Source: an uncultured Bacteroidales bacterium (GTDB lineage Bacteria > Bacteroidota > Bacteroidia > Bacteroidales > Muribaculaceae). Taken from it: a stretch of 40,259 nucleotides of DNA. Location of the stretch: the NCBI GenBank assembly GCA_902774055.1, contig CACYGX010000027.1, positions 1 through 40,259 on the forward strand, given 5' to 3'. The notes under the pieces were generated by a model. It was not told the origin of the DNA, ran no database searches, and saw only the letters and a list, made by a program, of their open reading frames with translations. The stretch's first letter is position 1. Every line of letters begins with the position of its first letter. Positions 1-40,259 of the stretch are shown piece by piece. A program made the position numbers and the translations under genes.

Positions 1-1
1 C

Positions 2-163
2 ACTCCCGCCATCACCACCCGTGGCCTCAAGGAGGACAAGATGGGCGACATCGTCGAGCTCATCGACACCGTGCTCCGCGCTCCCGAGGACGAGGCAGTG
101 ATCGCCGCCGTTCGTGGCAAGGTTAACGACATGATGAAGGATTATCCCATGTTCGCCTGGTAA
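2..163 (+). CDS. glyA: Serine hydroxymethyltransferase, C-terminal end (partial)
   Basis: The frame is open from base 2 and gives 53 residues before a TAA stop. The fragment begins [12 protein letters not shown], followed by a helix with VELIDTVL, and ends in DYPMFAW. The TPA.TTRG segment is the conserved C-terminal block of serine hydroxymethyltransferase, the PLP enzyme that interconverts serine and glycine and feeds one-carbon units to folate in the cytoplasm. The start and active site lie outside the window. A hairpin terminator follows directly, so this is the last gene of its transcript. The family call rests on one conserved segment but fits well. Confidence 0.88.
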
Positions 164-202
164 ATAAGAAAAAAAGACCATCTTTAAGATGGCATCAGAA
201 TG

Positions 203-237
203 ACCCCTGGTTCCGCTTGGTACTGGGGGTTATTTTG
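203..237 (+). terminator. Rho-independent terminator after glyA
   Basis: A 12-bp stem (203-214 with 219-230, two G-U pairs and one mismatch, loop GCTT) is followed by TATTTT. It lies 40 bases after the glyA stop. A smaller hairpin (about 178-192) precedes it. Confidence 0.75.
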
Positions 238-648
238 TCAATGATATGTGGATGAAGGCCTAAGACCCTGCAGGGCTAATGCAAATTACACGAACTTATC
301 AAATGATTGCGAATAGTTTAGTATTTTTCCATTGGTGTCAAGGAAATAATCACCAAGGTTGCATAATCACATCGATATCAATCCGTTATGGAGGTTTCGA
401 ATGTAGGGCCTCGCCTTGGCGTGGCCGGGAGGGTGTTGCAAAATTCCACTTGACTCAGTTTTAATCGGCCTAACGGCCGAGAAATCAAATAATGTATTTA
501 AATCAAAAATAATAAATTTTTATTATGATTTTATAAATAATTGTGTTTGATTTGTCTTCGCTTAAAGGTGCCTTATTAGCTAAATTCGCTTTAAAAAACT
601 GTCAAGGTCAATTTCTATATCGCTTCCTTGTTTTATGCTGTAATTCAA
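238..648. other. Intergenic region with several hairpins, no gene seen
   Basis: No convincing reading frame is present. A palindrome CCCTGCAGGG lies at about 270-279. Further inverted repeats are 332-337 with 351-356, GGCCTCGCC with GGCGTGGCC at 407-426, and TCGGCC with GGCCGA at 465-480. From about 481 the DNA is very AT-rich up to the 3' end of the minus-strand regulator. A 61-codon frame at 279-464 has no recognisable features and spans three of the hairpins, so I do not call it. Confidence 0.5.
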
Positions 649-1755
649 TCAGTTAGGCTTGTTGTCTGCCAGGTAACCGGTGGGCGACTGGCCTGTGGCG
701 CGCTTGAAGACGGTGTGGAAGTGGGTGCGGCTGATGCCGCAGTGGTCGGCGATTGCTTCGACGGTAAAGTCGGAGTGCTCACGCAGCATCCGCTTGGCTT
801 CGTTGATGCGCAGGGTGGTCATCCACTGCGTGAACGACTCAAAGCCCGATGCCTTGACCCATGCCAACAGGTGGGTGCGCGGGATGCCGAGTTCACGAGC
901 GACATCGGCACTCTTGAGGTCGTGGCGCAGGTACTTGCCCTGGGCGACCCAGTGCTCGATGGCGACGTTTTCGTCTTCCTTCAGTTCGGGGCTCTTCACG
1001 GCATTTTTGCTTGTTGTTGCCGTTTCGGCGGTTTGGGTTTTCATTTCTTCCTGTTCTTCCTCCTCGGCCTCACGTACACGGCGCGAGGCACTGCTGATGA
1101 CATATCGCACGAAGCAGAACCACAGATAGAAGATGGCGGTGATGAAGAACACGGCATAAACCGCCAACGGCCAGCCCGACGAAAAGATGGCAACGGGCAG
1201 TATCAGTGCCAGCGCCAATAGCGCGACGATGCTGATGCTCATCCAGTTGACCAGGCTGTCGGGCTCGCGGTCGTAGTAGTTGGCAAGCATTGCCCTCAAG
1301 CGCCTGAGTTCGCGGCTGATGAGCACGGCATAATAAGCCTGTATGAGGGCGAAAACGGAACTGGCTACCATGTCACACTCCATCAGATGATGGGGCTGGA
1401 ACCAGCCCACGGCAAGAATGACAGCGTTCAACAGACAGGCCATCCCGCCGAATATCCATTCGCGGCGACGGATGCGGCCCTGGCGCTGAAGGTTCAAGAC
1501 ACACGTCGAGAACAAGACGGTGCAAGGTGTGAACATCAGCAGGTTAAGGGCCACAGCGCGTGAGACACTTGAGGCACGCAGCCCAGAGGTGAACTGCAAG
1601 AAGAATTGTAAGCCCGTCAAGATGAAGGCCAATACCATGAGCCAGCGTGAACGGTTGGTCACGCGGTCATCAGCAACGCGTCCTGGAAGCAGAAACACCA
1701 ATACTCCAGTCATCAATAGCGTCAGCACAATGGCTGTAAACTGCATCTCTTTCAT
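649..1755 (-). CDS. Membrane-anchored AraC-family transcriptional regulator
   Basis: About 368 residues from the ATG at 1755. The N-terminal half has about seven hydrophobic helices (for example LTLLMTGVLVFLL and ALLALALILPVAIF), followed by a charged linker rich in Glu. The last 100 residues are an AraC-type double helix-turn-helix: the first helices lie around DVARELGIPRTHLLAW and the second around IADHCGISRTHFHTVFKRATG, ending SPTGYL. A longer frame starts at 1788, but a TATCTTTG promoter box at 1764-1771 lies inside that extension, so the start at 1755 (or 1746) is preferred. The family usually senses a signal at the membrane and acts on nearby genes; the divergent small gene is the obvious candidate target. 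The ligand is unknown. Confidence 0.85.
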   Translation of the reverse strand: MKEMQFTAIVLTLLMTGVLVFLLPGRVADDRVTNRSRWLMVLAFILTGLQFFLQFTSGLRASSVSRAVALNLLMFTPCTVLFSTCVLNLQRQGRIRRREWIFGGMACLLNAVILAVGWFQPHHLMECDMVASSVFALIQAYYAVLISRELRRLRAMLANYYDREPDSLVNWMSISIVALLALALILPVAIFSSGWPLAVYAVFFITAIFYLWFCFVRYVISSASRRVREAEEEEQEEMKTQTAETATTSKNAVKSPELKEDENVAIEHWVAQGKYLRHDLKSADVARELGIPRTHLLAWVKASGFESFTQWMTTLRINEAKRMLREHSDFTVEAIADHCGISRTHFHTVFKRATGQSPTGYLADNKPN

Positions 1756-1763
1756 CTCGACTG

Positions 1764-1771
1764 CAAAGATA
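1764..1771 (-). promoter_or_regulatory. TAnnTTTG promoter box of the AraC-type gene
   Basis: The minus strand reads TATCTTTG, which fits the Bacteroidetes -7 consensus. It ends only 8 bases before the ATG at 1755, so the mRNA leader would be very short or absent. No well-spaced -33 TTG element is clear. Confidence 0.5.
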
Positions 1772-1822
1772 ATGCAAGTCGAAAACATAAAAAAACAATC
1801 AAACTTTTTTGTGAGATGAGAT

Positions 1823-1836
1823 ACCTCAAGTGAGGT
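1823..1836. promoter_or_regulatory. Perfect palindrome in the divergent control region
   Basis: ACCTCA and TGAGGT arms are separated by AG. It lies about 50 bp upstream of the regulator's promoter box, a position suitable for an autoregulatory operator. No T-tract follows on either strand, so it is unlikely to be a terminator. Confidence 0.4.
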
Positions 1837-1884
1837 GCGCTATACTGAAAATATGTATTTGATTATTAATGACTGTTAAAATAT

Positions 1885-1950
1885 TGTCTTATTTTGCGAA
1901 TTAAGACAGTTGAAATCGCGAATTGAGACATCAAATTGCGAATTAAGACT
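1885..1950. promoter_or_regulatory. Three 14-bp direct repeats overlapping an inverted repeat
   Basis: Copies of (T/C)GCGAATT(A/G)AGAC(A/T) begin at 1895, 1917 and 1937, spaced 22 and 20 bp, about two helical turns. The first copy also forms an inverted repeat, TGTCTTA (1885-1891) with TAAGACA (1902-1908). The array lies just upstream of the TAAATTTG promoter box of the small membrane gene, where an activator such as the divergent AraC-type protein would bind. Confidence 0.55.
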
Positions 1951-1971
1951 GCGCTTTGCCCTCTCCCGGCG

Positions 1972-1979
1972 TAAATTTG
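1972..1979 (+). promoter_or_regulatory. TAAATTTG promoter box of the small membrane gene
   Basis: It matches TAnnTTTG and lies 11 bases before the ATG at 1991, 22 bp after the third direct repeat. Confidence 0.5.
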
Positions 1980-1990
1980 TAAAGAAAAAA

Positions 1991-2140
1991 ATGAAGACTT
2001 TGTGTGAGATGGATTTCCTCAATTACCTTGACGATGTGCCCTTGTGGCTCGCCATACCCCTCGTAATCATCAACCTGGTGCTGTGGGGCCTGCTCATTTA
2101 CCTCATCTGGAAAATCTGGTCTCGCCACCACAACGATTAG
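1991..2140 (+). CDS. Small single-pass membrane protein (49 aa)
   Basis: MKTLCEMDFLNYLDDVPLW is followed by one strong hydrophobic helix (roughly residues 19-42) and a short basic tail ending KIWSRHHND. The frame is open further upstream, but a promoter box at 1972-1979 and an A-rich stretch before the ATG at 1991 favour this start; 2009 is also possible. I do not recognise a family. The composition (one TM helix, basic C-terminus inside) is that of a small regulatory or accessory membrane peptide. Its position opposite a membrane-anchored AraC regulator, with repeats between them, suggests a regulator-target pair. No toxin partner is visible. Confidence 0.55.
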   Translation: MKTLCEMDFLNYLDDVPLWLAIPLVIINLVLWGLLIYLIWKIWSRHHND

Positions 2141-2226
2141 CAAGCAGTCACCCCAATGATTGAACAAGTATCTATCGCTCCGCATAATTAATTACACATT
2201 ATATTAACATTTAAAATTTCTGAGTT

Positions 2227-2274
2227 ATGAGACGATTTAAAACCCAATTAAACCTAGTAAGAGCGGCACTGTGA
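2227..2274 (+). pseudogene. Severed signal-peptide start of the first surface protein
   Basis: An ATG after AATTTCTGAGTT encodes MRRFKTQLNLVRAAL and then stops. It looks like the basic region and beginning of the hydrophobic core of a signal peptide. The large downstream frame is open from 2261 in a different frame and has no ATG near its beginning. The simplest reading is that a deletion or shift joined the signal-peptide start to internal sequence out of frame. Confidence 0.5.
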
Positions 2275-2326
2275 ATACAATTCCTCGAACAAAAACAGTT
2301 ACATCTGTTACAATGGTTCAAATGCA

Positions 2327-5300
2327 TTGTTAGGTAACGACATGTGGCTGACTGGCACAGCGACATTAGGCGATATTACCACAACTATCGCATTCTGTCA
2401 GGGTTTGAAATCAAGAATCTATTTAATGCCTACTGTGATGCAAAACGTTTGTGGATATTTGTACTGTATCGGTTCAAATAGCCTGGATTTAGACTTAACG
2501 ATGACCAGCACTAACAAGTATATCGTACATGCTATCTTCCACAACGTACATGAGATTAGCTACGGATCCATTTATGAAAATACCAGTGTCGCTATCGACA
2601 ACAGCAGCAAAACCTTTTCCTACTACTGGGATCCTATCGCAAACAAAGATCGTGGCTCAATTTATAAGATTGATCTGGTTTTGAACGATTACAACCAGCC
2701 GGCCTATAAAATCGACTACGAACTCAATGAGGGAACCAACGCATCAAGTAACCCGAAAGTGTATGAAAAGAGCACTGGCGTTGCTTCGTTTGCCAATCCA
2801 ACCAAATCAGGCTATACTTTTGACGGTTGGTACCTAAACTCGGACTTCACAGGTAACCGCGTCACCAGTATTGCAGCAGGAACGACAGGCGACATGAAAC
2901 TCTACGCCAAGTGGAGAACTAACTATATCATCACCTTTAGTCCTGGTGCCTATGGAACTGGCACCATGCCAACAGCTAATGTGACTATAGGTGGCAGCTA
3001 CACCCTGCCTGACTGCGGATTCACCGCTAGCGGCTACCATTTCACCGGTTGGCTGGTAGGGGACAACACAACCCAACGGAGTCCCGGAACCCCAATAACC
3101 GTGAACAGTGACTTAGTAATCACTGCGGCATGGGCGGGTAACAACTATACTATCCATTATGACGCTAACGGCGGTACGGGAAGCATTGCAAATCAATCAT
3201 TCACTTATCCCACAGCGCAAAACCTTGCCAATAACAGCTTCACCAAACCCGGTTACAAGTTCAGCAAATGGAATACCAAGGCTGATGGTACGGGCACCAG
3301 CTATAATCAGGGCCAAAGCGTGAATCTGGTCACACAGCATAACGAAACGATAACGCTCTATGCCCAGTGGGTTATCGACGATGCGGGATTCTCTAACCAG
3401 GGTGATACCTACTATATCAAGAATCTTGACGGCTGGAACGTGTTCTGTGACCTGATTGCTAGCGGCACCAACCTTTTTGAGAACAAAACCGTTGTTTTGC
3501 AGAACAATATCGGCAGCAGCAATGCTCCTGTCAGCCGCATGGCCGGTGACAATAGCCACAGGTTCAAAGGCACCTTCAACGGCAACAACAAGACGCTCAC
3601 CGTCAACTATACCCCTAGCAGCAACTGCGCTCCGTTCCTCTGCACCGAGAACGCGACATTCCAGAACCTTACCGTCGCAGGCACCATCACGACTTCGGCC
3701 AAATACGCCGCTGGACTCATCGGCCAAGCTTACGGCACAACGAACATCACTAACTGCCGCAGCAGTGTCACCATCAACACTAGCGTAAATGGTGATGGCA
3801 CGCATGGCGGTTTCATCGCCTCGACAGCGAACGGCAGCACGACCAACTTCACCAACTGCATATTTGACGGCAGTATTGTCAGCACCGGTGGTAATACCAC
3901 CACCAGCTGCGGTGGCTATGTGGGCTGGTCTCCCAACACGGTCACCATCACCGACTGCCTCTTTGCCCCTGCCAGCATCACCATCGGCTCCAATGACTGC
4001 TACACGTTTGTCCGCCGCGGCACCGCTACCACTGTCGACAACAGCTATTACTACACCGCCCTGGGCACGGCACAGGGAACACAGTGCTATGCCACGAGGC
4101 AGTCGTTCCCCTGCAGGAGTGTGACGATTCTCGGTACAACCGTTTATTATGCCGCCGATCTCACGCCCTTCGGCAAGACCGACAGCTACACACCCGACGG
4201 CAGTACAGAGCATCCCTTCATTATCAGCAATGCGGATGGTTGGGACTACTTCTGCGACTGCCTGCAGGACAACGAAACGTGGAACCGCTTCAGCGGCAAG
4301 ACGGTGAAATTGGGTGCTGACATCAGCGTGACGCGCATGGCAGGTTCAAGCGGCCATGACTTCTGCGGCACGTTTGACGGCGACCATCACAAGCTGACCT
4401 TCACCTCGACCGAAGATGTTAATGGCATTGCACCGTTCAGCTATATCAGCACTACCTTAGCCAACCCTGACGATGCGGAGAGTAGTCCCGCCACCATCAA
4501 GAACCTGAATGTGGTGTGCGACATTAACACCAGTGCGACTCATGCCAGCGGTCTCGTGGGCCGTGCCTGGGGTGTGCTCAACATCGAGGGCTGTACCGTG
4601 AGCGGCACCATCACCACCAGCAACAAGTACGCTTGCGGATTCATCGGTGAGGTGAACAACACAACTGCCAATATCACCGACTGCCGCAGCAGCATCACTG
4701 TCATCAGCAGCGTTGAAGGCGACGGCACACATGGCGGCTTCGTCGGCAGAACCATGGGCAGCTCCAGCCTCAATATCGAGGGGTGCACTTTTGACGGCAA
4801 ACTGCTCACCACCAACGGCACCACCAAGTGTGGTGGCTTCATCGGCTGGAGAGGAGGAAATAATCCCATGATCAAGAACTGCCTCTACGCTCCTGCCGCT
4901 CCCGCCGAGGGCGAGACCTGGGTCAGCGACGAGGGTAGCTCAACCTTGTGCCGCAACGGAGCCGACATCACCAACTGCTATTATACCGAGACACTGGGCG
5001 AGTTGCAGGGCAAGCAGGCCCACAGCATCACCGCTGGCGAGGGTGTGACCGTTGGGTTCAGCGGCACAGCCGCTGAGTACGAGACAAGCGGTATTACCGC
5101 CTATGGTACAGGTATCATGTATAATGGCGTGCTGTATGCTGGTCTTAACGACGAGGTAAGCCTCAACCTGGACGGTTCGGCCAATGGCTACAGCGTCAAT
5201 GCTGGCACCCTGACGGGCGAGGGCAATCCCTTCACCCTGCTCATGCCCGACGAGAACGTGGCCATCTCGGCAGTTGCCCAGTTCCAGCGTGGTGACGTGA

Positions 5301-5470
5301 ACGGCAACAACGAGGTTACCATCGCCGACGTTTCGGCCCTGATCGACTACCTGTTGACCGGCGACACCACGGGCATCAACATGACTGCCGCCGACTGCAA
5401 CGGCCTTGACGGAGTCACCATCGCCGACGTATCGGCCCTGATCGATTACCTCCTCACCGGCAGCTGGTAA
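2327..5470 (+). CDS. Large surface protein: InlB B-repeats, GLUG-like modules and dockerin-like end; start disrupted
   Basis: The frame is open from 2261, but its first usable codon is a TTG at 2327, so no signal peptide is encoded in frame. Numbering from 2327 (1047 aa): residues 1-130 match no family I know. Three Listeria-Bacteroides (InlB B / Flg_new) repeats follow at about 146-196, 200-269 and 273-348, with GYTFDGWYL, GYHFTGWLV and GYKFSKWN cores. Two tandem adhesin-like modules then carry GLUG-like motifs such as AAGLIGQAYG (about 360-560 and 630-870). The last 61 residues have two dockerin/EF-hand-like loops, GDVNGNNEVTIADVSALIDY and ADCNGLDGVTIADVSAL. Expected role: exported adhesin or surface scaffold. 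As read here it would need a frame correction to be exported. Confidence 0.75.
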   Translation: MLGNDMWLTGTATLGDITTTIAFCQGLKSRIYLMPTVMQNVCGYLYCIGSNSLDLDLTMTSTNKYIVHAIFHNVHEISYGSIYENTSVAIDNSSKTFSYYWDPIANKDRGSIYKIDLVLNDYNQPAYKIDYELNEGTNASSNPKVYEKSTGVASFANPTKSGYTFDGWYLNSDFTGNRVTSIAAGTTGDMKLYAKWRTNYIITFSPGAYGTGTMPTANVTIGGSYTLPDCGFTASGYHFTGWLVGDNTTQRSPGTPITVNSDLVITAAWAGNNYTIHYDANGGTGSIANQSFTYPTAQNLANNSFTKPGYKFSKWNTKADGTGTSYNQGQSVNLVTQHNETITLYAQWVIDDAGFSNQGDTYYIKNLDGWNVFCDLIASGTNLFENKTVVLQNNIGSSNAPVSRMAGDNSHRFKGTFNGNNKTLTVNYTPSSNCAPFLCTENATFQNLTVAGTITTSAKYAAGLIGQAYGTTNITNCRSSVTINTSVNGDGTHGGFIASTANGSTTNFTNCIFDGSIVSTGGNTTTSCGGYVGWSPNTVTITDCLFAPASITIGSNDCYTFVRRGTATTVDNSYYYTALGTAQGTQCYATRQSFPCRSVTILGTTVYYAADLTPFGKTDSYTPDGSTEHPFIISNADGWDYFCDCLQDNETWNRFSGKTVKLGADISVTRMAGSSGHDFCGTFDGDHHKLTFTSTEDVNGIAPFSYISTTLANPDDAESSPATIKNLNVVCDINTSATHASGLVGRAWGVLNIEGCTVSGTITTSNKYACGFIGEVNNTTANITDCRSSITVISSVEGDGTHGGFVGRTMGSSSLNIEGCTFDGKLLTTNGTTKCGGFIGWRGGNNPMIKNCLYAPAAPAEGETWVSDEGSSTLCRNGADITNCYYTETLGELQGKQAHSITAGEGVTVGFSGTAAEYETSGITAYGTGIMYNGVLYAGLNDEVSLNLDGSANGYSVNAGTLTGEGNPFTLLMPDENVAISAVAQFQRGDVNGNNEVTIADVSALIDYLLTGDTTGINMTAADCNGLDGVTIADVSALIDYLLTGSW

Positions 5471-5528
5471 GGCTCGCTTTGCTCGCTGATTAGAGATTAG
5501 AGGTTAGAGATTAGCGATTAGAGAAGAG

Positions 5529-5564
5529 GGGCGTCCGCATTCCTGACGGGGAGTGCTGACGCCC
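5529..5564 (+). terminator. Terminator-like hairpin after the first surface protein
   Basis: GGGCGTC (5529-5535) pairs with GACGCCC (5558-5564), and the interior can extend the stem almost to a four-base loop. TTGTACTTATTGTCTTCATTTT follows in loose form, so the T-tract is weak. Confidence 0.5.
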
Positions 5565-5651
5565 TTGTACTTATTGTCTTCATTTTGAAAGAGTTGCGGA
5601 CGCCTTCGTGTACACGTGCCTACATCGTGTATGACTCCTCTCTAGGCTCAG

Positions 5652-5738
5652 AAAAATCAAAACAAATCTTTCCCAAATTCAAACAAATCATCTTTTGTTT
5701 AATTTGTCATGATTTTTTATAGATTTGTTTTGATTTTT
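5652..5738. repeat. 17-bp perfect inverted repeat with nested second stem, copy 1
   Basis: AAAAATCAAAACAAATC (5652-5668) is exactly mirrored at 5722-5738. Inside, an imperfect second pair of about 14 bp (around 5674-5706) forms a nested stem. The same structure recurs at 8313-8399. A half copy lacking the right arm is at about 33352-33400. Confidence 0.7.
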
Positions 5739-5995
5739 GGCCACTTGCGGCCACCCTTCGGAGAAACATCCGAGAAAAACAGCTATAAGTACAATAAGCA
5801 CAATCTATTGATTAACAATTAATTAAATTGTCTTTCTTGTCTTTCTTGTTGTTTTAAATTCTAATAGTTCAAATTGTCATGGTTTTTGTGCGGTTGCTAT
5901 CTGCTTGTTCCGATTGATCAGTTGTTCATCTATCTGAGTGGTGATGCCAACTAAAAAAACTAAGTACTAAGGGTTGGAAACTAAAAAAATATTAC

Positions 5996-6003
5996 TATAT
6001 TTG
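5996..6003 (+). promoter_or_regulatory. TATATTTG promoter box of the second surface protein
   Basis: It lies 26 bases before the ATG at 6030. The surrounding 80 bases are almost identical to those before the third surface gene. Confidence 0.65.
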
Positions 6004-6029
6004 CAACAATTATTAACTTTTAATACGAC

Positions 6030-6110
6030 ATGGTTATGAAACACAAGACATTACTCATTCGGTTGGTCGTCCTGACATCACAAGTTCATACTACAAAACC
6101 GTTGAGGTGA
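6030..6110 (+). pseudogene. Frameshifted signal-peptide start of the second surface protein
   Basis: The ATG is followed by MVMKHKTLLIRLVVLT, the same 16 residues that start the third surface protein, and then runs out of frame to a TGA. DNA homologous to the mature N-terminus of the fourth, intact protein resumes at 6077 (ITSSYYKTVEVTYMD) in another frame. By comparison with the intact paralogue, about 60-70 bp of signal-peptide and early mature coding sequence are missing after GTCCTGAC. Confidence 0.65.
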
Positions 6111-8143
6111 CCTACATGGATGACACCTACTATTCCCTTGGCGCCTACGACGGTAGCATTACTATCCCCAGCAGTGTTTATTACGGCGGCACTTCCTATA
6201 CGGTGACCAGCATCGGTGATCGTGCCTTTTATAATGCCGATGGCCTAACATCACTGTCTATTCCCAATACGGTGTTATCCATCGGCGAACTTGCGTTCAG
6301 TTGGCAAGAAGACCATTATACTAATAGACTGACCTCGATAACCATCCCTAACTCTGTTAAAACCATAGCAAATGACGCATTCTATAAATGCTATGCTTTG
6401 CAGACGGTCGTTATCGGCGATGGCGTGACCAGCATCGGGGAATATGCCTTCGGTAAATGCATGAATTTGACTAATCTGACCATCGGCAGCTCGGTGACGT
6501 CGATTGACGCCAACGCGTTTTGGGGCGCAGGCTATGATCCCTATGACAGCAGTTCCAACCCCAGCGGATTGACAATCACGAGCAAAGCGGTCAATCCGCC
6601 CACCATCCAGAGCACCACCTTCCCCAGCAAGATCTACAGCTATGCCACGCTTAAAGTGCCCTCAGGCACCAAGAGCTCCTATCAGTCAGCAAATTACTGG
6701 CGGAATTTTAGCTACATCCAGGAATTTTACACCTTGAATCAAGCCTTGAATGTCAGTGGTGGAACCATCACTTTCTTAAGCGAGGGCGACTATCCGTGGA
6801 TAACCATGCAAGGCTCAGGAAGGGTGTACGCCCAATCGGGCAATGCCGGCGTTTCTTCCAGCACCTCGGAAATGACCGCCACCGTCAGCATCGCTCAAAC
6901 TTCAACTTTATCATTCGACTTTAAGGCTTGGGGAGAGGGGTCAAGCTATGACGTATGCCGGTTTTTGATCGACGGTGAGGAGCAGTTCAAATATGGCGCC
7001 CGAGATAATGACTGGGAAACCTATAGCGTGGACCTCTCTGCTGGTAGCCATACGCTCACGTGGAGCTACAGCAAGGACGGCAGCGTCAATCCCACGGGCG
7101 ATTACTTCGCTGTGGATAATGTCTCTATCACCGCGAAGCCCGAGGCCTATGCCTGCTTCACGTCGGCAGATTCGACGCTGACGTTCTACTACGACACCCA
7201 GCGCAGCAGTCGCCAGGGCGAGACTTTCATTCTGAACCAAGGCACACAAGATCCTGGTTGGAGGAGGAATGCCCAGTATATCGGTGTATCCAGGGTGGTC
7301 TTTAACCCCTCTTTCGCCGCTGCCCGTCCGACAACCACCTGCAGCTGGTTTGAAGGCATGAGGAACCTTAAAACCATCATTGGCATGAACTACCTAAACA
7401 CCAGTGAGGTGTATTATATGTGTCTCATGTTCTCTGAATGCAGTAGCTTGAAGAGTCTTAACTTGAGCAATTTTAATACAGCCAAGGTTACTCTAATGCA
7501 ATATATGTTCAATGAATGCAGTAGTTTGGAGAGCCTTGACTTGAGCCATTTCAACACGGCTAACGTGACTTCAATGATCCGCATGTTCTATAATTGCAGT
7601 GGTTTGACGAGCCTTAACGTGAGCGGCTGGAACACCGCCAATGTGACGAACATGGAGTGCATGTTTACGAATTGTTCAGGTTTGGCAAGCCTTGACCTGA
7701 GCAGTTGGAACACGTCCAACGTGACCGACATGATGTATTTGTTTAAAGGTTGCAGCCAGTTAACTACTATCTTTGCCAGCAGCCAATGGAGCACGGAGGG
7801 TCTCATCAATAGCGGAAACGTGTGGCTTTTCTACGGCTGCACCAGTTTGGTGGGCGGTCAGGGCACAACCTTCCATCCCAATAAAGTAAATGCTGACTAC
7901 GCCCACATCGACGGCGGCCCCAGCAATCCCGGCTACTTCACCGACAAGAACGCTGGCCAGCGTGGCGACGTGAACGGCAACAACGAGGTCACCATCGCCG
8001 ACGTGTCGGTCCTGATCGACTACTTGCTCACTGGCGATGCCACGGGCATCAACATGGCTGCCGCCGACTGCAACGGCATTGACGGCGTCACCATCGCCGA
8101 CGTTTCGGCCCTGATTGACTACCTGCTCACCGGCAATTGGTAA
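6107..8143 (+). CDS. BspA-like surface protein: LRR_5, MAM-like, DUF285 and dockerin-like domains; start disrupted
   Basis: The open frame gives 678 residues from a GTG at 6107; homology to the paralogue at 30.7 kb begins upstream at 6077. Residues about 30-205 are BspA-type LRR_5 repeats (SIGDRAFYNADGLTSL, TSIGEYAFGKCMNLTNL) closed by a YATLKVPSGT cap. Residues 210-345 form a beta-sandwich, MAM-like module (STLSFDFKAWGEGSS, DYFAVDNVSI). Residues about 358-605 are DUF285 repeats of the form LTSLNVSGWNTANVTNMECM. The last 61 residues are the dockerin-like pair of loops. Members are exported surface proteins, often adhesive. Here the signal peptide is out of frame, so it is either silent or the sequence carries an error. 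Confidence 0.75.
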   Translation: MTYMDDTYYSLGAYDGSITIPSSVYYGGTSYTVTSIGDRAFYNADGLTSLSIPNTVLSIGELAFSWQEDHYTNRLTSITIPNSVKTIANDAFYKCYALQTVVIGDGVTSIGEYAFGKCMNLTNLTIGSSVTSIDANAFWGAGYDPYDSSSNPSGLTITSKAVNPPTIQSTTFPSKIYSYATLKVPSGTKSSYQSANYWRNFSYIQEFYTLNQALNVSGGTITFLSEGDYPWITMQGSGRVYAQSGNAGVSSSTSEMTATVSIAQTSTLSFDFKAWGEGSSYDVCRFLIDGEEQFKYGARDNDWETYSVDLSAGSHTLTWSYSKDGSVNPTGDYFAVDNVSITAKPEAYACFTSADSTLTFYYDTQRSSRQGETFILNQGTQDPGWRRNAQYIGVSRVVFNPSFAAARPTTTCSWFEGMRNLKTIIGMNYLNTSEVYYMCLMFSECSSLKSLNLSNFNTAKVTLMQYMFNECSSLESLDLSHFNTANVTSMIRMFYNCSGLTSLNVSGWNTANVTNMECMFTNCSGLASLDLSSWNTSNVTDMMYLFKGCSQLTTIFASSQWSTEGLINSGNVWLFYGCTSLVGGQGTTFHPNKVNADYAHIDGGPSNPGYFTDKNAGQRGDVNGNNEVTIADVSVLIDYLLTGDATGINMAAADCNGIDGVTIADVSALIDYLLTGNW

Positions 8144-8182
8144 GGCTCGCTTTGCTCGCTGATTAGAGATTAGAGGTTAGAG

Positions 8183-8216
8183 GGGCGTCCTCATTCCTGA
8201 CGGGGTGCGGACGCCC
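8183..8216 (+). terminator. Terminator-like hairpin after the second surface protein
   Basis: GGGCGTCC (8183-8190) pairs with GGACGCCC (8209-8216), followed by TTGTGTTTATAG. It is the counterpart of the hairpin at 5529-5564. Confidence 0.5.
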
Positions 8217-8312
8217 TTGTGTTTATAGTGTTTATTGTCTTCATTTTGAAAGAGTTGCGGACGCCTTCGTGTACACGTGCCAGCATCGTGGATGTGTCCT
8301 CTCTAGGCTCAG

Positions 8313-8399
8313 AAAAATCAAAACAAATCTTTCCCAAATTCAAACAAATCATCTTTTGTTTAATTTGTCATGATTTTTTATGGATTTGTTTTGATTTTT
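8313..8399. repeat. 17-bp perfect inverted repeat, copy 2
   Basis: The left arm at 8313-8329 and right arm at 8383-8399 are the same 17 bases as in the copy at 5652-5738, with the nested inner stem retained. Confidence 0.7.
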
Positions 8400-8631
8400 A
8401 GCCACTTGCGGCCACCCTTCGGAGAAACATCCGAGAAAAACAGCTATAAGTACAATGAGCACAATCTAATGATTAACAATTAATTAAATTGTCTTTCTTG
8501 TGGTTCAAATTTTTGTGGTTTTTGTGCGGTTTCCATCAGCTTGTTCCGATTGATCAGTTGTTCATCTATTTGAGAGGTGATGCCAACTAAAAAAATTAAG
8601 TACTAATGGGCGGAAACTAAAAAAATATTAC

Positions 8632-8639
8632 TATATTTG
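8632..8639 (+). promoter_or_regulatory. TATATTTG promoter box of the third surface protein
   Basis: It lies 26 bases before the ATG at 8666, in the same sequence context as the box at 5996-6003. Confidence 0.65.
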
Positions 8640-8665
8640 CAACAATTATTAACTTTTAATACGAC

Positions 8666-11600
8666 ATGGTTATGAAACACAAGACATTACTCATTCGGTT
8701 GGTCGTCCTGACGACGTTGACGTTCTACTACGACAACCTGCGCAGCAGTCGCTCGGGCACGACCTACTCGTTGCCAGAGGATACCGATAATCCCTATTCT
8801 ATCATACAGCAACCAGGTTGGATCTCTGACAGTACCAATGCCCATGTGACTAAGGTAGTCTTTGCCACGGCGTTCACGCATGCTCGTCCCACGACCACTC
8901 AATATTGGTTTTTAAACATGCATCAACTTCAATCCATCAATGGCATTGAAAACCTGAACACCAGTAGTGTGACCAAAATGCTGTATATGTTCTGTGGCTG
9001 TTCCAATTTGACGAACCTTGATTTGAGCCACTTTGACACGTCCAATGTGACTACAATGAACGAGATGTTCGCCTCTTGCTCCAGCTTGACGAGCCTTGAC
9101 TTGAGCAACTTCAATACATCCAATGTGACTACAATGTATTCAATGTTCAGTAACTGCACTGGCCTGACGAGCCTTGACTTGAGCAACTTCAATACGTCCA
9201 ATGTGACAGCAATGAACGAGATGTTCGATAATTGCAGCGGCCTGACGAGCCTTGACTTGAGCAACTTCAATACGTCCAATGTGACTACAATGAAATGGAT
9301 GTTCTATCATTGTTCTGATTTGACAAGCTTGGATCTGACCAGTTTCAACACCTATAGTGTAACCGCCATGAGCAATATGTTTGCTAGCTGCAGCAGTTTG
9401 AACTCCATCTTTGTCTCTCCCAACGGCTGGTCAACTGATGCCGTCATTCAATCGGAAAATATGTTTTTTGCTTGCACCCGCTTGGAGGGCGGCAAAGGTA
9501 CGACCTACGATGCCGATCATGTGGACAAGACCTATGCCCACATTGACGGTGGAGTGGACAACCCAGGCTACCTGTCAAATATTAATGACCCCAGGCCCTA
9601 TGCCTGCTACACGCCGTTGAACTCGACCTTGACGTTCTACTACGACAACCAGCGCAGCAGTCGCCCGGGGGCGACCTACGGCTTGAACACGGGTAACAAC
9701 TATCCCGAATGGTCATTCGTGGCCTCCAATTACATATTGACCCAGGTGGTTTTTGACCCCTCGTTCGCAGGTGCCCGCCCGACATCCACCTACGCTTGGT
9801 TCTATGGCATGAAGTATCTTGAATCCATCACAGGCATCAGTTACTTGAACACCAGTGAGGTGACTAGCATGGCTTTGATGTTTGACCAGTGTAAAGAATT
9901 GACGAGCCTTAACCTAAGCAGCTGGAACACGTCTAAGGTGACCACCATGGAGCTCATGTTTTATAACTGCATCAATCTGACCTCCATCTATGTGTACAAC
10001 GGGTGGAATACCAACATGGTCAACGTTAGTACTGATATGTTCCTGAATTGCACCAGCCTGGTGGGAGGAAAGGGTACGACCTACAGTCCATCCAACCCGA
10101 AGGACAAGACCTATGCCCGCATCGATCGCGGCCCGGGCACCCCGGGCTACTTCAGGCAGGGATACAGCTTCTGTGTGGACGGCATTTATTACAACATCAC
10201 GGGCAGCAACACTGTCGACGTGGCCAGTGACGGCGAGAACAGTTACAGCGGCATTGTGACGATTCCCAGCAGCGTAGGCTATAACGGCGTGACCTATCAG
10301 GTGACGGGCATCGGCAATGACGCGTTCTACAATTGCACCGACCTGGACAGCGTGTCGATTCCGCCCACGGTGACCGCCATCAGGCACGATGCGTTCTATA
10401 ACTGCAGTGTTCTGGAGCATGTGACGTTGCCCTCCGGGCTGACCACTATCGGCGATAATGCATTCCACTTGTGCTGGAACCTGAGGGACATCACCATCCC
10501 CGACAATGTCGAATATATCGGCGTCGGCGCATTCATGGAGTGTTCCAACCTGGCGAGCGTTGTGATCGGCAATTCGGTGACGACCATCGGCCAGCAGGCC
10601 TTCGACCACTGCACCTCGTTGACGGGCGTGGTGATCCCCAACTCGGTGACCACGATCGGTAAAAAGGCGTTTTACGGCTGCAGTAATCTGGAGAATGCAG
10701 TGATCGGTTCCGGCGTGACGAGCATCGGCAGCCAGGCCTTCTATTCATGCACCAACCTGCGAAACATCACCTGCAAGGGCACGACACCGCCCACGATGGC
10801 TGCCAGCGACGTGTTTGACAATTCGGCTTATACCTATGCCACGCTCTTCGTTCCCAACGGCTCTTTGAGCGCCTATCAGAGCGCCAACTGGTGGCGTAAT
10901 TTCACGACCATCAGTGACCAAAAGTTCTATGACTTCGCCGTTAACGGCATCTATTACCTCATCACCAGCGGCAATACAGTGGAGGTGTCGTTCAGGGATG
11001 CCGGCTTGAACACCTACAGCGGCAATGTGACGGTCCCCGAGACAGTGCCTTATGGCGGCGTGACCTATCAGGTGACCGGCATCGGCACAGGCGCGTTTGC
11101 CAATTGCGCCAACTTGACGGGCGTGACGCTGCCGTCGACGGTAACCTACATCAGCGATTTTGCGTTCATGTCCTGCCCGAGTCTGGGCAGCGTGACACTG
11201 CCAAACTCGTTGCTCACCATCGGCAAGAGGGCCTTCCGTGACTGCACAGGCCTGACGAGCGTTACGATCCCCAACTCGGTGACCACCATCGGCATGATGG
11301 CGTTCGATGGCTGTACGGGCCTGACGAGTGTTGTGATCGGCACTTCTGTGACGTTCATCGGCAGTTATGCGTTCGATGATTGCGATGCGCTGAGAGACGT
11401 GACCTGCCTGGCCTCCACGCCGCCAGTGATGGAGAACGCCGGAGTGTTCAATGACGACACCTACGCCTATGGCACGCTCACCATTCCCGAAGCCTCTCAG
11501 AGCGCCTACCACTCTGCCAACTGGTGGAAGAACTTCTCACACGTCTCGACCTTCGTTCCCGAGGCCTATGCCTGCTACACACCAGAGAATACGACGCTCA

Positions 11601-12649
11601 CGTTCTACTACGACAACCAGCGCAGCAGTCGCCCGGGCACGGTATACGACCTGACCCTTCCGGATGCCTCGACCTGGCCCGGTTGGTACTTTGACTACGA
11701 CACCCAGGCTGCGGTCACCAGAGTGGTGTTTGACCTGACATTCAGCAGTGTACGTCCTCAAACGACCTATGCCTGGTTTGGCGGGATGTCGAATCTCACG
11801 ACCGTCATCGGCATGAAGGAATACCTGAACACGTCTGAGGTGACGAACATGAATAATATGTTCTCAGGGTGCTCTAGCCTAACGAGCCTCGATGTGAGCG
11901 GCTTCAACACATCCAATGTGGAATATATGGCCAGCATGTTCTATGGCTGCAGCAACCTGAAGAACCTCGACTTGAGCAGTTTCAACACGTCTAATGTGAG
12001 TTTCATGAGTAATATGTTCAGTTATTGCCGGAAATTACAGAGCGTAAACCTGAGCAGTTTCAACACGTCCAACGTGGTGGAGATGAGTGGCATGTTCATT
12101 GAATGCAACAAGTTGGCAAGCGTTGATCTGAGCAGTTTCAATACGTCCAATGTGACCAACATGCGTACCCTTTTCCTTTTTTGCTATGATTTGAAGAGCA
12201 TTGATCTGAGCAGTTTCAACACTTCTAAGGTGACCGATATGGAAGATATGTTCGGAGTCTGCTCTGGCTTGACGACCATCTATGTGGGTGACGAATGGAG
12301 TACGTCAGCCGTCCCGCCATCTACCAGTATGTTCTACGGTTGCACCAGCCTGGTGGGCGGTATGGGCACGACCTACGATGCCAACCACGTGGATAAGACA
12401 TACGCCCGTATCGACGGCGGTCCCAGCAATCCCGGCTACTTCACTGCGAAGGGCGGAACTGTCCTTCGTGGCGACGTGAACGGCAACAACGAGGTCACCA
12501 TCGCTGACGTTTCGGCCCTGATCGACTACCTGTTGACCGGCGACACCACGGGCATCAACATGGCTGCCGCCGACTGCAACGGCCTTGACGGAGTCACCAT
12601 CGCCGACGTATCGGCCCTGATCGACTACCTCCTCACCGGCGCCTGGTAA
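8666..12649 (+). CDS. Giant BspA-like surface protein: DUF285 and LRR_5 arrays with dockerin-like end
   Basis: 1327 residues. The first 16 residues match the signal-peptide start of the second surface gene, but then pass directly and in frame into a DUF285 lead-in (LTFYYDNLRSSRSG), so the signal peptide is cut short. Domain order: DUF285 about 17-300, a second DUF285 about 310-495, LRR_5 about 502-750, a second LRR_5 about 755-960, a third DUF285 about 964-1260, and two dockerin-like loops 1267-1327. The lead-in motif TLTFYYDNQRSSRPG starts each later DUF285 block. The family is exported and often adhesive. The mosaic order suggests growth by recombination between paralogues. Export is doubtful with the truncated hydrophobic core. 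Confidence 0.8.
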   Translation: MVMKHKTLLIRLVVLTTLTFYYDNLRSSRSGTTYSLPEDTDNPYSIIQQPGWISDSTNAHVTKVVFATAFTHARPTTTQYWFLNMHQLQSINGIENLNTSSVTKMLYMFCGCSNLTNLDLSHFDTSNVTTMNEMFASCSSLTSLDLSNFNTSNVTTMYSMFSNCTGLTSLDLSNFNTSNVTAMNEMFDNCSGLTSLDLSNFNTSNVTTMKWMFYHCSDLTSLDLTSFNTYSVTAMSNMFASCSSLNSIFVSPNGWSTDAVIQSENMFFACTRLEGGKGTTYDADHVDKTYAHIDGGVDNPGYLSNINDPRPYACYTPLNSTLTFYYDNQRSSRPGATYGLNTGNNYPEWSFVASNYILTQVVFDPSFAGARPTSTYAWFYGMKYLESITGISYLNTSEVTSMALMFDQCKELTSLNLSSWNTSKVTTMELMFYNCINLTSIYVYNGWNTNMVNVSTDMFLNCTSLVGGKGTTYSPSNPKDKTYARIDRGPGTPGYFRQGYSFCVDGIYYNITGSNTVDVASDGENSYSGIVTIPSSVGYNGVTYQVTGIGNDAFYNCTDLDSVSIPPTVTAIRHDAFYNCSVLEHVTLPSGLTTIGDNAFHLCWNLRDITIPDNVEYIGVGAFMECSNLASVVIGNSVTTIGQQAFDHCTSLTGVVIPNSVTTIGKKAFYGCSNLENAVIGSGVTSIGSQAFYSCTNLRNITCKGTTPPTMAASDVFDNSAYTYATLFVPNGSLSAYQSANWWRNFTTISDQKFYDFAVNGIYYLITSGNTVEVSFRDAGLNTYSGNVTVPETVPYGGVTYQVTGIGTGAFANCANLTGVTLPSTVTYISDFAFMSCPSLGSVTLPNSLLTIGKRAFRDCTGLTSVTIPNSVTTIGMMAFDGCTGLTSVVIGTSVTFIGSYAFDDCDALRDVTCLASTPPVMENAGVFNDDTYAYGTLTIPEASQSAYHSANWWKNFSHVSTFVPEAYACYTPENTTLTFYYDNQRSSRPGTVYDLTLPDASTWPGWYFDYDTQAAVTRVVFDLTFSSVRPQTTYAWFGGMSNLTTVIGMKEYLNTSEVTNMNNMFSGCSSLTSLDVSGFNTSNVEYMASMFYGCSNLKNLDLSSFNTSNVSFMSNMFSYCRKLQSVNLSSFNTSNVVEMSGMFIECNKLASVDLSSFNTSNVTNMRTLFLFCYDLKSIDLSSFNTSKVTDMEDMFGVCSGLTTIYVGDEWSTSAVPPSTSMFYGCTSLVGGMGTTYDANHVDKTYARIDGGPSNPGYFTAKGGTVLRGDVNGNNEVTIADVSALIDYLLTGDTTGINMAAADCNGLDGVTIADVSALIDYLLTGAW
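9103..9336 (+). repeat. 78-bp tandem coding repeats (26-residue DUF285 unit)
   Basis: Units starting GAGCAACTTCAATAC begin at 9103, 9181 and 9259, exactly 78 bp apart, with very few differences over the first half of each unit. The encoded unit is LTSLDLSNFNTSNVT.M followed by a variable loop ending MF..C. Such nearly identical tandem units allow slippage or unequal exchange without loss of frame. Confidence 0.8.
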
Positions 12650-12662
12650 GAGACCTCTAGAG

Positions 12663-12680
12663 GACAGCAATTTGGCTGTC
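12663..12680. other. Small hairpin after the third surface protein
   Basis: GACAGC and GCTGTC enclose a six-base loop just after the stop codon. No T-tract follows, so termination here is uncertain. Confidence 0.35.
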
Positions 12681-12694
12681 TCAACAATAATGAT

Positions 12695-12734
12695 TACCTT
12701 TGCACGGCTTTTTCTCGAAAGAGGCCGTGCAAAG
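12695..12734 (+). promoter_or_regulatory. fabG promoter box inside an 11-bp inverted repeat
   Basis: TACCTTTG at 12695-12702 is the promoter box. CTTTGCACGGC (12698-12708) is perfectly mirrored by GCCGTGCAAAG (12724-12734), so half of the box and the expected start point lie in the repeat. The leader to the fabG ATG is about 140 bases. The arrangement suits an operator for a dimeric repressor. Confidence 0.55.
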
Positions 12735-12850
12735 ATTTTAAACGATATACCCAGGAGTGGGGATGCTATTCGTTTAACTGGCTTCGCCGAGCTAAAGGTT
12801 AGCGTAATTTGTAGTTTAACAACATTAATAACCATTAAATAAAAGAAAAA

Positions 12851-13597
12851 ATGAAATTGTTAGAAGGAAAAGTGGCGCTCATCACAGGAGCCGCTAGAGG
12901 CATAGGTAAGGCCATCGCCCTGAAGTTTGCTGCTGAGGGCGCTGATATCGCGTTCACCGATCTGGTTATCGACGACAACGGCAAGCAGACCGAACAGGAA
13001 ATCGCTGCTCTTGGCGTCAAGGCCAAGGGTTATGCCAGCAACGCGGCTGACTTTGCCGAGACCGAGGCTGTGGTGAAGCAGATCCATGAGGACTTTGGCC
13101 ACATCGATATCCTGGTCAACAACGCCGGTATCACTAAGGACGGTATCATACTGCGCATGTCCGAGCAGCAGTGGGACGCCGTTATCGCCGTTAATCTCAA
13201 GAGCGCGTTCAACTTCATCCACGCCCTGGTGCCCATCATGATGCGCCAGCGCAGTGGTTCCATCATCAATATGGCATCGGTAGTGGGCGTTCATGGTAAC
13301 GCAGGTCAGGCCAACTATGCCGCCAGCAAGGCCGGCCTCATCGCTCTGGCCAAGAGCATCGCCCAGGAGATGGGTAGCCGCGGCATCCGTGCCAACGCCA
13401 TTGCTCCCGGCTTTATCGACACCGCCATGACCCAGATGCTGAGCGAAGAGGTGCGCAAGGAATGGTGCCAGCGCATCCCCCTGCGCCGCGGAGGCACCGT
13501 CGAGGACATCGCCAACGTGGCCACCTTCCTCGCCAGCGACATGTCGAGCTACGTCACCGGCCAGGTCATCCAGGTCGATGGCGGTATGAACATGTAA
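12851..13597 (+). CDS. fabG: 3-oxoacyl-[acyl-carrier-protein] reductase
   Basis: 248 residues, a full-length classical short-chain dehydrogenase. It has the nucleotide motif TGAARGIG (12-19), NNAG at 90-93, and the catalytic set Asn115, Ser143, Tyr156 and Lys160 (NYAASK). The C-terminus reads VTGQVIQVDGGMNM, as is usual for FabG. It would reduce 3-oxoacyl-ACP to 3-hydroxyacyl-ACP with NADPH in the elongation cycle of fatty acid synthesis, in the cytoplasm. It stands alone, without acpP or fabF next to it, behind its own promoter. Other SDR enzymes share these motifs, so the substrate is inferred from overall similarity. Confidence 0.85.
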   Translation: MKLLEGKVALITGAARGIGKAIALKFAAEGADIAFTDLVIDDNGKQTEQEIAALGVKAKGYASNAADFAETEAVVKQIHEDFGHIDILVNNAGITKDGIILRMSEQQWDAVIAVNLKSAFNFIHALVPIMMRQRSGSIINMASVVGVHGNAGQANYAASKAGLIALAKSIAQEMGSRGIRANAIAPGFIDTAMTQMLSEEVRKEWCQRIPLRRGGTVEDIANVATFLASDMSSYVTGQVIQVDGGMNM

Positions 13598-13607
13598 CCA
13601 TCAAGCG

Positions 13608-13634
13608 AAAAAATCTCACGCTATAGAGCGTGAG
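13608..13634 (-). terminator. Terminator of the C1-type peptidase gene
   Basis: CTCACGCT and AGCGTGAG (13615-13634) form an 8-bp stem with loop ATAG. On the minus strand it is followed by ATTTTTTCGC. Confidence 0.7.
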
Positions 13635-13652
13635 GTAAAAAAGAGAGTAGAG

Positions 13653-13697
13653 GACGTCAGGTCTTAGAAGTTTAGCTTCTTCCTGACGTCTTTTTTA
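13653..13697 (+). terminator. Terminator of fabG, overlapping the convergent gene's end
   Basis: GACGTCAGG (13653-13661) is perfectly mirrored at 13682-13690, with an inner AGAAG/CTTCT stem, and TTTTTT follows on the plus strand. It overlaps the last codons of the convergent peptidase. Confidence 0.7.
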
Positions 13698-14848
13698 ACG
13701 GCATTCTTGTTCAGGAAAATGTAGGTCGTGTTCAATGCGATATAGGCCTTGGACATATACCAGATGCCCTGATAGTCACCCGTTTTTCCCCACGAATTTT
13801 TCACCATATAATACTCGCGGCCATTCTGATCGCGGGCGATGCCGTAGATGAGCATCACATGGTCATAGGTGGACTGCCAGTTGTCAAAACGCTCCTGACG
13901 CAGTTCCTGGGAGGGAACTAACTCGGGTGTTTGGGCGCCTAATTTCTTGAGTGATTCAGCCTTTTCCTGTTTGGTAAGTTTCAGCCAGCGGGCGGCATCA
14001 CTGCCTGTCAAGTCGGGTGCGTGCTCAATATCAGCGGCAATGGCCAGTCCCGTGCGTGTAAATCCGTCCTCGCTCACGTCGCCTCCCCACGCTACGGTAT
14101 ATCCGCTCTTGAGCGCTTCGTCAATGACAGCCATCATCTCGTCGAGCTTGACATTCCAGCTGGGACGTGGACGCCACTTGTAGGGAGCCTCAATAACAAA
14201 CTGCTCATAAAACGGGTGGTGGGTAAAGCTCGTGATGCTCACGTAGTTGTTCTTGTCAATGCGCAGAGATTGGGCAAAGGCTTTTGGCGTGTATTTTTTC
14301 CCTTCATAGGTGAACGTCTCGGGGCAGGTACCCAAATAGGCGTCGAGGATGCCCTGCAGACCCACCTTCCACTGCGTGGTGAGTTTAGTGCTGCTACCCT
14401 TAGCAATAGACTCCACGTAGGGCTCTAAGGTGGCAAAGAATTCGGTAAAGTTGGCCAAAGTGTCACCAATCATCGAGCCTGGCCGTGCCATCGCTTCCTC
14501 AGGGCAGATGCCATGACGGTCAATGACCTCCAGCACGTCATCGGCCGAGCCTCCCTCCGAGAAGCGGCTGGAACCGTGCATCCTCACGTGGTATTCAGCA
14601 CAGTCCACATAATCCTTGTTAGCGACAAACATTTCGCTCAAGTCATAGACTTTGCCTGTCTCACGCAGCAACTCGGCTTCCACAAAACCGATTGTGGCGT
14701 AGTCCCAACACGTGCCACTGCGGTTTTGGTTCTTCACTTGAGTGATGGGGTTTTCCATCACGGTCGTGAACACAATCTCATCTGCCGCCTGGGCACCAAA
14801 CGTGGACAGGAGGCACATCATCATAGCTAAAAATGTGGTCTTTTTCAT
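13664..14848 (-). CDS. Secreted C1-type cysteine peptidase (bleomycin hydrolase-like, C1B)
   Basis: 394 residues from the ATG at 14848, where a signal peptide starts MKKTTFLAMMMCLLSTFG and ends near AQA. A longer frame from 14917 would contain the promoter box and is rejected. The papain-like set is visible: Gln41 and Cys47 in QNRSGTCWDYA, His330 in YDHVMLIYG, and Asn351 with Trp353 in VKNSWG. The spacing and the SEMF.ANKDYV segment fit the aminopeptidase C / bleomycin hydrolase branch. These enzymes trim peptides; the signal peptide places this one in the periplasm or outside. It is divergent from a secreted S41 peptidase, which suggests shared use in protein breakdown, but no common regulation can be shown. 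Confidence 0.82.
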   Translation of the reverse strand: MKKTTFLAMMMCLLSTFGAQAADEIVFTTVMENPITQVKNQNRSGTCWDYATIGFVEAELLRETGKVYDLSEMFVANKDYVDCAEYHVRMHGSSRFSEGGSADDVLEVIDRHGICPEEAMARPGSMIGDTLANFTEFFATLEPYVESIAKGSSTKLTTQWKVGLQGILDAYLGTCPETFTYEGKKYTPKAFAQSLRIDKNNYVSITSFTHHPFYEQFVIEAPYKWRPRPSWNVKLDEMMAVIDEALKSGYTVAWGGDVSEDGFTRTGLAIAADIEHAPDLTGSDAARWLKLTKQEKAESLKKLGAQTPELVPSQELRQERFDNWQSTYDHVMLIYGIARDQNGREYYMVKNSWGKTGDYQGIWYMSKAYIALNTTYIFLNKNAVKKDVRKKLNF

Positions 14849-14869
14849 ATTATCTGATGTTTTATTGTG

Positions 14870-14877
14870 CAAATATA
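14870..14877 (-). promoter_or_regulatory. TATATTTG promoter box of the C1-type peptidase
   Basis: It reads TATATTTG on the minus strand and ends 21 bases before the ATG at 14848, which supports that start. Confidence 0.65.
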
Positions 14878-14966
14878 CATCATTTAATCCAACTGTGCAA
14901 TCGCTATCATGCTCCATGCCACTTCATGTTTTCACCCAAAAGAATAGAAATATGTAAAAAATATCT

Positions 14967-14974
14967 TACTTTTG
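14967..14974 (+). promoter_or_regulatory. TACTTTTG promoter box of the S41 peptidase
   Basis: It fits TAnnTTTG and lies 26 bases before the ATG at 15001. Confidence 0.6.
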
Positions 14975-15000
14975 TAACGTGAATTTTTGTAAATAGTAAA

Positions 15001-16077
15001 ATGAGAAATGTCTGTTTGTTTTTGAGCCTTTGCATTGCTCTGATGGCTATGGCACAACAGGAGCCTCCTGTATTGACCGTTGCCCAGCATCTCGAGGATT
15101 ATGACTATGCTGTGAAGTACATCGAGGACAATTACTCGGGCTTCTCGTTCTGGGTCGTGGACAGCACGCGGGCCGACTACGAGGCGACAAAGGCCCACCT
15201 GCGCGACCAGGTCGAGCGTGGCGAGCGCCCGGGCTGGGATGCCGTTTCGGCCTATACGGGTTGGTTCAGCGACTTTCACATGGCCGTCTCGGTATATAAC
15301 GGGAATCCTTTCGCCTACTTCAAGCGCTCAATTATGGTCTATGTTGACTCGATACAGGAATATCGCCCAACGGCTGTGGCATGCAAGGTGACAGACAAGA
15401 CCTTCCTCATCCGTTTCCCGTCTTGTGGTGGCAACCCCGACAATAAGTGGATCAAGAACTCAGTCAAGCAATACAAGAAGTCCCGCTGCGAGAATTTGAT
15501 TTTAGATATTCGCGGTAACGGGGGTGGGGCAGACCATTTCTTCTATCCCTATCGGGAGTTGCTCTACGATCACGAGGCCCCCTATACAGCAATTGAGTTC
15601 CGCAACACCCCTCAGAATATGGCCTACCTCAAATCGATGGATTGGTTCCGCGGTGTGCAGCGCGCCGCTGTTGAGCATCCCGAGTTGGAGTTTATCCCAC
15701 TAGGGCACGGCACAATTCACAACAAGAAGAGAGACAAGAAGGTGCACCGAGCCGCGCTGATTATCGACAATGACGTTGCCAGCTCGGGCGAGGAGATGGT
15801 TCGCCAGCTCAAGGCCACCAGCGACCGCGTGACTGTCTATGGCCGTGACAACACGCTGGGTTGTTTGGATTTTTCTAACGTGTCTCGTGTCCAGATGCCC
15901 CATTGCGGCCTCAGTTTTGGCGTACCCTTGTCACGCAGCAAAGCCCTCCCCGAGAATTCAATCGACAAGAACGGTATCGCCCCCGACGTTCGCATCAACC
16001 TCCCGTTGCCCACCCGCTTGACCGACAATATCGACGAGTGGACCCACTGGGTGGCCTCGCAACTCGAGAAAGAGTGA
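15001..16077 (+). CDS. Secreted S41-family peptidase
   Basis: 358 residues with a signal peptide (MRNVCLFLSLCIALMAMAQ). The C-terminal half is an S41 (tail-specific protease) core: LILDIRGNGGG at 167-176, then AALIIDNDVASSGEE at 251-265, where Ser261 or Ser262 is the likely nucleophile and Lys271 a candidate partner, followed by a VYGRDNTLG segment. No PDZ domain is apparent, which is common in Bacteroidetes members. Family enzymes cleave exported proteins or peptides in the periplasm or at the surface. It follows its own promoter and is divergent from the C1-type peptidase. A DUF3784 gene follows after 51 bp and may be co-transcribed. Confidence 0.8.
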   Translation: MRNVCLFLSLCIALMAMAQQEPPVLTVAQHLEDYDYAVKYIEDNYSGFSFWVVDSTRADYEATKAHLRDQVERGERPGWDAVSAYTGWFSDFHMAVSVYNGNPFAYFKRSIMVYVDSIQEYRPTAVACKVTDKTFLIRFPSCGGNPDNKWIKNSVKQYKKSRCENLILDIRGNGGGADHFFYPYRELLYDHEAPYTAIEFRNTPQNMAYLKSMDWFRGVQRAAVEHPELEFIPLGHGTIHNKKRDKKVHRAALIIDNDVASSGEEMVRQLKATSDRVTVYGRDNTLGCLDFSNVSRVQMPHCGLSFGVPLSRSKALPENSIDKNGIAPDVRINLPLPTRLTDNIDEWTHWVASQLEKE

Positions 16078-16128
16078 CCACTCTATCCGTTAATAAATTC
16101 ACGAAATATTATTAAGTTTTATAAAAGT

Positions 16129-16434
16129 ATGACATCATTTATCATTATCAGTATCATCTTTGTGATATTAGCAGTCATTATCTTGATGGGAAAGGGCGAC
16201 TTTCTCATTGCAGGTTATAACACCGCCAGCAAGGAAGACAAGAAAAAAGTCAACATCAAGCGTCTCCGTTTAGTCATAGCCGGAATTCTTATCCTTGTCC
16301 CCCTGATCATTGGCATACCGTTCTTTATGTGTAAGGAAGATAACGCATCAGCTGAAATCATTGCAGCAATCATTGGTATCATCATTGCGTTTACAGGCAT
16401 CATTCTCGCCAACACCTGGTGCCTCAAAAAATAA
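16129..16434 (+). CDS. DUF3784 family small membrane protein
   Basis: 101 residues with three hydrophobic helices: one at the N-terminus, one near 50-66 (LVIAGILILVPLIIGIPFF) and one near 76-95. Between the first two lies the segment GKGDFLIAGYNTASKEDKKK, the hallmark of DUF3784. The function of the family is unknown. The start follows a short AT-rich gap after the S41 gene, with no promoter box of its own that I can see, so read-through from that gene is likely. Confidence 0.75.
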   Translation: MTSFIIISIIFVILAVIILMGKGDFLIAGYNTASKEDKKKVNIKRLRLVIAGILILVPLIIGIPFFMCKEDNASAEIIAAIIGIIIAFTGIILANTWCLKK

Positions 16435-16545
16435 CCCTAGATCATAATAAAGAACATTGTCATGTGACTGGGTGATGGCGTCGTCTAATAGTAGCAGGAA
16501 CACGTTATTGCTTTTGAAATTGTCGCGAGTTTTCTGTGAAGGAAA

Positions 16546-17505
16546 TCATAGTTTCACGGCGTTGATGTCCACGAGTCCATTGACGATGGCGTAGATTGTG
16601 AGGCCGGCGGGGCTGTGGATCTGCAGTTTGCGGGCGATGTTGCGACGGTGGGTGATGACTGTGTTAATCGAGATGCCCAAATGGTCGGCAATTTCCTTGT
16701 TCGCCATGCCCTGGACCAGCGCGATGATGACATCTTTTTCGCGGTCAGAGAGCGTTTCGGCATGCTGGGTTTCGCCTTTCGCCACCATTTTGCTGATGTT
16801 TCTGGTGACGTCACCGTGCTTGACAAGATGCTCCAAATTGCGTATAGCAGGGACAAAAATGTGATCTTCTACCATGGCATGCTGGTGCAGCCACACCTCG
16901 TTCTCGTAGATGTCGTGCAGCGCGGCGGTCAATTGGTTGTTGTGCTGCCCGTCTTGCGGCAAGTACTTGATAATGAGTATTTTTAATTCATGCAGCTGTT
17001 GGTCGACCGCATCATGGTGCTTGGAAAAGGTTTCCACATTGTAGTCGCTGGCGGGTTGGCCATTGAGCAGGGTTTTGACATAGGGGAACAGGGTCTGTTG
17101 TTCATAGAACATGTGCCGGCGAATTTCGCAAGCATACTCGTCATAGAGTTTCATGATGAGTTGCGCGAGCGAATTGTCCTCGACGAGCGACTCCTCCAAT
17201 TCACGGCGGATATAAGGCAACTGGAAGTCGATGAAATAGGCATGGCTGGCATCAAGATATTGAAGGAGGGAGGAAACCGAGATGTGCTCATCGTTTTCTG
17301 TCACTTCGATGCCATTGATGGCATAGTTGACCACCGTCAAGAAGGTGTGCGTGTCCACATTGTTGCTCTCGCAGGTTTCCCTAACGGTCTTATCTCCAAA
17401 CCCGAGGCTGATGCCAAAACTGCCCAATGCCTGCAACAGGTTATAGTTATCGCCAATGAGCGATATCATCTTGTCCTCGGCTTCATATATCTTCTGCTCC
17501 TTCAT
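16546..17505 (-). CDS. Hemerythrin-domain LuxR-type transcriptional regulator
   Basis: 319 residues from the ATG at 17505. The frame opens earlier (17535), but the TAATTTTG promoter box covers that codon. Residues about 80-225 form a hemerythrin-like four-helix bundle with candidate di-iron ligands His88, His131, Glu135, His163 or His164, His209 and Glu213. The HxxxE pairs at 131/135 and 209/213 match the spacing in RIC proteins (YtfE/ScdA). An N-terminal stretch (20-60) resembles the DUF542 lead-in but lacks its paired cysteines. Residues 250-315 are a LuxR-type HTH (LSDREKDVIIALVQGMANKE). It probably senses oxygen, NO or redox-active iron and controls transcription. It sits just downstream of the TonB/M16 operon on the same strand, behind its own promoter. 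Confidence 0.8.
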   Translation of the reverse strand: MKEQKIYEAEDKMISLIGDNYNLLQALGSFGISLGFGDKTVRETCESNNVDTHTFLTVVNYAINGIEVTENDEHISVSSLLQYLDASHAYFIDFQLPYIRRELEESLVEDNSLAQLIMKLYDEYACEIRRHMFYEQQTLFPYVKTLLNGQPASDYNVETFSKHHDAVDQQLHELKILIIKYLPQDGQHNNQLTAALHDIYENEVWLHQHAMVEDHIFVPAIRNLEHLVKHGDVTRNISKMVAKGETQHAETLSDREKDVIIALVQGMANKEIADHLGISINTVITHRRNIARKLQIHSPAGLTIYAIVNGLVDINAVKL

Positions 17506-17532
17506 CGTTGCCTGTGTTTTTTGATTCACTGG

Positions 17533-17540
17533 CAAAATTA
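17533..17540 (-). promoter_or_regulatory. TAATTTTG promoter box of the hemerythrin regulator
   Basis: It reads TAATTTTG on the minus strand, 27 bases before the ATG at 17505, and it rules out the start at 17535. Confidence 0.6.
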
Positions 17541-17589
17541 ACCCTTAATAACGAGCCAAACAATCCTCATTTGTTGGTATTTAGAACAC

Positions 17590-17616
17590 AAAATGCCCCC
17601 AAAAATGATGGGGGCA
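17590..17616 (-). terminator. Terminator of the TonB/M16 operon
   Basis: TGCCCCC (17594-17600) pairs with GGGGGCA (17610-17616). On the minus strand the stem is followed by TTTTGTG. It lies 34 bases after the M16 stop codon. Confidence 0.7.
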
Positions 17617-17649
17617 CTATTGCCGTCAAACGGCTGATGCTTTAATGGG

Positions 17650-20457
17650 TTACTCTGACAACATGGTGACCTCGATGCAGCGTTTGGCCTCGAGCAGGCG
17701 TTGGGCCATGCGTTGCACGTCACGGGCACTCATGTTCTCGACCATCTTGCAGTAATCACGGTCAAAGTCGGTCTCATCATCCAATTCATGCCAGATGATA
17801 TAGCTCCAATAGTCGTTGGTAATTGCCATTTGGGCATACTGCTTGGTCAAGTATTGCTTGACCTTTGCCATACTGGACTCGAGAGGCCCGTTATCAGCGA
17901 TGTTTTTCAGCTGCTGATAAATGATCGGGTTGAGTTCATTGTAGCGGTCGGGATCGGCATTGTACGAGATTTTGAAGGTGGCATTGGGCTGATCATCCTT
18001 AGCCAGTTCAAAATCGACGCTCACACCATAGGTGCCTCCTTTCTCCTCACGCACCGAGTCGGTATAGGCGATGGATAGGCAACGCTTCAAGAAGTCCAGT
18101 TCAAGGTCGCTTTGTGCGGTAAACGGCACATCGGCGGTATAGTAAATGCTGACATTGGCCAGCGGTGTAGCCATTTTCTTGGTGAACTTGTGAACCGCCT
18201 GACCACCCACGATTTGCGGGATATTGCTGTAATTGGTCTGCTCGTGCTTCCCGGTGGAAGGCAGGCAAGCAAGGTATTGACAAAGCAGTTTTCGCAATTC
18301 GGTTTCGTCATAGTTGCCGATAATCACCGTCTTGAAATTGGATGCGTCGCTGAAGCGCTCCTGGTAGATGTCGAGGATGCGGTCATAGTTCACCTTGTCA
18401 AGTGTCGATTGCACGACAGGCTCCATGCGCGGATGATGACCGTACAAGATGGCCCTGATAGAGTCGTTATAATCGACCTTGGGCGAGGCGTTACGGTTCG
18501 TTAAGAAGGAGCGGTTGCGGCTGATGAACTCGTTGAACGCAGTCGTGTCACGACGTGGCGAGGTGAAGTAGAGATAGGCCAGCTCAAACATGGTCTTCAT
18601 GTCCTTGATCGACGAACTGCCGTTGATGCTCCGCCCCTTGGAACCCACCGAGGGGCCAACGCTGACGCTCTTTCCCATGAGCATCTTACGCAAGGTCGTG
18701 GCATCAAAGTCGCCGACACCAGCCTCGGTCACACAACTCGAGATGAGGCTAAAGTTAGGGATATCCTCGTCACCATAGAGCGACGTGCCACCCTCGGCCT
18801 GCATTTCCAACGAGACGATATCAGCGCTGAAATCGGTCTTGCACGCATACACCTTCATGCCATTTGACAAAGTAATCTCGGTAAATCCATGCATGTAAGG
18901 TTTCTCGCTCACAATAGTGCCTGGCTGAGGAAGTTGGTTGATCAGATTATCGGCCAACTGTTGCTCGCTATAGGGCGCATAAGGCAGTTGCTGGGCAGCA
19001 AGGATGACTTGCTCAATCTGACCTTCGTTGGGGAGGATGACTTCCTGCTTGTCGGGAGCATACATCACCACGACTTGGTTCTTGTCGGTAATCAGTTCTT
19101 TCACCTCGGCATTGACCTCGTCGAGAGTCACCTCATCGTTCAGGCGTCGGGTGTTATTCATCTCAAATTCGTGCGAGATGAGTGGCTCTCCCGAGAGGAA
19201 GTTGCTCACGCACTCGTTGACAAAATGGGAATTACGGAAGTCGCCACGCATCTTGTAACGTCGCTCGGCGGCATTGAGGTAGAGGCTCTTGGCACGGTCC
19301 AGTTCACCCTGGGTGAAACCGTGTTGACGGGCCTGCTCGGCAACGCCCACAGCAGCAATAATGCCGCCCAGAATGTTGTCCTGCTTGCAGCTGATGCTCA
19401 TCGAGAAAGCCTCCTTGGTGCGGCTGATGAAGAACGTGGAAGCACGTCCCGTAGCGCTCTGGATGGGCGAACCGGGTTGCTGACGCAACTCGGCATAGCG
19501 GTCGTTGAGCATGGTGCTGATGAGGTTGTCGATGTAGTCACCCCGCAAGTAGGCAAGGCTGTTTTTCTCGTTGTCGGGTGTCGCATCGCGCTTCTGGTAG
19601 ATATGGCAGAGCACGATGGGCTGTTCGGCATCTTTCTCGATCGCAACAATCATCTTGTCGTTGTCGCTCACTGGATAGTAAACACGCTCGGCGGGTTTCT
19701 TGGGCATGGGAATGGACGAGAAGGTCTTCTTGATCTTCTTTTCCATCTTGTCCACATCAAAGTCACCCACGACCACGATGGCCTGCAGGTCGGGACGATA
19801 CCACTTCTGGTAATAGTCGCGCAGGTCCTGATAGGGGAAGTTGTCAACGATGTCCATCGAGCCGATGGGCATGCAATCCTCATATTTCGTGCCCTTGTAG
19901 ATCTTGGGCATGACCAATTCCTGCATGCGCTGCACTGCCATGCCGGCACGACGGGTGCGCCACTCCTCGTGGATCACGCCGCGTTCCTTGTCGATCTCCT
20001 CGTCCTCGAGCAGCAGGTAGTGGCTCCAGTCGTGGAGCACCAGCAGGCAAGAGTCGATGATACCTTCACGCACGAGCGGCGCCGACCCGATGTGATAGAC
20101 CGTTTGGTCTATCGACGTATAGGCATTGAGGTTAGCACCGAATTTCACACCGATGCTCTCGCACCAGGGCACGATGCTGGGCCGACCGTTCTTGCCGGGG
20201 AAATTCTTGGTGCCGTTAAAGGCCATGTGCTCCAGGAAATGAGCCAGTCCGCGCTGGCGAGGCTCCTCAAGGATGGATCCAACACGCTGGGCGATGTAGA
20301 AATCGGCGAGGCCTGCTTCCTTGGCATTGTGACGGATGTAGTAGGTCATGCCGTTCTTGAGTTTACCCGTGCGCACGTCAGGGTCTTGAGGCAACTGGGC
20401 TGCCGCCCACAAGGGCAGCAGCACCAGTGCAATGATTGTCAATATGTGACGCTTCAT
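17650..20457 (-). CDS. Secreted M16 family zinc protease (PqqL/FusC-size)
   Basis: 935 residues with a signal peptide ending near AAAQ (residue 21). The inverted zinc motif HFLEH is at 73-77 (His73, Glu76, His77). Glu165, in ERGVIHEEW, aligns with the third zinc ligand of pitrilysin and Glu158 with its supporting Glu. The second half (about 480-935) is a catalytically inactive M16 repeat, so one chain carries the full clam-shell, as in E. coli PqqL and Pectobacterium FusC, which are also about 930 residues. Such enzymes degrade peptides or small proteins in the periplasm. It starts 5 bp after the DUF4876 gene and ends the five-gene operon, so processing of something brought in by the TonB receptor is likely but unproven. 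Confidence 0.87.
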   Translation of the reverse strand: MKRHILTIIALVLLPLWAAAQLPQDPDVRTGKLKNGMTYYIRHNAKEAGLADFYIAQRVGSILEEPRQRGLAHFLEHMAFNGTKNFPGKNGRPSIVPWCESIGVKFGANLNAYTSIDQTVYHIGSAPLVREGIIDSCLLVLHDWSHYLLLEDEEIDKERGVIHEEWRTRRAGMAVQRMQELVMPKIYKGTKYEDCMPIGSMDIVDNFPYQDLRDYYQKWYRPDLQAIVVVGDFDVDKMEKKIKKTFSSIPMPKKPAERVYYPVSDNDKMIVAIEKDAEQPIVLCHIYQKRDATPDNEKNSLAYLRGDYIDNLISTMLNDRYAELRQQPGSPIQSATGRASTFFISRTKEAFSMSISCKQDNILGGIIAAVGVAEQARQHGFTQGELDRAKSLYLNAAERRYKMRGDFRNSHFVNECVSNFLSGEPLISHEFEMNNTRRLNDEVTLDEVNAEVKELITDKNQVVVMYAPDKQEVILPNEGQIEQVILAAQQLPYAPYSEQQLADNLINQLPQPGTIVSEKPYMHGFTEITLSNGMKVYACKTDFSADIVSLEMQAEGGTSLYGDEDIPNFSLISSCVTEAGVGDFDATTLRKMLMGKSVSVGPSVGSKGRSINGSSSIKDMKTMFELAYLYFTSPRRDTTAFNEFISRNRSFLTNRNASPKVDYNDSIRAILYGHHPRMEPVVQSTLDKVNYDRILDIYQERFSDASNFKTVIIGNYDETELRKLLCQYLACLPSTGKHEQTNYSNIPQIVGGQAVHKFTKKMATPLANVSIYYTADVPFTAQSDLELDFLKRCLSIAYTDSVREEKGGTYGVSVDFELAKDDQPNATFKISYNADPDRYNELNPIIYQQLKNIADNGPLESSMAKVKQYLTKQYAQMAITNDYWSYIIWHELDDETDFDRDYCKMVENMSARDVQRMAQRLLEAKRCIEVTMLSE

Positions 20458-20462
20458 CAGTA

Positions 20463-21701
20463 TTACTTATTGAGCAGCGAAGCGGGTGCTTCGGGAATAA
20501 AGTCGTTGGTCGAGTTGTTGGTGTCGATGTACTTGCCGTTAGCATCTTTCTTGCGGATCACCGACTTGTCGAAGCGGGTGTCGTCACGGTCCACCTTACC
20601 GCAATAGGTCCAGCCAGCGTCAATCGAGGCGTCGAGCACGTTCCACTCACGCACCGACTCAACACTCAGGTTCACACCATCCAGAATCCATCCATTGGGC
20701 ACCTTATACAGGCCGCTCTTGGTCATCTCCTTGGAGAAGTCCCCAAAGACAAACATGTAAGTGGCATCATAGACATAATTCTCGAGCCAATCTTCCTTGC
20801 TGGTCTGCATCTTGGCAATAGCCATTGAGTTGAAACCACGGCTGTGGAACTGGTAGATGGTAGCAGTGTAGCAATACCACTTGTCGAGGTTGGGAGCATT
20901 GCCGTCGGGGTCGGTGAAGTTGGGATTGGAAGTCTCATCATAGAACTCAAAGTCGGCATCGCTCAGGTCGATGGAGTTCGGCTGCTCGGTGGTGTGATTG
21001 ATGGCGTTAACGGCCAACTTCAGGCTCTTGCCAGGCTCAACGGGAACGCTCTTGCCATTGCCGGGAATCATGTAGCAGGCTTGTACCGAGAAGTGGGTGG
21101 ACATGATGTCGGGCTCGTAGTCTTGCTTGTCGGTGGTCAAGAAGGCCGATTCGAGCACGGCAATACTGTCGGCATACAGGGTTACGTCTGAGTTATTGGT
21201 GATGATGATGTACTGGTCACCGCTGTAGGACTTGCCTTCGGCGGTCGATGTACCCGTGAAGAAAATCTCGCTGATGACAAAGCCGCCCTGGGCTGTGAAC
21301 GTAGAGATGGTCATCTTCAGGTCATGACTTGTCGATGAAATGGCCACGTTCTCAGAGCGCACCTCAAAGTCCTTCTGGCCAGCCACGCCATTGAGGGTGA
21401 AGTCGAGATGACCGTTCACGGCGACATTATAGGTACCAGCCACAAGTTCGTTGCACATGATTTTGTAATCATTGCCCTGCTTGATGAATTTCGTATTGTC
21501 GATGGTGACAACCTGTTTGGTCTCGACGTTGGTCAGCGTGGCGCGGGCACCGCTCAGCACGACGTTTTTCAAGTTGGCGGGGACCTCAAGGGTAACCGTT
21601 GCAGTGGGGATGACGGGAACGGGGTCGTCACTACTGCATGAAGTCAAACACATGGTAAATGCGAGCATCATCATGATGCTGTTCAAGATTAATTTTTTCA
21701 T
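20463..21701 (-). CDS. DUF4876 lipoprotein
   Basis: 412 residues. The lipoprotein signal ends at LTSC, Cys22, then a Ser/Asp-rich linker predicts outer-membrane anchoring. Residues about 33-130 form a beta-rich N-terminal domain (ARATLTNVETKQVVTI, GTYNVAVNGHLDF). From about 139 comes the DUF4876 main part, beginning GGFVISEIFFTGTSTAEGKSY with DQYIIITNNSDV, a lamin-tail-like beta fold pattern. The function is unknown; the family travels with TonB receptors in Bacteroidales. It lies between the DUF6850 barrel and the M16 protease in the operon. A role in ligand capture at the surface, beside the receptor, is inference. Confidence 0.8.
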   Translation of the reverse strand: MKKLILNSIMMMLAFTMCLTSCSSDDPVPVIPTATVTLEVPANLKNVVLSGARATLTNVETKQVVTIDNTKFIKQGNDYKIMCNELVAGTYNVAVNGHLDFTLNGVAGQKDFEVRSENVAISSTSHDLKMTISTFTAQGGFVISEIFFTGTSTAEGKSYSGDQYIIITNNSDVTLYADSIAVLESAFLTTDKQDYEPDIMSTHFSVQACYMIPGNGKSVPVEPGKSLKLAVNAINHTTEQPNSIDLSDADFEFYDETSNPNFTDPDGNAPNLDKWYCYTATIYQFHSRGFNSMAIAKMQTSKEDWLENYVYDATYMFVFGDFSKEMTKSGLYKVPNGWILDGVNLSVESVREWNVLDASIDAGWTYCGKVDRDDTRFDKSVIRKKDANGKYIDTNNSTNDFIPEAPASLLNK

Positions 21702-21741
21702 TTGTTTTGTTTTTAATGAATTGATTGTTAATTATTTGATT

Positions 21742-23235
21742 TTAAAATGTAATTCCTATTGAGCATTGTAACAACGTCTGGTGTTCGCTAGCTGAGCACA
21801 AGGTCATACCGCCGCCCACCTGGGCAAAAAGTCCGTATTGGGACTGCTTCCAAGCGTAATCGGCACGCACCTTGGCGCCAAAGTCGGTATAATTGGCCTT
21901 CGCAAACTCATGCTTGTGCCGTATCAGCCACGAAATACCTTCTCCCATATTTGCAAAGGGCATCTGCAGTTTGTCGTCCACGCTGGCGTAATAGGAGGCC
22001 TGCGCATTGAGGGTCAGCAGCAGTTTGCCCGATGGTCGCAGGAAACATTGCCCCTGCAATTTGCCATAGGCGTGGCTGGCGTCCATCTGGCGGTGAGGAT
22101 AGATGTATTTCTCGCTTTGTGACTCATATCCGGCAGTCAAGACGACATTCCAGTTTTTCTTGCCATAGAGCGCGCTCAGGTTGCAGTCCAGCATGCGGCT
22201 CTTGTACATCGTCAGGCAAGCGATGACTGGAAAGTAGCGGGCATCGGAGGTGCCGCCTACGTGCTCGTTTCCTGTACGTCTCGTGTAGTCCACATGGGCA
22301 AATGTGGCGAGGCGATAGCCGTTGTCGCGTTTCCAGCCGATAGTCGCTCCCACGTGCTCGTTATAGAGGTCGGTGAGCGGCATGGAGTTGAATTCGGCGA
22401 GTTTGCGATGATAGCGGTGCTCGTCAAGTGTGATGTCGGCAAACACGCCGCAATCGCTGATGGGCGCTGCATGGAGCAGTATCGCCAATCCACCGCCGTC
22501 GTAATAGATGCTGCGTTTATCGCCCGAGAATCGGCTGTACTCGGTGCCCAGTCCCGTCATCTGGTATTCGGGAATGACGCCCTCCTCGCGGTAAAAGGCG
22601 ACACTGTTGGTCTGCTTGTAGATATTGCCCTCGACAGCAGTTCCAAGGCGATATGTCCCCAAATCATAACCGCCGCCCAAGCGCAGTGTCAAATCGGTAA
22701 CGACACCTCTCATGCGCGGGTCATGACCGCGGTATTCCTGCTCAGCCCTGACGTGTACCTCAGCGCCGAGTAGCCATTGGCTCAGTTGTGTAGCATATCC
22801 GCCCGAAATCGTGTAGCGCTCGCGACGAGTGTCTCCGCCTAGGGTATCGGCGAGGATATAGGGCTGCAGCAGGTCATAATCGCTGGTAGAGTTCCACTTG
22901 ATGCCATGCTGGCGGCCTGTCGTGTATGACGCCTCGCCCCACACCGTACTGCGGCCATTCAAGTGGCGATAGGTGTTCACCTTGAGGTAAGGCAGAGTGA
23001 ATCCGTTGCCTTGCTCAGGGACAAAAGCTGCGGACTGGCGTTGCAAGTCAAGGCCCAAGGCGAGTTGTGAAAAAGCCATCTGATAGCCGATGCCGTGCAA
23101 GGCGGGGTTGCGTAGCGACTCAAGTTGTGTCAACTTTTCCAACGACGTGTGCTCGACGAGGGCCGAGTCGGCATTGGAAGCCGATGCCGACTTGATGGAG
23201 ATGGCGATGAGTATGAAAAAGAATAGGCGTCTCAT
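21742..23235 (-). CDS. DUF6850 family outer-membrane beta-barrel protein
   Basis: 497 residues with a signal peptide (MRRLFFFILIAISIKSASAS). The body is a succession of alternating aromatic and polar beta strands with Gly/Tyr-rich turns, and the C-terminus ends SIGITF with a terminal Phe, as in barrels inserted by the BAM machinery. There is no plug or TonB box. The start codon is one base after the stop of the small lipoprotein gene, and the DUF4876 gene follows after 40 bp. DUF6850 is assigned from operon context and general resemblance. It may be a partner pore or anchor for the receptor complex; its function is unknown. Confidence 0.7.
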   Translation of the reverse strand: MRRLFFFILIAISIKSASASNADSALVEHTSLEKLTQLESLRNPALHGIGYQMAFSQLALGLDLQRQSAAFVPEQGNGFTLPYLKVNTYRHLNGRSTVWGEASYTTGRQHGIKWNSTSDYDLLQPYILADTLGGDTRRERYTISGGYATQLSQWLLGAEVHVRAEQEYRGHDPRMRGVVTDLTLRLGGGYDLGTYRLGTAVEGNIYKQTNSVAFYREEGVIPEYQMTGLGTEYSRFSGDKRSIYYDGGGLAILLHAAPISDCGVFADITLDEHRYHRKLAEFNSMPLTDLYNEHVGATIGWKRDNGYRLATFAHVDYTRRTGNEHVGGTSDARYFPVIACLTMYKSRMLDCNLSALYGKKNWNVVLTAGYESQSEKYIYPHRQMDASHAYGKLQGQCFLRPSGKLLLTLNAQASYYASVDDKLQMPFANMGEGISWLIRHKHEFAKANYTDFGAKVRADYAWKQSQYGLFAQVGGGMTLCSASEHQTLLQCSIGITF

Positions 23236-23236
23236 A

Positions 23237-23617
23237 TCAGTCGAGGAAAATCATGTTTAGCGTGACATTGTTCTGCTCCTTACTGATACACTCGGCATAG
23301 TCGCTCTGGCAACGGAATTGACGCATCACCGTGGCGCCGTCGGGCGATTGGCACGTGGCGACACCTTCGATGTCGATCTGGTACGCGCCACGCAGCAGTT
23401 CTACAGTGACGCCAGGGCCTTCAAAATTGGCCGAAGTAGTGACTTGACGAGTATTCACGTTGGTCAGCTTCACTTGCGCCTGCACGCGAGTGATGACAAG
23501 TTCCTCACTTGTCGCAACCGTGATATGGGCAGTAGTGAAGATATCGTCTTCAACTGGAGCACAGGCGGTGACAGCCAGGGTCAACACTATTATGATGAAT
23601 TGGAAGAACTGTTTCAT
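23237..23617 (-). CDS. Small lipoprotein resembling the DUF4876 N-terminal domain
   Basis: 126 residues. The lipoprotein signal ends at VTAC, Cys19. The mature part (VQAQVKLTNVNTRQVTT, then LLRGAYQIDIEG) parallels the N-terminal domain of the DUF4876 protein of the same operon (ARATLTNVETKQVVTI, then VAGTYNVAVNG). It looks like a free-standing copy of that domain. Its ATG overlaps the TonB receptor stop (ATGA), a sign of translational coupling, and the DUF6850 gene begins one base after its own stop. It is probably a surface or periplasmic lipoprotein working with the receptor; the exact role is unknown. Confidence 0.7.
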   Translation of the reverse strand: MKQFFQFIIIVLTLAVTACAPVEDDIFTTAHITVATSEELVITRVQAQVKLTNVNTRQVTTSANFEGPGVTVELLRGAYQIDIEGVATCQSPDGATVMRQFRCQSDYAECISKEQNNVTLNMIFLD

Positions 23618-26343
23618 AGCTTGATGTTCATTTCGAGGCCAAAGTATGGGGTGACATGACGACGGATGGTCGTGCCGCGGCTATCATAGTCGGGCGTATA
23701 GTCCCACAGTTTGTTACAAAACATGGCGATGTGGAGACGATCGTCAAAGAGTTTCTTGGTGACCTTCATATTCACATTCATGGCGAACGGCACACGGTTT
23801 TTCTCGAACAGCGAGGGCGTATAGTCCCTGACAAGCCACCGCAGGTACATATCATCGGCATCGCTCTCTTTCCAGTCATGGATACTGCCATGAGGGGAAA
23901 TGTACTGGACGGGATAGTTGCTGACCTCCTTGCGTTGCGAGGTGGTAAACCATAGGCATTGTGCCGAGATAGAGAAACCCAACTTGAGACGGGGCACATC
24001 GGTGTCGAGTGTGAAATTGGTGTTAAACGACTCCCTCACCGAGCCATCATCGTTGTCATACAGGCCCACATACTGAATCTGGCGGTTGTCGATCACCTGA
24101 CTCGGGCGGTAGGAATCCACAATGGAGTTGTTGTAAGTTGTGCGGAAGTAAGCACCATTGATGGTCAGGCGGGTCAGAATGACGGGGAAGCGCTGGGTCT
24201 CAAGCGTGTATTCAACACCTTCCTTGAGGGTCATGCTGCCGTTGGTGTAATTGCCATAGCCAGCCAACTCGTTGATCGTGGTGTAGGGTAGGGCATCTAG
24301 ACTGGGTTGTCCTGTAAGGCTTGCGGCACTGATGCCACTGGCGTCATATTGCTTGTATTGAAATGTCTGGTAGTGGGACTGCATGCGGAATCCCGACGTC
24401 ATCCGTTCGCGGAAAGCCGTCACTGCCAGCCTGTTGCCGCCAATGTTGATATCAAGCGACACCTCTTTCTTGAGGTTGCGGGCGGGTTCCAGCGCTGCAT
24501 TCCTGGGATTGACGATATAGGTCATCAGGTTAATGCGCCTGTAATCGGGATTGTCGTGGTAATAATTCAACTGGATGAAATCGACATACAACAAGTCTGG
24601 GAAGAGTTGTTCCATGGTGGGCATCTTGGTGTGTTGCCCAATGCCCGCCGCAAGACGGATAAACATCGGTTTGCCGAAGATTGAAAGCCTTGGCAACGAG
24701 TAGCCGATATTGGCGCGGGGATCCCAATACAACTTGCCGTTCATCGTATAATCCTGCTCCAGGTTCATCAGCGTGGTGGCGCGGATGCCTGCCGCAATCT
24801 CCAGTGTGCCGATGGCGGTTGGCCATTTCACACTCTCCTCGGCATAGACCGACAGGCGATGGTTGGCAGGAATGGCATTGAGCGAGCGTTGGCGCGACGA
24901 GATGCCAGTATATACAGGCTTATAGGGGTCAAATACTTGTCCACGCCCCAGGTTCTTATCCAGATTCCAGTCCGTGCCGATGAGCAGGGTATTGGAAACG
25001 GTATTGCTGGGAATCTGCAGGCGGGCATTAAGTTTGATGAAGGCATTCACGGGCTTGCCTTCCACCTCGTGGTGCCCGATGTATTTAAAGGGGAGGATAT
25101 AGGCGTCGTTTTCGCCTTCTTCCTTAGACAATGGGGCCACAGTCATGCGTGACAATTGCACTAAGCGGGTACGTTCAATCAAGTCGTTCTCGACTGAGGT
25201 CGAGAGGGTCAAGTCGGCCGATTTGAGCCACGATGGGCGCTTGGTCTTGAGTTGCAAAGCGGCCATCAGCGCATAGCGGTTGTAACTCGATTTATAGGAA
25301 TCCTCGGCGCTATAGGTTTGGTCAACATCCTCTTTATCGTTATCCAGCGACCTGGAATAGTCAATATTTGTCGAGAGGGTGAGGTCATAACTTTCTTTTT
25401 CCCAACGTTTTTGAAGCCTGGTCGAGATGGTCATGCGCTTGTAGTTCTCCAAGCGGTTGCGGGGGTCGGCCTTGGCATCAAGGTAATCGGCACTCACGTT
25501 TAGGGTGAGCCGTTTGGGCTCCCATTCAAAATCCTTGGCTGCATAGAAGAGTTTAGAACCCATATCAGCTTTCAAGCGGAATTTCATTCCTTGCCCGCCA
25601 TGGCGGCGCTCAATCTTGACCAGTCCGCTGGTGAGGTCGCCATATTCCACCGATGGAATACCGCGTACAATCTCGACGCGTTCGATGTCGTCGGTCGAGA
25701 TACCGCGCATGTCCACACCAGCATTGGTATTGTCGCGGCTGGTGGCCATATCATCCCACGCGCCGGCAAGATACTGCATGTTGGCACCAGTCGAGATGGG
25801 CGCGCCGTCGATGATGAAGCTGGTGCCCAGTGACGAGGTCGCATAGTTGCTATTGCCTGTGGAAATTTCACGGATGTGGATGTTGTTGGGTGTGCTCAAC
25901 GACGGATCAATGCTGCGCCCGCCGGGTATCAGCTCCAGCAAGTCAGCAAAACTCGACGGCTGCAGGTGCTCCATCGCATGTTTCTCAATTTTGGACGATG
26001 TCGTCAGTCCGCGGTTCTCCTGGGCCGTCACTACCACCTCGCCTAATTGGCTCACCTCAGCCTGCAGCAAGTAACGTCCGCTGGCAATGGGGGCAGTCAC
26101 CAGAGGCTTATACCCAATGGAGGTGATTCTCAGTTGGACCTCATTATTTTTAGGTATGGCAAAGGTGCCGTCAGCCTGAGTGACAGTAAGGGCTTTACCC
26201 CGTCTGGCATCGGCAATGGTGGCTCCGATGACAGGTTCCATCGTCTCGGCATCCAAGACAACCCCACTGATGAGCGATTGAGCATCAGCGAGTTGTGAAG
26301 CCAAGAGCGATATAGCCAGTATGATGTATCTAATCAGTTGCAT
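23614..26343 (-). CDS. TonB-dependent receptor with carboxypeptidase-like N-terminal domain
   Basis: 909 residues from the ATG at 26343, which begins a signal peptide ending ADAQ. An upstream in-frame codon at 26376 would put an inverted repeat inside the gene and is not favoured. Residues about 24-95 are a CarboxypepD_reg-like domain (ISGVVLDAETMEPVIGATI). The plug (about 100-235) includes SFADLLELIPGG and IERVEIVRGIPSVEYGDLTS. The rest is the barrel, ending YFGLEMNIKL. It imports a ligand across the outer membrane using TonB energy. It is not a SusC-type receptor, since no SusD follows. As first gene of the operon it defines the transport system. The ligand is unknown: peptide, protein or metal complex. 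Confidence 0.88.
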   Translation of the reverse strand: MQLIRYIILAISLLASQLADAQSLISGVVLDAETMEPVIGATIADARRGKALTVTQADGTFAIPKNNEVQLRITSIGYKPLVTAPIASGRYLLQAEVSQLGEVVVTAQENRGLTTSSKIEKHAMEHLQPSSFADLLELIPGGRSIDPSLSTPNNIHIREISTGNSNYATSSLGTSFIIDGAPISTGANMQYLAGAWDDMATSRDNTNAGVDMRGISTDDIERVEIVRGIPSVEYGDLTSGLVKIERRHGGQGMKFRLKADMGSKLFYAAKDFEWEPKRLTLNVSADYLDAKADPRNRLENYKRMTISTRLQKRWEKESYDLTLSTNIDYSRSLDNDKEDVDQTYSAEDSYKSSYNRYALMAALQLKTKRPSWLKSADLTLSTSVENDLIERTRLVQLSRMTVAPLSKEEGENDAYILPFKYIGHHEVEGKPVNAFIKLNARLQIPSNTVSNTLLIGTDWNLDKNLGRGQVFDPYKPVYTGISSRQRSLNAIPANHRLSVYAEESVKWPTAIGTLEIAAGIRATTLMNLEQDYTMNGKLYWDPRANIGYSLPRLSIFGKPMFIRLAAGIGQHTKMPTMEQLFPDLLYVDFIQLNYYHDNPDYRRINLMTYIVNPRNAALEPARNLKKEVSLDINIGGNRLAVTAFRERMTSGFRMQSHYQTFQYKQYDASGISAASLTGQPSLDALPYTTINELAGYGNYTNGSMTLKEGVEYTLETQRFPVILTRLTINGAYFRTTYNNSIVDSYRPSQVIDNRQIQYVGLYDNDDGSVRESFNTNFTLDTDVPRLKLGFSISAQCLWFTTSQRKEVSNYPVQYISPHGSIHDWKESDADDMYLRWLVRDYTPSLFEKNRVPFAMNVNMKVTKKLFDDRLHIAMFCNKLWDYTPDYDSRGTTIRRHVTPYFGLEMNIKL

Positions 26344-26353
26344 CTCATTGATT

Positions 26354-26376
26354 TTGGAGTATAAAATTACTCCCAA
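26354..26376. promoter_or_regulatory. Inverted repeat just upstream of the TonB receptor
   Basis: TTGGAGTA (26354-26361) mirrors TACTCCCAA (26368-26376) with one extra C, around a TAAAAT spacer. It lies 10 bases from the ATG, between the divergent receptor and HAD genes. It could be an operator or a leader hairpin. No clear TAnnTTTG box for the receptor is seen. Confidence 0.4.
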
Positions 26377-26442
26377 TCACCGCGCTTCACAATACCTAAA
26401 AAATACGAGGCCGCTTTTCGAACAGTACTCCATTCTGGACCC

Positions 26443-26497
26443 AAATCACCGAAAATGAGAGAAAAAAGAAGGGTTTAGTAAAAAAACGTTAACTTTG
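26443..26497 (+). promoter_or_regulatory. HAD gene promoter within a dispersed promoter block
   Basis: TAACTTTG at 26490-26497 is the promoter box, 22 bases before the ATG at 26519. The 45 bases before it (AAATCACCGAAAATGAGAG, then GGGTTTAG) match the stretches upstream of the promoter boxes at 33638 and 35368. Confidence 0.6.
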
Positions 26498-26518
26498 CGT
26501 GAGAAATAGTGGTTTTTT

Positions 26519-27151
26519 ATGATAAAGAACATTGTCTTTGATTTAGGTGGCGTGATATTCAAGATAGATAAGAATCAAGCCATCAGGCGCTTTAATGAAG
26601 TGGGATTTGCCGATGCCGCATCCTACCTGGATGCTTTTGCTCAGGTGGGAATCTTCGGGGATTTAGAGAGTGGTAGGATTACCTCCGAGCAGTTCCGTTG
26701 CCAGTTAAGTGAACTTGCGGGAAAAGAACTTACTCTTGAGGATTGCGCTTACGGATGGCAGGGCTATGCTGCGGGATCGCCACAACGCAACCTTGACAAA
26801 CTCGTCGAGTTGCGCCAACGAGGCTTCAAGTTGAGTTTGCTAAGCAACACCAATCCGTTTATGATGCAGTGGGTGCTCAGCAGCGCTTTTGATGGCCGCG
26901 GGCATGGATTGGATCACTACTTTGGTGCGCTTTATCTCAGTTATGAAATGGGTATCATGAAACCTGAGAGACGTATCTTCGAAATGATGCTTCAAGGGGA
27001 AAAAGTGAAGCCCGAAGAGACGGTTTTTATTGATGACAGCCCACATAACACAGCAGTGGCGGCTTCGATGGGCATACATGTACTGCAACCTGATAATGGT
27101 GCTGACTGGCATGGCATGCTTGACGATCTCATTTCCCGCTGCAACAACTAA
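26519..27151 (+). CDS. HAD superfamily phosphatase (YihX-like)
   Basis: 210 residues. HAD motifs are in order: FDLGGVI with nucleophile Asp8, LLSNTN with Ser109, GIMKPE with Lys148, and VFIDDSPHN with Asp172 and Asp173. The residue two after Asp8 is Gly rather than Asp, as is common in the YihX-type subfamily with FDLG(N/G)V. A helical cap lies between motifs I and II. It is probably a cytoplasmic phosphatase acting on sugar phosphates or nucleotides; the substrate cannot be read from sequence. It is divergent from the TonB operon and monocistronic. Confidence 0.82.
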   Translation: MIKNIVFDLGGVIFKIDKNQAIRRFNEVGFADAASYLDAFAQVGIFGDLESGRITSEQFRCQLSELAGKELTLEDCAYGWQGYAAGSPQRNLDKLVELRQRGFKLSLLSNTNPFMMQWVLSSAFDGRGHGLDHYFGALYLSYEMGIMKPERRIFEMMLQGEKVKPEETVFIDDSPHNTAVAASMGIHVLQPDNGADWHGMLDDLISRCNN

Positions 27152-27189
27152 AACTTGAGATACGTTACCACCTCATGGACGATTAATCC

Positions 27190-27225
27190 AGTCACCGAAA
27201 TCTGTAAGAAGAGCGAAGCGTTTAA
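27190..27225 (+). repeat. Degenerate copy of the dispersed promoter block
   Basis: AGTCACCGAAATCTGTAAGA, then GAGCGAAGCGTTTAAT, resembles the TCACCGAAATCTAAGAG...GTTTAG stretch at 35323. It is in the gap between the HAD gene and the four-TM gene. Confidence 0.45.
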
Positions 27226-27289
27226 TACTAGTATTGTTGGATTTTCACAAATTCCAATCATTTTTATCTACCAATTGAAGAAAAGTGGC

Positions 27290-27297
27290 TATATTTG
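27290..27297 (+). promoter_or_regulatory. TATATTTG promoter box of the four-TM gene
   Basis: It lies 74 bases before the ATG at 27372. The leader can form a hairpin CGTGTGAT/GTTACACG followed by ATTATTTTTAAC, a possible attenuator. Confidence 0.5.
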
Positions 27298-27371
27298 CGA
27301 GAAAAGATAATTAGCTGTAACCGTGTGATGATCTTCTTTTGTTACACGATTATTTTTAACAACATATCATT

Positions 27372-27914
27372 ATGAAACTGGAAGATTTATACTTGATTAA
27401 CAAAGAAGAATGGCTGGATGTTATCAAGGACAAGTGCAAGAAAAAAGCGAAAACTGGTTCCTGGGTTGGGTTGGTTTTCTTGATACTTTTCCTGATAATT
27501 TTGGCAATGGTAATAACTTTTGAGCGTTCTCGCCTTTGGACAATAAAAGATTTTGTTTATTTCTTGACGCTATTTTTATATGCCCTTATGTCTGGCTGGT
27601 GGATTCTGAAATCTCACAGCTTTTTAAAAGCCATCGACGGTCTCGGCACTCCAGAACAGCTATTGAACAAGTTCAAAAAGTACGTTGAAGACAAAAGTAT
27701 CATGTGGACGATAGGACAATTGATATTTTGCGGGTGGTTTGCTTGTTTCTGTTTTTTTTCCTCTGCTTCGGGTATTATGAAAGTGATTGGTTGGATCGTC
27801 GTCTTAGTCTCCGCAATAGAGAGTATTTACAGATTAATACGCGGTAAATATTTAGTAGCTTACGGTGATGAGGATATCACCCGTCGTCTGCAAGAACTCA
27901 TCGGGGAAAAGTAA
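27372..27914 (+). CDS. Hypothetical four-TM membrane protein
   Basis: 180 residues. A Lys-rich N-terminal segment (1-28) is followed by four hydrophobic helices at about 30-49, 60-80, 113-132 and 136-152, and a charged C-terminal tail (DEDITRRLQELIGEK). I do not recognise a family. The base composition is more AT-rich than the neighbouring enzymes. Its overall plan resembles the 179-residue four-TM protein at 35.45 kb, and both lie next to copies of the same dispersed repeats, so they may be cargo of one ancestral cassette. Confidence 0.65.
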   Translation: MKLEDLYLINKEEWLDVIKDKCKKKAKTGSWVGLVFLILFLIILAMVITFERSRLWTIKDFVYFLTLFLYALMSGWWILKSHSFLKAIDGLGTPEQLLNKFKKYVEDKSIMWTIGQLIFCGWFACFCFFSSASGIMKVIGWIVVLVSAIESIYRLIRGKYLVAYGDEDITRRLQELIGEK

Positions 27915-27925
27915 TCTCATTCCCT

Positions 27926-28022
27926 GTCTTTCAAGGTCTAATCGGTTGGCTTACAGAAAGGTAAACCAACCGATTTTTCTTATAAAACTGACGATAAACT
28001 GAAAACCGGAACCGCTCAAATT
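27926..28022 (+). repeat. Degraded copy of the 36.0-kb promoter and gene start
   Basis: GTCTTTCAAGGTCTAATCGG followed by a GGTTG...CAACC hairpin and CTTATAAAACTGACGATAAAC corresponds base by base, with substitutions, to 36009-36110 (GTCTTTTCAAGG, the 13-bp inverted repeat, then CTTTATGATACTCACGATAA). The promoter box and the ATG of the 36-kb gene have been lost here. Confidence 0.6.
27943..27979 (+). terminator. Terminator of the four-TM gene
   Basis: CGGTTGGCTTAC (27943-27954) pairs with GTAAACCAACCG (27961-27972), 12 bp with one G-T pair and a six-base loop, followed by ATTTTTCTT. Confidence 0.8.
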
Positions 28023-28137
28023 CACAAAAAAACAAGTTTTAGCGGCAAGTTTCGAGCTTGCTCCTTCCCTCAACTGAGTTCCGAATTGTTCCCTTGTATA
28101 TATATCGGTGTCTACTAAAACTTGGTCTTTAGCATTG

Positions 28138-30414
28138 TTACAGCTCGCGGATGGTGATGCCGAAGCCGCCGGCTCGGGCCATGCGCAGCTTCATGACGGT
28201 TTTGGCGGTGACCTTCTTGCGGGTGATGGTGTAGGCCTGCGGGTTGGTCTCGTAGTCGGCGTCCTTGGCGTCGGCATAGATGGTGGCTTCATACTTGACA
28301 CCGGGCTTGAGGAAGTCGAGCTTGAAAGACACCTCGCGGGCATGGTCATCGTTGATTCCGCCAACGTACCACACATCTCGTGCCTTGGCACCATTGAGGT
28401 CGGCAGCGGTGGCTCCGTCAGGCAGTGCATAGATGAACTTGGCAGCACCACTCACCACATCCTTCTTGCCGTCGGGGAGTTTGGCAACGCCCTCAGCGGC
28501 CTTGTTGACGGTGGATAGCTTGGGATGGCGTGCCGTGACCATATATTCTCCCGGTTCAGCCATCAGATAGATGCTCTTGTCCCAATCGACCGCCACATCC
28601 TTGATAAACTGGAAGGCGTCCATGAAGCGGGCATAGTTCTCAGGCAGGTCGGCAGCCATCTGCAACGGTGAGTAGAAGGTGACATAGAGTCCCAGCTGAT
28701 TACAGATGGTGTGGCGCATCTTGTCGGCCCAACCGCTGACTTTCTCCAGGTCCATTTCGAAGATACCGGGTGTGAAGTCCATCGGTCCACCCTGCAGGCG
28801 GGTAAAGGGATAGACGGCGGTTTGGCCTGGGTCGATGCCCTGGCGGAACTCGTTGCCCATAGCGCTCTCGTTGCCAATCATGTTGGGCCAGGTGCGGCAC
28901 AGGCCCGTGGGACGCACTGCCTCGTGGGCATTGACCATGATGTGGTGCTTGGCAGCCTCGGTGATGGCATAGTGGTAGTGGTTGATGAGCGGCTGGCTGT
29001 AGTGGTACTCGCCATAAGGGATGATCTTGCCCACATAGCCGCTCTTGACGGCGTCATAGCCATATTGGTTCATCAGGTTGTAGGCTTTCTCCATCCAGCG
29101 CTCATAGTTGACCGTCGATGATGAACTCTCGTGGTGCATGATAAGGCGGATGCCCTTCTTGTGGGCATAGGCGTTGAGGGCAGGCAGGTCAAAGTCGGGG
29201 TAGGGGGTAATGAAGTCGAAGACGAAGTCCTTCTGCTTGCCGTACCAGTCTTCCCATCCTTCGTTCCATCCCTCGATGAGAAGGGCGTCAAAGCCGTTCT
29301 CGGCAGCAAAGTCAATGTAGCGGCGCACGTTCTCGTTGTTGGCACCATGCTTGCCATGAGGGGTGGAGTGGGCATAATCAGTCTTGCCCAGTTGCACCGA
29401 GGGGTAGTCATTGGTGTAGGACCACTGGCTCTTGCCGCTGATCATTTCCCACCACACACCCATATACTTGGTGGGGTGAATCCATGACACATCCTCGATG
29501 GCGCAAGGCTCGTTGAGGTTCAGGATGAGACGTGATGCCAGGACTTCGGTAGCGCTGCGGCAAACCATGATTGAGCGCCACGGTGTCTTGCAGGGAGCCT
29601 GCATGCGGCCTTTCACGCCCTCGGCATCGGGGGTGAGCCAGGTGCGCAGCACGAAGTTCTTGTCATCCAGGTCGAGGTTGGTCGTGGGATAGTCGAGCAC
29701 GGCGGCCTCGTGGATGTTGATGTAGAGCCCTTGGTCGGTCTTCATCTGCAGCGCTGTCTGGACGCCTGTTGGCGAGAAAGCCGTATTAGGCCATCCGCAG
29801 CCTGTGCGGGCCTTCGGGGTCAGTTCCCGCACTTGCGACAGTCGGGAGCGCGTGGGCCTGAATTCCTGGGTGGAATAGTCACCAGGAATCCACCAGGCGA
29901 TGTGGTCGCCAGTGAGCGCAAACTGTGTCAGTTCTTCCTTAATCATGAAATAGGTCAGCGCGTTCTCCATGGGAAACTCGTAGCGGAAGCCCATGCCGTC
30001 ATCATACAAGCGGAAGCGCACGTGCATGGCAACAGGTTTTTCTCCATCCCGGGCTGCTGGTTGCTGCAGCTTTACCAGTAGCTCATTGTAGTGGTTACGG
30101 ATAGAGGCCTCCTCGCCCCACACTGGCTCCCATGTCTCGTCAAACGATGACCGCTCTTGGTCAACAAGGACAAAGTCGCCCGTAAGTTGTCGGCTGCCCT
30201 TGAGCTCGAAGCCCAAGCGTGAAGGCAGGATGACCGCCTGACCATCAAAATCCAGCGAATAGGTGGGAATACCATCGGTCAAAGCAAATTTCATGACCAA
30301 ATTCCCGTTGGGACTCGTCATCGTGATGGCATCGCCAGTTTGGGCTGTACATGGAACGAATGTCGCTAGGATGACAACCGCCGCTATCAAAGTGGTTTTA
30401 AATGATTTCATCAT
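28138..30414 (-). CDS. Glycoside hydrolase family 97, SusB-type inverting alpha-glucosidase
   Basis: 758 residues with a signal peptide ending near CTAQ. Order: GH97 N-terminal beta-sandwich (about 28-290), (beta/alpha)8 barrel (about 300-640) and C-terminal beta domain. Five Glu residues, 184 (STQEFRP), 429 (MHHES), 498 (NAHEAV), 516 (GNESA) and 522 (GNEF), are each exactly 10 less than SusB Glu194, 439, 508, 526 and 532, the calcium and catalytic residues of the inverting enzyme. KSGYVG stands where retaining members have an Asp nucleophile. It should release glucose from alpha-glucosides in the periplasm or at the surface. No SusC/SusD or regulator is adjacent, so it is an orphan here. The start may be the second Met at 30411. 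Confidence 0.9.
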   Translation of the reverse strand: MMKSFKTTLIAAVVILATFVPCTAQTGDAITMTSPNGNLVMKFALTDGIPTYSLDFDGQAVILPSRLGFELKGSRQLTGDFVLVDQERSSFDETWEPVWGEEASIRNHYNELLVKLQQPAARDGEKPVAMHVRFRLYDDGMGFRYEFPMENALTYFMIKEELTQFALTGDHIAWWIPGDYSTQEFRPTRSRLSQVRELTPKARTGCGWPNTAFSPTGVQTALQMKTDQGLYINIHEAAVLDYPTTNLDLDDKNFVLRTWLTPDAEGVKGRMQAPCKTPWRSIMVCRSATEVLASRLILNLNEPCAIEDVSWIHPTKYMGVWWEMISGKSQWSYTNDYPSVQLGKTDYAHSTPHGKHGANNENVRRYIDFAAENGFDALLIEGWNEGWEDWYGKQKDFVFDFITPYPDFDLPALNAYAHKKGIRLIMHHESSSSTVNYERWMEKAYNLMNQYGYDAVKSGYVGKIIPYGEYHYSQPLINHYHYAITEAAKHHIMVNAHEAVRPTGLCRTWPNMIGNESAMGNEFRQGIDPGQTAVYPFTRLQGGPMDFTPGIFEMDLEKVSGWADKMRHTICNQLGLYVTFYSPLQMAADLPENYARFMDAFQFIKDVAVDWDKSIYLMAEPGEYMVTARHPKLSTVNKAAEGVAKLPDGKKDVVSGAAKFIYALPDGATAADLNGAKARDVWYVGGINDDHAREVSFKLDFLKPGVKYEATIYADAKDADYETNPQAYTITRKKVTAKTVMKLRMARAGGFGITIREL

Positions 30415-30455
30415 CGTGCTGATATATTTGTCAGTTTTGAGTTCAACAACTGGTG

Positions 30456-30463
30456 CAAAGATA
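30456..30463 (-). promoter_or_regulatory. TATCTTTG promoter box of the GH97 gene
   Basis: It reads TATCTTTG on the minus strand, 41 bases before the ATG at 30414. Confidence 0.6.
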
Positions 30464-30659
30464 TATCATTTGTGCGATGGATGCAATAGTTTGCCATCCA
30501 GTGATTGAATGTCAGCCTTCAATTGGCTGTTTCATAATGTCGTTGTAATTAGTTGTTAATAAAAATGTTATTTAAATCTCATTTATATATAAGGCGACTA
30601 GCCGATGTTATCGGTTGCAGTTTAAAATGGTTTATGTGTGTCAAATAAAAAAATTTTAC

Positions 30660-30667
30660 TATATTTG
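30660..30667 (+). promoter_or_regulatory. TATATTTG promoter box of the fourth surface protein
   Basis: It lies 26 bases before the ATG at 30694. Spacing and downstream ATTAACTTT resemble the boxes at 5996 and 8632. It excludes the upstream GTG at 30667 as a start. Confidence 0.65.
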
Positions 30668-30693
30668 TGGCGGATATTAACTTTAAAACCCAC

Positions 30694-33183
30694 ATGACTA
30701 TGAAACAGCAATCATTTCTCCTTCGTGCAGTCGCATTTATGGTGGCTCTCGCGTGTGCCCTCGGCGCCGGCGCCTATTCTTTCCAGACAGGCGGCATCTA
30801 TTACAACGTCACAAGCCAGCCCAATAGAACCGTTGAAGTGACCTACATGGATGCCAGCTACTATTCCCTTGGTGCCTATGACGGTAATATTACCATTCCC
30901 GGCACTGTAACCTACAACGGCTATATCTATACGGTGACCCGCATCGGAGATCGTGCCTTCTACAATGCCGATGGCCTGACATCACTGACTATTCCCAGTA
31001 CGGTGTTATCCATCGGCGAACTTGCGTTCTGTTGGCAAGAGGACCATTATTGTAATCGTCTGACCTCGATAACCATCCCTAACTCTGTTCAAACCATAGC
31101 AAATGAAGCATTCCGGAAATGCTATGCTTTGCGGACGGTCGTTATCGGTGATGGCGTTACCAGCATCGGGGAATCTGCCTTCGCTAAATGCATAAATTTG
31201 ACGAATCTGACCATCGGCAGCTCGGTGACGTCGATTGGCGCCGACGCGTTTTGGGGCGCCGGCTACGATCCCGATGACAGCAGTTCCAACGCCAGCGGAT
31301 TGACAATCACGAGCAAAGCGGTCAATCCGCCCACCATCCAGAGCAGCACCTTTCCCAGCAAGACCTACAGCTATGCCACGCTGAAAGTGCCCTTAGGCTC
31401 CAAGAGTGCCTATCAGTCAGCAAATTACTGGCGGAATTTTAGCTACATCCAGGAATTTTACAGCTTGGAGCAAGCTTTGAATGTCAGTGGAGGTAACATC
31501 ACTTTCTTAAGCGCGGGCGACTATCCTTGGATAACCTTGCAAGGTTCAGGAAGGGTGTACGCCCAATCTGGCAATGCCGGTGTTTCTTCCAGCACCTCGG
31601 AAATGACCGCCACCGTCAGCGTCGCTAGAACTTCAACATTATCATTCGACTTTAAGGCTTGGGGTGAGGGGTCAAATTATGACGTATGCCGATTTTTGAT
31701 CGACGGTGTGGAGCAGTTCAAATATGGCGCCCGTGATAATGACTGGGAAACCTATAGCGTGGATCTCTCTGCTGGTAGCCATACGCTCACTTGGAGCTAC
31801 AGCAAGGACGGCAGCGTCAATCCCACGGGCGATTACTTCGCTGTGGATAATGTCGCTATCACCGCGAAGACCGAGGCCTACGCCTGCTACACGTCGTCGA
31901 ACAAGACGTTGACGTTCTACTACGACAACCAGCGCGCTTCCCGCTCGGGCACGACCTACGACCTGAACACGGGCACCAGCAACCCCGGTTGGTACACCGA
32001 TGGCACCCGTGCCAATGTGACCAATGTGGTCTTTAACTCGTCGTTTGCCAATGCCCGCCCGACGAGCACTCGGAATTGGTTCTGTAGCATGGAGAACCTT
32101 CAATCCATCACGGGCATAAGTTACCTGAACACCAGCGAGGTGACGAGCATGATGAATATGTTCCGTGGATGCGAGCAATTGGCAAGCCTTGATGTGAGCC
32201 ACTTCAACACAGCCAAGGTGACAACCATGTCTTGCATGTTCTGTAATTGCAGCAGCTTGACAAGCCTTGGTGTGAGTGGTTTTAATACGTCCCAGGTGAC
32301 AAATATGACAGATATGTTCTATGGTTGCTCTGGCTTGACGAGCCTTGACTTGAGAGGTTTCAACACGTCCAAGGTAACCAATATGAACGCCATGTTCAAA
32401 GGTTGCTCTAGCTTGGCGAGCCTAGACTTGAGCAGCTTTAACACGTCCCAGGTGACAGATATGACAGGTATGTTCTATGATTGCTCTGGCTTGACGAGGC
32501 TTGACTTGAGCAGTTTCAACACAGCCAATGTGACAGATATGTCAGAGATGTTCTATCGTTGCTCTGGCTTGACGGGGCTTGACTTGAGCGGTTTCAGCAC
32601 GTCCAAGGTAACCAATATGAAAGACATGTTCTATTACTGCTCTGGCCTGACGAGCCTTGACGTAAGCCACTTCAACACAGCCAATGTGACAAGCATGAAG
32701 AGAATGTTCTGTGGCTGCAGCAATCTTTCGAGCCTTAACTTGAGCAGTTTCAACACGGCAAAGGTGACAGATATGTATTGTATGTTTAATAGCTGCTCCA
32801 ACCTGACTACCGTCTATGTGAGCGAGGATTGGAGCACGGAGGCTGTAACGACTTCCTATTATATGTTCGATAGCAGCACCCACCTGGTGGGCGGCCAGGG
32901 CACGACCTGGGACGCATCCAACCCGAAGGACAAGACCTATGCCCACATCGACGGCGGCCCCAGCAACCCGGGCTACTTCACCGATAAAAACGCCAGCCTG
33001 CGCGGCGACGTGAATGGCGACAACGATGTGACGATTGCCGATGTGTCGGCCTTGATCGACTACTTGTTGACGGGCGATCCTACTGGCGTCAACCTGGCAG
33101 CCGCTAATTGCAATGGCGATAGCGATGTCAGCATCGCCGACGTCAGCGCCCTCATCGACTACCTGCTCACCGGCAGCTGGTAA
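30694..33183 (+). CDS. Intact BspA-like surface protein: LRR_5, MAM-like, DUF285 and dockerin-like domains
   Basis: 829 residues, starting at MTMKQQ (or the next Met, 30700). This is the only member of the family here with a full signal peptide; the hydrophobic core VAFMVALACALGAGA ends before YSFQTGG. LRR_5 repeats run to about 255, then a MAM-like beta-sandwich to about 395 (STLSFDFKAWGEGSN), both almost identical to the second surface protein. A longer DUF285 array (about 400-760, units such as LTSLDLRGFNTSKVTNM) follows, and two dockerin-like loops end the protein (GDVNGDNDVTIADVSAL). Probably exported and displayed at the surface as an adhesin or scaffold. It shows what the damaged second protein should look like. 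Confidence 0.85.
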   Translation: MTMKQQSFLLRAVAFMVALACALGAGAYSFQTGGIYYNVTSQPNRTVEVTYMDASYYSLGAYDGNITIPGTVTYNGYIYTVTRIGDRAFYNADGLTSLTIPSTVLSIGELAFCWQEDHYCNRLTSITIPNSVQTIANEAFRKCYALRTVVIGDGVTSIGESAFAKCINLTNLTIGSSVTSIGADAFWGAGYDPDDSSSNASGLTITSKAVNPPTIQSSTFPSKTYSYATLKVPLGSKSAYQSANYWRNFSYIQEFYSLEQALNVSGGNITFLSAGDYPWITLQGSGRVYAQSGNAGVSSSTSEMTATVSVARTSTLSFDFKAWGEGSNYDVCRFLIDGVEQFKYGARDNDWETYSVDLSAGSHTLTWSYSKDGSVNPTGDYFAVDNVAITAKTEAYACYTSSNKTLTFYYDNQRASRSGTTYDLNTGTSNPGWYTDGTRANVTNVVFNSSFANARPTSTRNWFCSMENLQSITGISYLNTSEVTSMMNMFRGCEQLASLDVSHFNTAKVTTMSCMFCNCSSLTSLGVSGFNTSQVTNMTDMFYGCSGLTSLDLRGFNTSKVTNMNAMFKGCSSLASLDLSSFNTSQVTDMTGMFYDCSGLTRLDLSSFNTANVTDMSEMFYRCSGLTGLDLSGFSTSKVTNMKDMFYYCSGLTSLDVSHFNTANVTSMKRMFCGCSNLSSLNLSSFNTAKVTDMYCMFNSCSNLTTVYVSEDWSTEAVTTSYYMFDSSTHLVGGQGTTWDASNPKDKTYAHIDGGPSNPGYFTDKNASLRGDVNGDNDVTIADVSALIDYLLTGDPTGVNLAAANCNGDSDVSIADVSALIDYLLTGSW

Positions 33184-33440
33184 TTTCTAAAAGGAAAACA
33201 ATAAATACAATAAGTACTATAGTGGCGTCCTCATTCCTGACGGGGTGCGGACGCCCTTGTATTTATTGTGTTTATTGTCTTCATTTTGAAAGAGTCGCGA
33301 ACGCCTTCGTGTACACGTGCCAGCATCGTGGATATCACCTCACAGCGCTCTGAAAAATCAAAACAAATCGCACACAAATTCAAACAAATCATTTTTCAAA
33401 TTTGTCATCACTAGTGTCAATAGTTCTATCATAGAACAAC
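33184..33440 (+). repeat. Intergenic repeat, copy 3 (partial)
   Basis: From about 33222 the DNA matches the 3' flank of the first and second surface genes: TGGCGTCCTCATTCC, GCGGACGCCC, then CGCCTTCGTGTACACGTGCC and the left 17-bp arm (about 33352). The right arm and the promoter part are missing. GGCGTCC and GGACGCC (33234-33255) form the terminator-like hairpin. No gene is seen. Confidence 0.7.
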
Positions 33441-33528
33441 GTCTTTTCAAGGTCTAATCGGTTGAGCAACTTTTCCAAAATTATAAAAGTCAGGACGAGT
33501 ACCAGCGCCCCATGAACAATATAATCGT
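33441..33528 (+). repeat. Fused relics of two dispersed repeats
   Basis: GTCTTTTCAAGGTCTAATCGG (33441 on, as at 27926 and 36009) runs into GGACGAGTACCAGCGCC and CATGAACAAT (33493-33518), the end part of the 330-bp duplicated sequence. The two relics are adjacent here but separate elsewhere. Confidence 0.6.
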
Positions 33529-33540
33529 GAAGAATTGAGC

Positions 33541-33567
33541 GCAATGCCATGCTTGCATGAGCATTGC
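33541..33567. other. Strong hairpin or cruciform between relics
   Basis: GCAATGC (33541-33547) pairs with GCATTGC (33561-33567), and inside CATGC pairs with GCATG around TT, leaving one bulged A. No T-tract follows. Confidence 0.5.
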
Positions 33568-33588
33568 CGAGCGAGAACGATTTATCCC

Positions 33589-33645
33589 AATCACCGATAA
33601 AGATGAGAAAAAGAAATGTTTAGCAATATTTTTTACTACCTTTGC
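33589..33645 (+). promoter_or_regulatory. Promoter block of the lipoprotein gene
   Basis: AATCACCGATAAAGATGAG, then AATGTTTAG, then TACCTTTG at 33638-33645. It is a copy of the dispersed block seen before the HAD gene and at 35322. The leader to the ATG is about 65 bases. Confidence 0.6.
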
Positions 33646-33716
33646 AACGCACAATGATATATAAACAAGATATCACTTAATTAGAATTCACAATTTAATA
33701 TTTAATGATTTACACA

Positions 33717-34643
33717 ATGAAAACGATTAAGCTATTTATTTTATTATTGTCGTTTGCTGCGGGGCTGGCATCTCTTACATCATGTGGAAATGATGAACCA
33801 ATGCCTGTGGCTAAGGCTCCTGTCTTCGCTATGAACGAAAGCTTCACAATCACCGCAACCTGCCCGAACAGTTACAAGGCATTTATTAACGGTGAGGAGA
33901 AAACACTGCCCTATACAGTTACCCAAACTAATAAGCAACAGACCATCGTGGTTAAGGGCTATGGCTATGGTGACGGTATGCAAAATAGTGAGACCGTTGA
34001 GCAGTCCTTCGTGGTACCTGCTAAGCACATAGATGGATATGTTGACCTGGGACTGCCTAGCGGCACGCTATGGGCGACGTGCAACGTGGGCGCAAGCGCA
34101 CCCGAGGAATTTGGTGACTACTTCGCCTGGGGCGAGACCGAGCCCAAGGACTTCTATGACTGGAGCACCTACAAGTGGTGCAACGGCGACGAGGAAACGC
34201 TGACGAAGTACAGCGACGAAAGTTCTTTTGGCTACAACGGTTTTGTAGACAACAAGACGGAGTTGGATCGCGAGGACGATGCCGCCTGTGCCCATTATCC
34301 TGGTGGCCGCATGCCTTCGTGGGAGCAAATTCAAGAACTGTGTGACAGTTGCACTTGGAAGTGGACCCAGCTCAATGGTGTAAACGGCATGATGGTCACT
34401 GGTCCCAATGGCAACACCATGTTCTTGCCCGCAACGAGCCAAAAGGATGATTCCCCCCAAGGCTTCAGTGACCCGGACGGCAACTATTGGTCACGCACGC
34501 TCGATCAATCAATCCGCTCCATCGCCCTAGGCTTCTTCTCGGGCTCGCAATATATCGGCATATGGGGCGACCACTGGTACCTCCTATCCGGTTTCCGCTA
34601 CCAGGGGTTTGCAGTGCGTGCCGTGCTTGACTCCCAGGATTGA
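33717..34643 (+). CDS. Lipoprotein with Fibrobacter succinogenes major paralogous domain
   Basis: 308 residues from the ATG at 33717; an earlier in-frame ATG at 33705 adds four residues. The lipoprotein signal ends at LTSC, Cys23. Residues about 35-100 form a small beta domain (FTITATCPNSYKAFINGEEK). From about 106 comes the paralogous domain typical of Fibrobacter and Bacteroidales surface proteins: YVDLGLPSGTLWATCNVGA, FAWGETEPK, GGRMPSWEQ and a YWSRT segment, closing with GFAVRAVL. The domain has a C-type-lectin or sulfatase-modifying-factor-like layout, and its role is unknown. It has its own promoter and a strong terminator, so it is monocistronic. Confidence 0.82.
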   Translation: MKTIKLFILLLSFAAGLASLTSCGNDEPMPVAKAPVFAMNESFTITATCPNSYKAFINGEEKTLPYTVTQTNKQQTIVVKGYGYGDGMQNSETVEQSFVVPAKHIDGYVDLGLPSGTLWATCNVGASAPEEFGDYFAWGETEPKDFYDWSTYKWCNGDEETLTKYSDESSFGYNGFVDNKTELDREDDAACAHYPGGRMPSWEQIQELCDSCTWKWTQLNGVNGMMVTGPNGNTMFLPATSQKDDSPQGFSDPDGNYWSRTLDQSIRSIALGFFSGSQYIGIWGDHWYLLSGFRYQGFAVRAVLDSQD

Positions 34644-34704
34644 CACCCTTGACCGAGAAACAGAAAAACGTTTATCTACGGATACACAAGCCTAGCAATT
34701 ATCT

Positions 34705-34735
34705 AAAAAAAGACGGCAATCGCCGTCTTTTTTTT
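34705..34735 (+). terminator. Strong terminator of the lipoprotein gene
   Basis: GACGGC and GCCGTC with loop AATC (34712-34727) are flanked by seven A and eight T residues, so it can work on both strands. Confidence 0.9.
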
Positions 34736-34784
34736 CATATTTAACGATATCTCGACGAAAATACAATCTGTGTCAATCAGTATG

Positions 34785-34930
34785 TTACCACCCCCTCCCT
34801 CTTAGCTAAGAGGGGAGGCCGTTAGTGCGGGGGCGTTGGTGCTGCAAGATCTACGGGATATCATGGTGCAAAAATACTCCTTCGGCTCTCCGCGCCACCT
34901 CCCCTAACTATTAGGGGGACACCAATACAT
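34785..34930. repeat. Hairpin-ended, possibly MITE-like element
   Basis: The left end carries CCTCCCTCTTAGCTAAGAGG with GGAGG, and the right end CACCTCCCCTAACTATTAGG with GGGACACC. Each is a hairpin, and the two ends are roughly inverted copies of each other. The 85 bases between have no frame. Nothing else was recognised between the terminator and 35014. Confidence 0.4.
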
Positions 34931-35013
34931 TTTAGGGTATCACTATTCTATAGAGAAAAAGATACCGAGACCCATCGATATATCGCTGGTTTCCAGTGCA
35001 TTATCTGGAGTGC

Positions 35014-35345
35014 GATCCTGTTGGGCCTTTCAAGCGGTATCTCAAGAGTCGTTATAATACGTTAAAAGATTGTGATATTGTGATTTATGAACGGTTGCCA
35101 TCTCGTAATAATCGTTGAAAACCCCTGTTATACCACAAAAGGGGGGTACACTGTATCCCCCAAAAATCCGCTGAATGTCAAGCAGGAGAGCAAAGACTTG
35201 AAGGATATCATTGCCCGTTTCAACGAGCGATTGGACGAGCCCTTCGTCACCGTCAACACTGTGACTGGCGACAAGGGCATGAAGCAGGCGCAGGATGAGT
35301 ACCAGCGCCTCATGAACAATAAATCACCGAAATCTAAGAGAAAAT
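35014..35345 (+). repeat. 330-bp duplicated relic, copy 1
   Basis: From GATCCTGTTGGG to the AATCTAAGAGAAAATG region it matches 36526-36856 over its full length with scattered changes. Two overlapping readings exist: the end of a frame (DPVGPFKRYLKSRYNTLKD, then IYERLPSRNNR and stop), and a second frame ending MNNKSPKSKRK (35087-35347). In the middle GGGGGGTACACTGTATCCCCC is nearly a perfect palindrome. These look like the joined ends of ancestral genes. Confidence 0.75.
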
Positions 35346-35347
35346 GA
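35087..35347 (+). pseudogene. Possible remnant of a gene 3' end (86-codon frame)
   Basis: The frame starts MNGCHLVIIVENPC, crosses a G-rich palindrome, and ends in a helical, charged stretch (DLKDIIARFNERLDEPFVTV, KQAQDEYQRLMNN) with a KSPKSKRK tail. Only the second half looks like real protein. In the duplicate at 36.7 kb the same stretch is broken by a one-base shift (GACTTGAAGAGATC). I do not recognise the family. It is probably the C-terminal part of a lost protein rather than a working gene. Confidence 0.45.
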
Positions 35348-35375
35348 GTGTTTAGGCGAAAAAATCGCTACCTTT
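35322..35375 (+). promoter_or_regulatory. Promoter block of the second four-TM gene
   Basis: AATCACCGAAATCTAAGAG, then GTGTTTAGG, then TACCTTTG at 35368-35375. The block overlaps the 3' end of the preceding remnant. The leader to the ATG is about 70 bases. Confidence 0.6.
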
Positions 35376-35450
35376 GCGTAGTTTTTAATGTGGTTGCTAC
35401 GTCCAATGAGCAAACAAGATGAAATAACAAACAATTAATAAAGACTGATT

Positions 35451-35990
35451 ATGGAAGAACAGAATGTGATAAAACAGGAAAATAGTGATGTGCAGTACTT
35501 GCAGGAACTGCGTCAGCGCATCAATGAAAAAGCTGAGAAAATGATTGCTTTCGGAATGGGAAGTAAGTTTGGTTGGTTAGCAGCATTTGGTATTCTTATT
35601 GTGTTTGAGGTATTGAGCTGCTACTTTGGTTGGATAGATGATTTTTGGGCCTTTAATGCTTTCGTTATTGCTAGCGCAATTACTGCTTTTATAATTGGAA
35701 TGATCATGCATCACCATGTTGCTGCTATGAAAAAAGCAGGAAATGCTCCGCAGCAATATCGTGCAGCGAAACGATTCATCAAAACCGAACAAATGGCATT
35801 GCCAATTATCCTTGCCGTTGCGTTTCTTGCCAAAGATATTGTCAAGACTCATGGAGCTGATTTTGGTGCAGGCCTGTTCGCATCATGTTTCCTTATTGTT
35901 CTTGGCATTATTTGTTTTTGGGTCAGACCGCAGTCGTCTATCGACAAGGATTTTTATAATGATGTTGAAGAACTAGGAGAGTATAAATGA
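35451..35990 (+). CDS. Hypothetical four-TM membrane protein
   Basis: 179 residues. A Glu/Lys-rich, probably coiled N-terminus (1-35, YLQELRQRINEKAEK) precedes hydrophobic helices at about 42-59, 66-87, 115-127 and 140-157, and an acidic tail (DFYNDVEELGEYK). HHHVAAMKK follows the second helix. No family is recognised. Its length and plan resemble the protein at 27.37 kb, and both are tied to the same promoter-block repeats. It is AT-rich compared with the GC-rich surface-protein genes. Confidence 0.65.
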   Translation: MEEQNVIKQENSDVQYLQELRQRINEKAEKMIAFGMGSKFGWLAAFGILIVFEVLSCYFGWIDDFWAFNAFVIASAITAFIIGMIMHHHVAAMKKAGNAPQQYRAAKRFIKTEQMALPIILAVAFLAKDIVKTHGADFGAGLFASCFLIVLGIICFWVRPQSSIDKDFYNDVEELGEYK

Positions 35991-36008
35991 ACTAATACTT
36001 CGCTTAGC

Positions 36009-36062
36009 GTCTTTTCAAGGCATACGCGGTTGATTTACCTTTGCAACAAGTAAATCAACCGC
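36009..36062 (+). promoter_or_regulatory. Promoter within a 13-bp perfect inverted repeat
   Basis: GCGGTTGATTTAC (36026-36038) is exactly mirrored at 36050-36062. TACCTTTG (36036-36043) starts in the left arm and ends in the 11-base spacer, and the expected start point is at the right arm. A dimeric repressor bound here would block transcription. GTCTTTTCAAGG just upstream marks the dispersed repeat. Confidence 0.6.
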
Positions 36063-36070
36063 AATTCTTT

Positions 36071-36277
36071 ATGATACTCACGATAAACGGAAAGCAGGCA
36101 GCGCTGAAGAAGGGGTCTTCGATAGAGTACGTATCGGAGAACCGCATCTTCACCGATGCCGATGACTACAGCATGGAGATAGAACTGCCCCTGGCAGACT
36201 GTCCGCAGAACCTCGACATCTTCGCCAACACCCTAGAAGTTGACCAGGAACTCAAGGGATTGGGAATCCTTGAGTGA
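36071..36277 (+). CDS. Truncated small protein, possibly a phage tail-type fragment
   Basis: 68 residues from the ATG at 36071; the frame extends upstream to a TTG inside the promoter, which is rejected. The sequence MILTINGKQAALKKGSSIEY, then ENRIFTDADDYSMEIELPL and CPQNLDIF, reminds me of the start of large Bacteroidales prophage tail-type proteins, but that is memory without a search. After NLDIF the sequence departs (ANTLEVDQELKGLG) and stops inside an ACTCAAGG/CCTTGAGT hairpin, as if the rest were deleted. A degraded copy of promoter and start lies at 27.93-28.02 kb. Expression is possible; function is unknown. Confidence 0.45.
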   Translation: MILTINGKQAALKKGSSIEYVSENRIFTDADDYSMEIELPLADCPQNLDIFANTLEVDQELKGLGILE

Positions 36278-36280
36278 AAA

Positions 36281-36306
36281 TCGGACAATCTTAAGAGACT
36301 GTCCGA
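36281..36306. other. Hairpin after the truncated small gene
   Basis: TCGGACA (36281-36287) pairs with TGTCCGA (36300-36306). There is no T-tract. Together with the ACTCAAGG/CCTTGAGT pair spanning the stop codon it may help end the transcript. Confidence 0.4.
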
Positions 36307-36525
36307 GAATGGTGCACGACGCGGGGGCGTTACCTCCCTCACTCGTCCCGCACCGCAAAAATAGCATAATTCTGTGAAATGCACCGCCGACATATCGGAT
36401 TATTTGCAACCGTTGAGAGATAAACCCGTCCTTGACTCTCTGTGAGGGAAATAAATTGTATTAATAAAAAAGGCACGGAATTTCTGTGGTAAACCGCAGA
36501 AATCCAGCGCCTGAATTGGAAGCGT
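36307..36525. other. Intergenic region, little recognised
   Basis: No gene is seen. It contains ACGCGGGGGCGTTACCTCCC, which resembles the G-rich middle of the element at 34.8 kb, and a 9-bp hairpin TTTCTGTGG/CCGCAGAAA at 36481-36502. Confidence 0.4.
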
Positions 36526-36856
36526 GATCCTGTTGGGACTTTCGGACAGTACTTTAAGAGTCGTTATGGTACGTTAAAGTATTGTGATTTTGTGATTTAT
36601 GAACGGTCGCCATCCCGTAATAATCGTCTAAAACCCCTGTTATACCACAAAAGGGGGGTACACTGTATCCTCCAATAATCCACTGAATATCAAGCATGAT
36701 AGCAAGGACTTGAAGAGATCATCGCCCGTCTTAACGAGCGATTGGACGAGCCCTTTGTCACCGCGGGCACCATGACCGGCGACAAGGGCATAAAGCAGGC
36801 GCAGGACGAGTACCAGCGCCTCATGAACAATAAATCACCGAAATCTAAAAGAATAT
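36526..36856 (+). repeat. 330-bp duplicated relic, copy 2 (frame-broken)
   Basis: Same content and order as 35014-35345, about 1.5 kb apart in direct orientation. The first frame reads through its former stop (IYERSPSRNNRLKPLLYHK). The second is shifted by one base and its palindrome has a mismatch. The end (ATCACCGAAATCTAAAAGAA) is a further copy of the promoter block, without its TTTG box. Confidence 0.75.
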
Positions 36857-36917
36857 GATGATGTCATGATAAACAGTTAAAATATATAAAATGAACTAGT
36901 GGCAGCAAAAAAAGTTA

Positions 36918-36925
36918 TAACTTTG
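36918..36925 (+). promoter_or_regulatory. TAACTTTG promoter box of the LRR protein gene
   Basis: It lies 25 bases before the ATG at 36950 and decides that start over an upstream GTG at 36899. Confidence 0.5.
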
Positions 36926-36949
36926 GTTCAAATTTTTAATAGAATTGAT

Positions 36950-37732
36950 ATGTGGTTTATATTTCTTACTATATTTGCTATTAGCATTGCTACGCTTATT
37001 ACATATTTGAATTATATGAATGCCAATAGAAAACAAGAATTCGATGGCATGATTATTATCCAGGCTCGCAATCAGGACATTTTAAGGGAAAAGATTAGAA
37101 AGATGACTGATCCACCTTCTCCACCATATGCAGTGCTCATTGATACAAAAGAAATAGAACTCTATGCATTTCAAGATTGTGAGGATATAGGTGCTGTATT
37201 AATAAAATCATCTTTCACAGAAATAGGTGCTTGGGCATTTCATCGTTGCTCTAATCTGAAGAAAATTGTTTTACCAGATTATACAAAGATAGGTTACAAG
37301 GCATTCACAGGTTGCACGAGCCTTAAAGAAATCGAGATTCCTGAAGGGACAGAAGTGGAATCTTCAGTATTCGCAGATTGTATAGCCCTTAAAAAGGTTG
37401 TGATATCGCAAGGTATCAGCAAGATATCGGATAAAATGTTTGCAGGGTGTATCGCATTGGAGGAAATAATAATTCCAGATAGTATCTATGAAATAGGTTG
37501 CGGTGCATTCAGTGATTGCCGTAGTTTAAAAGGAGTTTATATCCCTGATAAAATAAAGGAAATCAAATCTTCTGTTTTCAGTGGCTGTACAAGTTTAATG
37601 TTTTTTTCAATCCCACGAACAGTAAAAAGAATTGGTGACTGTGCGTTCTTTGGTTGCGAAAACCTAACGAATATTATAATTCCAGGAAGAGTTGAAACCA
37701 TTGATGCTTATGCATTCAGTGATTGTATTTAG
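36950..37732 (+). CDS. Membrane-anchored LRR_5 protein, probably 3'-truncated
   Basis: 260 residues from the ATG at 36950 (an in-frame GTG at 36899 would add 17). The N-terminus is one hydrophobic helix (MWFIFLTIFAISIATLITYL) acting as an anchor. From about 65 there are BspA-type LRR_5 repeats of about 23 residues: AFTGCTSLKEIEIPEG, MFAGCIALEEIIIPDS, AFSDCRSLKGVYIPDK, AFFGCENLTNIIIPGR. The protein ends AYAFSDCI, in the middle of a repeat and without the usual cap. It lacks a dockerin end and is far more AT-rich than the other LRR genes, which suggests a different origin. The abrupt stop lies about 350 bp before an integrative element, so its 3' end may have been replaced by insertion. Confidence 0.7.
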   Translation: MWFIFLTIFAISIATLITYLNYMNANRKQEFDGMIIIQARNQDILREKIRKMTDPPSPPYAVLIDTKEIELYAFQDCEDIGAVLIKSSFTEIGAWAFHRCSNLKKIVLPDYTKIGYKAFTGCTSLKEIEIPEGTEVESSVFADCIALKKVVISQGISKISDKMFAGCIALEEIIIPDSIYEIGCGAFSDCRSLKGVYIPDKIKEIKSSVFSGCTSLMFFSIPRTVKRIGDCAFFGCENLTNIIIPGRVETIDAYAFSDCI

Positions 37733-38080
37733 AGGCCTCAGACCAACCATGAACAGCACTGAACAACCAAATGTAAAACTCTGAAATACAGTTGCTTTTA
37801 GATTTTAACACTTCGAGACGTGTTTTTGGTTGCTTCGGAAATTCCCTATATTTTTGCCACGTATTTCTACCGCAGGGAATTTACGGGGCTTTATTTTTGC
37901 CACATCGTGAACGGAGTTGACAAAGGTTGCTGACGGATTACAATAGATGACAGGTTCCAAACCAGTTTTGAGAAAAGCAACATCGTGGCAAAAGACGACA
38001 TAGAGAGTCGAGTGTTTACTTGTAATGACCTTGCGTAGAGGTACAACAAAGAACATGTTGAACCAATAAATATCGCAAGT
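37733..38080. other. Probable left boundary region of an integrative element
   Basis: No gene is seen. TATTTTTGCCAC occurs twice (37849-37860 and 37892-37903), each containing a TAnnTTTG box. AAATTCCCT (37839-37847) is exactly mirrored by AGGGAATTT (37874-37882) around the first box. The leader to the HTH gene is about 180 bases from the second box. The attachment site should lie between the LRR stop and here, but its core cannot be fixed from one end. Confidence 0.5.
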
Positions 38081-39043
38081 ATGTCAAAGACCAGAAAATG
38101 CGCACATTGTGGCAAGGTTTTCACCACAAAGAGCGGAATGCAGAAGTTCTGCTCGGAAGAATGTGCCGAGCAGGCAAAAGAAGCCAGGAAGAAACGTCAA
38201 CGTGACTTCCTTCGTGCCGTTGAACCGGTAATGGAACTCCAGCAGCAGGAGTACCTGACCTTCTCCAAAGCAGCCATCCTGTTAGGCTGTACCCGTCAGT
38301 ATGTCTATAAACTCGTTGAGCAGGGGAAACTTCCTGCCTCACGGCTGAGCAGCCGGATGTCACTTGTCCGCAGGAGTGACATCGAAAAGATGTTTGAGAG
38401 CAATCCCTACAATCGTGTCATACCATGTTCAAAGCCAAAGAGGGCTGCTGACAAAGTACAACGAACATCTTCCAAGAAGGATAGCAAGAATGTGCAGCCA
38501 ACAGATGAAGTCCTTGAATACTATTCCGGCGAAGAGGTGATGGAGACCTACAAGGTCAAACGGTCTTGGTTATACACCACAGCCAAACGTCACCAGATCC
38601 CCGTATGCCACATAGCAGGACGCAACTACTACAGCAAAAAACACGTTGATGCCATTTTCGCCACACCCTCCGACATTGAAGGAATCATTGACTGGCTTTC
38701 ATCCCAGGAGGTAGCCGAGCGTTACGGCATGAACCTCAATGCGGTTCGCTCATATGCCCATAACCACAAGATACCGAGTAAGCGTGAGCACGGACGCACC
38801 TACTACTCCCAAAGCCATTTTGACGATCTTCGCCGCACCGACCTCGTTTCCGATGACCGCTACTGCTCATCCGCAGAAGTGGCAGAGAAATACGGCATTT
38901 CCAAAGCCAACGTAGGAGTCATAGTAAAGAAGCACCATATCACCAAGGTCAAGGTGGGACGGAACAACCTGCTTGTCAAGGAGGAGTTTGATAAAGTGAT
39001 GGCAGACCGACTGGCGCAGTTCGGCTCCTACAGGATACTGTGA
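38081..39043 (+). CDS. Zinc-ribbon protein with four tandem excisionase-like HTH units
   Basis: 320 residues. The N-terminus has Cys7, Cys10, Cys24 and Cys28 (CAHCGKVF, FCSEEC), a likely zinc site, followed by a basic helix. Four MerR/excisionase-type HTH_17 units follow at about 58-106 (LTFSKAAILLGCTRQYVYKL), 147-194 (YYSGEEVMETYKVKRSWLY), 205-251 (LSSQEVAERYGMNLNAVRSY) and 260-307 (CSSAEVAEKYGISKANVGVI). Proteins of this type sit next to integrases in Bacteroidetes mobile elements. It probably binds several DNA sites, for example as a directionality factor or regulator at the attachment site. It precedes the integrase by 196 bp on the same strand. Confidence 0.8.
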   Translation: MSKTRKCAHCGKVFTTKSGMQKFCSEECAEQAKEARKKRQRDFLRAVEPVMELQQQEYLTFSKAAILLGCTRQYVYKLVEQGKLPASRLSSRMSLVRRSDIEKMFESNPYNRVIPCSKPKRAADKVQRTSSKKDSKNVQPTDEVLEYYSGEEVMETYKVKRSWLYTTAKRHQIPVCHIAGRNYYSKKHVDAIFATPSDIEGIIDWLSSQEVAERYGMNLNAVRSYAHNHKIPSKREHGRTYYSQSHFDDLRRTDLVSDDRYCSSAEVAEKYGISKANVGVIVKKHHITKVKVGRNNLLVKEEFDKVMADRLAQFGSYRIL

Positions 39044-39239
39044 GCACATTAATTCCGGCAAATTTCACGATTACTCGCCAATAACCAAGTTATTCCGCAA
39101 TGATTCACAAGTTACAGCAAGTTATCATCGTCACGCATATATCATTCCACTACTTTGCACCTGAAAAGTGGCAACAGCCATCATTAATCATGGCAACCGA
39201 TAACGAATCAATGTATAACATATAATAAAGTAAAGTACT

Positions 39240-40259
39240 ATGAGCAACATTTGTAAGACCGTGACACTCCGCACACGGAAGATCAAAGGCGGAGAACAGC
39301 TGTCCTTCTATCTGGACTATTACCCCGGCTACAGGGACGAGAGCACGATGAAGGTCATGCGCCATGAATCCCTCGGCATCTACATCTACGCCAAGCCTAA
39401 GAATCAGAGAGAAAGGGATTATAACGACCGCATGCGCGAGAAAGCCGAGGCTTTGCGCTGCCGTCGCTTCGAGTCCATCGTCAACGAACGCTATGACTTT
39501 TTTGACAAGGAGAAGATGAAAGGAGACTTTCTTGCTTACTTCAAGATGAAGGCCGATAAGAAGAACTGCAAGTGGCGGCATGTCTATAAGCACTTCAACC
39601 GTTTCTGCATCGGCAAATGCACATTTGAGGAAATCAACGTCGATCTGTGCAACAGATTCCGTGAGTATTTGATGACCGCCCCGCAGACTATCCACACGGA
39701 ACACAGGCTGCACATCAATTCCATCGCAGGATATTGGTCAACATTCAGGGCAGTCCTTCATACCGCCTACAGGGAACACAAGATCATGGAGAACCCTAAC
39801 GGATTCTTGGAGCGTATAGACACAATACCAACGGTCAAGGAACACTTGTCACGACAGGAGCTTGTCAGGCTGGCGAACACTCCATGCGAATACCCTGTAT
39901 TAAAGACCGCTTTCCTTTTTGCCTGTCTTACTGGACTGAGGAAAAGCGACATCAAGCAGCTTGAATGGACACACATACAGCCCTACGGTGACGGCGGCAT
40001 GTATGTCACCCTTCGGATGCAGAAGACCAAGGAGCTGGTGAACAATCCCATCAGTGACGAGGCTTTGGAACTGATTGGAGGCAGCGGAATGGGCAAGGTC
40101 TTTGAGGGTTTCACCGACAAGTTGACGCAGACACCGCTAAAGAACTGGCTGAAAGCGGCAGGCATCACGAAAAAGATCTCGTTCCATTGCAGCCGTCACA
40201 CTTTCGGCTCATTACAGGTGGATGCAGGCACAAGTGTCTATACCGTCCAGCACATGCTG
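39240..40259 (+). CDS. Tyrosine-type site-specific integrase (3' end outside the window)
   Basis: 340 codons are present, from ATG to the window end without a stop. An N-terminal arm-type domain (about 1-90, SFYLDYYPGYRDE) is followed by a SAM-like core-binding domain (about 95-200) and the catalytic domain, with Arg234 in TGLRKSD and His316/Arg319 in FHCSRHTFG. The last residues are VQHML, so the final His/Trp and the Tyr nucleophile lie just outside. It should integrate and excise the element that begins near 37.7 kb and continues to the right. The arrangement HTH protein then integrase is typical of Bacteroidetes integrative elements. Confidence 0.9.
   Translation, partial: MSNICKTVTLRTRKIKGGEQLSFYLDYYPGYRDESTMKVMRHESLGIYIYAKPKNQRERDYNDRMREKAEALRCRRFESIVNERYDFFDKEKMKGDFLAYFKMKADKKNCKWRHVYKHFNRFCIGKCTFEEINVDLCNRFREYLMTAPQTIHTEHRLHINSIAGYWSTFRAVLHTAYREHKIMENPNGFLERIDTIPTVKEHLSRQELVRLANTPCEYPVLKTAFLFACLTGLRKSDIKQLEWTHIQPYGDGGMYVTLRMQKTKELVNNPISDEALELIGGSGMGKVFEGFTDKLTQTPLKNWLKAAGITKKISFHCSRHTFGSLQVDAGTSVYTVQHML

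Follow-up and report, generated by a model that had tools for sequence, protein, structure and literature searches.

A Bacteroidales operon joining a TonB-dependent receptor, DUF4876 and DUF6850 proteins and a PqqL-like M16 protease: a candidate iron-responsive uptake system

Gene layout and protein families of the operon

The window, by which we mean the whole 40,259-nucleotide stretch of contig CACYGX010000027.1 that was analysed, comes from the 3.17-Mb genome assembly of an uncultured Bacteroidales bacterium. An open-reading-frame check placed a run of five genes on its minus strand, from position 26343 to 17650, encoding in order a TonB-dependent receptor, a small lipoprotein, a DUF6850 protein, a DUF4876 lipoprotein and an M16 protease. 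The run and its flanking features are as follows.

26362..26397, minus strand: promoter-like block AGGTATTG-N18-AGTAATTTTA (comparison of upstream regions and pattern scan)
23614..26343, minus strand: TonB-dependent receptor, 909 aa (Pfam CarboxypepD_reg_2 and Plug)
23237..23617, minus strand: small lipoprotein, 126 aa (open reading frame; acidic residues after the lipobox cysteine)
21742..23235, minus strand: DUF6850 outer-membrane beta-barrel, 497 aa (Pfam and AlphaFold2 model)
20463..21701, minus strand: DUF4876 lipoprotein, 412 aa (Pfam; surface-exposed by prediction)
17650..20457, minus strand: single-chain M16 metallopeptidase, 935 aa (Pfam; signal-peptide-like N-terminus)
17592..17618, minus strand: terminator-like hairpin 3' of the M16 gene (hairpin scan)
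16546..17505, minus strand: hemerythrin-LuxR fusion regulator (Pfam and gene context)

The receptor frame overlaps that of the small lipoprotein by 4 bp, and the gaps that follow measure 1 bp (small lipoprotein to DUF6850), 40 bp (DUF6850 to DUF4876) and 5 bp (DUF4876 to M16), as an earlier sequence-only reading of this DNA had claimed. That reading also placed a terminator at 17.6 kb; a hairpin does lie there (17618-17592), but such hairpins are no more frequent over the whole region than in shuffled sequence (8 found versus 10.6 expected), leaving the terminator a candidate. The block AGGTATTG-N18-AGTAATTTTA, which we take to be a Bacteroidota -33/-7 promoter, is kept 5' of the receptor gene in most of the window-type relatives examined, and its exact pattern occurs once in the window's own genome. 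The hemerythrin-LuxR gene is probably a separate transcript.

In the Pfam scan, the DUF6850 (PF21012; E 2.5e-95, 320.8 bits) and DUF4876 (PF16215; E 4.8e-58, 196.7 bits) proteins exceeded their curated cut-offs of 27 and 27.9 bits, the receptor matched Plug (E 1e-10) and CarbopepD_reg_2 (E 6.3e-10), and the protease matched Peptidase_M16 (E 4.7e-19) and M16_C (E 4.2e-37), while the 126-aa lipoprotein had no family above cut-off. Across the five operon proteins the scan found no SusD family, no HmuY match and no family of the TonB-like FusB or ABC FusD type. The receptor scored 50.6 bits against the TIGR04056 SusC/RagA model, far below the cut-off of 368.25, in agreement with its earlier description as a receptor without SusD. 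It had no significant BLASTP match to YddB, the one FusA-family receptor compared directly, and a PDB search at E 0.01 returned three chains, of which two are SusC homologues and the third is a 93-residue fragment of a receptor, with neither FusA nor YddB among the matches. A FecR gene lies 5' of the receptor in eight distant loci, one of them confirmed by Pfam.

By BLASTP (4e-5) and profile comparison (99%), the small lipoprotein is similar to the N-terminal domain of DUF4876, a family with a solved member in BT_1938 (PDB 4q1z). Signal peptides and lipoboxes were read from the sequences by eye. We counted N-termini with at least two acidic residues in the six positions after the lipobox cysteine. 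They made up 96 of 116 distinct sequences for DUF4876 and 29 of 29 for the small lipoprotein, but 0 of 16 for the neighbouring lipoprotein family that belongs to the ABC cassette and 22 of 103 among other proteins matching a lipobox-like pattern; the count uses a simple pattern on sequences related to one another. An export signal of this kind is described in the available passages of PMC5080379, and the DUF4876 lipoprotein is predicted to be surface-exposed. The AlphaFold2 model of DUF6850 is a barrel (mean pLDDT 90.9) with 18 strands by manual count on the predicted structure; a structure search returned generic barrel matches only and no specific structural relative. Our guess is that DUF6850 is a helper channel or an assembly partner for the surface lipoprotein.

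The M16 protein carries an HFLEH motif at residues 73-77, and its E165 aligns with E167 of PqqL, listed as an active-site residue in the passages available from PMC12731061. Its alignment with PqqL is colinear (842 aa at 25% identity, E 2e-71). Ranked by E-value, the solved structures nearest to it are 9ldy, an M16 peptidase for which we found no paper, and chains of PqqL and FusC. Judged by alignment, the protease is a full-length PqqL homologue with active-site residues, and the proposal of a single chain of about 935 residues with a signal peptide, like PqqL and FusC, holds on the HXXEH motif and the PqqL colinearity, with the signal peptide read by eye.

Linkage of the M16 gene across genomes

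To follow the linkage of the protease gene, we searched 101 genomes of the genus, the window's own included. DUF4876 proteins at least 80% identical to that of the window were present in 23, and in all 23 of these window-type genomes (own included) an M16 gene with a product at least 82% identical adjoins DUF4876; among these M16s, one has an internal stop, another is truncated at a contig end and a third matches only partially. An even draw of 295 genomes across the order yielded DUF4876 in 48 genomes, DUF6850 over cut-off in 47 and both in 46 (manual count). With the window M16 as query at E 1e-15, an M16 gene belonged to the run in five of the 48 DUF4876 genomes. It directly follows DUF6850 or DUF4876 in four of these (G000, G044, G308 and G317), and in the fifth, G319, the same tight run contains a half-size M16 as the second gene after DUF6850 and a single-chain M16 as the fifth. 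By our reading of the listings, the five genomes span five families. At the same threshold, no M16 was found near the locus in 43 of the 48. The window gene order with M16 also occurs in Prevotella nigrescens (annotated), where the same five genes are followed by a convergent feoB, and in Hoylesella nanceiensis, and partial window-type operons, with cut contigs or broken genes, occur in Segatella copri, Hoylesella pleuritidis and Prevotella disiens. A survey of this linkage in Bacteroidales had been set beforehand as the refuting check on the sequence-only reading, and it found the link kept far beyond the window's own genome, in several families.

The window's genome contains six single-chain open frames for M16 proteins and a seventh, shorter one. 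Because five of the six are additional to the operon copy, single-chain M16 genes are common here, and the operon copy could be a housekeeping periplasmic protease lying downstream by accident. The retention of the gene in 23 of 23 window-type genomes makes this very improbable, as does the clustering of linked and unlinked M16s on a tree of 72 rows, 42 of them linked M16s, where 6 label changes were required against a shuffled mean of 22.7, a clustering inflated in part by near-copies. This was a quick tree with long rows, of lower trust, and the label changes are those forced by the branches that the program starred. Omitting the non-adjacent G319 row (L280_D_0) gave 5 changes, and the two large linked clades, A and B, taken alone gave 2. 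A single clade of all linked M16s was rejected (p-AU 5.6e-5); clades A and B alone were weakly separated (p-AU 0.03), and the linked M16s outside them lie partly on long branches. Since linked M16s were rejected as one clade and change label across the tree, we conclude from these phylogenies that the protease was recruited more than once, an uncertain number of times. HFLEH or HFMEH is present in all 60 clade-A and clade-B M16s of the initial 92-row tree. As to individual rows, L169 is a linked M16, L278_D_0 is a more distant M16 that does not count as linked, and L255_U_0 and L263_U_1 were discarded as antisense frames. Reducing the 92 rows to 70 also removed three genuine M16s on long branches (L275, L276 and L090) and 17 near-copies.

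A variable module beside the DUF4876-DUF6850 core

We assembled 167 distinct loci (189 entries before deduplication), a set biased towards the window through its genus, order and named searches and including many MAG fragments. DUF6850 lies nearby on the same strand in 161 of the 167 and the receptor in 160, in two main gene orders: receptor, small lipoprotein, DUF6850, DUF4876 (the window type) and receptor, DUF4876, DUF6850. In the module slot beside this core, 81 loci have M16, 26 an uncharacterised 418-residue protein, 20 a DUF4857/ABC-2 cassette, nine a HEAT-repeat protein and six a CCP_MauG peroxidase; one locus has two modules and 24 have none of these. The 418-residue protein occupies the M16 slot in one subgroup of the same genus and, with 43 of 48 order-wide loci having no M16 nearby, the core can therefore work without the protease.

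M16 proteases process precursors elsewhere, and the operon copy might likewise mature one of the system's own proteins or a partner that is exported, a role in processing and not in import. The M16 family passages available from PMC12731061 speak for such a role, but the run has no precursor-like small gene and the same core exists without M16, and we give this explanation next to no credence.

Outside the order, DUF4876 was found in 33 genomes, the fair denominator here, as the regions were picked for a nearby match. A di-haem CCP_MauG peroxidase follows DUF6850 in eight of them (G669, G716, G637, G489, G617, G749, G541 and G661), in one case with a 133-residue frame between. Eight others (G476, G456, G655, G610, G751, G635, G487 and G408) have an M16 gene farther downstream on the same strand, with opposite-strand frames between locus and M16 in G408. 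By a rough hand estimate, fewer than one case each of peroxidase and M16 would be expected by chance. Four distant loci have an M28 peptidase next to M16 (Pfam confirms two of them), which favours full digestion of a polypeptide.

These distributions bear on another explanation, in which a small iron ligand (a siderophore, haem or ferric citrate) is taken up and M16 only clears peptides that enter with it (peptide siderophores, metallophore peptides or bacteriocins). It would account for the 43 of 48 order-wide DUF4876 genomes with no M16 near, and for the iron-induced BT3625-33 locus, for which the available parts of PMC10434189 list ABC and PepSY genes instead. Against it, the core is linked with M16s of separate lineages and M28 has been added in the four distant loci, which suggests that the system's task includes proteolysis; we regard the small-ligand explanation as unlikely.

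Iron response, proposed function and known systems

Evidence for iron comes from homologous loci. In the portions of PMC10434189 available, growth without iron raised Porphyromonas gingivalis PG1019-22 (DUF4876 and a receptor) 20.8-214.5-fold by RNA-seq, Bacteroides thetaiotaomicron BT3625-33 36.7-128-fold and BT1933-39, which contains BT_1938, 3.5-7.4-fold; the products listed there for these three loci name no protease. The same portions draw PG1019-21, BT_1938-9 and P. intermedia PIN17_RS07775-90 as one conserved locus and report a 5.2-33.2-fold increase for PIOMA14_I_0804-08 of P. intermedia OMA14, a "TonB-dependent transport system" that may be this operon, since a gene number of five would fit. 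A DUF4876 gene is among the hemin-responsive genes in the accessible part of PMC10470040, and PG_1019 and PG_1020 appear in a table of transcript changes in that of PMC10101095. In many window-type loci the gene 3' of M16 encodes a hemerythrin-LuxR fusion, and 17 of the 167 loci have an M16 together with a match to the model of this fusion within 9 kb. Its layout is shared with a fused CdhR-type regulator of P. intermedia, and CdhR regulates hmuYR in P. gingivalis (both from the available text of PMC10434189). The iron role first proposed from the sequence is supported by iron-responsive DUF4876 loci (PMC10434189; hemin, PMC10470040; both as far as available), by the adjoining regulator of CdhR layout and by feoB in P. 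nigrescens. The analysis itself establishes which genes are present and how they are conserved, the residues of the active site, the localisation by prediction and the linkage to M16s from separate lineages; for the operon in the window, we infer iron control, a polypeptide ligand and cleavage of that ligand.

Peptide import that supplies carbon and nitrogen and has nothing to do with iron would also make use of M16 and M28 peptidases, with oligopeptides or a small protein being bound, imported and digested. It would suit several close relatives that are rumen MAGs, since the RUG-named ones are presumably rumen genomes. However, a haem peroxidase takes the place of the protease in other orders, the neighbours include a regulator of CdhR layout and feoB, and homologous loci respond strongly to iron in the available passages of PMC10434189, all of which renders this alternative quite improbable.

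With moderate confidence, we propose that the operon encodes an iron-responsive outer-membrane uptake system, most likely importing an iron- or haem-bearing polypeptide that is cut by M16. Ligand would be captured by the surface lipoprotein or lipoproteins, DUF4876 and, in an accessory part, the small lipoprotein related to its N-terminal domain, and moved into the periplasm by the TonB receptor; there the M16 clam-shell protease would cut it, freeing metal or cofactor for inner-membrane uptake. The DUF6850 barrel is kept with the DUF4876-receptor pair almost everywhere. The sequence-only reading had put forward import and cleavage of an iron- or cofactor-bearing protein or peptide, which is supported in part: the PqqL-like M16, M28 in four distant loci and the alternation of M16 with peroxidase speak indirectly for polypeptide import, whereas the receptor has no significant match to YddB and no M16 was found near 43 of 48 order-wide loci.

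We read the operon as a possible Bacteroidota version of protease-associated import. Like the Fus system of Pectobacterium (FusA receptor, FusC M16, ferredoxin), it places a TonB receptor and a single-chain, secreted-type M16 in one cluster. FusA-M16 clusters are reported as widespread in Proteobacteria, where related clusters that lack FusC contain genes for cytochrome c peroxidase (PMC6793856, passages available), an M16/cytochrome c peroxidase alternation that Bacteroidota loci display too. Unlike Fus, which belongs to Proteobacteria, the operon is found in Bacteroidota, has a receptor not recognisable as FusA by YddB BLASTP or PDB search, adds surface lipoproteins and the DUF6850 barrel, and has no TonB-like or ABC protein. 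If the import proposal is right, it would work like a Fus system, yet we do not file it as a member. The comparison with YddB-PqqL of Escherichia coli is similar: the two M16s are colinear, a receptor gene accompanies the M16 gene in both and PqqL expression is iron-dependent (PMC6793856, likewise in part), but the operon receptor has no significant match to YddB, and no lipoprotein or second barrel is annotated beside yddB-pqqL. With PG1019-22, BT1933-39 and BT3625-33 the operon shares the partnership of DUF4876 and receptor, but the products given for those loci in the available sections of PMC10434189 are without M16, and BT3625-33 has DUF4857, ABC and PepSY genes. SusCD systems likewise combine a Bacteroidota receptor with a CarboxypepD domain and a surface lipoprotein, but the operon is without SusD and its receptor falls below the SusC/RagA cut-off. 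HmuYR haem uptake, which is iron-regulated, also pairs a surface lipoprotein with a TonB receptor, but the operon has no HmuY family match, and to our knowledge HmuYR has no M16.

More tentatively, DUF4876, DUF6850 and the receptor could form a phylum-wide Bacteroidota importer of whole metal-bearing polypeptides that evolved apart from FusA and carries an exchangeable periplasmic module for cofactor release, a reading we consider somewhat less likely than not. The module would act by proteolysis (M16, sometimes with M28), by redox release (di-haem peroxidase) or through an ABC-2/DUF4857/PepSY cassette. If this is true, the pairing with either M16 or peroxidase would have been reached by convergence in two unrelated families of receptors. 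A counterpart in Bacteroidota that has a receptor type, surface lipoprotein and barrel of its own would mean that the strategy arose more than once. It would also give DUF4876 and DUF6850 a role and explain the strongly iron-induced loci of oral and gut Bacteroidota. The proposal makes iron-protein import by gut and rumen bacteria directly testable in tractable species.

Variation in the position held by M16

At several gathered DUF4876 loci, the position held elsewhere by the M16 protease is occupied by a cassette encoding DUF4857, an ABC ATPase, a permease-like membrane protein, a PepSY membrane protein and a lipoprotein (L096:1633-5541 and others). DUF4857 is the sole module in 20 of the 167 distinct loci, a set biased towards the window. 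Genes of this cassette kind lie in the BT3625-33 locus of Bacteroides thetaiotaomicron and, according to PMC10434189, are induced when iron is absent; the same paper gives BT3631 and BT3632 as two consecutive DUF4876 genes. A tandem duplication of the DUF4876 gene is likewise present in Porphyromonas uenonis (L099, L155).

At other loci, including L212 (7194-9432), L076 and L078, the M16 position is taken by an uncharacterised 418-residue protein and a second protein, which in L212 bears dockerin and FGE-sulfatase domains. This replacement occurs in one subgroup within the window's genus. G319, a genome of the even order-wide draw, has an extended form of the protease module (L280:7231-16197): its run after DUF6850 contains both a half-size and a single-chain M16, together with several further frames.

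Other genes of the window

Two peptidase genes are close to the operon and outside its run. Each of the four large surface-type proteins listed has a type I dockerin domain at its end, and their repeats are Listeria-Bacteroides or BspA leucine-rich repeats. The layout of three HTH_17 stretches in one protein is unusual.

Window genes outside the five-gene operon
2327-5470, forward: dockerin protein
6107-8143, forward: dockerin protein
8666-12649, forward: dockerin protein
13664-14917, reverse: C1-like peptidase
15001-16077, forward: S41 peptidase
28138-30414, reverse: glycoside hydrolase family 97 protein
30667-33183, forward: dockerin protein
38081-39043, forward: protein matching HTH_17 (excisionase type) in three stretches

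Distant loci and records filed as plasmids

In eight loci from other orders or classes (L299, L302, L303, L304, L305, L307, L308, L309), a BNR beta-propeller protein is also within the run; two of these proteins were examined by Pfam, and each ends in a type IX sorting tail. In some of these runs there is additionally a gene for an M28 peptidase or for a 4Fe-4S protein. The five-gene operon is also present on two records filed as Prevotella plasmids, NC_022111.1 (L270) and NZ_CP082843.1 (L269), whose sizes of 1.77 and 0.57 Mb, respectively, suggest that they are chromosomes instead.
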